From contig NZ_JAKZFS010000001.1 in assembly GCF_022808915.1 (NCBI RefSeq), forward strand, positions 1,380,644 to 1,444,643: a DNA stretch of 64,000 nucleotides, given 5' to 3'. This DNA comes from Fundidesulfovibrio terrae. Lineage in GTDB: Bacteria > Desulfobacterota > Desulfovibrionia > Desulfovibrionales > Desulfovibrionaceae. Both the position numbers and the translations under genes were made by a program. This document shows, piece by piece, positions 1 to 64,000 of this stretch (position 1 is the stretch's first letter; the number at the start of each line of letters is the position of its first letter). The notes beneath the pieces were generated by a model. That model was not told the DNA's origin. It was given only the letters and a program-made list of their open reading frames with translations, and searched no databases.

Positions 1-29
1 TCATCCGCAAGGATTAAGGAGCGTCCCCT

Positions 30-1232
30 ATGCCCATGCGTTTCTTGGACGAGATGGATATCGATGGCAAGCGCCTCTTCGTCAGGGTGGACTATAACGT
101 CCCCATGAAGGACGGGGCCATCACCGACGACACGCGCATCAAGGCGAGCCTCCCCACTCTGGAACTGGCCCTGTCCAAGGGCGCGTCGCTGGTTCTGTGC
201 TCGCACCTGGGCAAGGCCAAGGGCGCGCCGGATCCCAAGTTCTCCCTGGCCCCGGCCGCCAAGAGGCTCTCGGAGCTTCTGGGCCGCCCAGTGGCCTTCG
301 CCCCGGACTGCGTCGGCCCCGAGGTCCTGAAGATGGCCCAGGCGCTTAAGTCCGGTGAGGTGCTCCTGCTTGAGAACCTGCGCTTCCACGAGGGCGAGAC
401 CAAGGGCGACCCGGCCTTCGCCGCCGAGCTGGCCCGGCTTGGCGAAGTCTACGTCAACGACGCGTTTGGCACGGCCCATCGCCCCCACGCCTCGGTGTCG
501 GGCGTGCCCGCCGTGATGGCGGCCTGCTGCGGCGGACTTTTGCTCAAGAAGGAATGGGAATTCCTGGGCAAGGCCCTGGAAAGCCCGGTGCGCCCCTACG
601 TGGCCGCCACCGGCGGGGCCAAGGTGTCCTCCAAGCTCGGGGTGCTCAGGCACCTGCTCTCCAAGGTGGACAGCCTGATCATCGGCGGGGCCATGGCCAA
701 TACCTTCCTCAAGGCCCAGGGCCTGGGGATGGGCGCCTCCCTAGTGGAGGACGACCTTCTGGATGAGGCCCGCGCCATCCTGGCCGAGGCCGCCGAGAAG
801 GGCGTGCGCATCGCCCTGCCGGTGGATTTCGTCATAAGCCGCGACGCCGGGAAGCCCCTGGGCGAGATGACGGCGGCCGGCGTGGTGGACGCCAAGTCCG
901 TGCCTGCGGATGCCTCGGCCATGGACGTGGGGCCGGCCACCGTGGAATTTTTCGCGGGCGTGCTGGCCCCGGCCAAGACCGTGGTCTGGAACGGCCCCAT
1001 GGGCGCCTTCGAGAACCCTGCCTTCGCCGAGGGCACCATGGGCGTGGCCCGGATACTGGCCGGGCTGGACGCCGTGACGGTCATCGGCGGCGGCGACACC
1101 ATCGCCGCGGTGGGACTCTCCGGACTGGAGGACAAGATGACCTTCATCTCCACCGGCGGCGGCGCGTCCCTGGAATTCATGGAAGGCAAGGAACTGCCCG
1201 CCTTCAAAGCCCTGAGGGAGTACGGCAAATGA
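30..1232 (+). CDS. pgk: Phosphoglycerate kinase
   Basis: Cytosolic glycolytic/gluconeogenic enzyme that transfers the 1-phosphate of 1,3-bisphosphoglycerate to ADP. The 400-residue protein is full length for the family. The N-terminal substrate-binding segment RVDYNVP, the LENLRFHEGE motif, GGAKVSSKLGV and the C-terminal nucleotide-binding loop GGGDTIAA are all present in order. The ATG at 30 follows an AAGGAG ribosome binding site at a good distance. Its stop overlaps the start of tpiA by four bases (ATGA), so the two are translationally coupled. Identification is firm. Confidence 0.98.
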   Translation: MPMRFLDEMDIDGKRLFVRVDYNVPMKDGAITDDTRIKASLPTLELALSKGASLVLCSHLGKAKGAPDPKFSLAPAAKRLSELLGRPVAFAPDCVGPEVLKMAQALKSGEVLLLENLRFHEGETKGDPAFAAELARLGEVYVNDAFGTAHRPHASVSGVPAVMAACCGGLLLKKEWEFLGKALESPVRPYVAATGGAKVSSKLGVLRHLLSKVDSLIIGGAMANTFLKAQGLGMGASLVEDDLLDEARAILAEAAEKGVRIALPVDFVISRDAGKPLGEMTAAGVVDAKSVPADASAMDVGPATVEFFAGVLAPAKTVVWNGPMGAFENPAFAEGTMGVARILAGLDAVTVIGGGDTIAAVGLSGLEDKMTFISTGGGASLEFMEGKELPAFKALREYGK

Positions 1233-1984
1233 AAAAGCTCATGGCCGCCAACTGGAAGATGTACAAGCTGCACAGCGAGGCCAAGGACACGGCCGAGGCC
1301 CTGGTGAAGGCCCTCAAGGGGGCCGCCCCGGAAGATCGCGAGGTGCTGATCATCCCGCCCTTCACGGCGCTTCGCTCCGTGCGCAAGGCCATCAAGAAGG
1401 TCCCCGGGTTCGCCCTGGGAGGGCAGAACTTCTTCCCCTCCATGCAGGGGGCCTATACCGGCGAGATCGCCCCGGACATGCTTGTGGACATGGGCTGCTC
1501 CTACGCTCTGGCCGGGCACTCGGAGCGCCGCCACATCATGGGCGAATCCGACGAGTTCGTGGGCAAGAAGGTGGCCTTCGGCCTGGAACGCGGCCTGTCC
1601 ATGATCTTGTGCGTGGGCGAAACCATCGACGAACGCAAGGAAGGAAAACTTGCCGAGGTGGTGCGCCGCCAGATGCTGGAGGGCCTGGCCGGTGTTCCCG
1701 CCGACGTGGTCCCGGAGCGCCTGACCGTGGCCTACGAGCCCGTGTGGGCCATCGGCACCGGGCTTACCGCGGGCCCCAGGGAGGTCCTGGACGCGCACGC
1801 CCTGGTGCGCTCCATATTGCAGGAGAAATTCGGCCAGAAGGCCTTCGAGATGCGCATCCAGTACGGCGGTTCCGTGAAGCCTGAAAACGCTTCCGAGATT
1901 TTGTCGCTTGACAATGTCGACGGAGTGTTGGTAGGTGGCTCCTCCTTGAGCGCGGACAGCTTCTCGAAGATTGTCACGGCATAA
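1229..1984 (+). CDS. tpiA: Triosephosphate isomerase
   Basis: Interconverts dihydroxyacetone phosphate and glyceraldehyde 3-phosphate. The 251-residue TIM barrel carries the substrate Asn/Lys near the start (AANWKMYK), the catalytic His in LAGHSERR, the catalytic Glu in VAYEPVWAIGTG and the phosphate-binding GGSVKPEN loop. It overlaps pgk by four bases and is followed 48 bases later by secG, a common arrangement in which a glycolytic pair precedes the translocase subunit. Firm call. Confidence 0.98.
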   Translation: MKKLMAANWKMYKLHSEAKDTAEALVKALKGAAPEDREVLIIPPFTALRSVRKAIKKVPGFALGGQNFFPSMQGAYTGEIAPDMLVDMGCSYALAGHSERRHIMGESDEFVGKKVAFGLERGLSMILCVGETIDERKEGKLAEVVRRQMLEGLAGVPADVVPERLTVAYEPVWAIGTGLTAGPREVLDAHALVRSILQEKFGQKAFEMRIQYGGSVKPENASEILSLDNVDGVLVGGSSLSADSFSKIVTA

Positions 1985-2032
1985 GGCCAAAGCGCCCCGA
2001 GAGAGCATCGGAAGAAAGCATCGGAGACAACG

Positions 2033-2383
2033 TTGGACACTTTCATCGCAACCGTTCACATCATCGCCTGCGTACTTCTGGTCGTGCTGGTTCTCCTGCA
2101 GGCCGGCAAGGAAGGCATGGGTGTGATCTTCGGCGGCGGCAGCGGTTCGGTGTTCGGCAGCGCCGGCGCGGGCGGACTGCTGGTGAAGTTGACGGCCGGA
2201 TTCGGGGCGCTGTTCCTGATCACCTCCCTGGCCTACAACTACTACACCGGCGCGGCCCGCAAACCTTCTTCCTCCGTGATGGAAGGTGCGACCATCGAAC
2301 AGAAGGCCGCTCCGGCCGAGAACAAGAAGCCTGGGCCGAACCTGTTCGAAGAGCAGAAGCCCCAGGACGGAAGCAAGCAATAG
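2033..2383 (+). CDS. secG: Preprotein translocase subunit SecG
   Basis: Small integral membrane partner of SecYE that assists protein export. The 116-residue product has two hydrophobic helices (about residues 5-22 and 52-70) separated by the glycine-rich cytosolic loop typical of SecG (LLQAGKEGMG, then FGGGSGSVFGSAG). A charged, proline-rich C-terminal tail of about 40 residues follows. Translation appears to begin at a TTG codon; the reading frame has no better start. The tRNA-Leu gene begins eight bases after its stop, so both may share a transcript. Confidence 0.95.
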   Translation: MDTFIATVHIIACVLLVVLVLLQAGKEGMGVIFGGGSGSVFGSAGAGGLLVKLTAGFGALFLITSLAYNYYTGAARKPSSSVMEGATIEQKAAPAENKKPGPNLFEEQKPQDGSKQ

Positions 2384-2391
2384 TCGATACT

Positions 2392-2478
2392 GCCGAAGTG
2401 GTGGAACTGGTAGACACACCATCTTGAGGGGGTGGCGGGCGAAAGCCCATGGGGGTTCGAGTCCCCCCTTCGGCACCA
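2392..2478 (+). tRNA. tRNA-Leu (anticodon GAG)
   Basis: An 87-base class II tRNA with encoded CCA. The acceptor arms GCCGAAG and CTTCGGC pair fully. The anticodon stem CCATC/GGTGG encloses the loop TTGAGGG, giving anticodon GAG. A variable arm of tRNA-Leu type (GGCGGGCGAAAGCCC) precedes the T arm GGGGGTTCGAGTCCCCC. The D arm (GTGGTGGAACTGGTAGAC) matches leucine tRNAs. Confidence 0.97.
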
Positions 2479-2487
2479 CACATATGA

Positions 2488-2524
2488 AGAGGCCGGACAG
2501 CGATGTCCGGCCTCTCTGCGTTTT
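2488..2524 (+). terminator. Rho-independent terminator after tRNA-Leu
   Basis: A perfect 12-bp stem (AGAGGCCGGACA with TGTCCGGCCTCT) with a GCGA tetraloop at 2488-2515 is followed shortly by TTTT. It lies ten bases past the tRNA CCA end and separates this transcript from the convergent kinase gene ending at 2551. Confidence 0.85.
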
Positions 2525-2550
2525 GAAAGCCCATTGCCAGGAAGGGGGGC

Positions 2551-4878
2551 TCAGCGCGCGATCCGTCCTTTCGTTTCCCGTCTTGCCATGAGGTGTGCCA
2601 GAACCCGGTCCAGCTCCTCCATGTCTATGGGCTTGGACAGGTAGTCGTCCATGCCTGACGACAGGAACCGTTCCCGGTCGCCTTTGAGGGCATAGGCCGT
2701 CAGGGCGATGATGGGGACTTGGGGGGCGAGGGCAGGCGCTTCCCCGCTGCGGATGCGTCGTGTCGCCTCTTCTCCGTCCATGTCCGGCATACGGACATCC
2801 ATGAACACCGCGTCAAAGGATTCGTTCGCCAATGCAGCCAATGCTTCTTCCCCGTTCTCGACCGCCACGACTCGATGGCCCTTCCTCTCCAGGATGGAGA
2901 CTGCAAAGACCCGGTTGATGATGTTGTCCTCGGCCAGCAGGAGCTTGAGGCTCGGCGTGTCTCGCCCTGCTGCCCGGATCTCTTCCAAGTCATGCCCGCA
3001 TCCACCGGGCTGTCCGGCTAGGCCGAACCCGGCGGTGAAGGAGAAGGTGCTTCCCGCGTCGACCGTGCTGTCGGCCCAGATGCGTCCGCCCATCAATTCG
3101 ACCAGGTTTTTGGAAATGGACAGCCCCAAGCCCGTGCCGCAAGACCCCGCCTGGGCGTGATTGCCGACTTGCGCGAAGGCCTCGAAAACAGTCTCGTGCT
3201 TGTCGGCGGGGATGCCGATGCCGGTGTCGGCAACCCTGAAGAGGAGGCGGGCGGAGGAAGGCGCGGCCTCGCATTCCAGGGAGACGGCTACGGCCACGCT
3301 GCCGGAGTGCGTGAATTTGATTGCGTTGCCGATCAGGTTCGTCAGTATCTGTCGCAAGTGGCCCCTGTCGCCGACCAGCCCGTCAGGCACGTCGTCATCA
3401 ACCGAGCAATCGAGTGCGAGCCCCTTCTGATCCGCCTCCAACGTGAACGACCTTATGGTTGAATCCACGAGTTCGCGTAGGTTGAAGGGCTGGTTTTCAA
3501 GTTCGACCTTCCCCGCCTCGATCTTGGACAGGTCGAGGATGTCGTTGATCAGGGAGAGGAGCGACTTGCCGGACTGGACGATCAGCCTGACGTACTCCCT
3601 GTTCTTCTCCTTGACGAGGGCCTTCTCGAGAAGCTGTGAAAAGCCGATAATGCCGTTGAGAGGGGTGCGCAACTCATGGCTCATGTTGGCCAGGAATTGG
3701 CTTTTGGCCTGGTTGGCGGCCTCGGCGGCCTCCTTGGATTGCCGCAGTTCCCGGGTCTGTTCGCGAACCCTTTGCTCAAGGGTTTCGTTCAGGCATCGCA
3801 ATTCCTCTTCGACCTTCTTGCTCTCGCTGATGTCCTTCAACAACACTGCGAATTGCCCCTCACGAGGACAAAAGGCCGAGATGCTGAAATGCCGGTTTAC
3901 GCGCGGGAGGAAGGTTTCGAAGGATGCCGGCCTGCCGGTGGTCGCCACGTGCGCGAAAATATCGAGAAAGGGCGGAGTGTTGGAGTCGTATAACGACGAG
4001 CCCAGGGAACCCGCCGCTTCTTCGCGTTTGATGCCGATCATGGCTTCGTACTTGGGGTTGACCTCCAGAATCCTGTAGTCGACCGGCCGGCCCGTATCGT
4101 CGTAAACCAGCTCGTAAACGCTGAGGCCTTCATCCATGGACTCGTACAAGGCCCGCAGCCTCGTCTCGTTTTCTATCAGGGCGTCCTCGGCCATTATCTT
4201 CTCGGCGCGCGCCCTCAGGGAATCGATTCCAAGGGCCAGGGTGTTTGACAGTTCCACCAGCAGGTCGAATTCGTCGCCCTCGAAGGCGTCCGGTTCGCTG
4301 GCGTAGAGGGTGAGCACTCCCAAAGAGTTTCCGGCGGCTCTCAAGGGGAGGGCAATGGACGAGGCAAACCCCCGTGCGGCGGCTTCCTCTCGCCAGGGCG
4401 CAAGGCGGGGGTCCTGCAACATGTCCCGGCAGGCGATGGGCTCTGCGGTGCGCGCCGCCACGCCCGTCGGCCCCCTGCCTCTTTCGCTGTCCGCCCAGGT
4501 GATCCGGGCCTTCTCCAGGTATCCGGCCTCAAAGCCGTACTGGGCGATGGGCCTGACCGTTTTGTCCTGGTCGTCGAGGGCAACGCCTATCCAGGCCATG
4601 CGGTAACCCACCTCCTCGACCATCAGGCGGCAGACCTCGCCCAGGAGGTCGGATTCCACCGAGGACCTGACTATCAGGCCGGAGCAGGCTCCGAAGGCCC
4701 GGACAGCCCTGCGGGTGCGGCGCAACAAATCAAGGAGCCTGTCTTCCTGCGGGACGATGCCGGGGCTGAGCCAGGGCGAACCGGCGCCCGGGCTTTCTCC
4801 TTCCGGACGGGGCACGGGGGGCCGCGATTTGTCCACTCCGAAAAGAGTATTCCCGAAGGGTTGTATGTGCTCGTCCAT
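2551..4878 (-). CDS. Hybrid sensor histidine kinase/response regulator (GAF-PAS-HK-REC)
   Basis: A 775-residue soluble hybrid kinase without transmembrane segments. Order: N-terminal linker, GAF domain (about residues 70-215), PAS domain (about 240-355), coiled coil, then the dimerisation/phosphoacceptor domain with H401 in the motif SHELRTPLNG. The ATPase domain follows, with N-box NLIGNAIKF near 514 and G-boxes DTGIGI and GTGLGL. A C-terminal receiver has phosphoacceptor D694 (FMDVRMPDMDG) and the conserved Lys in LSKP near 749. It should autophosphorylate in response to a cytosolic ligand and pass phosphate to its own receiver. There is no dedicated output domain or adjacent partner, so its target is unknown. 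Confidence 0.93.
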   Translation of the reverse strand: MDEHIQPFGNTLFGVDKSRPPVPRPEGESPGAGSPWLSPGIVPQEDRLLDLLRRTRRAVRAFGACSGLIVRSSVESDLLGEVCRLMVEEVGYRMAWIGVALDDQDKTVRPIAQYGFEAGYLEKARITWADSERGRGPTGVAARTAEPIACRDMLQDPRLAPWREEAAARGFASSIALPLRAAGNSLGVLTLYASEPDAFEGDEFDLLVELSNTLALGIDSLRARAEKIMAEDALIENETRLRALYESMDEGLSVYELVYDDTGRPVDYRILEVNPKYEAMIGIKREEAAGSLGSSLYDSNTPPFLDIFAHVATTGRPASFETFLPRVNRHFSISAFCPREGQFAVLLKDISESKKVEEELRCLNETLEQRVREQTRELRQSKEAAEAANQAKSQFLANMSHELRTPLNGIIGFSQLLEKALVKEKNREYVRLIVQSGKSLLSLINDILDLSKIEAGKVELENQPFNLRELVDSTIRSFTLEADQKGLALDCSVDDDVPDGLVGDRGHLRQILTNLIGNAIKFTHSGSVAVAVSLECEAAPSSARLLFRVADTGIGIPADKHETVFEAFAQVGNHAQAGSCGTGLGLSISKNLVELMGGRIWADSTVDAGSTFSFTAGFGLAGQPGGCGHDLEEIRAAGRDTPSLKLLLAEDNIINRVFAVSILERKGHRVVAVENGEEALAALANESFDAVFMDVRMPDMDGEEATRRIRSGEAPALAPQVPIIALTAYALKGDRERFLSSGMDDYLSKPIDMEELDRVLAHLMARRETKGRIAR

Positions 4879-5217
4879 GCCGACCTTTACTGATTACGTG
4901 GTTGAAAGCTCAATACGCAGCGCAATTGAGCATGCGCCAAGCCCGAACCTGTCATCAACTCCTATTTTCAATTTTATCAATTGCGAAATTCTGTCAAGCG
5001 GGGTGCGCCCCTGGCGAGGCCGCTCCACGCGGCCTGTCCGGCTGGGCCGCCCCACACTGTCCATGCGTCCGGGAACAGCCGGACCAAGCCGCAACCATCC
5101 GGAAAGCACGCGCGCCGGGCGAGAGCGCGCCCGATTTGTCTCTTTTGTCCCTTGGACATCCAACCGGTTGTGCTTGGCCTTTCCGGTAAGTATACGATTG
5201 GAGCTCCGGAGGAACCA
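4879..5217. other. Intergenic region between divergent genes
   Basis: A 339-base region between the divergent kinase gene and the methyltransferase-like gene. The part nearest the kinase (about 4900-5000) is relatively AT-rich and probably holds promoters. A hairpin AGGCCGC/GCGGCCT lies near 5018-5036 without a T tract. I see no gene in it. Confidence 0.4.
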
Positions 5218-5898
5218 ATGATCGTCAAGCTCGTGGCGCAAACCCTTTTGTGGCTTCTGTTCACCTCCCTGCTGCTGTTTTGGGCTGCTGGAAGCCTCTG
5301 GTGGCCGGCCGGCTGGGTCTATCTGGCTCTGAACGGGGCGTGCGGACTGGGAGGCGGGCTGTGGCTGGCCAGGGTTGATCCCGATCTGCTTGGGCAACGG
5401 CTCGGTTCGCCGTTTCGGCGGGAACAGGCTCCCTTCGACAAGGTCTTCATGGCCGTCTTCCTGCCGTTGTATCATGCCTGGCTGGTTTTCATGGCCGTGG
5501 ACGCTGCCCGCTTCGGCTGGTCCCACGTTCCGTTCTGGCTCCGCTTCGCCGGAGCGTTGTTCATCCTGGCTGGAAACGTGACGGTCGGCTTCGCCTTCCG
5601 CGTGAACACCTTCGCGATTCCGCTGGTGAAGGTGCAGTCCGAGCGTCGCCAGAAGGTGATCGACACCGGGCCTTACGCCGTCGTGCGCCACCCCCTGTAT
5701 GCCGGTGAGCTGCTTTCGCTTGCGGGATCGCCGCTTCTGTTGGGATCCTGGGCGGGACTGGCGGGGGTGATTGCGGTATTCCTCCCGTTGCTGGCCGTGC
5801 GGGCCGTCCTGGAGGAGCGGCTGTTGTCCGAAGGGCTGGCCGGCTACGCGCAATACGCAGGGCGGGTTCGCTTCCGCCTGATACCCGGCGTTTGGTGA
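5218..5898 (+). CDS. Isoprenylcysteine carboxyl methyltransferase-like membrane protein
   Basis: A 226-residue membrane protein of the ICMT/PEMT-like family (small SAM-dependent methyltransferases embedded in the membrane). It has about five hydrophobic helices. The C-terminal signature appears as TGPYAVVRHPLYAGEL, followed by EERLL and YAQYAGRVRFRLIPGVW. These correspond to the RHP and E-R-Y cofactor-binding elements of the family. The ATG at 5218 follows GGAGGA at good spacing; the open frame continues further upstream but without support. The bacterial substrate is not known, so the name gives family only. Confidence 0.85.
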   Translation: MIVKLVAQTLLWLLFTSLLLFWAAGSLWWPAGWVYLALNGACGLGGGLWLARVDPDLLGQRLGSPFRREQAPFDKVFMAVFLPLYHAWLVFMAVDAARFGWSHVPFWLRFAGALFILAGNVTVGFAFRVNTFAIPLVKVQSERRQKVIDTGPYAVVRHPLYAGELLSLAGSPLLLGSWAGLAGVIAVFLPLLAVRAVLEERLLSEGLAGYAQYAGRVRFRLIPGVW

Positions 5899-5970
5899 CT
5901 AACGGCGTTCCAGGAGATTTATGCGGAGGCCACGGGGGAACTTTCCCCAAGCAATAAGGAGCGGCATCGA

Positions 5971-6078
5971 ATGCAACACCGACAATGGAACACGGGCGAG
6001 CTGGGGAGGGCCCTTCGGGCGGCAGTGGTGTGCGTGTTGGCCCTGGCGGTAGGAGGATGCGTCATATTGCCGTTGTGA
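5971..6078 (+). CDS. Very small putative lipoprotein
   Basis: A 35-codon frame starting at ATG 5971 behind TAAGGAG. After a basic n-region (residues 1-16) comes a short hydrophobic stretch ending in a lipobox-like VGGC (Cys30), and only five residues follow. The layout resembles entericidin-type tiny lipoproteins. The reading frame, ribosome binding site and lipobox are visible; the function is not. A GC stem followed by TTTTT near 6085-6112 could end its transcript. Confidence 0.4.
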   Translation: MQHRQWNTGELGRALRAAVVCVLALAVGGCVILPL

Positions 6079-6139
6079 GCGTCGCGGACGTTCGCTTCGC
6101 GTCGTTTTTCAGGACGGAGAACATGTTCACGGGCCCGTT

Positions 6140-6535
6140 TCAGTCCCTCCGGTCGTCTTCGTCCCGTCCTGGACCGGAACGAGGCGGCGTTCGGCGCGAC
6201 ACGTACAGCGCGGCGGCCGCGGCGGCCACAGCCAGGCAGAACACCGTCCGCGCCAGGGTTCTGCCTTGCCAGAGCCCGGCGAACCAGGTCCGCAGTTCGT
6301 AGAGCATCACCCCGGTCTTGCCGTTGTACTGTTCCAGGTTGCGCAGGTATTGCCTGGAATCCTCGGGATTGACCGGCTGGGGGACCCCGCCTCCCAGCGA
6401 CTCGTACCCGAGCACTGGAGCCGATTGCTCCCCGGCCGTCCGGTCGATGAGTACGGCCAGGCCCAGCCCGGCCACGAGGATGGCCAGAGCCGTCAGTTCC
6501 AGGCGGGTGCGCCTGTTCAATGCGTTCCATGGCAT
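6140..6535 (-). CDS. Small membrane protein of unknown function
   Basis: A 131-residue product with two predicted transmembrane helices (about residues 13-31 and 94-112). The loop between them (VLGYESLGGGVPQPVNPEDS and on) is predicted extracytoplasmic, and the tail is short and strongly charged (RRTPPRSGPGRDEDDRRD). I do not recognise a family. It lies downstream of the CdaR-type regulator on the same strand, 39 bases away, so it may be cotranscribed. Confidence 0.55.
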   Translation of the reverse strand: MPWNALNRRTRLELTALAILVAGLGLAVLIDRTAGEQSAPVLGYESLGGGVPQPVNPEDSRQYLRNLEQYNGKTGVMLYELRTWFAGLWQGRTLARTVFCLAVAAAAAALYVSRRTPPRSGPGRDEDDRRD

Positions 6536-6574
6536 GGTCGCAATCTCGCTTTGCCGGGTGGCCCGGCTTACGCG

Positions 6575-7747
6575 TCAGCGCCCGGACCCTGCCAGCAGTG
6601 CCTTGAGCAGCACGGCGTCGTCCAGGCGTTTGGCCGGGTCGAGCCCGGTCATGTCCCGCAGCCGGGCCATGCGGTAGGCCAGAGTGTTGCGGTGGATGCC
6701 CAGGGCGAACGCGGCCTGTTCGCTCTCGAAATTGTTGGCGGTGAGGGCCGAGAGCGTCTCTCGCAGCTCGGGCTTTTTCTCCAGGGCCGCCTTGAGGGAT
6801 TTCGCCAGGGGACGCAGGGCCATGGCCGCCGGGCCTGCCGACACCTGTTCCAGCATGTACCCGGCGCACAGGGCGCTGTCGTGGATGCTGCGAAACGCCC
6901 CCCGGCCCTCCAGCGCCCGCAGGCAGTAGCGTGCCTGGCGGTAGGAGAGGGGGTACTCGTCCAGGCTCAAGGCCACGGCTCCCGCCCCGCAGGCCACCTT
7001 GCCCACGCCCCAGGCCTCGAAGGCGCCCATGAGCCGTTCCCCCCAGGCGCTCACGCCCGAGGCGCAGTTCTTCTCCTCCATGGCTTTGAGGATCACCAGC
7101 CTTCCGTCCAGGATCACGGCCACATCCTCGGGGCCCGTGCCGCCGCAGGAGGCCAGCCCCTCCAAGATGGCCTCGGAGGAGCGCTCAAGGACCAGTTCCG
7201 ACGCGCCGTACTCCGAGGAGAAGCCCCTCAGCAGGGCCGAGACGTCGGCAACGGCGGCCAGCCTGGGCACGTCGATGTCCACGTTAAGGGACTTGGCCGC
7301 CCGGGTGATGCGCCGGCGGTACTGCTCGCCGCCGCCCACCAGCATCTCCACGAACTGCTCGGCCAGGCGCTGCCTGCTCTGCATCTCCTGGTGGGTGAGC
7401 TCCCGTTCCAGGATGAGCTCGGTGATCATCTTGATGAGCCGCGCCGGGCCGCGCACGGTTTCGGGGTCGCCGGTGACGCCGATGACCCCGATGACCTGGC
7501 CTTCCAGGGCGATGGGCAGGTTCACCCCCTGCAGCGCGCCGGGGTAGCGGTCCACGTCCGCGGGACGGATCTCGACCGCGAGCCCGGATTCGATGACGTC
7601 CCGCGCTCCCTTGTGGAAGGTGCGGTAGCGCTCGGGCTGGGCGGTGCCGATGATGACGCCTTCGCGGTCCATGATGTTGACGTTGCAGCGGATGATTCCC
7701 TGGGCGGAATCCACAATGTGCTGCGCCAGCGTGTCGGGAATGATCAT
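6575..7747 (-). CDS. cdaR: CdaR-type sugar-diacid/glycerate-responsive transcriptional regulator
   Basis: A 390-residue regulator of the CdaR/PucR class. The N-terminal putative sugar-diacid recognition domain starts IIPDTLAQHIVDSAQGII. A middle region follows, and the C-terminal PucR-type helix-turn-helix reads FALGIHRNTLAYRMARLRD. CdaR in enterobacteria activates glucarate, galactarate and glycerate use. Here the gene is divergent from a carboxylate permease and a glycerate 2-kinase, so a glycerate or glycolate signal is likely. I prefer the ATG at 7747, which places a palindrome at 7757-7774 in the leader; an in-frame ATG at 7783 gives 12 more residues. Confidence 0.88.
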   Translation of the reverse strand: MIIPDTLAQHIVDSAQGIIRCNVNIMDREGVIIGTAQPERYRTFHKGARDVIESGLAVEIRPADVDRYPGALQGVNLPIALEGQVIGVIGVTGDPETVRGPARLIKMITELILERELTHQEMQSRQRLAEQFVEMLVGGGEQYRRRITRAAKSLNVDIDVPRLAAVADVSALLRGFSSEYGASELVLERSSEAILEGLASCGGTGPEDVAVILDGRLVILKAMEEKNCASGVSAWGERLMGAFEAWGVGKVACGAGAVALSLDEYPLSYRQARYCLRALEGRGAFRSIHDSALCAGYMLEQVSAGPAAMALRPLAKSLKAALEKKPELRETLSALTANNFESEQAAFALGIHRNTLAYRMARLRDMTGLDPAKRLDDAVLLKALLAGSGR

Positions 7748-7756
7748 GGCGGACTC

Positions 7757-7774
7757 TTTGTGCATGCGCACAAA
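7757..7774. promoter_or_regulatory. Palindromic candidate operator upstream of cdaR
   Basis: Perfect 7-bp inverted arms TTTGTGC and GCACAAA separated by four bases, ten bases upstream of the preferred cdaR start. Position and symmetry suit autoregulation, or joint control of the divergent permease operon by the CdaR-type protein. The binding protein is inferred from position only. Confidence 0.55.
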
Positions 7775-8016
7775 ATCGCGCACGCCGGATGTTGATTTTC
7801 CGTCAAGATGTCAATTGAAACTCCTCTTAATTCAAAGCAAAGTTCTCCACAATGAGAAATATTCCCGGGCTGGAAGCGCTTTTCATTTGTGCCGCTGCTC
7901 CAAACGCCCGGATGGTCCGCGCCTCTGCGCGGTCCCGGCCGCCGGGCGTGTTCCGCCGGACGCCGCGTCTTGAAACGACCCCCGGGAGTCCGGGGTGAAT
8001 ACTCAAGGAGGACGGT

Positions 8017-9660
8017 ATGGATTGGAAGCAGATTTACGATCCCCTGGGCAACATCTGGCTGTCGGCAGCGGTGGCGGGCATCCCGCTCTACATTCTTTTC
8101 TACCTTCTGGCCGTGAAACGGGCCAAGGGGCACGTGGCGGCGTTCTGCGCCGTAACCACGGCGCTTCTGCTCTCCATCTTCGTATGGAAAATGCCCGTGT
8201 CCCTGGCGCTCAACTCCTTCGCCTACGGCGCCCTCTTCGGCATCTTCCCCATCGTCTGGATCGTGATCTGCGGCGTGTGGGTCTACTTCATGACCGTGGA
8301 ATCCGGCGAATTCGAGATCATCAAGAACTCACTGGCCTCGATAACCGATGACCGAAGGCTCCAGGCGCTGTTCATCGCCTTCGCCTTCGGCGCGTTCATC
8401 GAAGGCACGGCGGGCTTCGGCACCCCCGTGGCCATCACCGCAGCCATGCTGGTGGGCCTCGGGTTCAACCCCACCTACGCGGCGGCCATCTGCCTCATCG
8501 CCAACACCGCGCCTGTGGCCTTCGGTTCCATCGGCATTCCCCTGGTCACGGCCGCCAACGTCACCGGCCTTGACCTTATGACCCTTTCCAAGATCGCCGG
8601 GCGTCAGCTGCCGCTTCTGTCCATCATCGTGCCCCTGTGGCTGTCCGTGACCATGTGCGGCTTCAAGCGCTCCATGGAGATCATGCCCGCCATCCTGACC
8701 GCGGGCATCGCCTTTGCGGCAGCCCAGTTCCTCTTCTCCAACTTCCACGGCCCCTACCTGCCGGACATCATGTCCGCCATCGTGACCATCCTGGCCCTGC
8801 TGGCCCTTCTGAAGGTCTGGAAGCCCAAGGCCGTGTGGCATTTCCCCGACGAGCCCGCGCCCACCGGCCAGAACAGGTGCGACTACACCGCCGGGCAGGT
8901 GCTGCGCGCCTGGGGCCCCTACATCGTGCTGGCCGTGATGGTGCTCCTCTGGGGCCTGCAGGACATCAAGGCCCTGCTCGCGCCCATCGGCTTCACCTTC
9001 CAGTGGCCCGGCCTGCACAACTTGGTGACCAAGATGCCTCCCATCGTCCCTGAGGGCATCCCGGCCGCCAAGGCCTTGTACCCGGCCATCTACAACTTCA
9101 ACTTCGGTCAGGCAGCGGGCACGGCCGTACTCATCGGCGGACTCATCTCGGTGTCCTTCATGCCCAACTACGGATACGGCAAGGCCATCGCCTGCCTGGG
9201 CGGCACCATCAAGAAGATGGTCTTTCCCATCATCACCATCGCCATGATCCTGGCCATCGCCTACGTCTACAACTACTCCGGCCTGTCGGCCACCATGGGC
9301 CTGGCCTTCGCCAACACGGGTGCCTTCTTCCCGTTCTTCGCGCCGATACTCGGCTGGCTGGGCGTGTTCCTCACCGGTTCGGACACCTCCTCCAACGCCC
9401 TGTTCGGCAACCTGCAGAAGACCACCGCCCAGCAGATCGGCGTCAGCCCCGAGCTGTGCGTGGCCGCCAACTCCACCGGCGGCGTCACCGGCAAGATGAT
9501 CTCGCCCCAGTCCATCTCCGTGGCCACGGCGGCCACCGGCCTGGTGGGCCACGAGGGCGACATCTTCCGCTTCAACCTGTTCCACTCGCTTGCCATGGTC
9601 ATGGTGCTGTGCGTACTGACCATCGCGCAAGCCTACGTGCTCAAGTGGATGCTGCCCTAG
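8017..9660 (+). CDS. LldP/GlcA-family hydroxycarboxylate permease (probable glycerate/glycolate/lactate uptake)
   Basis: A 547-residue secondary transporter of the lactate permease family with about 13 hydrophobic segments. Family hallmarks include FGAFIEGTAGFGTPVAI, IANTAPVAFGSIGIPL, the late FLTGSDTSSNALFG and the C-terminal TGGVTGKMISPQSISVATAA. The family imports L-lactate, D-lactate and glycolate with protons. A strong AAGGAGG site precedes the ATG. It is 91 bases upstream of a glycerate 2-kinase and divergent from cdaR. The actual substrate may therefore be D-glycerate or glycolate rather than lactate; that is inference from context. Confidence 0.9.
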   Translation: MDWKQIYDPLGNIWLSAAVAGIPLYILFYLLAVKRAKGHVAAFCAVTTALLLSIFVWKMPVSLALNSFAYGALFGIFPIVWIVICGVWVYFMTVESGEFEIIKNSLASITDDRRLQALFIAFAFGAFIEGTAGFGTPVAITAAMLVGLGFNPTYAAAICLIANTAPVAFGSIGIPLVTAANVTGLDLMTLSKIAGRQLPLLSIIVPLWLSVTMCGFKRSMEIMPAILTAGIAFAAAQFLFSNFHGPYLPDIMSAIVTILALLALLKVWKPKAVWHFPDEPAPTGQNRCDYTAGQVLRAWGPYIVLAVMVLLWGLQDIKALLAPIGFTFQWPGLHNLVTKMPPIVPEGIPAAKALYPAIYNFNFGQAAGTAVLIGGLISVSFMPNYGYGKAIACLGGTIKKMVFPIITIAMILAIAYVYNYSGLSATMGLAFANTGAFFPFFAPILGWLGVFLTGSDTSSNALFGNLQKTTAQQIGVSPELCVAANSTGGVTGKMISPQSISVATAATGLVGHEGDIFRFNLFHSLAMVMVLCVLTIAQAYVLKWMLP

Positions 9661-9698
9661 CCTCCGCGAGGGACCGCTTGGCGAACTGACGAACCGTG

Positions 9699-9730
9699 CG
9701 CGGGGATCGGGTGAAAGCCCGGTCCTCGCG
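9699..9730 (+). other. Stable RNA hairpin between permease and glycerate kinase genes
   Basis: A 13-bp stem including two G-U pairs, with loop TGAAAG, sits between the permease stop (9660) and the ribosome binding site of the kinase gene. There is no T tract, so it is more likely an mRNA-stabilising or expression-tuning hairpin within an operon than a terminator. Confidence 0.5.
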
Positions 9731-9751
9731 GACATGAAGAGAGAGGTGCCC

Positions 9752-11122
9752 ATGCGCGAATTCGAACACCTGACCCAGATGTTCACGGCGGCCCTGGACC
9801 GGGTCGACCCCTACAAGATGATCGTCAACCACGTGCGCCTGGAGGGCCCGCGGCTGGTCGTGTCCTTCGAGAACGAGCGCCACGAGGTGAACCTGGACGA
9901 CTATTCCCGGGTGCTGGTGCTGGGCGCGGGCAAGGCGTCGGCCAGGATGGGCAAGGCCCTGGAGGACATCCTGGGCGACCGCATCACTAAGGGGCTCATC
10001 TCGGTCAAGTACGGCCACGCCGAACCCCTCAGGCACATCGAGGTGGTGGAGTCCGCCCACCCCACGCCGGACGAGCAGGGCGCGGGCGCGGCCCTGCGCA
10101 TCGCGGACATCGCGCGCGAGGCCGACGAGAAGACCCTGGTGCTGAACCTTGTGTCCGGCGGCGGCTCGGCCCTGCTGCCGTGCCCCCTGGTGCTGGACCA
10201 TCCCGACGGCGCCATCCGCCTGACCCTGGAAGACAAGCAGAACATGACCAAGGCCCTGCTGGCCTGCGGGGCGGACATCGGCGAGATCAACTGCATCCGC
10301 AAGCACATCTCCGGAGTGAAGGGCGGAAGGCTGCTCAAGCTCATGCAGCCCGCGCGCAGCCTCAACTTCATCCTCTCCGACGTGGTGGGCGACCGCCTGG
10401 ACACCATCGCCTCGGGCCTCACCAGCCACGACGAATCCACCTTCGAAGAGGCCATGGCCATCATCGAGAAATACCAGCTCTACGACAAAGCCCCTCCCGG
10501 CGTGATGCGCACCCTTTCGCTTGGCGTCCAGGGGAAGATCGAGGAGACCCCCAAAAAGGGCGACCCGGCCACGGAGCTTGCCACCAACATCCTCATCGGG
10601 TCCAACCAGGCGGCGCTCACGGCGGCCTGCGACACCGCCCGCAGCCTCGGGTACAACACTGCGGCGCTCACCTGCGCGCTCACGGGCGAGTCGCGCGAGG
10701 CAGCCAAATTCCTGTGGGGCATCGCCAAGGACGTGCGCAAGACCGAGCTTCTGGTGAAGAAACCCGCCTGCATCATCGCGGGAGGAGAGACCGTGGTCAC
10801 GATCAAGGGCGAGGGCAAGGGCGGGCGCAACCAGGAAATGGCCCTGGCCTTCCTGGCGGAGCTCTCGCGCGACGAGCTCAAGGGCGCCAACGTCTCCTTC
10901 CTGTCAGCCTCCACCGACGGCACCGACGGCCCCACCGACGCCGCCGGGGCCTACGCCTCGGCCGAGCTCGTGGAGCTCTCCCGCCAGGCGGGGCTCTCCA
11001 TCAACGGTTCCCTCAAGAACAACGACTCCTACCACTTCTTCGACCGCATCGGCTATTTGCTCAAGACCGGGCCCACCATGACCAACGTGTGCGACCTGCA
11101 CATGGTCATCGTCACCCCGTAA
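9752..11122 (+). CDS. gckA: Glycerate 2-kinase (type II, MOFRL family)
   Basis: Phosphorylates D-glycerate to 2-phosphoglycerate with ATP, feeding lower glycolysis. The 456-residue protein has the family's N-terminal kinase domain (VLVLGAGKASARMGKAL, VVESAHPTPDEQG, VSGGGSALL, RKHISGVKGGRL, LSDVVGD) and the C-terminal MOFRL domain (GGETVVTIKGEGKGGRNQEM, STDGTDGPTDAAGAYA). The ATG at 9752 follows AGAGAGG at six bases; an upstream in-frame ATG at 9734 has no such site. It forms an operon with the permease. Confidence 0.93.
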   Translation: MREFEHLTQMFTAALDRVDPYKMIVNHVRLEGPRLVVSFENERHEVNLDDYSRVLVLGAGKASARMGKALEDILGDRITKGLISVKYGHAEPLRHIEVVESAHPTPDEQGAGAALRIADIAREADEKTLVLNLVSGGGSALLPCPLVLDHPDGAIRLTLEDKQNMTKALLACGADIGEINCIRKHISGVKGGRLLKLMQPARSLNFILSDVVGDRLDTIASGLTSHDESTFEEAMAIIEKYQLYDKAPPGVMRTLSLGVQGKIEETPKKGDPATELATNILIGSNQAALTAACDTARSLGYNTAALTCALTGESREAAKFLWGIAKDVRKTELLVKKPACIIAGGETVVTIKGEGKGGRNQEMALAFLAELSRDELKGANVSFLSASTDGTDGPTDAAGAYASAELVELSRQAGLSINGSLKNNDSYHFFDRIGYLLKTGPTMTNVCDLHMVIVTP

Positions 11123-11183
11123 GGGAGCGGTGCGCGCCGAGGCAGCGTCCGGCGCGAGGATGCGGCCTCGAAGGCTCGAAATC

Positions 11184-11213
11184 AAAGGGCCGGGAGTCTC
11201 CTTCCGGCCCTTT
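11184..11213 (+). terminator. Terminator-like hairpin after glycerate kinase
   Basis: A 10-bp perfect stem (AAAGGGCCGG with CCGGCCCTTT) around a ten-base loop. The trailing T run belongs to the stem end, and only three T residues precede CG, so it is a moderate terminator. It lies about 60 bases past the kinase stop and before the next gene. Confidence 0.65.
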
Positions 11214-11309
11214 CGTGCGTGAGGAGGGCAGCGGCGGACGCAAGTCCATTGTTCTTTTCGGGAGGCTGCTTTAAGGAAAACACTCAATACATCCGCCAGG
11301 GAGGATGCC

Positions 11310-12218
11310 ATGAACGGCATGAAGCGTGTCTGCGGCTTGTGCGCGGTGCTCTGTCTCCTCTGTACGAACCCGGCTCACGCCGCAGCCAAGGAGGAACTCA
11401 TGGGCAGCACCATGGTGGGGGACGTGGCGGTCTTCATTCTTTCGGACGGATACCGCGATCTGGACGCCAGCCTCTTTCTGGCCATCGATTCCGGACAGGT
11501 CGCGGCCGTCAAGGATATCTATCCCGGCGGGAAGACACGCAACTCGCTCAACACCTTTCTCCTCAAGTCCGGGGGCAGGCTCGTGCTGGTGGACACCGGC
11601 GGGGGAAGCCTCCTGGGGTCGGACGCAGGGGGGCTGCCCAAGGCGCTGGCAGCGGCCGGGTTCACCCCGCAGGACGTCACCGACGTGATCCTGACCCATG
11701 TCCACCGCGACCACATCGGCGGACTGGGCCTTGGCGGCAGGGCGGCCTTCCCAGGCGCCGTGATCCACATCTCCAAGGTCGAGCACGACTTCTGGACGAA
11801 CCCCGAAAACGAGGCCAAGGCTCCCGAAAGGACGCGCGGCACCTTTGCCACCACCCGGGAGATGCTGGCCCTCTATCCCGGGAAAGTGGCGCTCTTCGAG
11901 CCAGGGGGGGAACTGTTCCCGGGCATCCGGACCATCGCCGCCTACGGGCACACCCCCGGGCACTCGGCCGTGCTGGTGAGCTCCAAGGGGGAGAACCTGC
12001 TCCTCTGGGGGGACCTGCTGCACGGGCTTGATCTGCAACTGGCCAAGCCGGACATCGCCATCGCCTTCGACTGGGATCCGGCCGCCGCCGTGTCGTCCAG
12101 GAAGGTGTTGCTGTCCAAGGCTGCCGCGGAGGGGTGGCGCGTGTCCGGCGTTCATGTCCCGGGCCCCGAAGCCTACCGAATCCGGGCGGAGGGGCAAGGG
12201 TTCTCGCTGGTGCGCTGA
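11310..12218 (+). CDS. Secreted metallo-beta-lactamase-fold hydrolase
   Basis: A 302-residue exported protein. The Sec signal peptide covers about residues 1-24, ending NPAHA-AAK. The MBL fold carries the zinc motif HVHRDH at residues 130-135 (HxHxDH), a later metal His in GHTPGH and an Asp in LLLWGDLLHG. This arrangement fits the glyoxalase II/lactonase-like branch, including quorum-quenching lactonases. The substrate cannot be told from sequence. It appears monocistronic, with a ribosome binding site GGGAGG before the ATG at 11310. Confidence 0.87.
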   Translation: MNGMKRVCGLCAVLCLLCTNPAHAAAKEELMGSTMVGDVAVFILSDGYRDLDASLFLAIDSGQVAAVKDIYPGGKTRNSLNTFLLKSGGRLVLVDTGGGSLLGSDAGGLPKALAAAGFTPQDVTDVILTHVHRDHIGGLGLGGRAAFPGAVIHISKVEHDFWTNPENEAKAPERTRGTFATTREMLALYPGKVALFEPGGELFPGIRTIAAYGHTPGHSAVLVSSKGENLLLWGDLLHGLDLQLAKPDIAIAFDWDPAAAVSSRKVLLSKAAAEGWRVSGVHVPGPEAYRIRAEGQGFSLVR

Positions 12219-12319
12219 GACCGGATGCGCCGATGGGGCACTCGACCGGCAGGAGGGTGCCCGGCTGGATTCGAACGTAATTCTATCGGAATCGTTTTCA
12301 CAGACAGGAGAAAGGGGTC

Positions 12320-13030
12320 ATGCTGGATATATTGTCGCCGCATGCGCTCGATTTGATGTGTTTGTTGGCGTCTGTAGCCATGTTCACCTTGTATAACGTG
12401 TTTATCTGGTGGAAGCTGAAGTCCAATCCCATCTTCACAATACAGGGAGCCACCAATTTGGCACGCCGGGCGTGGGTGGTGAACATCATGGAGGAGAAGA
12501 ACGACATCCTGGCTGTGCAGACGCTGCGCAATTCCACCATGGCGGCCACGTTTCTGGCGTCAACGGCAATTCTGCTCTCCATGGGCGTGCTCTCTCTTAC
12601 GGGGCAGGCGGAAAGCCTGGGAAATACGTGGCATACGCTGAACGTGTTCGGTTCCACCCAGCAGAGCACCATGGCCCTGAAGCTCCTTGTGCTGCTGGTA
12701 AACCTGTTCATCGCTTTCTTCAGCTTTTCGTCCTCGATCAGACTCTACAATCATGTGGGGTTCATGATCAACGTGCCATGCGCGGACGGAAATTACAGCT
12801 CGTCCCTGACGTTCGTGGCCATGCAGTTGAACCGGGCTGCGAATCACTTTCACATCGGCATGCGCGCTTTTTATTTCATGGTCCCGCTCATGTTCTGGAT
12901 GTTTGGGCCACTACTCCTGTTTGGCGGGACGCTCATGATGATCATCGTCGTCTTCATCCTGGACAGGGCTCCGAAAATGCACAGCGATTATATCATCACC
13001 TACGAGCAGAAAAGCTGCAAACTGCGATAG
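12320..13030 (+). CDS. DUF599-family membrane protein
   Basis: A 236-residue protein with four predicted membrane helices. After the first helix comes the family-typical cytosolic stretch (VFIWWKLKSNP, ATNLARRAWV). This is followed by helices near residues 75-95, 115-135 and 190-215. The pattern matches the DUF599 family, whose function is not established. It is preceded by AGGAGA and stands alone between the hydrolase gene and a long non-coding gap. Confidence 0.75.
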   Translation: MLDILSPHALDLMCLLASVAMFTLYNVFIWWKLKSNPIFTIQGATNLARRAWVVNIMEEKNDILAVQTLRNSTMAATFLASTAILLSMGVLSLTGQAESLGNTWHTLNVFGSTQQSTMALKLLVLLVNLFIAFFSFSSSIRLYNHVGFMINVPCADGNYSSSLTFVAMQLNRAANHFHIGMRAFYFMVPLMFWMFGPLLLFGGTLMMIIVVFILDRAPKMHSDYIITYEQKSCKLR

Positions 13031-13858
13031 CGCGAACAGAGTTTCACAGTCTGCTCGCGTTTTTCGGATTCGCCTTGCGCGTCAATGCCTACCGTGTTTG
13101 CCAGGCCGCCCAATTCTCGAGGGTGGGCCTGTGGTTCAGGCTGTCCCGGTCGTTCCCCGCGGAGGGCAGGGGTATCTACCCCGGTTGAAGTGGGGCGCTT
13201 CGTTGTAGAGCCCCCATATGTCCACTGGATCGTGGCCGGACGTGCGCAAGGTGCCTGCCGTCTGTTCACAACTGGAAGTCGTGCCTTTCACGAGGCTTCC
13301 TCCTTTGTCGGAGGCCGCCTTTCTCAGGTTCCTGATGGCCCGCGGATCCGTTCAGGCCAATCCAGACGTCTGTTTTTCAGGACTCTTGTGATCCGTTTCA
13401 TGGCCGCCACTACAGTGATAATTTTACAAAAATAAGCATTTTCGTCCCCGGGCGCGTCCCCCGTTCTCCCCGCGTTGTCTTGTTTTTCGTACCCATTCTC
13501 CCGCGCAAAGCGAGACTCTGCGTCGCTCTCGTGTCTATTTGTTCGGAATCAAAGTGGTTTGTTCGACGCTCATCGGCTGGCACACCGGTTGCTATCCGCC
13601 GGCCTTCCGGCTCGGCGTTGCCTGGGCGCTTGCGGCGAGGCGTTTTGCTGCCCAGGGTGCCGCGCGCGGTGCCCCCCCCGGCAGGGGCGCGAGAGCCGGT
13701 ACGAGACAAGATTGCGATTGCCCATGGGCTTGTTGTTTGTACGTAACGGGCGATTCAACCAAAGCGTCATGCTTTTCCGGTTGATTCCTGCCGCCGATTC
13801 CGAATGCCGACCAAGGCGTATTTCACACTTTGCGTAGGCGAAGTACCATTCAGACAAA
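13031..13858. other. Long intergenic region upstream of the Cache-permease gene
   Basis: About 830 bases with no convincing gene on either strand. A bulged hairpin (GGAAGTCGTG with CACGA and CTTCC arms) occupies 13274-13300 and is followed by a pyrimidine stretch; it could be a weak terminator. An AT-rich stretch lies near 13416-13440. The remaining frames are short and have no coding character. Such a long leader may hold regulatory sites for the downstream fusion gene, but I cannot name them. Confidence 0.4.
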
Positions 13859-13876
13859 ATGAAGAAGGGACAAGTT

Positions 13877-16315
13877 GTGAACGTGCGTTTTTCCGTGTTT
13901 ATGGCTCTCGAGCTTGTGGTTGGGATGTTCCGCTCTTTGAGGGAGTTGCAGAAGCCAGTTTGCAGGATGAATTCCTTGGCAGCCGTTGTGATGATTGCTC
14001 TCGCATTGTCGATTGTTAAGGTTCCCGTTGCTTCCGCGTCGACGGAAACGATCGGGGCGAGTGAGTCTGATCGCCAAGTGATCGCCATGGTGGAGAGTGC
14101 GCAGGCGTATATCAAGGCAAATGGCAAGGCAAAGGCGTTGGCTGAATTCAATAACCCAGACGGAGAGTTCGTCAAGCATGGCTTGTACGTGTTTGCGTAC
14201 GACTTCTACGGCGTCAACAAGGCATTGGCGACCAACCCTGTGTTGGTTGGCAAGAACCTTATTGATATGAAGGACGCTGACGGCAAAGAAATAATCAAGG
14301 ACATGATCGGCATCGTCAGGAAGGGCGGTGGTTGGTACGATTACAAGTGGGACGGCCATGAAAAGTCGTCCTACGTTGTCAAGGTGGACGACACCCTCTG
14401 GTTGGGCTGTGGCGAATTCAAGAACGAAGCAGTGGCGATGGTGGAGAAGGCGCTGGCATACATCCAGGAGAAGGGCAAGGATAAGGCCCTCGCCGAGTTC
14501 AACAACCCCCATGGGGCGTTTGTCGAGCGTGGACTGTATATATTCGCCTACGACTTCGACGGCGTCAACAGGGCTTTGGCGACCCATCCCGCGCTGGTCG
14601 GCAAGAACCTCATCGATATGAAGGATCCCGACGGCAAAGAGATCATCAGGGACATGATCGGGATCGTCAAGAAGGGCGGCGGCTGGTACGATTACAAGTG
14701 GGACGACCACGAAAAGTCTTCATACGTTGTGAAGATTGACGACACCCTCTGGCTGGGGTGTGGTGAATATCGAGATCACATCTCGAGGACGTATTTTCTT
14801 TTTTGCGTAGCTCTCATACCTATTGTTTGGTTGATGGTTTCCTTGGGTGTGCTCAAGATGCCGGCCCACGTGACAACATGTTTGTCCTTGGCCGTGACGG
14901 TCGTTCTTGCCTTGTTGGTGTTTAAGATGCCTCTGGTGTCTGCGTTTACGGCGACACTGGAAGGAGTTGCCTTGGGTCTTTGGCCAATTGTGATCGTAAT
15001 TGTCGCAGCCATATTCACATACAACATGGCGCTGCAGACAAAGAGCATGGACACCATAAAGAGCATGTTGTCCAATATCACCACCGATCGCAGAATCCAG
15101 GTTTTGATTCTGGCCTGGGGGTTCGGAGGATTTCTTGAGGCGGTAGCGGGGTATGGCACCGCTGTGGCGATTCCGGCAAGTATATTGGCCGCCCTCGGCT
15201 GCGAGCCGATTTTTGCGGCGTTGATTTGCTTGGCCGCCAACACGGTTCCAACCGCTTTTGGAGCGATCGGAATCCCGGTGTTGACGCTCGCCCAGATTAC
15301 AAACCTCGATGTGAATATTTTGAGCTGTCAGATAGCTCTCCAGCTGACGTTGTTTATCGTGGTGATCCCAATGTTGCTGGTTGTTCTTACCACCAGGAGC
15401 CTGAAAGGGTTGAAGGGGGTGGTGGGGATATCGTTGGCTTCCGGCGCGGCTTTCGCCATCCCCGAGCTTCTGACCGCCAAGTATCTGGGTGCGGAGCTTC
15501 CTGCTCTGGCCGGAAGCGTATGCAGCATGGCGGTGACGATACTCATCGCGAAGGTGTTCTACAAGGAAGAGCAGGCAGATGGGGCTGCTAAAGAGGTCAT
15601 CACCTTCAAGGAGGGGGTTTTGGCCTGGCTGCCGTACATACTTGTGCTGGTCTTCATCGTGGCCAGCAGTCCCGTGGTCGAGCCGGTTTACAACCTCCTG
15701 TCCCACATCAAGACGTCCGTTGTGATCTATCAAGGAAAAGGGGCTGCTCCGTTTGTGTTCAAGTGGATCGCAACCCCGGGAACACTGATCATCATTGCGA
15801 CGGTTGTTGGCGGATTGATTCAGGGTGCCAAGATTGGCGATATCGTCAAGGTGTTCTTCTACACCCTGAATAAACTCTCCAAGTCTGCCTTCACTGTTTT
15901 GTGTATCGTTTCAATGTCGAAGGTGATGGCGTATAGCGGGATGATTTCCGCTATTGCAGTCGTGCTTGTGAAGGCGACAGGGCATTACTTTTCGATGATT
16001 TCTCCCCTTATCGGAGCACTTGGAACGTTTGTGACCGGCAGCGACACTTCAGCGAACGTGTTGTTCGGAAAGCTCCAGGTTGAAGTTGCTTCGCAGACTG
16101 GGGTGGATCCCTATTGGTTGGCAGCGGCAAATACGGCAGGCGCCACCGGCGGAAAGATGATATCGCCGCAAAGCATAGCCGTCGCCACCGCCGCGACAGG
16201 ACTTGTCGGGTCTGAAGGGAAGATATTGAATCAGACTTTGAAGTACTGTGTGTGCTACGTGACGATTCTGGGGATCTTCGTATATATTGGGAGCCTGCTC
16301 ATTCTGCCTCATTGA
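13877..16315 (+). CDS. Two-Cache-domain sensor fused to LldP-type lactate permease
   Basis: A single long protein of about 812 residues. An N-terminal signal-like segment (about residues 32-56, ending VPVASAS) leads into two tandem single-Cache domains. Each has the GLYVFAYD/GLYIFAYD, LVGKNLIDMKD, GGGWYDYKW and SSYVVK elements of small-molecule-binding periplasmic sensors. A complete LldP-family permease follows, with GFGGFLEAVAGYGTAVAI, AANTVPTAFGAIGIPVL, VTGSDTSANVLFGKLQ and GGKMISPQSIAVATAATGL. Predicted topology puts both Cache domains outside the membrane, attached to the transporter. The GTG at 13877 has the best ribosome binding site (AAGAAGGGA, six bases); ATGs at 13859 and 13967 are alternatives. 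Base composition is less GC-rich than its neighbours. I do not know this architecture from described transporters. Confidence 0.9.
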   Translation: MNVRFSVFMALELVVGMFRSLRELQKPVCRMNSLAAVVMIALALSIVKVPVASASTETIGASESDRQVIAMVESAQAYIKANGKAKALAEFNNPDGEFVKHGLYVFAYDFYGVNKALATNPVLVGKNLIDMKDADGKEIIKDMIGIVRKGGGWYDYKWDGHEKSSYVVKVDDTLWLGCGEFKNEAVAMVEKALAYIQEKGKDKALAEFNNPHGAFVERGLYIFAYDFDGVNRALATHPALVGKNLIDMKDPDGKEIIRDMIGIVKKGGGWYDYKWDDHEKSSYVVKIDDTLWLGCGEYRDHISRTYFLFCVALIPIVWLMVSLGVLKMPAHVTTCLSLAVTVVLALLVFKMPLVSAFTATLEGVALGLWPIVIVIVAAIFTYNMALQTKSMDTIKSMLSNITTDRRIQVLILAWGFGGFLEAVAGYGTAVAIPASILAALGCEPIFAALICLAANTVPTAFGAIGIPVLTLAQITNLDVNILSCQIALQLTLFIVVIPMLLVVLTTRSLKGLKGVVGISLASGAAFAIPELLTAKYLGAELPALAGSVCSMAVTILIAKVFYKEEQADGAAKEVITFKEGVLAWLPYILVLVFIVASSPVVEPVYNLLSHIKTSVVIYQGKGAAPFVFKWIATPGTLIIIATVVGGLIQGAKIGDIVKVFFYTLNKLSKSAFTVLCIVSMSKVMAYSGMISAIAVVLVKATGHYFSMISPLIGALGTFVTGSDTSANVLFGKLQVEVASQTGVDPYWLAAANTAGATGGKMISPQSIAVATAATGLVGSEGKILNQTLKYCVCYVTILGIFVYIGSLLILPH
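14087..14770 (+). repeat. Tandem duplication of the Cache domain coding unit
   Basis: Two homologous units, 14087-14419 and 14438-14770, are offset by 351 bases (117 codons) and code for near-identical Cache domains. Shared blocks include LVGKNLIDMKD, GGGWYDYKW and DDTLWLGCGE. The high similarity indicates a fairly recent internal duplication or active conversion between the copies. Confidence 0.9.
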
Positions 16316-16647
16316 CGGTAGTTGTTCTCCGGGCGTGTGTCTTTCGTGTTTCCCGTGGGGAGCCATCCCGCGCGGTCTCCCTGGAGGGGGGCATGAGGGG
16401 CACACGCCTCGGATCGCAGTTCTGATTTACGGCCTTTCGCCAAATCGCGGGGGGCCGTTTTGAGTTGATTCAGCGGTGGCTCACAGCATCACGCTGCTCA
16501 TGAGATCGCTTGGGTGATCGATAAAGGCGCCGGAAGCGGTGCCAATTTTGAGGCATGCGGTAGAGTCGTTGGATTTTTCTCCCTCGGTCCAGGCATCGGC
16601 GGGCTTTTGTACTCCCCTAAAATCTTCCTGCGGCGCTTCCCCCAGCC
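16316..16647. other. Intergenic region before the arsenic island
   Basis: About 330 bases between the permease stop and the promoter of the ArsR gene. No coding frame with a plausible start is seen and no clear terminator. The region marks the left edge of the metalloid gene cluster. Confidence 0.35.
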
Positions 16648-16675
16648 TTGACAGCCTTCCCGGTTAACGTATAGC
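16648..16675 (+). promoter_or_regulatory. Sigma-70-type promoter of the ArsR-ArsP operon
   Basis: TTGACA at 16648-16653, a 16-base spacer, and TATAGC at 16670-16675, which lies 25 bases before the ArsR start at 16701. The -10 box overlaps a small palindrome TAGCTA, a plausible place for ArsR repression. No experimental support is available here. Confidence 0.5.
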
Positions 16676-16700
16676 TAGATGCAAATATGGAGATTCAAGC

Positions 16701-17054
16701 ATGAAGACGTTCATCCGCCTCATGAAAGCCCTGTCAGACCCCAACCGGGTGAAAATCATCAAAATGCTGCAAAGGCGGCCAATGTGCGTCTGCGAGCTTC
16801 AGGCCGCCTTGGGCATAGCGCAACCAACGGTCTCCAACCACCTCAAGACATTGGAGGATGCGGGGCTGGTCGAGAGCGCCAAGGCCGGCCAGTGGGTCAA
16901 CTACTCGCTGGCCGAAGGAGAAACGGACTACGCCAGGAAACTCCTTGAGCACCTGAAGACGTGGCTGGAGGACGATCCGGACGTCGCCGCACTGTTGGGC
17001 GGCCTGGACGGCATTCGCCGGGAGAACCTGTGTTCCACGAAGCCCGGCAGATGA
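16701..17054 (+). CDS. arsR: ArsR/SmtB-family metalloregulator
   Basis: A 117-residue winged-helix repressor. The HTH runs from LSDPNRVKIIKML through QPTVSNHLKTLEDAGLV. The metal-sensing alpha-3 motif is present as MCVCELQ, the CxC pair typical of arsenite/antimonite sensors. Family members leave DNA when As(III) binds. It precedes the ArsP-type permease by about 100 bases and probably controls the run of genes through acr3. Confidence 0.9.
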   Translation: MKTFIRLMKALSDPNRVKIIKMLQRRPMCVCELQAALGIAQPTVSNHLKTLEDAGLVESAKAGQWVNYSLAEGETDYARKLLEHLKTWLEDDPDVAALLGGLDGIRRENLCSTKPGR

Positions 17055-17154
17055 TCGATTCCTTTCACATCGGGGAGTCGCTGGGCTCAATCAGGAACAA
17101 GTTCCTGGGATTGATCGGGGACCGAAGCAACGACATGGCAAAACCCAGGCGGGC

Positions 17155-18285
17155 ATGATTATGAAAGAATTTACCCAATTGACGATTTTCGAGGATCAGG
17201 CGCAATCCACCTGCTCCTGCGACGGGATTTCTGCCGCAACAGGAGCGGCCGTTGCGCAGGCGGAGAGGGCGGCTCTGAAACGATACACCCTTCTGGGTGC
17301 TCCAGCCCTTCTCCTTTGGTTCGGCCTTTACAGCGTCCTGGAGCCGACGGCCCAGGCCATCACCTACGACGTGCTGGGACTCGACCACGGCGGCAGATTC
17401 GCGGACGCCCTGGCGTTCTTCCTCTACGATGGCCCCAAGGTCCTGCTGCTGCTCACTTTGGTCGTCTTTGGCGTCGGGATCATCCGGTCGTTCTTCACCG
17501 CCGCCCGAGCCCGAAAATGTCTGGCCGGGCGCCGGGAAGTCGTCGGCAACGTCCTGGCCGCCTTGCTCGGCATCGTAACTCCGTTCTGCTCCTGCTCCGC
17601 AGTGCCGCTTTTCGTGGGCTTCGTCACCGCCGGCGTGCCGCTGGGAGTCACCTTTTCCTTCCTCGTCAGCGCGCCCATGGTGAACGAGGTGGCCCTCGTG
17701 CTGCTGTATGGCCTGATGGGCTGGAAGGTGGCGGGGCTGTATCTGGCGACGGGCCTGCTGGTGGCCATGGTCAGCGGCTGGGTCATCGGAAGGCTCAAGA
17801 TGGAAGGGCACCTTGAAGAGTGGGTGCGCCTCATCCATGCCGGGCAGGATCTACCGGATCAGGAGCTGTCCTGGGCTGGCAGGATCCAGGCAGGCGTGAC
17901 GGCGGTCAAGGACATCGTGGGAAAGACCTGGCCCTGGGTGCTGGCTGGCATCGCCGTGGGCGCGGGCATCCACGGCTACGTCCCCGAGGGGTTCATGGCT
18001 TCGATCATGGGACGGGATGCCTGGTGGTCGGTGTTGGCTGCCGTGGGTATCGGCATCCCCATGTATTCCAACGCGGCCGGGATCATCCCGGTGGTGCACG
18101 CGCTCCTGGAAAAGGGTGCGGCCCTCGGCACGGTGCTGGCTTTCATGATGAGCGTCATCGCCCTCTCCCTGCCGGAGATGATCATTCTGAGGAAGGTGCT
18201 CAAGCCGCGCCTGCTCCTCACCTTCGTCGGCGTTGTCGGCCTGGGCATCTTGCTGGTCGGCTATCTGTTCAACCTCATCCTGTAG
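17155..18285 (+). CDS. arsP: ArsP/DUF318-family permease (organoarsenical or metal efflux)
   Basis: A 376-residue membrane protein of the ArsP_1 permease family. About eight to ten helices are predicted. The family signature is TPFCSCSAVPLFVGFVTAGVPLG, here read in two pieces (TPFCSCSAVPLF and FVTAGVPLG), with VSAPMVNEVAL after it and IGIPMYSNAAGIIPV in the second half. A Cys-containing cytosolic N-terminus (TCSCDG) could bind metalloid. Known ArsP proteins export trivalent methylated arsenicals, which fits the ArsM gene in the same cluster. Other family members transport copper or zinc, so the exact substrate is uncertain. The small thioredoxin gene follows 16 bases downstream. Confidence 0.82.
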   Translation: MIMKEFTQLTIFEDQAQSTCSCDGISAATGAAVAQAERAALKRYTLLGAPALLLWFGLYSVLEPTAQAITYDVLGLDHGGRFADALAFFLYDGPKVLLLLTLVVFGVGIIRSFFTAARARKCLAGRREVVGNVLAALLGIVTPFCSCSAVPLFVGFVTAGVPLGVTFSFLVSAPMVNEVALVLLYGLMGWKVAGLYLATGLLVAMVSGWVIGRLKMEGHLEEWVRLIHAGQDLPDQELSWAGRIQAGVTAVKDIVGKTWPWVLAGIAVGAGIHGYVPEGFMASIMGRDAWWSVLAAVGIGIPMYSNAAGIIPVVHALLEKGAALGTVLAFMMSVIALSLPEMIILRKVLKPRLLLTFVGVVGLGILLVGYLFNLIL

Positions 18286-18301
18286 CTCTCGGGAGGATTC
18301 C

Positions 18302-18535
18302 ATGGAGATCAAGGTGTTGGGGCCCGGATGCCCGAAATGCCATGAGGCGGAAAAGATCGTGCGCGAGGTCGTGGCCGAAACCGGAGTGGACGCATCCGTG
18401 GTCAAGGTCTCAGATTTCCAGCAGATCGCCCAGATGGGGGTCTTCGCCACCCCGGCGGTCGCCGTGAACGGGGAAGTGAAGTGCGTGGGCAAGGTGCCCA
18501 CCAAGGCGGAGATAGCCGCCTGGATCAACCGCTAG
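18302..18535 (+). CDS. Small thioredoxin-like protein (redox-active disulfide protein)
   Basis: A 77-residue glutaredoxin/thioredoxin-fold protein with a CPKC active site (LGPGCPKCHEAEKIV) near the start and the cis-Pro segment VFATPAVAVNG. This thioredoxin-like family regularly accompanies ArsP/DUF318 permeases. A likely role is delivering or reducing a thiol-bound metalloid at the transporter. GGGAGG precedes the ATG at 18302; the frame is open further upstream but that part overlaps arsP. Confidence 0.87.
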   Translation: MEIKVLGPGCPKCHEAEKIVREVVAETGVDASVVKVSDFQQIAQMGVFATPAVAVNGEVKCVGKVPTKAEIAAWINR

Positions 18536-18557
18536 GCCCTATCAAGGAGAAAAGCAT

Positions 18558-18986
18558 ATGTCTGGTTCCTGTTGCGCAAAAGGTGACGAGGTCATGATCC
18601 TGGCCTGCTCGGGCGGTTCCAACGTCGGGCAGTTGACCAACCAGGCGGCCGTGGAACTCACCCGCGAGGGATTCGGCAAGATGTTCTGCCTGGCTGGGAT
18701 CGGAGGCGGTTTGAAAGGGTTTGTCAAATCGGCCCAGGGCACCCCGAGAGTGGTTGTCCTCGATGGGTGCCCGGTCGGCTGCGCAAAGGCCATCCTGGAG
18801 CGGGAAGAAATCCCCCTGAAGAGCTACATCGTCGTCACCGACCTTGGAATCGAGAAAAACAAGGACCGCCAACTCGCCGTGAACGACGAGGACTTGGCTA
18901 AGGTGAAAGTGGCCGGCAAAGCTGCAGCATCGTTGAATAATGAGACCTCGCGTCCCTCCTGCTGCGGATCCGGGAAAAGTTGCTGA
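18558..18986 (+). CDS. Putative zinc/metal-binding DGC-domain protein
   Basis: A 142-residue protein of the DGC family, so named for the motif seen here as LDGCPVGCAKA. Other conserved cysteines lie in ILACSGGSNVG and MFCLAGIG. Unusual CC pairs sit at both ends (GSCCAKG; PSCCGSGKSC). DGC proteins are often found with ArsR/ArsP and thioredoxin genes and are presumed metal-binding, but no activity is established. The ribosome binding site is AAGGAG. A second, divergent member lies at 23477-24034. Confidence 0.85.
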   Translation: MSGSCCAKGDEVMILACSGGSNVGQLTNQAAVELTREGFGKMFCLAGIGGGLKGFVKSAQGTPRVVVLDGCPVGCAKAILEREEIPLKSYIVVTDLGIEKNKDRQLAVNDEDLAKVKVAGKAAASLNNETSRPSCCGSGKSC

Positions 18987-19027
18987 GCACGTCCCTCGTG
19001 ATACGAGCAACACTCAAGGAGTGTTCT

Positions 19028-19390
19028 GTGCGTAACATGCTGATAACATTGGCTACGGTCATTCTTCTGGGTGTGGCCGCGCAGGCCGCCCCCCTCCCTG
19101 ACGTCCCGGCAAAAGACATGGTGACCATGGTGGACCTGGGAGCGAAGTCCTGCATCCCCTGCAAGATGATGATGCCGGTCATGGACGCTGTCGAGAAGGA
19201 CTATGCCGGAAAAGCGGCCGTACTTTTCATCGATGTGTGGGAGAACCCTGACCAGAGCAAGAAGTACGGTTTGCGCTCCATCCCCACGCAGATTTTTTAC
19301 GACAGGCAGGGGAAGGAAGTCTTTCGGCACGAGGGTTTTTTCGACAAAAAGTCGATCTCGGATATTCTGGACAAGCTGCTTGCGCAGTGA
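19028..19390 (+). CDS. Periplasmic thioredoxin-family protein
   Basis: A 120-residue exported thioredoxin. The signal peptide is about residues 1-20 (VILLGVAAQA), then a thioredoxin fold with active site CIPC (GAKSCIPCKMM) and cis-Pro in LRSIPTQIFYD. The GTG at 19028 follows CAAGGAG; no better start fits the signal peptide. It lies 12 bases before ccdA, so the pair probably carries electrons from cytosolic thioredoxin through CcdA to this protein. In this island it may keep periplasmic or transporter thiols reduced. Confidence 0.9.
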   Translation: MRNMLITLATVILLGVAAQAAPLPDVPAKDMVTMVDLGAKSCIPCKMMMPVMDAVEKDYAGKAAVLFIDVWENPDQSKKYGLRSIPTQIFYDRQGKEVFRHEGFFDKKSISDILDKLLAQ

Positions 19391-19402
19391 GGAATTTCCA
19401 AC

Positions 19403-20110
19403 GTGCTTGACCAGCTATTTCTCGCGATCAACAGTTGGATGGTCGACAGCTTCGCCATCGCGGCCGTTGGGTGCTTCCTCTGGGGCGTCGTGAGCGTTCT
19501 TTTCAGCCCGTGCCATCTGGCCAGCATTCCGCTCATCGTGGGCTATGTGGCCGGACAAGGCCGCCTCGTCCAGGGGAGGGAAGCGGCCCGGTACGCCATT
19601 GCCTTCACGGTCGGCCTCTTCCTGACCATCGCGGCGGTCGGGGTGATCTGCTCGCTGTTGGGGCGCATGCTCGGAGATGTCGGCCCCTATTGGACCATTC
19701 TGGTGGGGGCTGTCCTGGTCTGGGTGGCCTTGGACATGCTCGGGGTGGCCAAGTGCACGATTTCCGGCGGCGTGATGGGCCGCCTGAAGGTCAAAGGCCT
19801 CTCCGGAGCGTTCCTGCTTGGCCTTGCGTACGGAGTGTTGTCCGGCTCGTGCACGTTCGGTTTCATAGCGCCCATCCTGGCGATCATCACGTTGCAGCAG
19901 AAGATTCTGACGGGCGTGTCGCTCATCGTCCTCTTTGCAGTGGGGCACTGCCTGCCCATCGTGGCGGCGGGCAGTTCGACCGCCCTGGTGCAGCGCTGGC
20001 TCGAGAACGGGGCCATGCGGCACGGCGGGGCATGGTTCCGCAAGGGCGCTGGCGGCCTGATCGCCTTGCTCGGAGTCTATTTCATCTCAAGACCTTTCCT
20101 TGGTTCATAA
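19403..20110 (+). CDS. ccdA: CcdA/DsbD-type transmembrane thiol-disulfide carrier
   Basis: A 235-residue membrane protein with six predicted helices. It has the CcdA cysteines in the first and fourth helices, seen here in the contexts SPCHLASIPLIVGY and SGSCTFGFIAPILA. CcdA moves reducing equivalents across the inner membrane to periplasmic thioredoxin-like proteins. The partner is almost certainly the CIPC thioredoxin just upstream. The start is a GTG at 19403. Confidence 0.88.
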   Translation: MLDQLFLAINSWMVDSFAIAAVGCFLWGVVSVLFSPCHLASIPLIVGYVAGQGRLVQGREAARYAIAFTVGLFLTIAAVGVICSLLGRMLGDVGPYWTILVGAVLVWVALDMLGVAKCTISGGVMGRLKVKGLSGAFLLGLAYGVLSGSCTFGFIAPILAIITLQQKILTGVSLIVLFAVGHCLPIVAAGSSTALVQRWLENGAMRHGGAWFRKGAGGLIALLGVYFISRPFLGS

Positions 20111-20192
20111 ATCCGGATATGCGGATATTGCCTGTTCGACCTGGAAGCGATCTCTTGGGGAATGAAGCCCTCAAAATGCCTGGAGGCTTACC

Positions 20193-21284
20193 ATGTCTGA
20201 AAGTGTTGTGAAACGGCTTTCCTTTCTCGACCGGTACCTGACCCTATGGATCTTCGCGGCCATGTTCATCGGCGTGCTCGGAGGCTGGGCCTTCCCCGGC
20301 ATCCGCGATGTGGTGAACTTCTTCCAGGTGGACACGACCAACATCCCCATCGCCATCGGGCTGATCCTGATGATGTACCCGCCCCTGGCCAAGGTGAAGT
20401 ACGAGAAGCTGGGACAGGTGTTCCGCAACGTGCGGGTGCTTACGCTGTCCCTCGTGCAGAACTGGGTCATCGGCCCGGTGCTGATGTTCCTGCTGGCCAT
20501 CACGTTCCTGTCCGGGCAGCATGAATACATGGTCGGGCTGATCCTCATCGGGCTGGCCCGGTGCATTGCCATGGTCATCGTCTGGAACGACCTGGCCTCG
20601 GGAGACCGGGAGTACTGCGCGGGACTTGTGGCGTTCAACTCCATCTTCCAGGTGCTGTTCTTTTCGGTCTACGCGTACCTGTTCATCACCTTCCTGCCCG
20701 GCGTCCTCGGCCTCAAGGGGATGGTCGTGGACATCTCCATCGGGCAGATCGCCAAGAGCGTGTTCATCTATCTGGGGATTCCCTTCCTGGCTGGGATGGC
20801 CTCCCGGTTCATCGGACTCAAGACCAAGGGGCAGCAGTGGTACGAGGAGAAATTCATCCCCAAGATCAGCCCGATCACGCTTATTTCCCTGCTCTTCACC
20901 ATCCTGGTGATGTTCTCGCTCAAGGGTGAGTACATCGTGCGCCTGCCCCTGGACGTGGTCCGAATCGCCGTTCCCCTGTGCGTGTACTTCCTGGTGATGT
21001 TCCTGGCGTCCTTCTGGCTCTCCTGGAAGGCCGGGGCCACTTACGAGCAGTCGGCCACGCTTTCCTTCACCGCCGCCTCCAACAACTTCGAGCTGGCCAT
21101 CGCCGTGGCCGTGGCCGTGTTCGGCATCGATTCGGGGCAGGCATTCGCCGCCGTCATCGGGCCCCTGGTGGAGGTGCCGGTGCTCATCGCGCTGGTGAAC
21201 GTGGCCCTGTGGATCAAGCGCAGATACTTCCCCCACGCCGTGAATACGCCGCTCGGCGTATGCCACGTCTCCTGCAGGCCGTAG
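20193..21284 (+). CDS. acr3: Acr3-family arsenite efflux permease
   Basis: A 363-residue transporter with ten predicted helices (BART superfamily). It exports arsenite, and in some lineages antimonite. The functionally required Cys of transmembrane helix 4 is present in [18 protein letters not shown], and the conserved late acidic motif appears as [25 protein letters not shown] is the typical early cytosolic loop. GGAGG precedes the ATG. It is the clearest arsenic marker of the island. Confidence 0.95.
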
Positions 21285-21472
21285 GGGGCAGACTGCATGC
21301 GGGAACCATGTTATTCGCACGGCAGCTCCCGCCAAAGCCCCAGGTGAGTTCGAGGCCAAGTGGTGGGCAAGGGACGTGGCCCGCAGGCCTGCCATTGAGG
21401 AAGCATCGTTCGCCACAGGTCTTTCCCGGCAGGGGAATACGACTTTTCGATCTTCTCAAGGAGGGTATGCAG

Positions 21473-21772
21473 ATGCATCTAAAGAATTGGGAAGCAATCG
21501 TAGAGAAGGCTTTGTCGGATTCCGGGTTCAAAGAACGTCTGCTGGCTGATCCAGTCAAAGTGCTCGCAGAGGAAGGAACGGTCGTGCCCGAGGGCGTCAC
21601 CGTCAGGGTGGTGGAGTCGACCGACAAGGAAGTCTGGCTGGTGCTGCCGCACCACAAGACAGGCTACAGGTTCCTGAGCCCCTACGCCGCTGTGTATGAG
21701 GGGGAGGAGGGCGAACTCCCCGGGTGCGATCCCAAAACATGCGACCATCCCGCCGCCGGATGTCCGAAATGA
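21473..21772 (+). CDS. NHLP (nitrile hydratase leader peptide)-like small protein with Cys tail
   Basis: A 99-residue protein matching the leader family derived from nitrile hydratase alpha subunit. It starts NWEAIVEKALSDSGFKERLL, then ADPVKVLAEEG, VVPEGVTVRVVEST and VWLVLP. In RiPP biosynthesis such leaders carry a C-terminal core peptide. Here the C-terminal stretch (residues 61-99) ends with three cysteines (C85, C90, C97) in ELPGCDPKTCDHPAAGCPK. There is no maturase or ABC peptidase-exporter beside it. The ATG at 21473 lies seven bases from AAGGAGGG; the ATG at 21467 is too close. It could be a RiPP precursor, a small metalloid-binding protein or a relict of a nitrile-hydratase-like subunit. 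It follows acr3 and ends at a terminator. Confidence 0.7.
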   Translation: MHLKNWEAIVEKALSDSGFKERLLADPVKVLAEEGTVVPEGVTVRVVESTDKEVWLVLPHHKTGYRFLSPYAAVYEGEEGELPGCDPKTCDHPAAGCPK

Positions 21773-21815
21773 GCACCGGTTGAAAAACAGGCCCCCGTTA
21801 GACGTCTTCACGACC

Positions 21816-21843
21816 GGGGCCGCTTTCCAAGGGAAGCGGCCCC
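21816..21843. terminator. Bidirectional terminator between NHLP-like gene and LysR gene
   Basis: A strong stem GGGGCCGCTT/AAGCGGCCCC with a short loop lies between two convergent genes. It is followed on the plus strand by GCTGTTGTTT, and can serve both directions. Confidence 0.7.
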
Positions 21844-21853
21844 GCTGTTGTTT

Positions 21854-22822
21854 CTAGCAGCACCGGTCGCCTCCCGGTTGCGGCGTCTTTGGTGCGAACA
21901 GGTTTTCGAGCAGATGTCTGGGCGGAGTAGGCGTTCCTTTCATGAGCCTGTCCCGCACCATTTCCATGAACGCGGCCAGGGGAGGGGACAGCCATTTGTC
22001 CTTGTGGCGGATCATGAGCACGGCGGTTTCCAGTTCGCCATCAGCCCAGTTCAGGATCGCCAGCCTCCCTGCCTCGATGTCATGGCGCACGGCCAGCTCC
22101 GGCAGAATGCTGACGCCCACGCCGTCCATGATGCAGCCGCGCAAGGCCGCCGCGCTTGAGAAGGCCACCCCTGCGGCGGTTTCGACGCCCTTGTCGGAAA
22201 GCAGGCTCTCGAACATCTTCCTGTAGGAGCAGTCCGCCGAGGAGAGGACCAGGGTTTCGCCCCGGAGGTCCTCCGGTCCCACGGTCTCCCGGCCAGCCAG
22301 CCGATGTGCCGGCGCGGCCACGAGGACCAATCGCTCAACGCCCAGGAGCTCAACGATGAGGTCTCCCGCCCGGATCGAATCCGCCATGAGGAAGGCCAGG
22401 TCCGTCACTCCCTGGCGCAGGTCCTTGTCCAGGCCCTCCATGGTGCAGGCCGTGAAGCTCAGGCGGACGTTGGGGAACCGTTCCCGGAAACGGCGTATCA
22501 CTCCTCCCATCCGGTAGGCGCACAGCGACTCCGGCACCCTGACCGTGAGCGACCCGCGCGCCTCAGCCTCGCCTGACACCCAGGCCCTGGCCTCGTCCTC
22601 CAGGTCGAGAATCTTGCGGGCGTAATCGAGCAGGCGTTCCCCCGCCTCGGTGAGGGCGACGCGCCGCCCGAGGCGCTCGAACAGCTTCACGCCGAGATCC
22701 GCCTCGATCGTGGCGATACGCGCCGATACCGTCGACTGCGCCGCATGCAGCGCCTCGCCGGCGCGGTGGAAGCTCAAGAGCCTGGCCACGGCCACGAACG
22801 TCTTCAAATCCCGCAATTCCAT
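21854..22822 (-). CDS. LysR-family transcriptional regulator
   Basis: A 322-residue regulator with N-terminal winged HTH (LKTFVAVARLLSFHRAGEAL, QSTVSARIATIEADLGVKLF) and a C-terminal periplasmic-binding-like effector domain (about residues 90-295). The extreme C-terminus ends in DRCC, and several other cysteines occur (CTMEG, SSADCSY, LRGCIMDG), which may matter for metalloid sensing. The start at 22822 is the standard LysR N-terminus MELRDLKTF; the frame remains open upstream but that part overlaps the divergent gene. It is divergent from the C_GCAxxG_C_C gene, whose promoter region contains a matching dyad. Confidence 0.9.
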   Translation of the reverse strand: MELRDLKTFVAVARLLSFHRAGEALHAAQSTVSARIATIEADLGVKLFERLGRRVALTEAGERLLDYARKILDLEDEARAWVSGEAEARGSLTVRVPESLCAYRMGGVIRRFRERFPNVRLSFTACTMEGLDKDLRQGVTDLAFLMADSIRAGDLIVELLGVERLVLVAAPAHRLAGRETVGPEDLRGETLVLSSADCSYRKMFESLLSDKGVETAAGVAFSSAAALRGCIMDGVGVSILPELAVRHDIEAGRLAILNWADGELETAVLMIRHKDKWLSPPLAAFMEMVRDRLMKGTPTPPRHLLENLFAPKTPQPGGDRCC

Positions 22823-22859
22823 GGTCCTGCCTCGTGTTCGGGATTTCCGATCAACCATA

Positions 22860-22882
22860 TCAAGAATAATCGTTATACCTGA
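22860..22882. promoter_or_regulatory. LysR-type dyad operator
   Basis: A 23-bp imperfect palindrome running TCA-n-G-n-ATAA, three central bases, then TTAT-n-C-n-TGA: eight of ten opposed pairs match. It lies 38 bases upstream of the LysR gene start and about 100 bases upstream of the divergent gene, as expected for a LysR autoregulatory and activation site. Confidence 0.6.
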
Positions 22883-22978
22883 TCGAAGACTGTTGTTAAA
22901 CGGGTATCCAGATCGAAATAGGATGTCAATCGGGACGCGCAGACGCGAACCAGGGACACAAACACAAGGGGAACCTCC

Positions 22979-23446
22979 ATGAACAAGGAACAAGTGGAAC
23001 AGCGGACCTACGAACTTTTCCAGGGCGGGCTCATCTGTTCGGAGTCCGTGCTCACAGCCGTACTCGAAGCATCCGGCGTTTGCGTCGACGGCTTCGCCCC
23101 CCGGATGGCCACTCCCTTCGGCGGCGGCGTGGGCCGTTGCCGGGAGGAAATGTGCGGCGCGCTGGCCGGCGGGCTCATTGCGCTGGGCATGGTGCAGGGC
23201 CGCGTGAAGGCCGGTGAGAGCTGGGATGACATCGCCGCCAACGCCTCGGAGTTCAGGGAGAGGGTCCGGGCCATCACCGGACACACCCGCTGCAAGGACG
23301 TGCTCAATGCTCTCGGTCCCCAGGAGAACCTGGAGAAGTGCAAGCGTTTCACCGCACGCACTGCCGGAATTCTGCACGAAATACTCGAGATGGCCGAGCC
23401 CGCCGCCGCCCCCAAGGCATGCGGCTGCTGCGCTACGAAGAATTGA
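22979..23446 (+). CDS. C_GCAxxG_C_C family redox protein
   Basis: A 155-residue protein of the family named for spaced cysteines. Visible elements are LICSESVLTAV, FGGGVGRCREEMCGALAGGLIALG (read as GGGVGRCREEMCGALAGG), TRCKDVL and LEKCKRF. An extra CGCC cluster lies at the C-terminus. Members are presumed redox or metal-binding proteins, often near metalloid genes. It is the first gene downstream of the LysR dyad and probably forms a transcript with the DGC gene 30 bases later. Confidence 0.85.
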   Translation: MNKEQVEQRTYELFQGGLICSESVLTAVLEASGVCVDGFAPRMATPFGGGVGRCREEMCGALAGGLIALGMVQGRVKAGESWDDIAANASEFRERVRAITGHTRCKDVLNALGPQENLEKCKRFTARTAGILHEILEMAEPAAAPKACGCCATKN

Positions 23447-23476
23447 ACGGCTTTCATCCATATGGAGGAATGAATC

Positions 23477-24034
23477 ATGAGCTGCGAAAAGGCCTCCCCC
23501 TCGAAACCCATGTCTGGTTGCGAGCAGCAGTATGAAACAGTGAACATCCTCAAGCCGGCCGGCGTCTGCCAGCTCTGCGAGGACTTCTCCGCCCGCGAAT
23601 CGATCAAACCCGTGGCCGTCATGTGCTGCGAGGGATCATGCCTGCGGGGCGAGATCGCGCGGCAGGCGTCCAACATCCTCTGCCACTCGCTTCTGCCGGA
23701 AAGGACCGCGCGCGTCTGTCTCGGAGGCGCGTTCACCAAGAACACCGGGCAGCGCGCCCTGGTCCGCAACGCCCCCCGCGTCATCGCCATGGAAGGCTGC
23801 TTCCTGAAATGCGCCACGCGCATGATGCAGGGAGTTCTGGATGGTCTCGAGCCCGAAGTGGTCATCACCGATTCCCTTATCGATTTCGACCGCGATCTCT
23901 TCAGCGCGGACGAGATGCCCGAAGTGGAGATCATGGGGCACGCGCTCAACGTGGCCGAGCAGATCGCCGCCAGGCTCGGGGATCAGCAGCCTGCCCAGCC
24001 CTCGGCGGGTACGTGCTGCGCCTGCTCCCGGTAA
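23477..24034 (+). CDS. Second putative metal-binding DGC-domain protein
   Basis: A 185-residue relative of the protein at 18558-18986, with conserved cysteines in VMCCEGSCLRGE, ARVCLGGAF and MEGCFLKCATRM. There are additional cysteines at the N-terminus (GVCQLCEDF) and C-terminal tail (GTCCACSR). The DGC motif is modified to EGC here. It probably binds zinc or a soft metal; activity unknown. It is cotranscribed with the preceding C_GCAxxG_C_C gene and followed by a terminator-like structure. Confidence 0.8.
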   Translation: MSCEKASPSKPMSGCEQQYETVNILKPAGVCQLCEDFSARESIKPVAVMCCEGSCLRGEIARQASNILCHSLLPERTARVCLGGAFTKNTGQRALVRNAPRVIAMEGCFLKCATRMMQGVLDGLEPEVVITDSLIDFDRDLFSADEMPEVEIMGHALNVAEQIAARLGDQQPAQPSAGTCCACSR

Positions 24035-24045
24035 TCCTCATCAAT

Positions 24046-24093
24046 GCCCCCTCTGGGCCCCCGTCGGAGCGAACCCAGCCCGGCGGGGGCTTT
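24046..24093 (+). terminator. Probable terminator after the second DGC gene
   Basis: Nested stems GCCCCC (24046-24051)/GGGGGC (24085-24090) and CTGGG/CCCAG are followed by TTTCTC. The structure lies 12 bases beyond the DGC stop. Confidence 0.5.
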
Positions 24094-24170
24094 CTCATGA
24101 TGCATCCTTTTCCGGCTTCTTCCGTCTTCCCTGCATACAACGCCGCTGAAGCGGCGACGGAGGTGACTGC

Positions 24171-24965
24171 ATGAAAGGCGAAGATGCTGGCGAAATCAGG
24201 ACAACTATACGCGAGCGGTACGCGAAGACCGCGCTGGGCAGTGGAGGCGGCTGCTGCGACAGCGGCTGCTGCGGCTCGAAGGAGCCGGCCACGGCTGAAG
24301 AACTCGCCTTGAGGATCGGCTATTCCCGGCAGGAGCTCCAGGCCATGCCGGAAGGGGCAAACATGGGCCTGGGTTGCGGCAACCCCCAGGCGATCGCGGC
24401 GCTCAAATCCGGCGAAGTGGTGGTGGACCTGGGGAGCGGCGGCGGCTTCGACTGCTTTCTTGCAGCCCGCCAGGTCGGGACGGCCGGAAAAGTGATCGGT
24501 GTGGACATGACACCCGAGATGGTCGAAAAAGCGAGACGGAACGCCCAGTCAATCCAGTGCGGCAACGTATCCTTCAGGCTGGGCGAGATCGAGCACCTGC
24601 CCGTCGCGGACGGGGAAGCGGACGTGCTGATCTCCAACTGCGTGGTGAACCTGAGCACTGACAAGGCGCAGGTGTTCCGGGAAGCCTACCGGGTGCTCAA
24701 ACCGGGGGGCAGGATCGCCATGGCGGATATCGTGGCGCTGGCGGACATCCCGGAGGAAATCCGGCGTGACGTCATGCTCCACGCCGAATGCGTGGCCGGT
24801 GCCGAACGCGTGGAAAAGCTTACGCGCATGCTGGAGGATGCGGGCTTTCACAGCGTGTCCATCCGCGCGAACACGGAGAGCGGAAAGATACTGGAGGAGA
24901 TGTTCCCCGGGCTTGCCTTGAAGGGGATCATCGCGTCGGCAGTCATCGAGGCCGCCAAGAAGTAG
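24171..24965 (+). CDS. arsM: Arsenite S-adenosylmethionine methyltransferase
   Basis: A 264-residue methyltransferase that converts As(III)-thiol complexes to methylated arsenicals. The SAM-binding motif VVDLGSGGGFDCF sits near residues 84-96. The arsenite-binding cysteines are visible in GLGCGNP (C69), ISNCVVNLSTDK (C157) and AECVAGA (C207). An N-terminal CC/CC cluster (residues 28-34) is typical of many bacterial ArsM proteins. The sigma factor gene sigZ follows 11 bases downstream. ArsM products could be exported by the ArsP-type permease at 17155. Confidence 0.94.
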   Translation: MKGEDAGEIRTTIRERYAKTALGSGGGCCDSGCCGSKEPATAEELALRIGYSRQELQAMPEGANMGLGCGNPQAIAALKSGEVVVDLGSGGGFDCFLAARQVGTAGKVIGVDMTPEMVEKARRNAQSIQCGNVSFRLGEIEHLPVADGEADVLISNCVVNLSTDKAQVFREAYRVLKPGGRIAMADIVALADIPEEIRRDVMLHAECVAGAERVEKLTRMLEDAGFHSVSIRANTESGKILEEMFPGLALKGIIASAVIEAAKK

Positions 24966-24976
24966 GAGGGACGTCC

Positions 24977-25567
24977 GTGCGACACCGGCTGGAAACGATC
25001 TGGCATGAGCACAGGGATGAGCTCAAGGCATTCATCATGCGGCGGGTGAAGTCCCTGGCCGAGGCCGAGGACATCCTGCAGGACGTATCCCTCAAGATGC
25101 TCTCCAGCCTGAACGCGCACACCCGCGTGGTCCATCCGCGAGCATGGTTGTTCGCCATCGCCCGCAACGCGGTGGTGGACCATTTCCGGAACAGGCGCCC
25201 GCTGGACCCGCTTCCGGAAGATCTGACCGGCCACTGCCCTGATTCGGGCAGTGGCCCCCTTGAGGAGATCGGCAACTGCCTGGCCCCGATGCTAAGCGCC
25301 CTGCCCCCGAAAATCCGCGAGGCCATCGTCCTGGCCGATCTGGAAGGAGTGAAGCAGCGGCAGGTCTCCGAACGCCTGGGGATCTCCCTGGCGGCCGTAA
25401 AGTCACGCATTTTGCGGGGACGGACCCAGATGCGGAGGATGATCGAGGACTGCTGCCACCTGGAGCTGGATTCACGGGGGAGCATCATGGACTTTACGCC
25501 GAAAGCCCCTGGCTGTCCCGGTTGCGCCGACAACGCTCCTGCCCGCGATCATCACACGGCTCCTTAG
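24977..25567 (+). CDS. sigZ: ECF sigma factor SigZ-like
   Basis: A 196-residue sigma-70 family factor: region 2 (EAEDILQDVSLKM, AWLFAIARNAVVDHFR) and region 4 (LPPKIREAIVLADLEGVKQR, SERLGISLAAVKSRILRGR). The Cys-containing C-terminus (EDCCHLELDSRG) is characteristic of SigZ. The GTG at 24977 is six bases from AGGAGGG. It is directly downstream of arsM. The CC and a C-terminal GCPGC hint at direct metal or thiol sensing; no anti-sigma gene is seen. Confidence 0.88.
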   Translation: MRHRLETIWHEHRDELKAFIMRRVKSLAEAEDILQDVSLKMLSSLNAHTRVVHPRAWLFAIARNAVVDHFRNRRPLDPLPEDLTGHCPDSGSGPLEEIGNCLAPMLSALPPKIREAIVLADLEGVKQRQVSERLGISLAAVKSRILRGRTQMRRMIEDCCHLELDSRGSIMDFTPKAPGCPGCADNAPARDHHTAP

Positions 25568-25674
25568 CCAGACAAAGCCCGTCGGCCGTCCGGCTCCTCA
25601 ATCTTTCCTGAGATGACACGTAACTGCTATAAAACGTGACACTTCCCCTTGCCTTGATTCTGATATTCGGATTA

Positions 25675-26058
25675 ATGAATGAGACTATGAAGTCTATTTC
25701 CCAGTTGTTCAAGGCCTTGGGTGATGAGACGCGCCTGCGCATAGTCCACCTGCTCTCCGAGGGTGAATTGTGTGTGTGCGACCTGACCCATGCCCTCGGG
25801 ATGCCCCAATCCACCGTGTCACGCCACTTGGCGCTCCTGAAAAACGCAGCCATCGTCTCCGACCGCAGGTGCAAGACTTGGGCGTACTACCGCCTGTCGG
25901 ATGAAGCACGGCCCTTTGTCCGCGACATCCTGGCCGTTCTCGGCAAGCACCTGGCAGATTCGAATCAAGCGTGTATCGACCTAGCCGCCTTGCGGGAGTA
26001 CCGCTCCTGCTCGGATAGAAATTGCGATCAACCGGCAACGCGAGGGAGGAAGGCATGA
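25675..26058 (+). CDS. arsR: Second ArsR-family metalloregulator
   Basis: A 127-residue winged-helix repressor with the sensing motif LCVCDLTHAL and HTH MPQSTVSRHLALLKNAAIV. C-terminal cysteines (ACIDL, RSCSDRNCDQ) may add metal ligands. The start at ATG 25675 is a choice; an ATG at 25687 (MKSISQLF) is equally usual and neither has a strong ribosome binding site. The gene lies directly before the molybdoenzyme operon, so it may couple that operon to metalloid stress. A short ATTC-n8-GAAT inverted repeat overlaps the start. Confidence 0.88.
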   Translation: MNETMKSISQLFKALGDETRLRIVHLLSEGELCVCDLTHALGMPQSTVSRHLALLKNAAIVSDRRCKTWAYYRLSDEARPFVRDILAVLGKHLADSNQACIDLAALREYRSCSDRNCDQPATRGRKA

Positions 26059-26186
26059 GCGCGATTTTTCCAGCCGATACTCCTTGATGCCATAAACAGC
26101 GCAGGGCGGAAGACAGGGACAAGACGACAGTTCTCTGGGTTCAAGAAAAGCCGGACTTCTGATGGCCTTCGGCAGGGAGAGCAGGC

Positions 26187-27083
26187 ATGAGCATGAACCG
26201 ACGAGCGCTTCTAAAGGCAGGGGCCGCCCTGGGTGGCTCCCTTGGCGTTGCGAACCTGGCGGCCCAGCATGAGGCACGGGCCGCGACCAACGCGGACCGG
26301 GTCACGAATCTTCCAGTCCTTGATCACGTCAAGGCCCAACCGGGCGAGGACGTGCTCATCCGCATGCAGCGGGAACTGGTCCGGGCCATGAACAAGCCCG
26401 TTGAGAAACGGCGCTGGGGAATGGTCATCGACACGCGCAAGTGCGTGGGCTGCCACTCCTGCAATGTGGGCTGCGTCATGGAGAACAAGCTCCCCCCGGG
26501 CGTAGTCTACCGGCCGGTGGTCGACCTGGAGGTCGGCGTCTATCCCAATGTCGGCCGAAAGTTCCTGCCCCGCCCGTGCATGCAGTGCGACAATCCCCCC
26601 TGCGTTCCGGTCTGTCCCGTCAACGCCACCTGGAAGCGCCCCGACGGCGTGGTGGAGATCGACTACACCATCTGCATCGGCTGCCGCTACTGCATCACCG
26701 CCTGCCCCTACCAGGCCCGGACCTTCGACTTCGGCCAGGACTGGACCGGGGGCGCCGCCACAGGCAAGGACGCCGCCCTGGCCCTGGAAACCGGCCGGAA
26801 ATACCAGCATGAGCCTTCCTACGAGTACGGAACCGCCTGGCAACGCGGCGAGGGAGTCATTCCCAAAAGCCCTGTGGGCAACGCCAGGAAATGCATGTTC
26901 TGCGTGCACCGTCTGGAGCACTGCCAGCTGCCCATGTGCACCACCACGTGCATCGGACGGGCCACGTTCTTCGGCGATCTGAGTGACCCCAAGTCGCTGG
27001 TCTCCGAACAGGCCGTGAGCAACAACGCCGTGCTCCTGAAGCAGGAACTCGGCACCGCGCCCAAAGTCATCTACCTGGTCTGA
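26187..27083 (+). CDS. ttrB: Four-cluster ferredoxin subunit of a Ttr/Arr-type reductase
   Basis: A 298-residue electron-transfer subunit. A twin-arginine leader ([19 protein letters not shown]) precedes the ferredoxin domain. Four [4Fe-4S] clusters are indicated by [40 protein letters not shown] and the pair KCMFCVHRL and PMCTTTC. It passes electrons between the NrfD-like membrane subunit and the molybdopterin subunit. The three genes are tightly spaced in the order B-C-A. Sequence alone cannot separate tetrathionate from arsenate-type B subunits. Confidence 0.9.
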
Positions 27084-27099
27084 AGCCAAGGAGGTCTCA

Positions 27100-28287
27100 A
27101 TGGCTGCCTCTTCAGCACGTTCGACGCAACAATCCGGCCGATCGCCGCTTTTCTGGGGTCTATGGATCGCTGCCGCCGTCTTGGGCGGACTGGGTCTTTA
27201 TCAACGGTTCATCCACGGCGACCAGGCTGCGGACTTTTCCAGCTATGTGCCCTGGGGCCTTTGGGTGGCCGCCTACATCTACTTCAGCGGCCTGTCCGCG
27301 GGCGCGTTCCTGATCGCTGCTGCGGCGTACACCCTGAAAATAAGGGCATTCCAACCCATCGCCCGGATGTGCCTGCTCGTGGCGCTGGTCACGCTGCTCA
27401 TGGGACTCATGGCCATCGGCCTTGACTTGGGCCACATGGAAAGGGCCTTGCTGGTTTTCCTTCGCCCGCAGTTTCATTCCATGATGACCTGGATGGTCTG
27501 GCTGTATACGGCCTACTTCATCCTGCTGCTGGTCATGCTTTCGCGTGGCTCGAAGACAGCCGGGAGCCAGGACAACCTCGGGGGCTTGGGGCTTCTCGGC
27601 ATCTTCCTGGCCCTAGGTTTCGCCGGTGGGGCCGGGAACCTTTTCGGCACCGTGGCCGCGCGCGAATACTGGCACACGTCGCTCTATCCCATCTTTTTCA
27701 TGGTCGGCGGCCTCACTTCGGGTGCGGCCCTGGTCGCGGCCCTGGTGGCCTGGTTCTGGCCCGAGCGGGGTGACGCATGGAAGGAGCTGGTCGCCTTGCT
27801 TGGGCGCCTGGTGCTGGTCCTGGTGCTGGTGGAGGTCGTTCTGGAGGCGTCCGAGTATCTGGTCCCGGCCTGGTACGGAATCGGCTCAGGCTACGACATG
27901 GCGCAGTATGTTCTTTTCGGTCCGCATTGGTACGTCTTCTGGATATTCCACGTGCTGCTCGGCGTGGCCGTTCCCCTGACGCTCTTGGCTAACACCCGTA
28001 GCCCGGGCAGCATCGGCCTGGGTGGGGGGCTGGTGGCGGTCACGTTCCTCGCCGTGCGATACAATCTGGTCATCCCAGGGCTGATCGCGCCGGAGTTCCA
28101 GGGGCTGGCCGAGGCATACACCGACCCCGTAGGAGGCAAGCTTTCCTTCCTGTACGCGCCCACATGGTTCGAGTGGCAGGTGCTTCTGGGCATCGTCGCT
28201 GCGGGCGTGGCCCTGTGGTACGTTGGGATGCGGCTTTTCCCGATGGTCTTCCCCGGTTCTTCCCAAGGAAGCGAGGTGCGCTCATGA
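27100..28287 (+). CDS. ttrC: NrfD-like quinol-interacting membrane subunit
   Basis: A 395-residue protein with about nine transmembrane helices, of the NrfD/PsrC/TtrC family. It anchors the complex and exchanges electrons with menaquinone. SSYVPWGLWVAAYIYFSGLS is the typical first loop, and the later segment HVLLGVAVPLTLL is also typical. AAGGAGG precedes the ATG, and the stop overlaps the start of the catalytic subunit by four bases (ATGA). Confidence 0.9.
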   Translation: MAASSARSTQQSGRSPLFWGLWIAAAVLGGLGLYQRFIHGDQAADFSSYVPWGLWVAAYIYFSGLSAGAFLIAAAAYTLKIRAFQPIARMCLLVALVTLLMGLMAIGLDLGHMERALLVFLRPQFHSMMTWMVWLYTAYFILLLVMLSRGSKTAGSQDNLGGLGLLGIFLALGFAGGAGNLFGTVAAREYWHTSLYPIFFMVGGLTSGAALVAALVAWFWPERGDAWKELVALLGRLVLVLVLVEVVLEASEYLVPAWYGIGSGYDMAQYVLFGPHWYVFWIFHVLLGVAVPLTLLANTRSPGSIGLGGGLVAVTFLAVRYNLVIPGLIAPEFQGLAEAYTDPVGGKLSFLYAPTWFEWQVLLGIVAAGVALWYVGMRLFPMVFPGSSQGSEVRS

Positions 28288-31200
28288 GTCAGGATCGCAA
28301 TGAACGCAAGATTGATCGGCGGGCTGTCCTCGGCGCGTGCGCAGCCCTGGCCGGAGGCGCGGCTCTGAGCATGCTGGGTTGCCAACGCCAGGGGCAGCCG
28401 GGCGGCGATGTATCCGGGGCCGGGCCGTACCCTCCGTCGGACGCTTCGAACGTCCTGTACACGGCCTGTTTGCAATGCAACACCCAGTGCACCCTGAAGG
28501 TCAAATTCCAGGACGGCCTGGTCACCAAGATCGACGGCAACCCTTACAGTCCGGTGACCGTACAGCCGCAGTTGCCCTATGAAACGCCCCCCGTCGAGGC
28601 CGTGGCCGTGGACGGGGCCATATGCCCCAAGGGCCAATCCGGAGTGCAGACCCTCTACGACCCCTACCGCCTGCGCAAGGTGCTCAAGCGCACCGGGCCG
28701 CGCGGTGCCAACAAATGGAAATCCATCCCCTTCGACCAGGCCATCAAGGAGATCACGGGCGGCGGCCAGTTGTTCGCCGACATTGGGGAAAAGCGCGACG
28801 TGCCGGGCTTCAAGGACGTCATGGCCCTCAAGGATCCCAAGTTGGCCAAGGCGTTGGCCTCGGACGTGGACGCCGTGCGCAAGGGCGAGATGACAGTGGA
28901 CGCCTTCAAGGAGAAGAACGCTGCCAACCTGAACATGCTCATCGACCCGGACCATCCGGACCTGGGCCCCAAGAACAACCAGTTCGTCCTGCAGGGCGGG
29001 CGTATCGCCCCGGACCGGGACGTGATCACCAAGCGGTTCACCTTCCAATCGCTTGGCTCGGTCAACTGGTTCGGACACACCACCATCTGCGAACAAGCCC
29101 ACCACGTGGCCTTCATGTACTCCCTGGCCTCCTGGCAGGAGAGCGGCGGCAAGTACTCTTGGGGCAAGGGCCCCAACCACATGAAGCCGGACTACACCAA
29201 GGCGGAGTTCGTGATCTTCTGGGGCACGGGCTTCAACGAGGCCAACTTCGGCCCGACGCCCATGAGCCCCCGGGTGTCCCAGGCCATCGTGGATGGGAAG
29301 CTGAAGATTGCGGTCATTGACCCCAGGCTCTCCAAGAGCGCGGCCAAAGGCTGGTGGATTCCGGTCCACCCCAACGGCAACCTGGCCCTGGCCATGGCCA
29401 TGATCCGCTGGATCATCGACAACAAGCGTTTTGACGAGCCCTTCCTGCGAAACGCCAACAAAGCTGCGGCCAACGCCAACGGCGAGAAGAGCTGGACCAA
29501 CGCCACCTGGCTGGTGAACCCCAAGAACGGCAAGTTCCTGCGGGCTTCCGAGGCCGGGGTGGGCACGGAGAACCAGTTTGTGGTCCTGGTGAACGGGACC
29601 CCCACGGCCGTGGATCCGTCGGACGCCAAGAATCCGGTGGTGGGCGATCTGGACGCGTCCGCCACCCTGAACGGGGTGGAGGCATCTACGGCCTTCAAGA
29701 CGCTCAAGGACGCCTCTTCCGTGAAGAGCCTCGAGGAGTATGCCCAGGTCGCGGGCCTGGAGCCCGGGCAGATCGAATCCCTGGCCCGGGAGTTCACTAG
29801 CCATGGCAAAAAGGCGGCCATCGACTTCTATCGCGGCCCCATCAAGACCACCTACGGCTACTACGCGGCCCAGGCCATCATCGTGCTCAACTTCCTGATC
29901 GGCAACGTGGACCACATGGGCGGGTTCATGAAGGGCGGCGGCGCCTGGGACGGCTCCGGCAACAAACAGGGCCAGCCGTTCCCTGTGGGCAAGATGCATC
30001 CGAACGCGCTCACGCCGTTTGGCGTGAAGCTCACCCGCGAGAGTTCCGGCCCCTACGAAACGACAACCCTCTTCAAGCGCGACGGCTACCCGGCCAAGCG
30101 GCCCTGGTTCCCCTTCACCGACGACGTGTACCAGGAAATCATCCCCGCGGCCTGCGCCGGGTATCCGTATCCCATCAAGATACTGTGGCTGCACTACGGC
30201 ACCCCGGCGTTCGCCACTCCCGCCGGGCACCTGCAAATCAAGATGCTCCAGGACACCCAGAAGATTCCGCTGTTCATCGCCACCGACATCGTGATCGGCG
30301 AGACCAGCATGTACGCGGACTACATCTTCCCGGACCTTTCCTATCTGGAGCGTTGGTCCAACCCCCTGGGCACCAGCCCGGTGGTGCTCTCCCAGATCAG
30401 CAAGTTCCGCCAGCCCGTGGCCGCGCCCATCCCGGAAATCGTCACCGTGGACGGCGAGGAGATGCCCATCAGCATCGAGACCACCATGCTGGCCCTGGCC
30501 AAGAACCTGGGCATGTCCGGGTTCGGCAAGGACGCCTTCGGCCCTGGAATGAACCTCAATCGACCCGAGGACTTCCACCTGAAGATGATCGCCAACCTGG
30601 CCGCCGGGGACAAGCCCGGCAACGAAGTGCCCGAGGCGGACGAGGCGGAGCTGGCCCTGTTCCGCAAGGCTAGGCGGCATCTGCCCAAGGGGGTCTTCGA
30701 CGAAGCCAAGTGGCAGGCGGCCGTGGGGCCCATCTGGAAGCGCGTGGTGTATCTGCTCAACCGGGGAGGCCGCTTCGAGCCCGCTTCCGGGGCCTATGCC
30801 GGGGCGTTCTCCGGCCATCCCTGGGCCAACCAGTTAAACATCTACGTGGAGCCGGTGGGCGCGGGCAAACACTCCGTGCAGGGCAAGCCCCTCTCGGGCG
30901 TGCCGCGTTACGAGGTCCAGGAGCACTTCGACGGCAAGCCTGTGGCCTTCCCGGCCGAATACAACCTGGAGCTGATCACCTACAAGGACATCCAGGGCAC
31001 CCAATCGCGGACCCCGGGCAACTATGTCGCGCAGTTGGCCATCGCGCCTGAGAACTTCGTCTTCGTGAACGCCGCCGATGCGGAACGCCTGGGACTCGTT
31101 GACGGCGACCTGGTGCGGGTGGAGAGCGCCAGCTTCAAAGGCAACATCGAACTGGGGCCTGGCCAAGCGCCGAGCCTGGTGCAAGGAAAGCTCCGCCCCA

Positions 31201-31502
31201 CCCAGGGCATGCGGCCCGGAGTGGTGGGCATCTCCTTCCACTATGGGCACTGGGCCTACGGAAGCCGCGACGTGGAAATCGACGGCCTGCGGATTCCCGG
31301 TGAACTGGCGCGCGGCAAGGGGCTCGCGGCCAATCCGGCCATGGCCGTGGACGGCTATCTCAAGGACGTGTGCCTGACCGATCCCATTGCTGGGGACAGC
31401 TCCTTCACTGGCACGCGGGTGAGGCTGGTCAAGGTGGCGGACGCCAAGCGCTCCACCATTCCCGCCTCGGCCTGGGTTCCGTTGGGATGGGCCAAGCTCT
31501 GA
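28284..31502 (+). CDS. ttrA: Molybdopterin oxidoreductase catalytic subunit, tetrathionate reductase (TtrA)-like
   Basis: A 1072-residue DMSO-reductase-family enzyme. A twin-arginine leader (DRRAVLGACAALAGG) ends in a lipobox-like SMLGC (C33). The N-terminal [4Fe-4S] ligands are C62, C65, C69 and C114. Mo ligand Cys269 is inferred from the context FGHTTICEQAHH. The length, the insertion DPDHPDLGPKNNQ, SWTNATWLV, AREFTSHGKKAAI, YPYPIKILW and LNRGGRFEP resemble Salmonella TtrA closely. TtrA reduces tetrathionate to thiosulfate. The Ttr, arsenate (Arr) and arsenite (Arx) catalytic subunits are related, and this operon sits in an arsenic island, so an arsenic oxyanion substrate stays possible. 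The start is the ATG at 28284, overlapping ttrC. Confidence 0.85.
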   Translation: MSQDRNERKIDRRAVLGACAALAGGAALSMLGCQRQGQPGGDVSGAGPYPPSDASNVLYTACLQCNTQCTLKVKFQDGLVTKIDGNPYSPVTVQPQLPYETPPVEAVAVDGAICPKGQSGVQTLYDPYRLRKVLKRTGPRGANKWKSIPFDQAIKEITGGGQLFADIGEKRDVPGFKDVMALKDPKLAKALASDVDAVRKGEMTVDAFKEKNAANLNMLIDPDHPDLGPKNNQFVLQGGRIAPDRDVITKRFTFQSLGSVNWFGHTTICEQAHHVAFMYSLASWQESGGKYSWGKGPNHMKPDYTKAEFVIFWGTGFNEANFGPTPMSPRVSQAIVDGKLKIAVIDPRLSKSAAKGWWIPVHPNGNLALAMAMIRWIIDNKRFDEPFLRNANKAAANANGEKSWTNATWLVNPKNGKFLRASEAGVGTENQFVVLVNGTPTAVDPSDAKNPVVGDLDASATLNGVEASTAFKTLKDASSVKSLEEYAQVAGLEPGQIESLAREFTSHGKKAAIDFYRGPIKTTYGYYAAQAIIVLNFLIGNVDHMGGFMKGGGAWDGSGNKQGQPFPVGKMHPNALTPFGVKLTRESSGPYETTTLFKRDGYPAKRPWFPFTDDVYQEIIPAACAGYPYPIKILWLHYGTPAFATPAGHLQIKMLQDTQKIPLFIATDIVIGETSMYADYIFPDLSYLERWSNPLGTSPVVLSQISKFRQPVAAPIPEIVTVDGEEMPISIETTMLALAKNLGMSGFGKDAFGPGMNLNRPEDFHLKMIANLAAGDKPGNEVPEADEAELALFRKARRHLPKGVFDEAKWQAAVGPIWKRVVYLLNRGGRFEPASGAYAGAFSGHPWANQLNIYVEPVGAGKHSVQGKPLSGVPRYEVQEHFDGKPVAFPAEYNLELITYKDIQGTQSRTPGNYVAQLAIAPENFVFVNAADAERLGLVDGDLVRVESASFKGNIELGPGQAPSLVQGKLRPTQGMRPGVVGISFHYGHWAYGSRDVEIDGLRIPGELARGKGLAANPAMAVDGYLKDVCLTDPIAGDSSFTGTRVRLVKVADAKRSTIPASAWVPLGWAKL

Positions 31503-31663
31503 CGGCCGGCGAGAACGGAGCGGTTCACCTTCCGGTAGCGCTCTCATGGGGTACGGGGGCGATAGCGCTGGCGGTATCCGTCATGACGACGGGCCTTGCC
31601 GGGTGGCTGGCTTCCAGGAGGATGGCAGGAGCATGCGTGATGGACGCATTGAGACAAACCTAG
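31487..31663 (+). CDS. Possible small single-helix membrane protein
   Basis: A 58-codon frame that begins inside the last 16 bases of the TtrA-like gene. It has one well-formed hydrophobic helix (SWGTGAIALAVSVMTTGLAG) flanked by RR. Overlap and topology would suit a small accessory subunit, but there is no strong ribosome binding site and I recognise no family. Weak call. Confidence 0.25.
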   Translation: MGQALTAGENGAVHLPVALSWGTGAIALAVSVMTTGLAGWLASRRMAGACVMDALRQT

Positions 31664-32020
31664 CCGTCGCGATCATGAGCGGGGATCAGGCCGGTGATCC
31701 GGTCTGGTCCCCGGAATCCTTCAGGGCAACCGGCAGCTATTGAAGTTTTCTGCAGGAAGGTTGTTGCTTGTCGTCTGGTGTGAACCCGCATCCAAGGGAC
31801 CGCCATTCGTTTCCCGCCCGGCGCATTGCCCAGTAACGATGCTCGGCAATGTTTCGGCGTCCAGCCTCGTCAATCATGGGCTGGATTCTCTTCCACCACT
31901 GAAGCAGCCTCGAGATGGGTCCCTTCAGGCTTGACATGGCGGGTTCCCCCGATGTTTGTTGTTCAGCCGGAAAACTTATGTATGCATCGTGTCGTCACCA
32001 TCGTTGTTTCTTGTTGCTTG
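31664..32020. other. Intergenic region between reductase operon and Ehr operon
   Basis: Convergent boundary region of about 350 bases. It has no good terminator for either operon that I can see. A minus-strand frame at 31737-31937 (66 codons, Trp/Arg-rich, including QWWKRIQPMIDEAGRRN, start preceded by GGGGGAA) has some protein-like character, but I do not recognise it and call it only possible. Confidence 0.35.
31737..31937 (-). CDS. Possible small protein of unknown function
   Basis: A 66-residue frame with a plausible ATG behind GGGGGAA and a helical, Arg/Trp-rich sequence (LLQWWKRIQPMIDEAGRRN; HRYWAMRRAGNEWRSLGCGF). It lies in the convergent gap between two operons. It may be a short real gene or a fragment of a lost one; no family is recognised. 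Confidence 0.25.
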   Translation of the reverse strand: MSSLKGPISRLLQWWKRIQPMIDEAGRRNIAEHRYWAMRRAGNEWRSLGCGFTPDDKQQPSCRKLQ

Positions 32021-32782
32021 TTAGATTCTTCCAAGAAGACGGAGCAGGCCGTCGAGAATTGTCAGCGGATGCGGTGGGCACCCCGGTATGAAGAGGTTGA
32101 CCGGCATATATTTGCCTGATCCATTGTTGGACTGCGCATGGTCGATGTATGGGCCGCCGGAAATTGCGCAAGCACCGGATACGATCACAATCTTTGGTTC
32201 TGCAACGGAGCGTAAAGTCTTTTCCAGGCCAAGACGCATGTTTTGAGTTACTGGTCCTGTTATCAAGAGCCCATCCGCGTGGCGCGGGGACGCGACAAAC
32301 TGGATGCCGAAACGGCCGAGGTCCCAGCCGACAGTGCCCAGGACGTTGATGTCCGCCTCGCAGGCGTTGCAGCCGCCCGCGCTGACTTGGCGCAGTTTGA
32401 GCGAGCGGCCGAATATCTTCATCAAGTCGCCGTCGAGGGCGGCCTCGTGGGGCGGCCCCTGCCGGTTCGGTTCAACGATCAGGTCGGAGCGGCAGCGCGC
32501 GGCCAACTGGTGGTCGGTGGTGAAGGTGATGGCGCTTTGCGGGCATGCCGCCTGGCAATCGGCGCAGAAGAGGCATTTACCCATGTCGATGCGAACGACG
32601 TCCGCCACGGTCACGGCCCCGGTGGGGCAGGCGTCGGCGCAGGCGCGACAGCCCGTGACGCACTTGGCGGCGTCGATGCTCGGACGGCCTCGGAACCGGT
32701 CCGGCAACTCGGGCGGCGACCCTTTGGGGTACTTTATCGTGCGATGCTTCTGTTGCAATCTTGCCAAAAGAACACTCAGCAT
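32021..32782 (-). CDS. hyfI: Ferredoxin-HyfI fusion subunit of the Ehr complex
   Basis: A 253-residue fusion. Residues about 30-95 form a two-cluster ferredoxin domain (CVTGCRACADACP; CLFCADCQAACP) equivalent to HyfH/HycF. Residues about 115-253 are the NuoB/HyfI-type small subunit with all proximal [4Fe-4S] ligands: GGCNACEADI, SGACAISGG and PGCPPHP. Separate proteins in E. coli hydrogenase 4 are one chain here. It should pass electrons to the large subunit HyfG in the cytosolic arm of the complex. It is the last gene of the operon. Confidence 0.9.
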   Translation of the reverse strand: MLSVLLARLQQKHRTIKYPKGSPPELPDRFRGRPSIDAAKCVTGCRACADACPTGAVTVADVVRIDMGKCLFCADCQAACPQSAITFTTDHQLAARCRSDLIVEPNRQGPPHEAALDGDLMKIFGRSLKLRQVSAGGCNACEADINVLGTVGWDLGRFGIQFVASPRHADGLLITGPVTQNMRLGLEKTLRSVAEPKIVIVSGACAISGGPYIDHAQSNNGSGKYMPVNLFIPGCPPHPLTILDGLLRLLGRI

Positions 32783-32825
32783 AACTCATTCCTTGTTTGT
32801 GCAAAGAGTGGCATCAGCCGGTTTG

Positions 32826-34358
32826 TCACAGATCATGCCCGCAATAGGAGAGGTTGAAGCTTTTGTTGCATAGCGGGAAATCGGATATCTGCTGGTTGCG
32901 CAACGCATACGCCAGGCCAGTCCAGTTGCGGAACGACGGATCGACGATCTTGTAGCGGCTGAAACGGCCTTGATCGTCGGTGATGGCCACGTGGCACACC
33001 TCGCCACGCCACCCTTCATCGATGGAGACCGCCAGCCGGTCGGGCATGAGCGGACCAATCCTGTCCCGGGCGCTCCCGGATGGAATGGCCCTCAGCTGCT
33101 CGCGGATGAACGTGATGGAGTGCTGTATTTCCAGCCAGCGGACGTATGCGCGGCCGAAGACGTCCCCGGTTTCATACGTGGAGACCGGAATGTGCGCAAA
33201 ACGGTAGGAGCCTGACGGCTGGTCGCTGCGGGCGTCGATCGGCAGACCCGAAGCGCGGGCGGCCGGGCCGACGATTCCAAGTTCCAGGGCGACGCGCATC
33301 GGCAGACGGCCGATATTTTCAAAGCGCGCCATGGCCGAGGGGGTTTCCCAGAGCAGGTTCACGGCCACGGACGTATCCTTCTCGGCCGCGTCGATCAGGC
33401 GCAACAGTTTGGCCACGCGAGCGTCATCCACGTCGAAGCCGACGCCGCCGGGGCGCACCATGCCGCGGCCGAAGCGGCTCCCGCACAGCAGGGCGGTCAT
33501 GTTGAGAAAGTCGCCCCGTATGCGGCCGCAGTAGCTGGCGGTGGGCAGGAAGCCGATGTCGTTGGCCAGCGCGCCGAGGTCTCCGACATGGTTGGCGATG
33601 CGTTCCAACTCCAGGGCGACGCCCCGAAGCGCCTGGGCCCGGGCTGGTTTCTGGCAGCGGGACAAGGCTTCCAGCACCCGGCAGTAGGCGATGGTGTGGG
33701 CGACGGTGGTGTCGCCAGCGAGGGTCTCCGCGTAGTGGATCGAGCGCGCGTTCGGGCCTCCGATCAGGGCCTCTTCGACCCCGCGATGCTGGTATCCGAG
33801 GGCGATTTCCAGGTGGAACACCTGCTCTCCGTGGCACTGGAAGCGGAAGTGGCCCGGTTCTATGACTCCGGCGTGCACCGGGCCCACGGCGACCTCGTGC
33901 ACCTCTTCGCCTTCCACGCGGTAGAAGTCGCAGACGCCGGGCAGGATGGGAGAATCCTTGGGGCGGTCCCAGGCGTCGCGGTGCGTCCACGAGTGGTGAT
34001 AGCGGACGGGCTTGAACCAGGGATGTCCGTCTGGCTTGAGGCCGAACTGCTCGGCGAGCTCGCGTTCGAAGAGGTGCACCTGCGGGCAACGGGGCGTGAG
34101 CGACGGGAACCGGTCGCCGGCGACCTCTGTCCGGACGACATGGAGCCTGTTTCGTTGCGCGTTGACCAGAACGGCGAATATCTGGGTGATTTCCGGCTGC
34201 CGCGTGGCGGCGCCGAAGAGGGCGGCGACGCGGTGGCCTGCCTCGACGGCGTCGGCGACGATGGTCTGGAAGGCGTCGGGCGCGAGCAGGGCGATCGCCT
34301 CGAGTTCAACGGCTTGGCCGTTCACCAATGTGACCATTCGAAGTTGTTTCGGGTTCAT
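32826..34358 (-). CDS. hyfG: HyfG/NuoCD-like large subunit lacking the [NiFe] ligands
   Basis: A 510-residue fusion of an N-terminal NuoC-like domain (VHLFERELAEQFGLKPDGHPW) and a NuoD/hydrogenase-large-subunit-like domain (FHLEIALGYQHRGVEEAL). In true group 4 hydrogenases an RxCGxC motif follows; here the aligned segment reads YAETLAGDTTVAH, without either cysteine. The C-terminal DPCxxC motif is also absent. The end reads DFPLCNKSFNLSYCGHDL, with two cysteines nine residues apart. Hydrogenase activity is therefore unlikely, and this fits the energy-converting-hydrogenase-related (Ehr) group. The start overlaps hyfF by four bases. Confidence 0.9.
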   Translation of the reverse strand: MNPKQLRMVTLVNGQAVELEAIALLAPDAFQTIVADAVEAGHRVAALFGAATRQPEITQIFAVLVNAQRNRLHVVRTEVAGDRFPSLTPRCPQVHLFERELAEQFGLKPDGHPWFKPVRYHHSWTHRDAWDRPKDSPILPGVCDFYRVEGEEVHEVAVGPVHAGVIEPGHFRFQCHGEQVFHLEIALGYQHRGVEEALIGGPNARSIHYAETLAGDTTVAHTIAYCRVLEALSRCQKPARAQALRGVALELERIANHVGDLGALANDIGFLPTASYCGRIRGDFLNMTALLCGSRFGRGMVRPGGVGFDVDDARVAKLLRLIDAAEKDTSVAVNLLWETPSAMARFENIGRLPMRVALELGIVGPAARASGLPIDARSDQPSGSYRFAHIPVSTYETGDVFGRAYVRWLEIQHSITFIREQLRAIPSGSARDRIGPLMPDRLAVSIDEGWRGEVCHVAITDDQGRFSRYKIVDPSFRNWTGLAYALRNQQISDFPLCNKSFNLSYCGHDL

Positions 34359-35788
34359 GGTCTGCCCTTCAGGAAATGCACGGCGTCGTTGAGTGCGGCG
34401 ATCAGTGGAGAGGGAATATATAACCCCAGGACCAGGACGCAGGCCATCAAGAGAACCACCGGCATGGTTGTGAGGATGTCTTCGCGGTACGGCGTGAAGT
34501 TGACCGCCGTGGACGCCCGGCCCTGGACGACCTGGAGGACGGTCGAGCCCATGCCGATGAAAACGACCAGGAGCAGCAGGAGGAAAAAGCCTCCCGTGGC
34601 GAAACGTCCGGCGTCGAAGGCTCCGTTAAGGATGGAGAATTCGCTGATGAAGGGGCCGAAGGGAGGAGAGCCGGTGATCGCCAGGAACCCCGCGAGGAAC
34701 AGCGCCCCGGAGAAGGGCAGCCGGCGCATCGCCCCGTGCACCTGGTCGATGCTCTTGCTGGCGTAGGCGCGGTGGATGTTTCCCGCGGAAAGGAACAGGA
34801 CGCCCTTGGTCAGGCCGTTGGTGACCACGTGCAGCAGCGTGCCGAACAGGGCAGGTCCCCCGATTCCCAACCCGATCGCCAGGATGCCCATGTGCTCGAC
34901 GCTGGAATAGGCCAGCATCCGTTTGAAATCCCGCTGTCCGACCATGAAGAGGCCGGCCACGGTCATGGAAAGAAATCCCATCAACAGCAGCAGCCGCGAA
35001 ATGTAGGCGCCCTCTCCGGCGGCTTCGCAGATGTGGTACACGCGCAGCAGGGCGAGAAACGCGCAGCTCGTGACGCCGCCGGAAAAGATGGCTCCGACCA
35101 CTCCCGGCGCTTCTCCGTAGGCGTCCGGCTTCCATGTGTGCATGGGGGCCAGCCCCATCTTCGTGCCGTAGCCGACCAGCAGCAGGACGAACGCCGCGTG
35201 CAGCCAGGACTTGGAGAGCCTCGGGGCGTTCAGCAGCAGGTCGTCGATGGCCAGGGTCGGCTCGATCCCCTGGTGCAGCGACGAGTATGCCAGGAAGAAC
35301 GTGCCCAGCAGGGCGAGGGCGATCCCGACGGAGCCGATGAGCAGGTACTTCCAGGTTGCCTCGATGCTTTGTGGCGTCCGGTTGAAATAGACGAGCGGGG
35401 CGGTGACGAGCGTGGTGGTTTCTATGGCCACCCACATAAGCCCGAGATGTTGCGACAAGACCACAAGGCTCATGACGCTGAGAAAGCCTGTCAGGCACAC
35501 GCAGAACACGCGGTTGAGCTGTGTGTCGCGGTAGTGCAGGACTCCGACGGCGTAAAACGAGCAGAGCAGAAACAGCACGCTGATCATTGGAAGTATGATG
35601 CGGCCAAGGGGGTCGAGCTTCAACCAGGGCGAACCTGCCGTCATCTCGGGGTGCATCAGGAGGAGCGCAGTCAAGGACAAATGCGCAACGGCGGCCAGGG
35701 GCAACAGCCATGGCCTCGTCCTGTTGGACGGGATCGATGCGGCGACAGCGGCCACGAAAAGGGGCACGGCAATCAGGGCGAACTCCAT
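34355..35788 (-). CDS. hyfF: HyfF/NuoN-like proton-translocating membrane subunit
   Basis: A 477-residue antiporter-like subunit with about 14 helices. The proton-channel Lys/His elements appear as GYGTKMGLAPMHTWKPDAYG and SSVEHMGILAIGLG, with a conserved Glu in WVAIETTTLVTAPL. It probably moves ions across the membrane in response to redox changes in HyfG/HyfI. It is the third antiporter-type subunit of this operon after two HyfB copies. Confidence 0.92.
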   Translation of the reverse strand: MEFALIAVPLFVAAVAASIPSNRTRPWLLPLAAVAHLSLTALLLMHPEMTAGSPWLKLDPLGRIILPMISVLFLLCSFYAVGVLHYRDTQLNRVFCVCLTGFLSVMSLVVLSQHLGLMWVAIETTTLVTAPLVYFNRTPQSIEATWKYLLIGSVGIALALLGTFFLAYSSLHQGIEPTLAIDDLLLNAPRLSKSWLHAAFVLLLVGYGTKMGLAPMHTWKPDAYGEAPGVVGAIFSGGVTSCAFLALLRVYHICEAAGEGAYISRLLLLMGFLSMTVAGLFMVGQRDFKRMLAYSSVEHMGILAIGLGIGGPALFGTLLHVVTNGLTKGVLFLSAGNIHRAYASKSIDQVHGAMRRLPFSGALFLAGFLAITGSPPFGPFISEFSILNGAFDAGRFATGGFFLLLLLVVFIGMGSTVLQVVQGRASTAVNFTPYREDILTTMPVVLLMACVLVLGLYIPSPLIAALNDAVHFLKGRP

Positions 35789-35792
35789 GGCG

Positions 35793-36434
35793 TCATTCCT
35801 TGAGTGTAACCAAACGGCGCGTGTCCATCGATGAAAACGCCTGGTTGATGTGGTTTGTTATGATGCAGATTACGAAGATGCCCACGAAAAGGTCCAGCAG
35901 CGCGCCCAATTCCACGATCAGGGGCATGGATTCAATCAGGAGCATGCCGAAGATGTATATCCCGTTCTCCAGAACAAGGTAGCCGACGACTTGGGTAAGA
36001 GCCTTGTAGCGCGTTATCAGAATGATGAAGCCGGTGAACACCGTTGCGATTGATGTCGGCACGAGCAGTTTGCCCACATGCTGGGAAGCAAGGGGGAGCT
36101 GGCTGGCGAAGAGCAGGGAGAAGGCCGTCGCGACCGCGCCGAGAATGATCGAAGGCAACAATCCGATCATGGGCTCGATTTCCCTCTTGATCTGAGCCTC
36201 ACGCAGTGCGTGGACCATGATGAGGGGGATGACGATGCCTTTCAGGGCTATGGCCATGACCGCAACCAGTACGGCGGGGAGGGTCAGATGCTGATGCACG
36301 ACGAAGGGGATGATGCCCAGCAACGCTCCCTGGGCGGACACAGCCTTTATGATCGTGTTGATGCGGCTGGTTCCCAGCGAGAGCAGGTTCAGCACCAGGA
36401 CGATGACGAGGATTCCGTTGAGATAATTGTCCAT
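35793..36434 (-). CDS. hyfE: HyfE-like membrane subunit
   Basis: A 213-residue membrane protein with seven predicted helices and the NuoK-like C-terminal half typical of HyfE (VVGYLVLENGIYIFGMLLIE). It bridges antiporter-like subunits and HyfC in group 4 complexes. It lies four bases from its neighbours on either side, so the operon is tightly packed. Confidence 0.9.
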   Translation of the reverse strand: MDNYLNGILVIVLVLNLLSLGTSRINTIIKAVSAQGALLGIIPFVVHQHLTLPAVLVAVMAIALKGIVIPLIMVHALREAQIKREIEPMIGLLPSIILGAVATAFSLLFASQLPLASQHVGKLLVPTSIATVFTGFIILITRYKALTQVVGYLVLENGIYIFGMLLIESMPLIVELGALLDLFVGIFVICIITNHINQAFSSMDTRRLVTLKE

Positions 36435-36438
36435 TGTG

Positions 36439-37356
36439 TCACCTGATCAGTAAGAGAAACCCGAATCCGCAAGAAATCAACGCGAACACGAGAAGGTACG
36501 GCACATGGCGCATCTGAAGCCTGGCCATGACGGATTCCACGATGCCGACCGCCACGGCCAAGCCCAGCATTCCGGCGACGAACAGGGGCCAATCGAGCCA
36601 GTCCGTGCTCAAGTATGACGGGGTGAGCACGTGCAGCAGCACCGCGCCGAGAACGAAAAGCTTCAGGCTGGCGGTGTAGAGGATGACGCCGAGCAACGGC
36701 CCGCTGTGGTCGAGCACCATGACCTCGTGGATCATGGTCAATTCCAGGTGTGTGTTTGGATCATCCACGGGTATCCGGCAGTTTTCGGCCAGCAGCACGA
36801 CGAAGAGGCCGATGGCGATCAGGATCAAGGGGGCGCTGCCCATCACCGAGGCGTCCACCGAAGCGCGCAGCATGTCGCTGAGCGTCAGTGAGCCCGAAAC
36901 TTTCGCCAACACCAGGAAGGCGAAGAAGACGGCCGGTTCGGAAAAACAGGCGAAGGTCACTTCCCGGGCCGCGCCCATCCCTTCAAAGGACGAACCGGTG
37001 TCCAGCGCCGCGGTTGTCGTCAGGAACCGGGCCAATCCGAAAAGATACGCAAAGAGGATGAGGTCGCCGGTGAAGGTGATGGGGGCTTGTATTTGGCCAA
37101 AAGGCACCAGCAGGCCGGCCGCCACCACGGCGGCCAAGGTTATGATCGGCCCGGCGATGAAGATCCACGTCGTGGTGTCGCTGAGCACGATGCCTTTGCG
37201 CATGAGTTTGAGGATGTCGTAATAGAGCTGCAGCAGGGGCGGGCCGACCCTGCCGCCAAAGAAGGCCTTGGTCTTGTTGATCACGCCCAGCAGCAGGGGG
37301 GGCATGAGCAACAGGAGCAGGACATGGATTGTTGTGCTTGCCATGAGTGACCTCAT
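36439..37356 (-). CDS. hyfC: HyfC/NuoH-like membrane subunit
   Basis: A 305-residue NuoH-type subunit that links the redox arm to the membrane arm. Signature segments are the first-loop GRVGPPLLQLYYDILKL, the acidic EPAVFFAFLVLA and AENCRIPVDDPNTHLELTM, the last a hallmark of the hydrogenase-type branch. The start at 37356 overlaps the hyfB2 stop as ATGA; an ATG at 37344 with GAGG is possible. Confidence 0.92.
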   Translation of the reverse strand: MRSLMASTTIHVLLLLLMPPLLLGVINKTKAFFGGRVGPPLLQLYYDILKLMRKGIVLSDTTTWIFIAGPIITLAAVVAAGLLVPFGQIQAPITFTGDLILFAYLFGLARFLTTTAALDTGSSFEGMGAAREVTFACFSEPAVFFAFLVLAKVSGSLTLSDMLRASVDASVMGSAPLILIAIGLFVVLLAENCRIPVDDPNTHLELTMIHEVMVLDHSGPLLGVILYTASLKLFVLGAVLLHVLTPSYLSTDWLDWPLFVAGMLGLAVAVGIVESVMARLQMRHVPYLLVFALISCGFGFLLLIR

Positions 37357-39335
37357 AGTGATCCCCAGAAAATCAAAGCGAATAGGATTGTGAGGATATA
37401 GATCAGGTAGAGGTGGGTTTGTCCTTGCTGTATCACGCGAAGGGTCGAGAAATACTTTCCGCAGACGTGGAACAATGGAAAAGCGAAGCGGTCCAGGACC
37501 AAGTCGAGGACGGTGCTTTTGAACTGGTCCTGGGCCGGGAAAAGGCCGCGTAACGCGGGCCGACTGTATTTGGGAAGGATGATGAACGTGAACAGGTGGA
37601 CGATGGACTGGACAAAGGACGACCCCGTATACTGCATGCGTGCCGCCGGCCGGGCGTAGCCGCAGTCCCAGGTGTTTGTCTTGCGTATCGTTCTGGTGCG
37701 GAGGAACATCCTCAAGGACAGGGCGAGGGCTCCCACGGTTGCCAGGAGCAGCAGCCCCATCACGGAGATTGAAGAGAAGGGCGCAAGTGCGGCGAGTGAC
37801 AACCCTCGCGGGCCGTCCAGAACAGTCCATGTCCGCACCGCCTTCTCAAGCACCGGTACGGCGGCCATCGGGAACAGACCCAGCCCGGCGCAACCGGCCA
37901 TCAGGATTCCCATGGGTATGAGCATACTGGCGTGCGGATCGTGCGCGCCGCTTGCCGCGTCGCTGCGGGGCGAGCCGAGAAACACTGTGCCCAGCAGCTT
38001 CACGAAGCAGGCCACCGCCATCGCGCCGACAGTCGCCAGAACGACCGCCCCCACCGCCACTGCCGCTCCCGGCCTGCCGGTCGCCGGGTCCAGGGCGCCG
38101 AAGAAGCCCAGATACAGCAGCCATTCGCTGACGAATCCGTTCAGCGGGGGGAGGGCGGAGATGGCGAGCGCGCCCACTCCGAAGGAGAACGCCGCCTGTG
38201 GCATTCGCTTGGCCAAACCGCCCAGGCGGTCCATGTCGCGCGTGTGCGTCGCGTGGATGATAGCCCCCGCGTTGAAAAACAACAGCGGTTTGAACAGGCT
38301 GTGGTTCCAGACGTGCAGCAACGCTCCACCCAGCCCCAACACGATCCAGTCGGCGCGTCCGAGCGAGCGGCCCAGCAAGGCCAGGCCCAGGCCCATGGCG
38401 ATGATGCCGACGTTTTCGATGCTGCTGTAGGCCAGCAACCGTTTGATGTCCCGCTGGCCTATGGCGAAAGCGATGCCCGCGATGCCGGTGACTCCTCCGA
38501 CGCAGAGCAGCGTCCCTCCCCACCACGACGCCTCGGCGGGAAGCAGTCCGGTCAGCCGCACGATGCCGTATATGCCCATCTTCAGCATGACGCCGGACAT
38601 CACCGCAGAAACATGGCTCGGCGCGTTGGCGTGTGCGCCCGGCAGCCAGACGTGCAGCGGCATGAGCCCGGCCTTGAATCCAAAACCCGTCAACGCCAGG
38701 AGGAATATCGCTCCGGCCATGCCCCCGGGCATCGCGTGCGCGGGTTCGAGGGCGAACGAACCCGTGGCGTGACGCCACAGCGCGAACATGGCGAAGAGGC
38801 AGAGCGTCCCCATGTGGGTGGCGATGAGGTAGATCCAGCCTGCCTGGCGCACGTCTGGATTGCCTTCCTCCGCGGTCGCCGCGAAGTAGGCCGAAATGGC
38901 CATCAATTCCCACGCGATCAGCAGCAGCACGCCGTCCCGCGCGATGACCACCATGGCCATCGCTCCGGCCAGAAACCCGCAGGACAAGCCCAGGCGGCGT
39001 CCGCTCCGGGGGTGCTCGAACGGCTTCCAGTACCCCCATCCGTAGAATGATCCGAGCGTCGGCACGACGAATATCGGGCCCAGGAACAGGAGGCTGATCG
39101 GGTCGACGGCCACCGCGAACCGTCCCCAGGGAAGAAGCCACGGCAGGCTAATGGACTGCGGATTTGCATCATTGAAAGCCGCAACCATGCCGCACAGCCC
39201 AAGCGTGCTGCCGACCGCCATGACCACCGACGCGACTCGCTGGCCTGTCGTGGATCGCGCCGCGAACATGCACCCGATCAGGCCGCTCAAAGGCAGCAGC
39301 GCAATTCCAAACAGAATCGTTTCGACACCGGACAT
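37353..39335 (-). CDS. hyfB: HyfB-like antiporter subunit, second copy
   Basis: A 660-residue NuoL-type antiporter-like subunit with about 16 helices. The proton-path residues lie in ELMAISAYFAAT (Glu), GFGFKAGLMPLHVWLPGAHA (Lys) and VMLKMGIYGIVRL. It shares long blocks with the upstream gene at 39390-41408, so the two are tandem paralogues. The C-terminal region (TWDCGYARPAARMQYTGSSF) is of HyfB type. Two HyfB proteins plus HyfF give three ion-pumping modules. Confidence 0.92.
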   Translation of the reverse strand: MSGVETILFGIALLPLSGLIGCMFAARSTTGQRVASVVMAVGSTLGLCGMVAAFNDANPQSISLPWLLPWGRFAVAVDPISLLFLGPIFVVPTLGSFYGWGYWKPFEHPRSGRRLGLSCGFLAGAMAMVVIARDGVLLLIAWELMAISAYFAATAEEGNPDVRQAGWIYLIATHMGTLCLFAMFALWRHATGSFALEPAHAMPGGMAGAIFLLALTGFGFKAGLMPLHVWLPGAHANAPSHVSAVMSGVMLKMGIYGIVRLTGLLPAEASWWGGTLLCVGGVTGIAGIAFAIGQRDIKRLLAYSSIENVGIIAMGLGLALLGRSLGRADWIVLGLGGALLHVWNHSLFKPLLFFNAGAIIHATHTRDMDRLGGLAKRMPQAAFSFGVGALAISALPPLNGFVSEWLLYLGFFGALDPATGRPGAAVAVGAVVLATVGAMAVACFVKLLGTVFLGSPRSDAASGAHDPHASMLIPMGILMAGCAGLGLFPMAAVPVLEKAVRTWTVLDGPRGLSLAALAPFSSISVMGLLLLATVGALALSLRMFLRTRTIRKTNTWDCGYARPAARMQYTGSSFVQSIVHLFTFIILPKYSRPALRGLFPAQDQFKSTVLDLVLDRFAFPLFHVCGKYFSTLRVIQQGQTHLYLIYILTILFALIFWGSL

Positions 39336-39389
39336 TACACAAATACCTCAGTATGACCGCGAAATGTATTTATATATGCATGTATTGCG

Positions 39390-41408
39390 TCAACGCACAA
39401 ACAGCCGTGCATAGAACTCTTCCATGGGCATCAAAGCACATAGCATCACGAGGAGCGTCGTCAGAATGTACAGCACGTAATGCTGCGTCAGTCCTCGTTG
39501 AACCCAGTGGACCCAATGAAACAGCCGCTCGAAAAAATGGCCGACAGGGACGAGCAGCCTGTCCATCACCGCGTCGTCGACATGGCTGTGCATTTTCGAC
39601 GGACGGGGGAACGGTCCCCCAAGACGGGGGAGATGCGTGCGGGGACGAAGAACCCAGCGGAACACCCTGACGATCATCTGGGCAAAAGAGGATGCGCTGT
39701 ATTGCATGCGCGTGGTCGGCCTGGCGTAGCCGCAGTCCCAGGTGATGACCTTGTAGGCCCGCCGGCCGCGAAATGCGGTGGCGACGGCGACCACTGCGGT
39801 CACACAGGCTATGGCGATGGAAATGCCGCCGACGGTGCCCAGCGGCACCAATTCGTCAATGCGCATCGGCGCTTGCCGTATCCCGTCCGTCCAACTGGCC
39901 GTCGCGGCGTTCAGGGCCGGACTTGCCAGCATCGGGGCCAGTCCGATCAGGACGCAGCAGGCGGCTAGAACGCCGATGGGCGCCAGCATCGAAAACGGGG
40001 ACTCCTGGGCGAGAGCCGCGCCGCGCGTGCGCGGGCTTCCCAGGAAGACCACGCCGTACACCTTCACGAAACAGGCGACGGCCAGCGCGCCGATCATCGC
40101 CAGCCCCGGAACGGCCAGAACCAGGCCGGCTCCATTCCCTCCGTTGGCGATCACGCTTCGGAGAAGGCCGACATAGACGAAGAACTCGCTCACGAATCCG
40201 TTCAGAGGCGGCAAGCCGCAGATGGCCACCGCGCCCAGGCAGAACATCGCCGCCGTCCAGGGCATGGACTTGGCCAGCCCTCCCAACCGGTCGATCTCCC
40301 GCGTTCGCGCCCCGTGCAGGACCGAACCGGCGCACAAAAACAGCAACGACTTGAAGAGAGCATGGTTCCAGACGTGCAGCAGGCAACCGGCCAGACCCAA
40401 CGCCACCCATTCGGGACGCCCGGCGGAGCGTCCCAGCATCGCCAGGCCGAGGCCCATCAGGATGATGCCGATGTTCTCGACGCTGTGATACGCCAGCAAC
40501 CGTTTCAGGTCGTGCTGTCCAAGGGCGAACACCACGCCCAGGAGGCCGCTGACGACGCCGAGGAGCAGGATCAGGCCGCCCCAGCCAACGGGAGGGTCGG
40601 GAAGCAGGGAGAGCATCCGCAAGAGCCCGTAGATGCCCATCTTGAGCACGACCCCGGACAGGATCGCCGAAACGTGGCTGGGGGCGTTGGCGTGAGCGCC
40701 CGGCAACCAGAAGTGGAGAGGCATCATGCCGGCCTTGAGGCCGAAGCCGAACAGCGCCAGCAGGAACAGGCAATTCTTGACGCTCTGGCTCAGGGCGTCG
40801 CTGGCGGCGGGAAGCAGCCCATAGGAACCGGTCGCCCAATGCCACAGCGTGAACAGCGCGAACAGGGCCAGGGTGCCGATGTGCGTCGCTATCAGATATA
40901 CCCAGCCGGCTTGGCGGCACTCGGCGCGATGGTCCTCCGTGCTGACCAGGAAGAACGCCGCCAGCGCCATAACCTCCCATCCCAGCAGGAAGGCCATGGC
41001 ATGACGGCTGATGACCAGCAGCACCATGCCGAGCATCAGCAGGCCCCAGAAAAGAGGCAGCTTGCGGCCGCTCCGGGGATGTTCGCGTTGCCGCCAGTAT
41101 CCGAGCCCGTAAAGTGATCCGAGTCCGCCGCCCAGAAATATGGGGACCAGAAAGAACGCGCTCAGGGCGTCGACGCCGATGAAGCTCCGGCTCGCGGGAG
41201 GCCATGGCAGGACAAGCGTCGCGTCATCTGGGGCGGCGTAGCCCAGGTAGGCTCCAGCCAGGCCGAGAACCGCGCCGAGGGCCATCAGGGACGCGGCGAT
41301 ACGCTGACCCCAAGGCGAGGTCCTGGGCGACAACAGGCCCGGAACCCCGCTCGCGCCCATGGAGCACATGGCCGCCAGGATCAACGTGAGAGCCACGGAG
41401 AACCCCAT
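39390..41408 (-). CDS. hyfB: HyfB-like antiporter subunit, first copy
   Basis: A 672-residue antiporter-like membrane subunit paralogous to the next gene. Key segments are LGWEVMALAAFFLV (Glu), GFGLKAGMMPLHFWLPGAHA (Lys), VLKMGIYGLLRM and HSVENIGIILMGLG. The C-terminal element is TWDCGYARPTTRMQYSASSF. It is the first structural gene of the Ehr operon, 41 bases after the HTH-EIIA gene. No strong ribosome binding site is visible at the ATG at 41408. Confidence 0.92.
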   Translation of the reverse strand: MGFSVALTLILAAMCSMGASGVPGLLSPRTSPWGQRIAASLMALGAVLGLAGAYLGYAAPDDATLVLPWPPASRSFIGVDALSAFFLVPIFLGGGLGSLYGLGYWRQREHPRSGRKLPLFWGLLMLGMVLLVISRHAMAFLLGWEVMALAAFFLVSTEDHRAECRQAGWVYLIATHIGTLALFALFTLWHWATGSYGLLPAASDALSQSVKNCLFLLALFGFGLKAGMMPLHFWLPGAHANAPSHVSAILSGVVLKMGIYGLLRMLSLLPDPPVGWGGLILLLGVVSGLLGVVFALGQHDLKRLLAYHSVENIGIILMGLGLAMLGRSAGRPEWVALGLAGCLLHVWNHALFKSLLFLCAGSVLHGARTREIDRLGGLAKSMPWTAAMFCLGAVAICGLPPLNGFVSEFFVYVGLLRSVIANGGNGAGLVLAVPGLAMIGALAVACFVKVYGVVFLGSPRTRGAALAQESPFSMLAPIGVLAACCVLIGLAPMLASPALNAATASWTDGIRQAPMRIDELVPLGTVGGISIAIACVTAVVAVATAFRGRRAYKVITWDCGYARPTTRMQYSASSFAQMIVRVFRWVLRPRTHLPRLGGPFPRPSKMHSHVDDAVMDRLLVPVGHFFERLFHWVHWVQRGLTQHYVLYILTTLLVMLCALMPMEEFYARLFVR

Positions 41409-41449
41409 GCGCGGTCATGAAGGTCGACGCGTCGCTTGTCCAAGGCGGT

Positions 41450-42163
41450 CTACCTGATGGGGACGGCGCTGCCGCTGGCTAACGCGGTCTGCGCCATCTC
41501 TATGCTTGATACCGTCTCCATCAGTTCCTCTTGCGAGGCCTGCCGCTTCAACGCCGCCTTGAAGGTCTTGTCCAGCAGCGCAAAACTCAGTCGCGACAGC
41601 AGGTGGAGGTGATCCCTGACCGTCGGGCTGATGAGTGTAAATAAAATGTTGACAGGGAGGCCGTCCGGGGCGCCGAAATCTATCGGATGATCCAGGAAGC
41701 AGAGCCAGATCGAGGGGTTGGTCACATGCAGGACGACCGGGTTGCGAACGTGGGGGATGGCCACGCCGTCTCCGACGCAGGTTGAGCCAAGGGCCTCGCG
41801 GGCCAGCAGCACCTGGTAGAGGAAGTCCTTGTCCACTTCCTCCTCTTCGGGAAATGAGAGCGTGTCGATCACTGCCCGCAGCACCGAGGCCTTGTCGTTG
41901 CCCCCTACATGGTAGAAAATTCCACCAGCCTTCAAGCTTTCAAGGAGAGAGGGGAGGCGCTCGTCTTCGGTTTCGGCCTCAAGAAAAACTTCGGGGGAAG
42001 CCAGGATACGCCGGGAAGACGCCCATTCCAGCAGCTCCACCCGGTTGAACCGGTACTCTTCGTTGATCTTGTAAAAAGGGATGGCCTCCTGTTTGATCCA
42101 ATCGTAGATATCTTTTGTGGGTACTTTCAGAATATTTGCTGCGTCACGAACCGATAGTTGCAT
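41450..42163 (-). CDS. HTH-EIIA(Ntr) fusion regulator at the head of the Ehr operon
   Basis: A 237-residue protein. Residues 1-50 form an excisionase/MerR-type helix-turn-helix (SVRDAANILKVPTKDIYDWI, YRFNRVELLEWA). Residues about 70-225 are a PTS EIIA (PtsN/FruA-type) domain with the phosphorylatable His138 in GVAIPHVRNP. No sugar-permease genes are nearby, so a regulatory role driven by PTS-Ntr phosphorylation or a metabolic signal is likely. It is cotranscribed with the Ehr genes by spacing. GAGGGAG precedes the ATG. Confidence 0.85.
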   Translation of the reverse strand: MQLSVRDAANILKVPTKDIYDWIKQEAIPFYKINEEYRFNRVELLEWASSRRILASPEVFLEAETEDERLPSLLESLKAGGIFYHVGGNDKASVLRAVIDTLSFPEEEEVDKDFLYQVLLAREALGSTCVGDGVAIPHVRNPVVLHVTNPSIWLCFLDHPIDFGAPDGLPVNILFTLISPTVRDHLHLLSRLSFALLDKTFKAALKRQASQEELMETVSSIEMAQTALASGSAVPIR

Positions 42164-42834
42164 TGCTCCCTCGCGAAATTTTCTAGTTGTTGAGGCTAGA
42201 GTCTACGCAATTTTCGCCATGCGCTGGTCCTGTATCCCGATGCAGTCCGATTTATAAGCGTTTCGCTTTTTTGTGTTTGTTTGAGTGGTGTTGAAAGATG
42301 AAATGATCCATGTTGTTTGTGGTGATAAGCGGTATGTTGATTTTAAGAGAGTGGATTGGATATGTGCTATGTGTGTAATGTATGTAGCTTTTGCTTCTAG
42401 AGCTGTTGTGTTCCCTGTGGGCACAAGTTGTCCTCACAAGGAGTTCTGGGTGTCATGTCGGTTTCCGCGCGTTGTCACAAGACTCCGTTGTGGATAATCT
42501 CAATGTGCGTCCGCGAGAGTATATTCTGGATGCTTCGTAACTATAGCTCAGTAAGGGAAGGTGTCAACGGCTATTATACGTAAACAATAAGTGTACTAAG
42601 AAAACAAAAAGTAGACAAAAGGGTTGCGCGTGGCGGGGGGCGGTGGGTGCCCTCGTGGTCGTTTTCTGGGGCGCGAGTGTCGTGTCGGTTGTGGCTGCAA
42701 AAGGAGGCTAGGCTCCCGCACTGCATCATCACTGGCGTGCGGAGCAACGGCCACTTGCCCCAAATTGCCTTCCGGCAGGGGGGCGCTTCTCTGTGTGGTT
42801 GCTTCTGCTTCGTAAGGCGTGGAGCGGCTCTGCG
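42164..42834. other. AT-rich intergenic region upstream of the Ehr operon
   Basis: About 670 bases between the start of the HTH-EIIA gene and the 3' end of ctaB, on the same strand. The stretch 42240-42610 is much more AT-rich than the rest of the window and probably holds promoters. I see no gene with coding character, no tRNA and no convincing terminator for the cyo operon. Confidence 0.4.
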
Positions 42835-43767
42835 CTACAACTGCCCCATGGCGATCATCCCCGCAGGGGGCTTTGCGAAGTCGATCGACATCATGATGCT
42901 CAGGATGAAGATGGTCAGGATGGAAAAGAGGTACAGCCTTCTGGACCAAAGACGATCGTCGCATGTCTTGTACCCGTGCAAAGCCATGCACAGCCAGCAC
43001 AAGCCCAGTCCGGTGGCGACGGCAAGGTAGGCGTGGCCTGCGTATCCGAAGGCGGTGAGCATCTGGGCCCCGAGGATAAAGGCGACGGTATGCCAGATGA
43101 TGTGTCTTTTTGTCGCAGAGATACCTGATCTGACGGACATTACGGGAATTTTTGCTGCAGCATAATCGTTGTACCGGAAAATAGTGATCGCATACGAATG
43201 CGGTATCTGCCAGAGGCTGAAGATGGCCAATACCAGCAGCGCGCCAATATCGAAGGTGTTCCTTGCGGAGCAATAGGCCGCAAGAGGCGGTGCAGCCCCT
43301 GCTAGGCTTCCGATGATCGTGCTGTAGGCGGAGTTGCGTTTCAGGTATAAGCTGTAGACGCCGACGTATATCACGAAACCCGCCAGGGCGATGGCCAGGG
43401 TCAGCGGGGTAGTCCCCGCCGAGAGTATTGCCGTGCCCGCCATGCCCAACGCAGTGGCATAAACAAGGCTCCCTTTCAGTGAGATTGCCCCCGTGGCAAG
43501 TGCGCGGCCACATGTTCTGGTCATGTCTTTATCTATGTTTCTGTCGATATAATTGTTGAATATGCATCCAGAAGCCACAACACAGGACAGTCCTGTCATA
43601 ACAGACAGGAAGTTGGTGATGGACAGGTGTCCTTGAGCGGCAAGAAAAAAAGCGCCTGCTGCTGATATCAGGTTGGCGGCGACCAGTCTTGGTTTTGTGA
43701 CAAGAAAATAATTCTTGAGCACTTCTGATGATCTTACATCCTGTAGTGCAGACTGTACATGATCCAT
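42835..43767 (-). CDS. ctaB: Protoheme IX farnesyltransferase (heme O synthase)
   Basis: A 310-residue UbiA-family prenyltransferase that makes heme O for the bo3 oxidase. It has about nine helices. The two Asp-rich motifs are seen as NNYIDRNIDKDMTRT and, more weakly, the second-half loop FRYNDYAAAKIPVM. LVTKPRLVAANLISA is the usual N-terminal element. The annotated start overlaps cyoD by 34 bases; a GTG at 43722 would avoid overlap and keep all conserved parts. Confidence 0.93.
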   Translation of the reverse strand: MDHVQSALQDVRSSEVLKNYFLVTKPRLVAANLISAAGAFFLAAQGHLSITNFLSVMTGLSCVVASGCIFNNYIDRNIDKDMTRTCGRALATGAISLKGSLVYATALGMAGTAILSAGTTPLTLAIALAGFVIYVGVYSLYLKRNSAYSTIIGSLAGAAPPLAAYCSARNTFDIGALLVLAIFSLWQIPHSYAITIFRYNDYAAAKIPVMSVRSGISATKRHIIWHTVAFILGAQMLTAFGYAGHAYLAVATGLGLCWLCMALHGYKTCDDRLWSRRLYLFSILTIFILSIMMSIDFAKPPAGMIAMGQL

Positions 43768-44057
43768 ATCGAACCGCCTACAAATAGGAATATTATGAAA
43801 AATGTAAACAGCAATGACATTAAATTCCAGTGCATTGCGGATGAGGTGTCAAGGTGGAGAAAGTAGTGTAGCTGTACGAAAATCTGCAAGATGGCTGTTG
43901 CGAAAATACAGAAAACAATGGCGGAGTGGGAGAGCGCCCCGGTCATGACCAGCATGAAGGGGATGAGGGTGAGAACGATGGAAAGAACGAATCCAGTCGC
44001 ATACGATTTGATGGAGCCGCTGCTCGCGCCGGCGTTGGTCTGGTGTGCCTGGTTCAT
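43734..44057 (-). CDS. cyoD: Cytochrome o ubiquinol oxidase subunit IV
   Basis: A 107-residue small subunit with three helices, of the CyoD family (GFVLSIVLTLIPFMLVM; FVQLHYFLHLDTSS; SLLFTFFIIFLFVGGSIWIM). It aids assembly of the copper site in the bo3 oxidase. It begins one base after the end of cyoC. Confidence 0.93.
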   Translation of the reverse strand: MNQAHQTNAGASSGSIKSYATGFVLSIVLTLIPFMLVMTGALSHSAIVFCIFATAILQIFVQLHYFLHLDTSSAMHWNLMSLLFTFFIIFLFVGGSIWIMYSLHYRM

Positions 44058-44675
44058 TTACAGAACCCCCATCAGGTAGACGACGGTGAACAAACCGATC
44101 CAGACGATGTCGAGAAAGTGCCAGAACATGCCCAGCCTCATGAGCCGGGCCTGGACAGGCGCGGTCAATCCCTTGGCGACCGTTTGCACCATCATGACCG
44201 CCATCCAGAGCATGCCGAAGGTCACATGGAGGCCGTGGGTGCCCACGAGGGTGAAAAACGCGGAAAGAAAGCCGCTTCGCTGCGGCCCGGCGCCCTCGCG
44301 GATCATCGTGTGGAATTCGCTCGCTTCCATGGAGAGAAATCCCAACCCCAGCAGAAACGCGGCCGCGAGTCCCGCCAGGACCAGGCGCTTGTCCCCCTTG
44401 TGCATGGCCACCATGGCCAAGCCGAAGACCGCGCTGCTGCACAACAGCAACATGGTTTCCAGCAGGGCGTCCGGCAAGTGGAAGAGTTCCTTGCCGGTGG
44501 GCCCTCCGGCGTAGTTGTGGGCCATGACCACATACGTCGCGAACAGGCCGGAAAACACGACGAGGTCGCTCATGAGATAAATCCAGAAACCGAGCGCCTG
44601 GGTCGCGGCCACGTCGTGAACCTCGTGTTCTCCTGTGGCATTCACGGGCATGGTCAAAGACTGCGTCTGCATCAT
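44058..44675 (-). CDS. cyoC: Cytochrome o ubiquinol oxidase subunit III
   Basis: A 205-residue five-helix subunit III (GFWIYLMSDLVVFSGLFATY, HGLHVTFGMLWM, FWHFLDIVWIGLFTVVYLMG). I start it at the ATG at 44675 after AAGGGG; the reading frame is open for 49 more codons upstream, but those overlap cyoB and lack a site. It stabilises the catalytic subunit and helps proton uptake. Confidence 0.94.
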   Translation of the reverse strand: MMQTQSLTMPVNATGEHEVHDVAATQALGFWIYLMSDLVVFSGLFATYVVMAHNYAGGPTGKELFHLPDALLETMLLLCSSAVFGLAMVAMHKGDKRLVLAGLAAAFLLGLGFLSMEASEFHTMIREGAGPQRSGFLSAFFTLVGTHGLHVTFGMLWMAVMMVQTVAKGLTAPVQARLMRLGMFWHFLDIVWIGLFTVVYLMGVL

Positions 44676-44730
44676 GCACACCCCTTGCGAAGGATCAGTG
44701 CGGTTTTGTTGCGCTGCCCAAAAAAACTGT

Positions 44731-46698
44731 TCATGCCATCCCCTGGGAGCGCAGGTCCTCGATTCGTTGGACCTCGGCGGCCGGGATGACGTGGTTGATG
44801 TCGTCATTGGAGGACCGCGCAACCACCACGGCGATCAAGCCCAAGAAGCTCAGGCCCGCCAGCCACCAGATGTACCAGATCATGGCGAAGCCGAAAAGAA
44901 AGGCGAGCGCGCCGACGGCAAGGCCGTAAAAGGTGTTCCTGGGCATCTCGATGTCAACATACCGATCGGGCTTCCGGTACGCCGTGCCCTTCTCCTTCAT
45001 ATCCCAGAAGGCATCACGGTCATGCACGGTTGGAATGACGGCGAAGTTGTAGGCGGCCGGCGGGGATGACGTCAGCCACTCCAGGGTGCGGCCATCCCAA
45101 GGGTCGCCGGTCAAGTCCCGGTTGGCGCGACGATCCTTGATGCTCACCAGCAATTGCATGAGTGTGCAGCCGACGCCGAAGAGAATGAGCAGCGTGCCCA
45201 GGGCGGCTATGACGAGGTACGGTTGCCACGCCGGATTGTCGAAATGCTGCATGCGCCGGGGCATGCCCATGAATCCGAGGATATAAAGCGGAATGAAGGC
45301 CAGGTAGAAGCCGGTCAGCCAGAACCAGAAGGAGAGTTTTCCCCATGTTTCGTTCAGGCGGAAACCGACGGCTTTGGGGAACCAGTAGGCATAGCCCGCC
45401 ATGAAGCCGAAGAGCACGCCGGGTACGAGCATGTTGTGAAAATGGGCGATCAGGAACAGGCTGTTGTGGAGCACGTAATCTGCCGGGGGCATGGACAGCA
45501 ACACGCCGGTCAGGCCTCCGACCGCGAAGGTCGAAAGAAACCCGAGCGTCCACAAGAGCGGCGATGTGACTCTCACTCTTCCGCGATACATCGTGAAAAG
45601 CCAGTTGAATACCTTTACGCCTGTCGGGATTGCGATCAACATGGTCGAAATGCCGAAGAAAATGTTGACGTTCGCGCTGGTCCCCATGGTGAAGAAGTGG
45701 TGTACCCAGACGGAGAAGGAAAGGAACATGATTGCGGCTGTGGCGTACACCAACGACCCGTACCCGAAAAGTTTTTTCCTGGAAAAGGTGGCCACGACTT
45801 CCGAAAAGATGCCGAAGGCAGGCAGTATGACGATGTAGACCTCCGGATGCCCCCAGGTCCAGAACAGGTTGATGTACATCATCGTGTTGCCGCCCATGTC
45901 ATTGGTGAAGAAGTGCATGCCGCAGTAGCGGTCGAGGGTCAGCAGGGCCAGGGCGACGGTCAGTATCGGAAAGGCGAAGATGATCAGCACGTTGGTGAAT
46001 ACCGTGGTCCAGGTGAAGAGCGGCATCCGCATGAGCGTCATTCCCGGGGCGCGTATCTTAAGGACCGTGACGAGAAAGTTTATTCCCGTCATCAGCGTGC
46101 CCGCGCCGGAGATCTGGAGGGACCATATCCAGTAGTCCACGCCGGTGTCGGGGCTGTAGGCCATTTCCGTCAGAGGCGTGTATCCCGACCAGCCGGCCCT
46201 GGAAAACTCGCCCACGCCCAGGGACACCATCACCAGCAAGGCTCCGGCCGTCGACAGCCAGAGGCTGACCGCGTTCAGAAAGGGATAGGCCACGTCGCGC
46301 GCGCCGATCTGCTGGGGCACGACAATATTCATCAGGCCCGAAAGGAATGGCATGGCCATGAAAAGGATCATGATCGTGCCATGGGCGCTGAATACCTGGT
46401 TGAAGTGCTCCGGGGGCAGAAATCCCTGGGAGGAACCCAGGGCAACCGCCTGCTGCGCCCGCATCATGATGGCGTCGGAGAAGCCGCGCAACAGCATGAT
46501 CATGGCCAATATAATATACATGATGCCGATTTTTTTGTGATCAACAGTAGTCAGCCACTCTTTCCAGAGGTACGGCCATTTCTTGAAATATGTTATCAGG
46601 GCAATGATTCCCGCGCCGGCCAGGAGCGAACCGTAAACAGCGCCCATGACGATCGGGTCATGATACGGAATCGCAGAGAGACTCAGTTTTCCAAGCAT
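44731..46698 (-). CDS. cyoB: Cytochrome o ubiquinol oxidase subunit I
   Basis: The 655-residue catalytic subunit of a bo3-type quinol oxidase. The heme-copper ligands are visible in [12 protein letters not shown] (copper B His and cross-linked Tyr), HHFFTMG (copper B His pair) and IAHFHNMLV (heme ligands). The N-terminus [18 protein letters not shown] aligns to the E. coli start, and GGAGG lies seven bases before the ATG at 46698; an ATG at 46713 is an alternative. It reduces oxygen to water while pumping protons. Confidence 0.96.
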
Positions 46699-46719
46699 TT
46701 CAACAGCCTCCATGCCAGC

Positions 46720-47619
46720 TTATTTTCCGTGTGCGGGGTGGGCCGTCTCGCCCGTGCCGTATGAGCCGCGAGTCATTGGGTCGTACTTGTTGACGATATG
46801 TTCGAAAAGGCCAGGTTCTATCGAAGAAAAAAAGATGACGGAGCCGCTGACGCCCGGCTTCCTCAGTTCGTCAAAGCGGGCGAAATCGAGCTTGTTCGGA
46901 GACTGCCTGACTTGCTGCACCCAGGAATCGAATTTCTCCTGAGAAGTGGCTTTGGCCTTGAACGACATATCCGGAAAACCGGCTCCACTGAATTGCTGAT
47001 TTTGACCCGTATAATCCCCTTGTTCATCGGCCATAAGATGCAAGTGGGTCTGCATGCCGGCCATGGCATAAATTTGGCTGCCCAACTGGGGGATGAAAAA
47101 TGACGTCATGACCGTGTCCGACGTTATCTTGAAACTCAGCGGTATTTTTTCAGGGAAGACAAATTGATTGACGACGGCGATATTTTGTTCCGGATAAATG
47201 AAAAGCCATTTCCAATCCAGGCTGACAACTTCTACATTCAACGGCTTGGCTTCGCTGGCAATCGGCTTGTAGGGATCGAGGCGATGCGTCTCTCGCCATA
47301 ATATGGTAGACAAAATCAATACAATGACGAACGGTACAAGCCACATTACTATTTCTATTTTCTTTGAGTAGCTCCAGTTCGGGTCATACGGTGCTTTTGT
47401 GTTGGTCTCTTTGTATTTCAACGGGAACCATATTGACATGACGATGACAGGGATGACGACCGCCAACATCAAGGCGAACGCGACAAGAATGATGTATTTT
47501 TCAGATTCCCCAATGGGTCCCTTGGGATTGAAAAGAACCAGTTCGCTGCACCCATGCAGAAAAGGAATAACGCACAGAAATGTCAGCATGACGAACATAA
47601 AACTGAATTTGCGTTTCAT
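46720..47619 (-). CDS. cyoA: Cytochrome o ubiquinol oxidase subunit II
   Basis: A 299-residue lipoprotein-type subunit II. A signal peptide ends at the lipobox FLHGC, then two helices (LVAFALMLAVVIPVIVMSIW; VMWLVPFVIVLILSTILW) and a periplasmic cupredoxin domain (LDWKWLFIYPEQNIAVVNQF). The CuA cysteine/histidine ligands of cytochrome c oxidases are absent, as in quinol oxidases. It is the first gene of the cyoABCD-ctaB operon. Confidence 0.94.
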   Translation of the reverse strand: MKRKFSFMFVMLTFLCVIPFLHGCSELVLFNPKGPIGESEKYIILVAFALMLAVVIPVIVMSIWFPLKYKETNTKAPYDPNWSYSKKIEIVMWLVPFVIVLILSTILWRETHRLDPYKPIASEAKPLNVEVVSLDWKWLFIYPEQNIAVVNQFVFPEKIPLSFKITSDTVMTSFFIPQLGSQIYAMAGMQTHLHLMADEQGDYTGQNQQFSGAGFPDMSFKAKATSQEKFDSWVQQVRQSPNKLDFARFDELRKPGVSGSVIFFSSIEPGLFEHIVNKYDPMTRGSYGTGETAHPAHGK

Positions 47620-47670
47620 TTGTTTACCTCGTCGTATTGAGGGACATTTCTGAGTCTGACCTTACAGTAT

Positions 47671-47699
47671 TGTCTACTTTTTTCAGGGGTTGTTGTCAA
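47671..47699 (-). promoter_or_regulatory. Candidate promoter of the cyo operon
   Basis: On the minus strand TTGACA (47694-47699) is followed after 17 bases by TAGACA (47671-47676), about 50 bases upstream of cyoA. The -35 box is perfect, the -10 box only partial. Confidence 0.4.
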
Positions 47700-47986
47700 C
47701 GGCGGCCGGGTTCTCGCCCTGTGTCCGTCGATGCCGTTTGCGTCTCGGAAGGGGCCTCCCCGCTCTTTCGCCTCCCGACCCCCCGCAGGGCGCGATGAAG
47801 ATTCGGTTGCAGGCCCCCGCCCCCATGTGAGCCTGGACGGGACGGCTACGCCGGTGTATGCGCCGCTTGGCTGAAGCCTGACCGACCCCTCAGGACCGGA
47901 ATCGTCCCAGCCGTTCGCGGCCACCAACAAGACGCCATGCCCTCAAGCACCATCCACACACCGCCATCTTCCGGAATGCACAGGCC

Positions 47987-49054
47987 ATGGGCGTTTTAAG
48001 GTTTCTACTGGCCCTCATCGTCTGCGTGGACCACTTCCACGGAGCCGTCCGGGCCTCACTTCCCGCCTTCCTGGGGCTGGGGGCCGACATGGCCGTGGAA
48101 GTCTTCTTTATCATCTCGGGCTTTTACATGGGCATGATCCTGCACGTGAAGTACGCAGGGGAGTCCCGGACGACGGCTTTCTACAAGAGCCGCTTTTTCA
48201 GGCTATTCCCGGTCTACTGGGCCATCCTGCTCTGCTATCTGGCGGCGATCGCGGCCCTGCGCCTCGGGACGGGGCGCTGGTGGCACCTGGGGGATTGGGG
48301 CCAGACCATGGTGGGACTGGACGGGGCTTCCTTCCTCTACGCGATAGCGTCCAATCTCGGCATATTCGGTGAAAACGTCCTTTTTTTCTTATCCATGACC
48401 ACCCCGGCAAGCCTCTTTGGGGCGTTCAGCCCGGAGCACCCGCCGTCCTGGGGGGTGCTGTTCATCCCGCAGGCTTGGTCCATCGAGATCGAACTCTACT
48501 TCTATCTTCTGGCCCCCTGGCTGGTCCGGTTGCGCACACGAACCCTCGTGCCGGTGGTGCTCGCCTGCCTGGGGGGCAAGCTCTGGCTCAAAAACATCGG
48601 GCTCATCAACGACTCATGGTACCTGCGCAACCCGTTTCTGGACATGGGGCTTTTCATGCTGGGCATCCTGGCCTACCGGCTCTACAAGGCCCGCTTCGAG
48701 ACTGGAGGCCAGGCAGCCCTGCGCGGCGGATTGTCCGTAGCCCTGCTGGCGGCCCTGGCGCTTTACCACAAGGAGACGGCCCATCCGCTTTTCCCGCTCG
48801 CCGTGCACGCCTGCGCTTTCCTGGGCGTGCCCGCGCTTTTTTCCCTGACGCGGCGCATCACGGCCGACCGGATGGTGGGAGAACTCTCCTATCCCATCTA
48901 TCTCTCGCACCAGATGATCTTTTACGTGGTGGCCGTCTGCGCCGGTTTCTCGTGGGTGATCCCTCTGTCCCTCGCTGCTACCGTGGGCTTCTCAGCCCTG
49001 ATCTTCGCCACCCTCGGCCGCGCCGTGGATACCTACCGGCACGGGAAGTACTAG
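47987..49054 (+). CDS. Acyltransferase 3-family membrane protein
   Basis: A 355-residue integral membrane O-acyltransferase with about ten helices. The family pattern is seen in LRFLLALIVCVDHFHG, with the early His, and in VEVFFIISGFYMGM and RFFRLFPVYW. WSIEIELYFYLLAPW and ELSYPIYLSHQM follow. Such proteins acylate surface polysaccharides or other envelope molecules. There are no glycan genes next to it, so the acceptor is unknown. The ATG at 47987 has no clear ribosome binding site. Confidence 0.88.
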   Translation: MGVLRFLLALIVCVDHFHGAVRASLPAFLGLGADMAVEVFFIISGFYMGMILHVKYAGESRTTAFYKSRFFRLFPVYWAILLCYLAAIAALRLGTGRWWHLGDWGQTMVGLDGASFLYAIASNLGIFGENVLFFLSMTTPASLFGAFSPEHPPSWGVLFIPQAWSIEIELYFYLLAPWLVRLRTRTLVPVVLACLGGKLWLKNIGLINDSWYLRNPFLDMGLFMLGILAYRLYKARFETGGQAALRGGLSVALLAALALYHKETAHPLFPLAVHACAFLGVPALFSLTRRITADRMVGELSYPIYLSHQMIFYVVAVCAGFSWVIPLSLAATVGFSALIFATLGRAVDTYRHGKY

Positions 49055-49078
49055 CGCCGCGCAAGATCCAGGCCCCGC

Positions 49079-49309
49079 AGGATCAGATTCCTGGGCGTCA
49101 CCGCGGGCGTGACCATGCGCATCGACAACTTCCCGGAGATCAAACTCCCGGTGGTGACCGTCATCTGGCAGTATTCGGGCCTGAGCACGCCCGAGATGGA
49201 ACAGCGCGGGACACCCTGCAGCCAGCATTCCTTGAGCATCACGGACAAGGTGGTCCTCAACCCGCCGGTGGATCTGGCCGACGGCGCCAGGGTGAAGGCC
49301 GGCCAATAG
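49079..49309 (+). pseudogene. RND efflux system scar (permease N-terminal piece joined to adaptor C-terminal piece)
   Basis: A short frame contains an intact stretch from the start of RND-type efflux permeases (MRIDNFPEIKLPVVTVIWQY then SGLSTPEMEQR). It runs on without a break into ITDKVVLNPPVDLADGARVK, which resembles the C-terminus of an RND periplasmic adaptor. Together they are only about 75 codons and cannot encode a transporter. The simplest reading is a deletion that removed most of an efflux operon and fused two ends. The neighbouring AraC gene may be its former regulator. Confidence 0.6.
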
Positions 49310-49484
49310 GATCTGGGCCGCGTTCCGGCAATCCGGCCGGGTTGGCGGGGCGCAGATGTTTCTTGCGGCTGGAAAAAGAATCCTTTCAGCTTGTTTCTTG
49401 CCTGTTCCTCTAAGATAGGCGAGAATTTGTAGGCAAACGGCCTGATCCGCCCGCGACCGGCGGATCAGGCCCGGGAGGATCCAC

Positions 49485-50363
49485 ATGAGCGAAATCGCCG
49501 CGACGATGGCAAGGCTGGCCACCCAGGAGGGAGTGACGCAGACCGGAGTCCCGGGAGTGAGAATCTACAAGACCTCGCGGGACATCCCCCGCACCCCGCT
49601 TCTCTATCAGCAGGGGGTGATCATCGTGGGCCAGGGCTCCAAGCGGGTCTACCTGGGGGACGACGTCTACGTGTACGATCCCGACCATTACCTGGTGCTC
49701 TCCGTGCCCCTTCCCGCGGAATGCGAGGCTACGGTTTCCGAGGACGAACCCCTTCTTTCCATGGTCGTGGACATCGACATGGGGATGCTTGGCGGCATCA
49801 TCTCCCAGTTGGAGGACCAGGCGCAGTGCGAGTGCCTGCGGCCGGGCTGCAGGCATCCGGGGCTCTCCCTGGCGCGCGCGGACGAGGCTTTCAAGGAAAC
49901 CGCGCTGAGGCTCCTGCGCGCCCTCGAGTCCCCCGTGGAAAGCCGGGTGCTGGGGCAGGGGCTGGTCAGGGAACTCATCTTCAGGATCATGTGCGGCGAG
50001 AACGCCGCGTCGCTGCACGCCCTGGCCACCAAGAACACCGGCCTCTCGCGCATCGACAAGGCCCTGAAGCAGATCCACAGCAACTTCAGCCAGCCCTTCA
50101 ACGTGGATCAGCTGGCAGGCTTCGTGAACATGAGCACTTCCGCCTTCCACCGGGCCTTCAAGGACGTCACCGCGCTCTCCCCAATCCAGTACCTCAAGAA
50201 AGTGCGGCTCAACCGGGCCAAGATCCTTCTGGTGGACGAGGGGCTGCGGGCCAGCGACGCCGCGCGCATGGTCGGGTACGAGAGCGTTTCCCAGTTCAGC
50301 CGCGAGTTCAAGCGCTACTTCGGTGCCAGCCCCCGACATCTCCCCGAGATGCAACGGGCCTAG
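49485..50363 (+). CDS. AraC-family transcriptional regulator
   Basis: A 292-residue regulator. The N-terminal AraC_N sensing domain (YQQGVIIVGQGSKRVYLGDD, YLVLSVPLPAECEA) is followed by a double HTH (VDQLAGFVNMSTSAFHRAFK, ASDAARMVGYESVSQFSREF). GGGAGG precedes the ATG. This class often sits beside efflux or oxidoreductase genes. Its stop overlaps that of the convergent larB. Confidence 0.92.
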   Translation: MSEIAATMARLATQEGVTQTGVPGVRIYKTSRDIPRTPLLYQQGVIIVGQGSKRVYLGDDVYVYDPDHYLVLSVPLPAECEATVSEDEPLLSMVVDIDMGMLGGIISQLEDQAQCECLRPGCRHPGLSLARADEAFKETALRLLRALESPVESRVLGQGLVRELIFRIMCGENAASLHALATKNTGLSRIDKALKQIHSNFSQPFNVDQLAGFVNMSTSAFHRAFKDVTALSPIQYLKKVRLNRAKILLVDEGLRASDAARMVGYESVSQFSREFKRYFGASPRHLPEMQRA

Positions 50364-51115
50364 GCCGGGAAGAGGTTGTTGATCTTGCAGGCCGCGCAGG
50401 CCGCGCCGAAGCCGTTGTCGATGTTCACCACCGTCACCCCGCTGGCGCAGGAAGTGAGCATGCCCAGCAGGGCCGAGAGCCCGCCCAGGGACGCGCCGTA
50501 CCCCACCGAGGTGGGCACCGCCACAATGGGCTGGGAAACCAGGCCCCCTATGACGCTGGCCAGCGCCCCCTCCATGCCCGCCACCACGATGATCACCCGG
50601 GCCTTGCGGAGGTCCGAAATCCGGTCCAGCAGCCGGTGGATGCCGGCCACGCCCACGTCGGACACGACCCAGGCCCGGCTGCCGAGCATCTCGCAGGTTT
50701 CCCGCGCTTCCTCGGCCACTGGGAGGTCGGAGGTTCCGGCGGTGACGATGGCGATCTCGCCCTCGCGGTAGGCGATCTCGCCCCGGGCGCAGGTCAGGGT
50801 CCGGCCCAGCGGGTTGTAGCGGACCTCCGGGCAGACGGTCTCGACGTGCCTAGCCATCTCGGGCGAGACGCGTGTGGCCAGGACGCTGACGTGCTCGCGC
50901 ATGCGCGTGAATATCTCGCCCACCTGTTCCGGGGTCTTGCCCTCGCCGTAGATCACCTCGGGGAAGCCGTTCCTCAGGGAGCGGTGCAGGTCGATCTTGG
51001 TGTGGCCCATGTCCATGAAGGGGAGGTCGCGCAGCCGCTCCATCCCCTGTTCCACGTCCAGGCTGCCGTTCTTGATGCCGGTCAGCAACTGCTTCAAGGT
51101 TTCTTGCGTGTCCAT
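50360..51115 (-). CDS. larB: Nickel pincer cofactor biosynthesis protein LarB
   Basis: A 251-residue LarB that carboxylates and hydrolyses nicotinic acid adenine dinucleotide in the first step of nickel pincer nucleotide synthesis. Conserved segments are GEIAIVTAGTSDLPVAEEA, IIVVAGMEGALASVIGGLV and VPTSVGYGASLGG. The PurE-like C-terminal fold (about residues 120-251) is intact. It follows larE on the same strand. Confidence 0.94.
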   Translation of the reverse strand: MDTQETLKQLLTGIKNGSLDVEQGMERLRDLPFMDMGHTKIDLHRSLRNGFPEVIYGEGKTPEQVGEIFTRMREHVSVLATRVSPEMARHVETVCPEVRYNPLGRTLTCARGEIAYREGEIAIVTAGTSDLPVAEEARETCEMLGSRAWVVSDVGVAGIHRLLDRISDLRKARVIIVVAGMEGALASVIGGLVSQPIVAVPTSVGYGASLGGLSALLGMLTSCASGVTVVNIDNGFGAACAACKINNLFPA

Positions 51116-51135
51116 GCTTTTCCGTCTTGTCCCGC

Positions 51136-51951
51136 CTAGGCGGCGTTAACGTTGAGGCTTCCCAAACGGTATCCGGCCAGGTCCACGGTCACGTGGCGGT
51201 AGCCCAGCTCCTTGAGCCGGGCGTCGATCCCGTGCCGCCTGTCCGCTTCGATCACTTCGCCCACCCACTCGCGCGGAACCTCGATGCGGGCGAGGTCTCC
51301 GTGGCTTCGCAGCCGCACCGCAGCGAACCCCAGATCCTTCAGGAAACGCTCGGCCTGGTCGATGCGCCTGAGTTCCGTTTCCTCGATGCGTGTTCCATGG
51401 GGAATGCGCGAAAGAAGGCACGCCGCTGCCGGCTTGTCCCAGGTGGCCAGGCCATGCGCCTTGGAAAGGTCCCGGATGTCCTGCTTGGTCAGGCCCGAAG
51501 TGAGCAATGGGCTCTTGACGCCGAGTTCGCCCAGGGCCCTGAGGCCCGGGCGGTAGTCGTCCAGGTCGTCCAGGTTGGTCCCGTCCAGGACGTGGGCGAT
51601 CTTTTCGCGCGCGGCCACGTCCTGGAGGAGAGTGAAGAGGCTCAGCTTGCAGAGGTAGCAGCGGTCCGGGGGGTTGGCGCGCAAGGGCTCGGGGAAGGGG
51701 ACCTCCACCACCAGATGGCGGACATTCATGGCCTGGGCCACGCTCCTGGCGTCTTCGATCTCCGGTACAGGGATGTACGGCGTGGCGATGCTGACGGCCA
51801 GGACGTTCTCGTCCAGGGCCTGCCGCGCGGCATGGAGCAGGAACGTGCTGTCCACCCCCCCCGAGAAAGCCACGAGTGCTTTCTTCATGGAGCGCAGCTC
51901 ACCGAGCAGGTCCCGGTACTTTTTCTCTGTGGTGTGAACGGAGGGCGTCAT
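51136..51951 (-). CDS. larE: Sulfur transferase LarE, three-cysteine form
   Basis: A 271-residue PP-loop protein (AFSGGVDST, residues 28-36) that adds sulfur to the pincer precursor. The sacrificial-type cysteine is C178 (KPAAACLLSRIPHG). Two more cysteines form C98-x-x-C101 (DRCYLCK). LarE proteins with three such cysteines can hold a [4Fe-4S] cluster and work catalytically instead of sacrificing their cysteine sulfur; assignment here is from spacing only. The start overlaps larC by four bases (ATGA). Confidence 0.93.
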   Translation of the reverse strand: MTPSVHTTEKKYRDLLGELRSMKKALVAFSGGVDSTFLLHAARQALDENVLAVSIATPYIPVPEIEDARSVAQAMNVRHLVVEVPFPEPLRANPPDRCYLCKLSLFTLLQDVAAREKIAHVLDGTNLDDLDDYRPGLRALGELGVKSPLLTSGLTKQDIRDLSKAHGLATWDKPAAACLLSRIPHGTRIEETELRRIDQAERFLKDLGFAAVRLRSHGDLARIEVPREWVGEVIEADRRHGIDARLKELGYRHVTVDLAGYRLGSLNVNAA

Positions 51952-53396
51952 GAGCTCCGCTCCTTCCTGTGCCTGCCGATGAGCGCGTAGACATCGGACA
52001 GGGGCATGTCGTGCCGCCGGGCCATCTCCCGGCAATCCTCCAGCTCGGGCTTGGAGCGGACCACCTTGCCGTGCCGGATGGCGTTTTTCATCGTCACGGC
52101 CCCGAGCGGGGTGTCCAGGCGCTCGAAGGATATGTCCAGCACCGTCTTGTCCAGGGGGAAGCTTTTGATTCCCAAGGTAGTGGTGTGGCGGAACAGGAGA
52201 TCCTTGAAGCGCTCCTCGTCGGCGGCGGAGCACAGGAGCGAGACGCAGGTCGCGGGCCGGTTCTTCTTCATCTGGATGGGGGTGAAGTGCACGTCCATGG
52301 CCCCATTCTCCATCAGGAGGTCCATGGCCACGCCCAGCATCTCGGCGGTCATGTCGTCGATGTTGCATTGCAGGAGGCGGGCGTCCTGAACCGTGCCCAC
52401 GGGGCGGGAGGACGCGGCGCGGGCGAGGTGGACCCGCAGGACGTTGGGGATGGCCGCGTCGCGGTGGCCGATGCCGTAGGCGGTCTTTTCCGTCACCAGG
52501 GCGGGCGTCGCGGTGAATTTGTCCACCAGGGCCGCCAGGATGGCCGCGCCCGTAGGGGTGGCGGTTTCATGCTTCACCGCGCCCCGGGTGGTGGGGATGC
52601 CATGCAGGATCTCCACCGTGGCCGGGGCCGGGACCGGGATGAGGCCGTGGGCGCAGCGGACGAAGCCGCCCCCCAGCTCAACCGGCGACGCCCACACCGC
52701 GTCCACGCCGAGCCTGTGAAAACAGATGGCCGCGCCCACGATGTCCACGATGGAGTCCGTGGCGCCCACTTCATGGAAATGGACCTCATGGAGCGCCTTC
52801 CCGTGGACCTTGGCCTCGGCCTCGGCCACCTTCCGGAATATGGCCAAGCTGGTCAGCTTGACCTCATGGGCCAGGGCGCTCCCCATGATGACGGATTCGA
52901 TGTCCGCGAGGTTGCGGTGCGCCGCATGGCCGTGCTGGTGTGCGCCCTGGCCATCTACATGACCGTGGGCGTGGCCGCCGCAAGAGCCTGCGTGCCCGTG
53001 ATGGTGTCCGTGCGGTGCGCCTTCGTGGCCGTGCCCGTGTCCGTGTTCCTCCGGAGCGTCCGCATGGCCGTGATGGTGCCCGTGCGGGGAGTCCCCGTGG
53101 GCATGGGCGTGCCCGACCGGCGAGTCCGTGTGATGGTGCGCGTGCTCCTCCACGAGTTCCGACAGAGAATGGACGTGGCCGTGCGAAGCATCGTCGTGCT
53201 TCAGCACCACGTCCACCCGGGTGCCGTGGATGCCGTGGCGGGAATCGGCGGCAACGGCCAGCTCGAATTCATGGTCCAGGCCGAGTTTGGAAAGCTCGGC
53301 CCGCAGATATCCGGGCTCCACACCCAGGTCGATCATGGCGGCCAGGTTCATGTCGCCGCTGATTCCGGCGAAACAGTCATAGTAGAGTATTTTCAT
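51948..53396 (-). CDS. larC: Nickel insertase LarC with large His-rich insert
   Basis: A 482-residue cyclometallase that inserts nickel into the pincer cofactor. The N-terminal MKILYYDCFAGISGDMNLAA and later LHEVHFHEVGATDSIVDIVG, TPTGAAILAAL and CNIDDMTAEMLG are conserved. Residues about 67-160 hold some 30 histidines in HGHxHGH-like repeats, a probable nickel store. Both halves are in one frame, so no programmed frameshift (as between larC1 and larC2 in Lactobacillus) is needed. An open frame extends upstream, but the ATG at 53396 gives the normal start. Confidence 0.94.
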   Translation of the reverse strand: MKILYYDCFAGISGDMNLAAMIDLGVEPGYLRAELSKLGLDHEFELAVAADSRHGIHGTRVDVVLKHDDASHGHVHSLSELVEEHAHHHTDSPVGHAHAHGDSPHGHHHGHADAPEEHGHGHGHEGAPHGHHHGHAGSCGGHAHGHVDGQGAHQHGHAAHRNLADIESVIMGSALAHEVKLTSLAIFRKVAEAEAKVHGKALHEVHFHEVGATDSIVDIVGAAICFHRLGVDAVWASPVELGGGFVRCAHGLIPVPAPATVEILHGIPTTRGAVKHETATPTGAAILAALVDKFTATPALVTEKTAYGIGHRDAAIPNVLRVHLARAASSRPVGTVQDARLLQCNIDDMTAEMLGVAMDLLMENGAMDVHFTPIQMKKNRPATCVSLLCSAADEERFKDLLFRHTTTLGIKSFPLDKTVLDISFERLDTPLGAVTMKNAIRHGKVVRSKPELEDCREMARRHDMPLSDVYALIGRHRKERSS

Positions 53397-53526
53397 CGCT
53401 CGATGCGCTGATGCGCCTGTTGTAGCCTCTGCCGCCTGTGTCGGGCGGCTGGCGGGAGGGGATTCCTGTTCTCGCTTCAGGGACGGCGTGCCCGTGGGCA
53501 CGCCGTCCACCCCTGACAAACAGCTG

Positions 53527-54729
53527 CTAGAGTCCGGACTTGAAGTGCTGCCGGGTCGCCTCCACTTGTTCCTGGAAGTTCGGTCCTTCCATTTCTGCGG
53601 CGACTCTTTCGAGAATCTCAGGAATAGCGATATGTTGCGGGCACTTCTCCAGGCATTCGCCGCAGGCCACGCATTGTGAGGCGAAACCGGGTTCGTCATG
53701 ACTCGTCATGCCGCTCAGGAACGCGATGTACATGAACTTCGCCTCATCGGCGTTCCCGAACATGTGCATCTTGTTGAAGAAGTCGAAACACTTGGGGATT
53801 TTGACACCCATGGGGCAGGGCAGGCAGTAGGCGCATCCCGTGCAGCCCACTTGCATCAGTTCCTGGTATTTGCGCGCGACGCGGTCCACCAGGTCCAGTT
53901 CCTCCACGGTGAGGGAGCCGGCGTGGGCCTCGCCCGCGATGGCCAGGTTCTCTACGATGTGGGCCTCCTCGTTCATGCCGGAAAGGACCACCGTGACTTC
54001 CGGGTGGTTCCACACCCAGCGCAGGGCCCACTCCACGGGGGAGCGCTTTGTTTTGGCCTCGTTCCACAAGTCGGCCACGGCCGGGGGCGGGGTGAGGAGG
54101 CCCAGGTTGCCGCCGCGCAGGGGCTCCATGATGACCACCCCGATGTCCTTGGACGCGGCGTATTTCAGTCCCTCCGTACCTGCCTGGAATTGCTGGTCCA
54201 GGAAGTTGTATTGGATCTGGCAGAACACCCAGGGGTAGGCGTCGACGATGCGCCTGAAATCCTCGGCCAGCCCGTGGAAGGAGAAGCCCGCGTTGACGAT
54301 GCGACCGTCCTTTTTCGCCTGGTCGAGGAACTCGCGGATGCCGAGCGCTTCTAGTTTGTCCCAGGACGCCCCTTCAAGGGCGTGGACCAGGTAGTAGTCG
54401 ATGTGGTCGGTTCCCAGTTTTTCCAACTGGGCGTTCAGATAGCGGTCCATGTCCTCGCGGCTGTTGATGAGCCAGGAAGGCAGCTTGGTGGCGATCTTGA
54501 CCCGCTCGCGGTATCCGTCCTTCAGGGCCTTGCCGAGCAGGGGCTCGCTTTCTCCGCCGTGATAGGGCCAGGCCGTGTCCACGTAGTTGATCCCGTCGTC
54601 GATGGCGCCGCGGATCTGGGCGATGGCCCTCTCCTCGTCGATCTTTCCCTCCGCCATGGGTAAGCGCATGCACCCGAATCCCAGGATGGAGAGCTCGTCT
54701 CCGTTTTTCGGCATTTTCCTGTAGAGCAT
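53527..54729 (-). CDS. Aldo/keto reductase with C-terminal ferredoxin domain
   Basis: A 400-residue protein. The aldo/keto reductase barrel covers about residues 1-280 (LGFGCMRLPM, NYVDTAWPYHGGESEPLLG with catalytic Tyr, KIATKLPSW, IDYYLVHAL). A C-terminal iron-sulfur region has two Cys clusters (CTGCAYCLPCPMG; CVACGECLEKCPQ). The family uses NAD(P)H or ferredoxin in anaerobes; substrate unknown. GGAGA precedes the ATG at 54729. It lies 130 bases upstream of larC and may share its transcript. Confidence 0.92.
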   Translation of the reverse strand: MLYRKMPKNGDELSILGFGCMRLPMAEGKIDEERAIAQIRGAIDDGINYVDTAWPYHGGESEPLLGKALKDGYRERVKIATKLPSWLINSREDMDRYLNAQLEKLGTDHIDYYLVHALEGASWDKLEALGIREFLDQAKKDGRIVNAGFSFHGLAEDFRRIVDAYPWVFCQIQYNFLDQQFQAGTEGLKYAASKDIGVVIMEPLRGGNLGLLTPPPAVADLWNEAKTKRSPVEWALRWVWNHPEVTVVLSGMNEEAHIVENLAIAGEAHAGSLTVEELDLVDRVARKYQELMQVGCTGCAYCLPCPMGVKIPKCFDFFNKMHMFGNADEAKFMYIAFLSGMTSHDEPGFASQCVACGECLEKCPQHIAIPEILERVAAEMEGPNFQEQVEATRQHFKSGL

Positions 54730-54916
54730 CGAAAGTCTCCTTGTCTTTGCGGATCTGCTTTTCCGTTTGACCCTCTCGCTGCCATATCGCAGCGGTAAGC
54801 ACAGATACTCCAAGGGGGCGTGGTGATGAACACCCATTCCTGCTCAATAATTGCCCGATTCTGCCATGCGCGGCACGAATAAATGCGCTGTCGCCCTGGG
54901 CCGCTTTCGACCGGCC

Positions 54917-55183
54917 TCACCACTTATTTGCGATCACACCCTTCAGGGCTTGGTTTTCCTGGCTCAGGCCGGCAAACATCTGCTTCAACCTGTTGTGCTC
55001 GGCTTCAATTTCCTTCAAGCGGCGTGCGTCAGACGCATCCATGCCGCCGCATATGGTCTTCCACTTGTTGAACGTGGTCGAACTGATCCCGTTCTCTCGG
55101 CATATGTCCGAGGCTGGCCGACCAGCCTCGGCTTGCTTAAGCATCCCGACGAGCTGGGTCTCTGAAAAACGAGATTTCCGCAT
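54917..55183 (-). mobile_element. IS3-family OrfA remnant
   Basis: An 88-residue OrfA-type transposase subunit: HTH (MRKSRFSETQLVGMLKQAEA, ICRENGISSTTFNKWK) and a leucine-zipper tail (EIEAEHNRLKQMFAGLSQEN). Complete IS3 elements carry a long OrfB with a DDE domain directly downstream; here the sequence runs straight into the leader of the aldo/keto reductase gene. The element is therefore truncated and not self-mobile. Confidence 0.85.
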
Positions 55184-55229
55184 CGCTCCCCCGGGGGGCT
55201 TTGCCAGAAATTTCAACCTTTGGCTGGGC

Positions 55230-55251
55230 CTATTTTAGGGGAGGGTTACAG
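55230..55251 (-). repeat. Likely left terminal inverted repeat of the IS3 remnant
   Basis: Read on the minus strand, the segment starts TGTAACCCTCCCCTAAAA, which has the TG start and GC/A-rich form of IS3-family ends. It lies about 47 bases upstream of orfA, as expected. I could not find the matching right end. Just beyond it (55254-55276) is a separate bulged hairpin GCCTTTGGCTG/CAGCCAAGGC. Confidence 0.5.
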
Positions 55252-55500
55252 AGCCTTTGGCTGAGCAGCCAAGGCTTGTTGAGGCAGGGAGACTCAGAGC
55301 CTTGTGGGGGGAGGCGTTGCTGAAAAGAGCATTGCCAGTGAGGCCGGGGCGTCTCTCTAAGAGGGTGATGCGAGAGGCGCAATCAGGGTGAAATCTCCAG
55401 CCGATCCGGCCACTACGGAGCCCCATCACGAGTGTCAACCATTCACGTGGCTTAACCTCATTGAATTTTCATAGTGGGGAGAGAGTGGGGAGAAAATGCA
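55252..55500. other. Non-coding region between IS remnant and tRNA-Thr
   Basis: About 250 bases with no gene. It holds the hairpin at 55254-55276 next to the IS end. Composition is like the flanks. Confidence 0.4.
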
Positions 55501-55510
55501 TCCAAAGGAA

Positions 55511-55543
55511 AAGGGTTCCGAGGCATGAATCCTGGGAACCCTT
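55511..55543 (-). terminator. Terminator of tRNA-Thr
   Basis: Minus-strand stem AAGGGTTCC/GGAACCCTT with a 15-base loop, followed by TTTTCC. It starts nine bases beyond the tRNA CCA end. Confidence 0.75.
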
Positions 55544-55551
55544 GTATTTTC

Positions 55552-55627
55552 TGGAGCCAGCGGCGAGACTCGAACTCGCGACCTGCTGATTACGAATCAG
55601 CTGCTCTACCAACTGAGCTACGCTGGC
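55552..55627 (-). tRNA. tRNA-Thr (anticodon CGT)
   Basis: A 76-base tRNA with encoded CCA. The acceptor arms GCCAGCG and CGCTGGC pair fully. The D arm is GCTCAGTTGGTAGAGC, the anticodon stem GCTGA/TCAGC with loop TTCGTAA gives CGT, and the T arm is GCGAGTTCGAGTCTCGC. No integrase or repeated 3' end is visible beside it. Confidence 0.97.
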
Positions 55628-55709
55628 TTTCTCTGCGGAAACGCTTGATACACACGGGTTGTTGGGTGGTCAAGGGGTTTCCTGGAACTGGGGGCTAGGG
55701 AGGGCTGCA

Positions 55710-55964
55710 TCAATCCAGATTCTCCCTGACCCTTTGCTCCAATTGCGAGAAGTAGTGCTCGCTCGTGTTTTCCCCTGTTCCACCGAGCATCTCGTCGTTG
55801 AGGCGGGCGCTCAGAAACAGGTATGCGGCCCAGATCTCACGCGACATGGAGAGGAACACCTCCGGCGAGCGGACTCCGGGCTGGTCGAGATGGCCGAGCA
55901 TTTCAAGCAGTTGGGCCACCGGCGCCAGCTTGCCGACGTAAGAAATATCGCGTTGCGTGATCAT
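55710..55964 (-). CDS. Small protein of unknown function
   Basis: An 84-residue, mostly helical, soluble protein starting at ATG 55964 with AGGAGC seven bases away. Segments include VGKLAPVAQLLEMLGHLDQP and SREIWAAYLFLSARLNDEML. No family recognised. It stands alone between tRNA-Thr and the chemoreceptor gene. Confidence 0.6.
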   Translation of the reverse strand: MITQRDISYVGKLAPVAQLLEMLGHLDQPGVRSPEVFLSMSREIWAAYLFLSARLNDEMLGGTGENTSEHYFSQLEQRVRENLD

Positions 55965-56168
55965 CGAGTGCTCCTGCTTCCTGAGTACGCAAGAACATAT
56001 ATGTGATGGTTTTGTTTGTATCAAGCGTAATGGCTAGGCACTCGCAAAAATACAGGCTGGCCGTTGCGACGACCGGAAATGCAATGTCCCCGTTTTTGGC
56101 GGGGACATTGCTGGTATCATTTTTACCGGTATTGTTGTGGTTCGCGCAATGTTCTTTCGTCAGGACGG

Positions 56169-58226
56169 TCATGCCCCGAGGGCGGCCTGCCTCCCTTCGT
56201 CCGCTTGCATGCCAGAGATGAGTTCCTGCAGCCGGGCGGCCTGGCGGGCCAGATCGCCCACCGCGTCGGAGGAATGGGTCATGGCCTGGGCCGTTTCGTT
56301 GGAAATGCGGTTGATCTCGGCCACGGCCCGGTTGATCTCCTCGCTGGCGGCCGACTGCTGCTCGGAGGCGGTGGCGATGGCGTGAACCTCCATGGTGGCC
56401 GAGTCCGACAGGCTCACGATGGTCTCCAGGGCCTGCCCCGATTCGCCGGCCAGGGAGGTGACTTTTTCCACCGCCTTGGCCGTCTGGTCTACGCTGGTCA
56501 TGTTGTCCTTGGCCTCGCGCTGGATTCCGGTGATGGCTTCCTCGACCTCGTGGGTGGCGGCCATGGTCTTTTCCGCCAGCTTTCGCACCTCGTCGGCCAC
56601 CACGGCGAAGCCGCGCCCGGCCTCTCCGGCGCGGGCGGCCTCGATGGCGGCGTTGAGGGCCAGCAGGTTGGTCTGGTCCGCGATGTCGGAGATCACGTTC
56701 ATGATCCGTCCGATGTTCTGGGCGCGGCCCTCCAGGGACGACATGCGCTCCCTGAGCGTGAGCGCCTGGGCCCGCACATCCTCCATGGAGTTCATGACGT
56801 TGTCCACGACGCCCTTGCCGTCCTGGGCCTTGACGCGGGCCTGGTCCGAGCGGTTGGCGGCGGCATGGGCGTTCTGGGCCACTTCCAGCACGGTGGAGTT
56901 CATCTCCTCCATGGCCGTGGCCGTTTCGGCGGCCCGGTCCTTCTGGATGGTTGCGCCCCGGGCGGCCTGTTCGATCTGGGCGGAGAGCTCCTCGCTGGCC
57001 GAGGACACCGCCTCTGCCACCTGCTCGGCCTGGGCGGCCACGGACATGATCTTCTCGTTCTGCTCGCCGATGAGGGCTTCCTGCTGCTTGATCTCGGTCA
57101 GGTCGATCCAGACCGACAGGGTCCCCAGTATCTGTCCGTTCTCCGAGTACATGGGCGAGGAGGAGATTCGCGCGTGGCGCTTGTTCCCCTTGTGGGTGGC
57201 AAATTCGCGTTCCGCAGTGATGGAGCGGTTTTCCCGCAGGGCGATGCTGGAGATGGTGTCCTTGCCCGGTTCACCCCAGATATAACCGCCGGAGGTCTGC
57301 CCGTAATAGTCCTCGGGCTTGCCTGAGCGCTCGAGGAGGTCGAGCATGAGCTGGTTGGTGTAGAGAGTGGTGTCCTGGGCGGAGAAGACCGAACAGGGGA
57401 CCGTGAAGCCCCGCAGCACGCCATCGGAGAAGGCCAACTGCTCCTTGAGCTTGCAGAGCATGTCCATGAGGGCCTTCTGCAGCAGGCCGATCTCGTCGGT
57501 GGAGTCGGACTCGATGCAGCTGTCGAGCTTGCCGGAGGCGACTTCCTCGGCCAGGCGCTGCGTGGCCCGCAGGCGGGTGGTGATGAGCCTGGGCAGGGCC
57601 AGGGTCACGCCAAGGCCCAGGAGAAGGACTGCGACGCCGATGATGATGGTCCTCATCTTGGCGGACTGGACGCTCGCGTCCACGATGTCGCCGCCTTTGA
57701 GGCCGCGTTCCTTGGCGGTGGCGCTTATCTTATCCAGCGCGGCCAGCGCCTCGTTGAAGACCTTGGAGGAATCTCCCCGGACCAGCAGCGTGGCGTCGCG
57801 GCCGAGATTGTCGTTTGAAAGCTCCAGCACCTTGGCGTTGATGGGCAGGAACTCCTGCCACGCCGTCATGTAGGCTTTGAAGCTGGCGCGGAATTCCTCG
57901 GGCAGGGCGAGCTTGGACAGCTCGGCTTCCTGCTTGGCCAGGGTCGCCTTGGCCTTGCTCATGCGCTGTTCGGCCTGCTTGCGCTCGTCGGCCGTGGCCG
58001 CGAGAATATGCCTGAATTCGGCCCTGCGGAAATCGTTGGCGGCCTGCTCCATGAGCGCTGTCGCGCCCATTGCGGGCAGCCAGACCTCGGCGACTTCGCC
58101 GGACGCGTCGTGGATGCTCATCAGGCTGCCGTAGCCGCTGGCGCCAAGAACCGTTGTCAGGATCAAGGTCAGCGCGAATCCGCAGGCGAGTTTGAAGAAG
58201 ATGCTCAGATTGTTGAAAAAGGACAT
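56169..58226 (-). CDS. Methyl-accepting chemotaxis protein with PAS domain
   Basis: A 685-residue chemoreceptor. TM1 is near residues 12-33, then a periplasmic four-helix sensor region (about 35-190), TM2 near 193-212 and a HAMP domain (about 213-265). A cytosolic PAS domain (about 275-385) precedes the signalling domain. The hairpin tip is in [20 protein letters not shown], followed by [18 protein letters not shown]. The extra PAS after HAMP suggests internal redox or ligand sensing as well as external sensing. It talks to CheA/CheW, which are not in this window. Confidence 0.94.
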
Positions 58227-58487
58227 GTGTTCCTCCCGATTGAAACATCAATAGAGAAGATTTGTCGAAAATGTGACAAACCCCAACCCCGTCGTCTCAC
58301 TACCTGCCGAATGGGCGATCGACAAGAGGCAATTCCGACCAGGGGAGGGATATTTCCGGGGGCCGCGTCCAGTGTGAAACCGTTTCGTTCGCCGGACCGG
58401 CAAGAGAATGCAGTAGATGCGGTAACTTGGGACATGCAGGTAAACTCTACCTCGTAAGAGGTATTTTTCGACCCGGAATCGTCATGT

Positions 58488-58724
58488 TCAGCCGCGGTTC
58501 CTGACGTCCTCCCTCCAGCCATTGAGCGGGGCGCAACACCCCTCTCCCATGGCCAGCGCCTGGCGGAAGCGGGCATGGACCGACAGGCGACAGCGATAGA
58601 TGGAAAGCTCGGCGTCCCAGTACACCTCGGGACAGCGTTCCCGGTAGCCGTGCAGTATGTGTGATTCGCGGCACTGATCCGTGAGGCAGCACCATCCGCA
58701 GCCGACGCAGGGCTTGGAGGTCAA
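58488..58724 (-). CDS. Small cysteine-rich protein (YkgJ-like)
   Basis: A 78-residue protein with eight cysteines in spaced groups (PCVGCGWCCL, DQCRES, ERCPEVYWD, YRCRL, GEGCCAPLN), resembling the zinc/iron-chelating YkgJ-type family. The start appears to be a TTG at 58724 without a strong ribosome binding site. Function unknown; metal binding is likely from the cysteine pattern. Confidence 0.65.
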   Translation of the reverse strand: MTSKPCVGCGWCCLTDQCRESHILHGYRERCPEVYWDAELSIYRCRLSVHARFRQALAMGEGCCAPLNGWREDVRNRG

Positions 58725-59023
58725 ATGAGAAGCAGGCGGACTGCTGGGCCAGCGAGCAAGGCCGGAGGAAGAAACCTTCCGGACCGTCCGTTGCTGAGAC
58801 GGGGCGTGGGAATGGCGGAGATCATTTTTCCTTTCTAGCAGATGCCCCCAGTGCGGGCAATCGCGCCGGCATACGTTTTTGCTATATCGCTTGGAGGTTT
58901 ACCCGGGGGGATGGGGTATTCAATAGTAGGGATATCCCCCCTGGACGGAGAGGACAATGTCGGAAAGATGATGTTGTAGCGGTATTGTTGTTTGTGGAAA
59001 CCCCTACGCTGAAGGAGCAGCGC

Positions 59024-59437
59024 GTGAACATCCTGATAGTGGAAAACGACATCGTCACCGGGTGCCAGCTCGCGGAGATACTCCGGAGCAGGGGGCACGA
59101 GGCGGTCATGGTGGAGGAACTCTACTGTCTTGAGGAGATCAAGGCGCGCGGCTCGGTGGATATGGTTATCACTGACATTTTTCTCAATGATGTCTCTGGG
59201 TTGCAGATAGTCCTGGATGTCAAGGAGTTCGATCCCGGCATCAAGGTCGTGGCCATGTCCGGCGGCGGACCGGCTCTCGTCTTCGACTATCTTGACTATG
59301 CTCGGGAGTTCGGCGCGGATGCGGTCGTCCGCAAACCCCTGGACGAAGCTGGCATCGCCAAACTTCTGGAGCAATTCCCCTGCGTGGACGCGCGCGACGT
59401 GAGCCTGGTGCCGCGCACACCCGTCGGCCATTCCTGA
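59024..59437 (+). CDS. Single-domain response regulator
   Basis: A 137-residue CheY-like receiver. The acidic pocket is in ILIVENDIV, the phosphoacceptor Asp in MVITDIFLNDVSG, the switch Ser in VVAMSGGG and the conserved Lys in AVVRKPLD. The GTG at 59024 follows GAAGGAG; a TTG at 58985 is less likely. There is no output domain and no kinase gene beside it. It is convergent with the sigma-54 activator gene. Confidence 0.9.
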   Translation: MNILIVENDIVTGCQLAEILRSRGHEAVMVEELYCLEEIKARGSVDMVITDIFLNDVSGLQIVLDVKEFDPGIKVVAMSGGGPALVFDYLDYAREFGADAVVRKPLDEAGIAKLLEQFPCVDARDVSLVPRTPVGHS

Positions 59438-59486
59438 TATCCCCTGGCCGGTTTCCCGGTCCCGCACGTGCGGCGGACAGCCCGGT

Positions 59487-59504
59487 GCGGCAAGAATTTG
59501 CCGC
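59487..59504. promoter_or_regulatory. Palindrome A of the GCGGCAA-N4-TTGCCGC family
   Basis: Perfect 7-bp arms with a four-base spacer, in the short gap between two convergent gene ends. It has the same core as the sites at 60520, 60644 and 60663, so it may be a binding site of the same activator, perhaps marking the module's far end. Confidence 0.45.
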
Positions 59505-59508
59505 CGTC

Positions 59509-60543
59509 TTACATCCCCCTGAACTGGCTCGTCATATCGAGCGAATATTCCCTGACCTTGTGGCGCAACGTGCGCGGCGAAATGTCCAGCAGCTCGGCCG
59601 TCCTGGCCTTGTTCCCCTTGGCCTGGCGGAACGCCTTGAAGATGGCCTTGATTTCGGCGTCGCGCACGGCGGCGTCCATGGTGAGATTGTCCGGGGCCGG
59701 TTCGTCCAGGTGGGGCGCTGCTCCGGGCTGGAGTTCCGCCGGGAGCCCGTCCGGCTCGATCACCCCCTCCGGGTGCACCAGCACCAGGCGTTCGATGAGG
59801 TTGCGCAATTCGCGGGCGTTTCCGGGCCAGGCATACGAGGCCAGGATGGAGAGCGAACGCGGGGCGAGGCGCATGCCGTGCTTGTGGTAGCGCAGCGCGA
59901 AGTGGTCCAGGAAGTGCCCGGCCAGGATGGGGATGTCCTCGCGGCGTTGCCTGAGCGGCGGCAGAAACACCGGGACCACGTTGAGGCGGTAGTAGAGGTC
60001 GGCCCGGAAGTGTCCGGCCTTGACCATCTCCTGCAGGTTTCTGTTGGTGGCGGCCACGATGCGGGCCTCGAAGGGCAGGCTGCGCTCGCCGCCCAGGCGG
60101 CGGAAGGTCCGCTGCTCCAGCACGCGCAGAAAGTCCGCCTGGTTGTTGGGGGGGATCTCGCCCACTTCGTCCAGAAAGAGGGTTCCTTCCCCGGCCAGCT
60201 CGAAGCTGCCCTTCTGCAGCCGGGAGGCTCCCGTGAAGGCCCCGGCCTCATGCCCGAAGAACTTGTCCGCGAACAGCTCCCCCTTGAGGATGCCGCAGTT
60301 GATGGGAATGAAGGGCTTTTCCCTGCGGTTGGACATGGTGTGGATGAGCCGGGCGAAGAGTTCCTTGCCGGTGCCGGATTCGCCCTGGAGCAGCACCGGC
60401 GCGTCGGAGCAGGCCACCTGTGAGGCCAGCAGGTGGGCGTCGCGCATGGCCTTGGAGCCGATGAGCACGGCGGTGACGCCGCCCCCTTCCTCGGGCAGGT
60501 CGTCCAGGTCCAGCCGAAGCGGCAAGTTTTTGCCGATTTTCAC
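59509..60543 (-). CDS. Sigma-54-dependent activator (AAA+ and Fis-type HTH)
   Basis: A 344-residue enhancer-binding protein. It has Walker A GESGTGKE (residues 54-61), the sigma-54 contact loop GAFTGA (101-106), Walker B TLFLDEVGEIP and the arginine-finger region. The C-terminal Fis-type HTH reads GNKARTAELLDISPRTLRHKV. There is no N-terminal receiver, so control is by another partner or by its short N-terminus. I start it at a GTG at 60543 behind AGGAG. It is divergent from the TauE operon, which has a -24/-12 promoter and repeated palindromes, so it very probably activates that operon. Confidence 0.9.
   Translation of the reverse strand: MKIGKNLPLRLDLDDLPEEGGGVTAVLIGSKAMRDAHLLASQVACSDAPVLLQGESGTGKELFARLIHTMSNRREKPFIPINCGILKGELFADKFFGHEAGAFTGASRLQKGSFELAGEGTLFLDEVGEIPPNNQADFLRVLEQRTFRRLGGERSLPFEARIVAATNRNLQEMVKAGHFRADLYYRLNVVPVFLPPLRQRREDIPILAGHFLDHFALRYHKHGMRLAPRSLSILASYAWPGNARELRNLIERLVLVHPEGVIEPDGLPAELQPGAAPHLDEPAPDNLTMDAAVRDAEIKAIFKAFRQAKGNKARTAELLDISPRTLRHKVREYSLDMTSQFRGM
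60520..60535. promoter_or_regulatory. Palindrome B of the activator-site family
   Basis: CGGCAA and TTGCCG with four bases between. It overlaps the first codons of the activator gene, which would suit autoregulation, or indicates that the true start lies slightly downstream. Confidence 0.5.
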
Positions 60544-60643
60544 TCTGCGCACTCCTGTTTCGAGGCGACGCCTCGGGGTGGGGCCGAATCCGCGCTGTTG
60601 GTGCTTTCGGATACGTTTTCGCCCGGAAAAAGGGAAGTGCTTG

Positions 60644-60659
60644 CGGCAAGTTTTTGCCG
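60644..60659. promoter_or_regulatory. Palindrome C of the activator-site family
   Basis: CGGCAA and TTGCCG around GTTT, identical in core and spacer to palindrome B. Its centre is 20 bases (two helical turns) from palindrome D, an arrangement expected for cooperative activator binding. Confidence 0.6.
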
Positions 60660-60662
60660 ATA

Positions 60663-60680
60663 GCGGCATGGATTTGCCGC
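60663..60680. promoter_or_regulatory. Palindrome D of the activator-site family
   Basis: GCGGCAT and TTGCCGC with four bases between, one mismatch from perfect. It lies about 60 bases upstream of the -24 element, at normal enhancer distance. A further half site GCGGCA follows at 60689. Confidence 0.6.
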
Positions 60681-60730
60681 TTTTTGATGCGGCAGATGTC
60701 CGCAAACCCTTGTTTCACCGTGATTTTCAG

Positions 60731-60747
60731 TTGGTACGCTTCTTGGA
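60731..60747 (+). promoter_or_regulatory. Sigma-54 (-24/-12) promoter of the TauE operon
   Basis: TTGGTACG, four bases, TTGGA: the GG at 60733-60734 and the GG (consensus GC) at 60745-60746 are ten bases apart as required. It differs from the consensus at two positions. It lies about 90 bases before the TauE start and downstream of palindromes C and D. Confidence 0.65.
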
Positions 60748-60837
60748 ATGTTCAAGAAAGAACAAGCGTGGGGCGTGCCGCCGACGATTTCGCCGACGGT
60801 CTTGCTGGAATCATCTGAATAGGGAGAGCGTGCGAAC

Positions 60838-61812
60838 ATGAAATCGAGATGGTTGCGAATCGGTATGGTGGTGCTGGCTTTGGGGCTGGCCGGAGCGGCT
60901 TTCGCCTTCGCCGCGTCCGCGGACGGCGGCAAGGCCATGGCTGAGGCCGCCCAGGCGGCGGGAGCCCCTGCCGGGCCGTGGTGGATGTGGCCCGCCATTC
61001 TGCTGGTCTTCTGCTTCGTGCTGGGCATCATCGCGGTGCTGGCCGGAGTGGGCGGGGGCGTGCTTTTCGTGCCCCTGGTCAGCGGCTTCTTCCCCTTCCA
61101 CCTCGACTTCGTTCGAGGCGCGGGCCTGCTGGTGGCCCTGGCCGGAGCCCTGGCCGCCGGCCCCGGTCTTCTCAAGCGTAACATGGCAAGCCTCAGGCTG
61201 GCCCTGCCCGTGGCGCTGATCGCCAGTTCCTGCGCCATCGTGGGCGCCATGATCGGCCTGGCCCTGCCCACCAACGTGGTGCAGACCTGCCTGGGCGCGA
61301 CGATCCTGTTCATCGCCATCCTGCTCCTGGTGTCCAAGAACACGGCCAAGCCGGTGGTCACCAAGCAGGACGCCGTGGGCTTGGCCCTGGGCATGAACGG
61401 CGTCTACTACGATCCCGCCACCTGCGAGACCGTGGAATGGAAGACCCACCGCACCCTGCCGGGCCTGCTTCTGTTCATCGTCATCGGCGTGATGGCGGGT
61501 ATGTTCGGCCTGGGCGCCGGATGGGCCAACGTGCCGGTGCTGAACCTCATGATGGGCGCGCCCCTCAAGGTCGCGGTGGGCACCTCCAAGTTCCTTCTTT
61601 CCATCACCGACACCTCCGCTGCCTGGATCTACCTGAACCAGGGGTGCGTCATCCCGCTCATGGCCATTCCCTCGGTGGTGGGCCTGATGTTCGGCTCGTT
61701 CGCGGGCGTGAAGCTCTTGGCCAAGGCCAAGCCCAAGTTCATCCGCTACATGGTCATCGGCGTGCTGCTGTTCTCCGGCTACAAGGCTTTGTCCAAGGGC
61801 CTGGGCTGGTAA
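60838..61812 (+). CDS. TauE/SafE-family sulfite (sulfonate) exporter
   Basis: A 324-residue transporter. A first signal/helix segment (about residues 7-24) precedes eight or so helices in two repeats. Repeat motifs are VGGGVLFVPLVSGFFPFHLD and FGLGAGWANVPVLNLMMGAP, with KFLLSITDTSAAWIYL after the second. Family members export sulfite, sulfoacetate or related anions; in a sulfate reducer sulfite or another sulfur oxyanion is reasonable. The gene is preceded by GGGAGAG and heads a five-gene transcript. Confidence 0.9.
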   Translation: MKSRWLRIGMVVLALGLAGAAFAFAASADGGKAMAEAAQAAGAPAGPWWMWPAILLVFCFVLGIIAVLAGVGGGVLFVPLVSGFFPFHLDFVRGAGLLVALAGALAAGPGLLKRNMASLRLALPVALIASSCAIVGAMIGLALPTNVVQTCLGATILFIAILLLVSKNTAKPVVTKQDAVGLALGMNGVYYDPATCETVEWKTHRTLPGLLLFIVIGVMAGMFGLGAGWANVPVLNLMMGAPLKVAVGTSKFLLSITDTSAAWIYLNQGCVIPLMAIPSVVGLMFGSFAGVKLLAKAKPKFIRYMVIGVLLFSGYKALSKGLGW

Positions 61813-61842
61813 ACCCGATTTCGAATCTCCAAGGAGTGAGTC

Positions 61843-62277
61843 ATGGCTGACAATACGAATGCCTGCACGCCCATCCAAACCCCCCAGGAGCAGGTCCAGT
61901 ACGCGGACATCCTGTTCTGGGGCTGCTGGGGCGGCCTGGCGCTGATGGCGCTGACCTATATCCTCTACGTTTCCGGCATCATGGCCCCGCACGTGGCCCT
62001 GGAAAAGGTCACGGTCCTGTGGTCGCAGCCCGTGAAGGTGTATCTCGAGCAGGGCAACGTGCCCCACGGCTGGGGCTGGGTGGTGCTTCTCGGCAAGGGT
62101 GACTTCCTGAACTTCCTGGGAATCGTCCTGCTCGCGGGGCTGACCATCATTGCCTACATCCCGCTTATTCCCGCGTTCCTGAAGAAGGGCGACACGAAGT
62201 TCGCAGTCATCGCCTTGCTCGAAGTGCTGGTGCTCGCCCTGGCGGCCTCCGGCCTCGTGGCCAGCGGCGGACACTAG
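61843..62277 (+). CDS. Three-helix membrane protein of unknown function
   Basis: A 144-residue protein with three clear helices (about residues 24-45, 88-108 and 120-138) and a periplasmic loop (VLWSQPVKVYLEQGNVPHGW). I recognise no named family with certainty. It is placed 30 bases after the TauE gene with its own AAGGAG, so it may be a transporter partner. Confidence 0.7.
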   Translation: MADNTNACTPIQTPQEQVQYADILFWGCWGGLALMALTYILYVSGIMAPHVALEKVTVLWSQPVKVYLEQGNVPHGWGWVVLLGKGDFLNFLGIVLLAGLTIIAYIPLIPAFLKKGDTKFAVIALLEVLVLALAASGLVASGGH

Positions 62278-62290
62278 GAGACACGGCCCC

Positions 62291-63450
<1,160 letters not shown>

Positions 63451-63454
<4 letters not shown>

Positions 63455-63807
63455 GAACCAAGCGCGTGCTCATCCCGCTTTTCAAGGACGAGGTGGCCCC
63501 CCGGTTCGACCTGGCCGCCGAGGCCCTGCTGGCCGAAGTCTCCCCCGAGGGAGGGATCGCGGTCCAGGATTCCCTGCTCCTCCAGCCTTCGGCCGACGGA
63601 TTGTGCGACCTGGTGCTCAGAAAGGACGTGGATGTGGTCATCTGCGGTGGAATCGAGGAGAAATATTACCATTATCTGCGCTGGAAACGTGTCGAGGTGC
63701 TGGACAACGTAGCCGCCAGGGCTCAAGCTGCCTTGGAACGCTACGCCAAGGGTTCGCTCAAGGCGGGCGACATCCTCTTCGCCATGGAGGAAGCGCATGC
63801 TCGGTGA
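63451..63807 (+). CDS. NifX/NafY-type (dinitrogenase cofactor) domain protein
   Basis: A 118-residue protein of the Fe-Mo cofactor-binding-like family (VLIPLFKDEVAPRFDLA; VDVVICGGIEEKYYHYL; GGIAVQDSLLL). Such small domains are common in sulfate reducers and bind metal clusters or nucleotides; no nitrogenase genes are here. The GTG at 63451 overlaps the preceding stop as GTGA. Confidence 0.82.
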
Positions 63808-64000
63808 CATCTTCACCCGGCATTTCCGGGATCTCCACACCAGCGACGACGCGATCTCGCCCGAGCGCTACGACACGCTCAAGCGCAAGATCGTCGGCCT
63901 TATGGCCGTGGTCACGCTCCTGCCGCTTCTGCTCATGGCGGGAATCAACTTCACCGAATTTCAGTCCACCATGTCACGCGAGGTGCAAAACCCGCTTCGC
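63797..64000 (+). CDS. Sensor histidine kinase, N-terminal part (cut by window end)
   Basis: The first 68 codons of a membrane protein, starting at the ATG at 63797 behind GGAGGA and overlapping the previous gene by 11 bases. A cytosolic stretch (LGDIFTRHFRDLHTSDDA) leads into a transmembrane helix (IVGLMAVVTLLPLLLMAGIN) and an extracytoplasmic region. This N-terminus is typical of Desulfovibrio membrane sensor kinases. The kinase domain lies beyond the window, so the class is inferred. Confidence 0.55.
   Translation, partial: MLGDIFTRHFRDLHTSDDAISPERYDTLKRKIVGLMAVVTLLPLLLMAGINFTEFQSTMSREVQNPLR

Follow-up and report, generated by a model that had tools for sequence, protein, structure and literature searches.

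Two sCache_2 domains fused in frame to an LctP/LldP-type permease: a candidate L-lactate-sensing transporter

Among prokaryotic extracellular sensors, no superfamily is said to be larger than the Cache domains. The survey that makes this statement reports signal-transduction outputs for Cache proteins, one family being the exception, and nowhere in its text uses 'transporter', 'permease' or 'symporter' (PMC4822843). In the sCache_2 domain of the chemoreceptor PscD, propionate binds with its carboxylate between two Trp residues, where Tyr90, His103, Tyr143 and Lys156 hold it; related domains have been solved with acetate and pyruvate (PMC5062169). A screen published in 2025 reported that Leu replaces that His in all the L-lactate sensors found and that pyruvate sensors have His; changing Leu to His in two L-lactate sensors gave pyruvate binding and weaker lactate binding (PMC12415202). 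A search of the open-access literature, outside which most subscription journals and bioRxiv lie, gave no transporter with Cache domains among the papers listed and no Cache domain described as gating a secondary transporter. This agrees with the first-pass annotation of the locus presented here, which knew of no described transporter with its own Cache pair. In the same literature, 'lactate permease' and 'Cache domain' occur together in work that concerns a chemoreceptor, and the combination of 'transceptor', 'Cache domain' and 'transporter' gave no match.

The gene described here joins two such domains to a permease within a single reading frame of the window, that is, the whole stretch of 64,000 nucleotides that was analysed, from a sulfate-reducing bacterium (Table 1). 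An alternative upstream start, ATG 13859, leads to the same stop through a frame that is open throughout (818 aa). The GTG is preferred because the site AGAAGGGA stands before it; the equivalent GTG of two relatives (G004 and G001) follows the same site and that of a third (G003) a weaker one, AGAAGGA; no equivalent start was seen in G002 or in a Holophagaceae MAG. The domain search bore out what had first been read from the letters, a Cache part and an LldP-type permease in one frame. In Pfam, PF17200 and PF08269 each match two stretches of the protein, with sCache_2 membership at 79.9 bits against a gathering score of 25 in two stretches, and PF02652 (Lactate_perm) matches the permease part with 471 bits against a cut-off of 27. 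The NCBIfam model TIGR00795 (454 bits, cut-off 341) places this part in the LctP/LldP family, with scores under the equivalog cut-offs of LldP (918) and GlcA (1121). Neither database revealed a cytoplasmic output domain of a chemoreceptor, histidine kinase or cyclase in the fusion protein; two signalling models are among the NCBIfam matches, and both cover the Cache part only. The Pfam matches include no DctP/TTT-type binding domain and no QM-type membrane subunits. The Cache-permease architecture of the gene is certain.

Table 1. Features of the fusion gene, with positions in the window
Feature	Position	Strand	Basis
Ribosome-binding site AGAAGGGA, before GTG 13877	13863..13870	+	Read from sequence; recurs in relatives
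Whole gene: signal peptide, two sCache_2 domains and LctP/LldP permease, 812 aa	13877..16315	+	Frame; profile matches
Signal peptide, long n-region, cleavage after ASA	13877..14038	+	Read by eye; hydrophobic stretch; fast-evolving block
Cache copy 1, residues 74-187 from ATG	14078..14419	+	Profile match; pocket alignment; Cache fold in model
Cache copy 1 pocket: Y110 F112 Y114 L123 Y162 W164 K169		+	Pocket alignment; numbers hand-counted
Cache copy 2, residues 191-304 from ATG	14429..14770	+	Profile match; pocket alignment; Cache fold in model
Cache copy 2 pocket: Y227 F229 Y231 L240 Y279 W281 K286		+	Pocket alignment; numbers hand-counted
Complete LctP/LldP permease, Pfam residues 315-810 from ATG	14801..16288	+	Profiles; model; Bacillota type in trees

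A sequencing error that joins two genes, named in the first-pass annotation as a threat to its reading, was rejected because the junction is open in six genomes, with neither a stop nor a frameshift between Cache and permease, and because dN/dS is low. Values for Cache 1, Cache 2 and the permease range from 0.05 to 0.23 in six pairs, the ratios being rough with dS above 1 in most; the Cache copies and the permease are under purifying selection. The block that codes for the signal peptide changes quickly, with dN/dS at 0.66-0.93 in the five pairs for which the ratio is finite. The fusion was found in five of the seven genomes of the genus, apparently Fundidesulfovibrio, and is absent from the other two, one of them 66% complete. 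A family sample of 247 genomes that includes these seven (at most four candidates scored per genome) had it only in the same five, a phylum sample of 395 genomes (at most two) only in the window genome, and 297 genomes from the phylum of G059 (at most three) only in G059, the Holophagaceae MAG. A pattern-based scan of 84,980 species confirmed 267 stretches, and 79 loci were kept from the best 80 of these, a selection that may omit near kin of the window genome; two were fusions, one from Holophagaceae (L034) and one from Fundidesulfovibrio agrisoli (L045, the same as G001). The remaining 77 loci of this selection showed no Cache frame at the permease or in its vicinity, and no plasmid record held 80% of the query in one place. 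The many annotated Cache-LldP fusions that the first-pass annotation had weighed as a counter-argument did not appear in these surveys, which contain six distinct fusions, that of G002 (L008) ending at a contig edge with its C-terminus cut. Among candidates for further fusions, two long permease frames (G466 and G668, open frames of 910 and 928) lack a Cache and have only a spurious upstream frame, and the long Cache frames of 20 loci were also discarded, 17 being chemoreceptors and one a GGDEF protein by motif, the others unassigned to a class, and none having more than three predicted helices.

A mis-binned contig as the source of the Holophagaceae copy was rejected by LepA identity and tetranucleotide comparison. 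The LepA gene 2.4 kb from this fusion shares 95-96% identity with its counterparts in three other genomes sampled from the same phylum and 61% with the one in the window genome. In tetranucleotides, the surrounding 20 kb correlate at 0.995 with other contigs of their genome and at 0.951 with Fundidesulfovibrio. For the fusion gene by itself the two values are 0.881 and 0.834, and contig C8 of the Holophagaceae genome reaches just 0.898. The contig that carries the fusion looks genuine. In the window, the fusion gene apparently stands alone, 846 bases from an upstream DUF599 gene and 385 bases from a downstream ArsR-type gene, with a G+C content of 53% compared with 62% for the window. An operon partner was rejected because no neighbour recurs from one fusion locus to another, G004 and G001, a close pair, being the exception. 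An Rfam scan of positions 5000-25000 gave no match, and seven terminator-like sites (7.2 expected) and five promoter-like sites (2.1 expected) were counted. Within the family, no unfused intermediate was seen, as the seven loci of close unfused permeases have no Cache gene (the permease was uncalled at two), nor does the ordinary LldP of G005. Elsewhere in the window (8017-11122), an ordinary LldP-family permease is followed by a glycerate 2-kinase-type gene (DUF4147/MOFRL), perhaps forming a glycerate uptake unit.

The ligand pocket is the same in all the fused copies. Y, F, Y, L, Y, W and K occupy the positions equivalent to PscD 90, 92, 94, 103, 143, 145 and 156 in 12 of 12 copies, which therefore have the Leu of the L-lactate type (Leu114 of the lactate sensor K1, PscD His103) together with the Tyr, Tyr and Lys contacts. 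The Trp of that type (K1 Trp103) is replaced by Phe in all 12, as it also is in 4EXO. The pocket is a hybrid: it shares Phe92 and Tyr94 with 4EXO, which was solved with pyruvate, and differs at 92 from K1, the tested lactate sensor, where the residue is Trp. Leu103 was found in one of 88 comparison domains of the pocket alignment and in none of 30 further domains, a contrast that is telling for near kin, as the comparison domains were picked for their resemblance to the fused copies, most hits of size-limited lists being fetched, and do not sample sCache_2 as a whole. The 88 comprise 67 standalone singles, 10 domains from tandems, four from a four-Cache protein, four from within chemoreceptors and three others; hits of up to 90 residues and identical rows were dropped from the alignment, and hits of up to 85 residues from the set of 30. 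The sole Leu-bearing comparison domain belongs to the window genome, where contig C7 carries, one after the other, an Fe-S gene (CCG + Fer4), an ordinary LldP and, directly downstream of the permease, an sCache_2 chemoreceptor with the lactate-type Leu (L181:4337-9313, G000). In the Cache tree, this domain falls apart from the fused copies, on a long branch, so the shared Leu looks convergent. The hydroxycarboxylate ligand suggested in the first-pass annotation is likely and is narrowed to L-lactate by the pocket residues, which indicate that both fused Caches probably bind it.

The two copies had also been described as nearly identical and their duplication as possibly recent. The first statement is too strong, since Cache 1 and Cache 2 of the window gene share 80% of their protein and 79% of their DNA sequence, and those of the other five fusion genomes 63-69% at the protein level. 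A recent duplication finds no support in these values or in the Cache tree, where copy 2 from each of the five genus genomes falls into one group (support 92/79). Because of this clustering, the duplication appears to predate the genus; first and second copies are not cleanly split in the tree. The twelve fused copies make up a single clade nested among standalone single exported Caches (100/98 in a tree of 48 rows chosen from the 102 of the pocket alignment). The six permease parts likewise form one clade (100/100 among 36 rows). In two trees, one retaining three of the six fusions after duplicate removal and the other all six, the fusion permeases sit among Bacillota permeases and well away from the window genome's ordinary LldP. 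The simplest reading would be one fusion event, with transfer between phyla.

The kin of the permease also bear on its substrate. EtfB-type and/or FAD lactate-dehydrogenase-type genes lie near 55 of the 77 related permeases (from the best 80 of 267 stretches), all of them in Bacillota. The 22 loci with neither gene type belong to Bacillota (15, of which 12 are truncated), Thermodesulfobacteriota (five), Fibrobacterota (one) and an unassigned lineage (one). Eight such neighbours were checked by Pfam, and one turned out to be a lactate racemase. Neither gene type was found near the fusion at the six fusion loci, and in a search with this query the permease part had no PDB sequence match with an E-value of 1 or below. 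The fusion permease probably imports L-lactate.

An AlphaFold2 model based on a 93-sequence alignment (mean pLDDT 85.9, pTM 0.72) contains two Cache folds, each with a long helix, a short helix and then strands. In this model, residue 297 closes the last Cache strand and residue 302 opens permease helix 1, which gives a predicted joint of four residues. The aligned chain starts at residue 303 in 29 of 65 unfused permeases, approximately where Cache 2 meets helix 1, and the six fusions align without indels over the stretch that begins with Cache 1 and reaches the first helices of the permease. The predicted loop charges are compatible with an N-terminus outside. Foldseek matched the whole model, with low overall superposition scores, to NaS1, NaDC, INDY, MtrF/YdaH, the TRAP membrane subunit HiSiaQM and an MLEN-METQ entry, and the Cache part to 4exo, 2qhk, 4k08 and 5g4y. 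DASS-type carriers, MtrF/YdaH and TRAP membrane subunits constitute one superfamily.

The fusion protein is best read as a permease that senses L-lactate through a Cache pair, which would regulate transport or else supply it with substrate, and a functional coupling of the two parts is plausible. The tentative proposal, with a likelihood a little short of even, is that the protein combines a lactate permease and a periplasmic L-lactate receptor of its own, which would switch or tune transport. Extracellular L-lactate would bind the two periplasmic Caches and shift the end of the second one; the shift might be passed to permease helix 1, by analogy with Cache domains in receptors, which signal to the following helix, and transport could in this way be switched on or tuned by outside lactate inside one polypeptide. 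It is unlikely, though worth weighing, that the tethered Caches are instead a capture device that holds lactate at the membrane and hands it to the permease, like the tandem domains of GlnPQ or a TRAP binding protein. Two copies with the same contacts in all 12 cases, a protein devoid of a signalling output domain in Pfam and NCBIfam, the weak Foldseek matches of the permease to DASS-type carriers, MtrF/YdaH and a TRAP membrane subunit, and the GlnPQ precedent (PMC8025302) are consistent with capture, but the affinities measured for a related Cache domain, 23-356 uM (PMC5062169), would make for poor scavenging, and the short joint of the model would leave the proximal Cache scant room to swing and dock. 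The first-pass annotation, whose interpretation is supported in part, had named both a transceptor gated by ligand binding outside the cell and a scavenging device as possible roles.

A sensor platform, in which the Caches report lactate in trans to a chemoreceptor or kinase and the permease is an anchor or a transport-coupled input, is quite improbable. The nesting of the fused Caches among standalone ones points in this direction, as does the frequency with which a chemoreceptor gene lies on the same strand no more than two genes from a standalone single (30/67, vs 0/190 background genes). These counts rest on genes predicted in the fetched loci by a simple caller of our own and on chemoreceptors recognised by motif, with Pfam checks in five (L162, L166, L168, L181 and L194); eight of the 67 singles come from the Holophagaceae MAG, where none is near a chemoreceptor, and the other genomes account for 30 of 59. 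Against this reading, the fusion loci have no conserved neighbour beyond the G004/G001 pair, and the window genome already has a separate lactate-type chemoreceptor beside another LldP. Least probable, and very unlikely, is a neutral fusion in which the Cache pair is tolerated and adds nothing to transport: its rarity and its absence from two of the seven genus genomes would fit, but both copies are under purifying selection (dN/dS 0.06-0.23) and the pocket contacts have been kept in two copies across two phyla.

Exported Caches outside the fusions provide a wider frame for the Cache-permease fusion. Eleven standalone tandem-Cache genes were found in the phylum sample, and eight of them adjoin a gene for another secondary transporter, as confirmed by Pfam. 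Seven (L159, L160 and L243-L247) lie 3-16 bases upstream of an NCS2-type Xan_ur_permease gene, with L244-L247 being near-copies of one type and hence not independent, and L156 lies 160 bases upstream of a sodium:solute symporter gene. A strict lipobox is present in four of the seven NCS2-linked genes, and the two of their proteins that were checked have His and Asp at the Leu site. The remaining three tandem genes are without such a transporter; L158 adjoins an RnfD-type gene and L241 a PMT-type membrane protein. A neighbour with at least nine predicted helices was counted at three of 190 background genes and at four of 67 standalone singles, with no visible difference. That tandem Caches work with secondary transporters is a lead from one phylum sample. 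Its generalisation, Cache-coupled secondary transport as a general and undescribed mode of action, is possible and rather doubtful. In this scheme, sCache_2 pairs would sense ligands outside the cell on behalf of transporters from unrelated families; the pair would be a distinct exported protein next to NCS2 permeases and a sodium:solute symporter, and covalently attached, with lactate specificity, in the LctP fusion.

Other arrangements were recorded in the same loci. Secreted single-Cache proteins of about 150 aa (L162-L170 and L189-L238) often adjoin a chemoreceptor, and two chemoreceptors beside single-Cache genes have a four-helix-bundle sensor according to Pfam; such a pair is possibly a split chemoreceptor with a separate ligand-binding protein. 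Four chemoreceptors (L194:4484-6082, L195:2852-4453, L206:5176-6837 and L278:1227-2594) carry a C-terminal sCache_2 after the signalling domain, in L194 by Pfam. A protein of 583 residues (L182:4350-6101, G639) consists of a hydrophobic N-terminus followed by four sCache_2 domains, and in another (L161:7962-8951, G415) a Cache precedes what appears by eye to be an ABC-type substrate-binding domain.

If true, a secondary transporter wired to a Cache pair would allow the control of uptake by substrate sensing to be tested in a single protein whose specificity switch is known, and the Cache partner would offer a way to guess transporter substrates; the fusion suggests an importer that senses or collects its own cargo. 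With the Bacillota members of the LctP/LldP family (TIGR00795, PF02652), it shares a complete permease domain and its place in the trees, whereas the 77 other loci from the best 80 of 267 stretches have no Cache frame. With the sCache_2 domains of chemoreceptors (4EXO, PscD 5G4Y, Adeh_3718 and the lactate sensors K1 and C1), it shares the fold and the carboxylate contacts, and with K1 and C1 also the Leu, whereas K1 has Trp where the fusion has Phe; unlike in these receptors, the fused Caches follow a signal peptide in tandem and are linked to a transporter rather than to a chemoreceptor, kinase or cyclase. The tandem-Cache genes beside NCS2 permeases also place two exported sCache_2 domains by a secondary transporter, but as a separate gene, with another transporter family, some with a lipobox, and with His or Asp at the Leu site in the two checked. 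Further parallels are GlnPQ, whose binding domains have a fold other than Cache, and alpha2delta, an accessory subunit of the calcium channel. GlnPQ has, like the fusion, tandem extracytoplasmic binding domains linked to a transporter, but it is an ABC importer and its two binding domains differ in specificity (PMC8025302). Table 1 of the Cache survey lists alpha2delta as Cache with VWA_N/VGCC_alpha2 (PMC4822843). In this subunit a Cache serves a transport protein, as it would in the fusion; the domain is a dCache_1 and the protein is eukaryotic.
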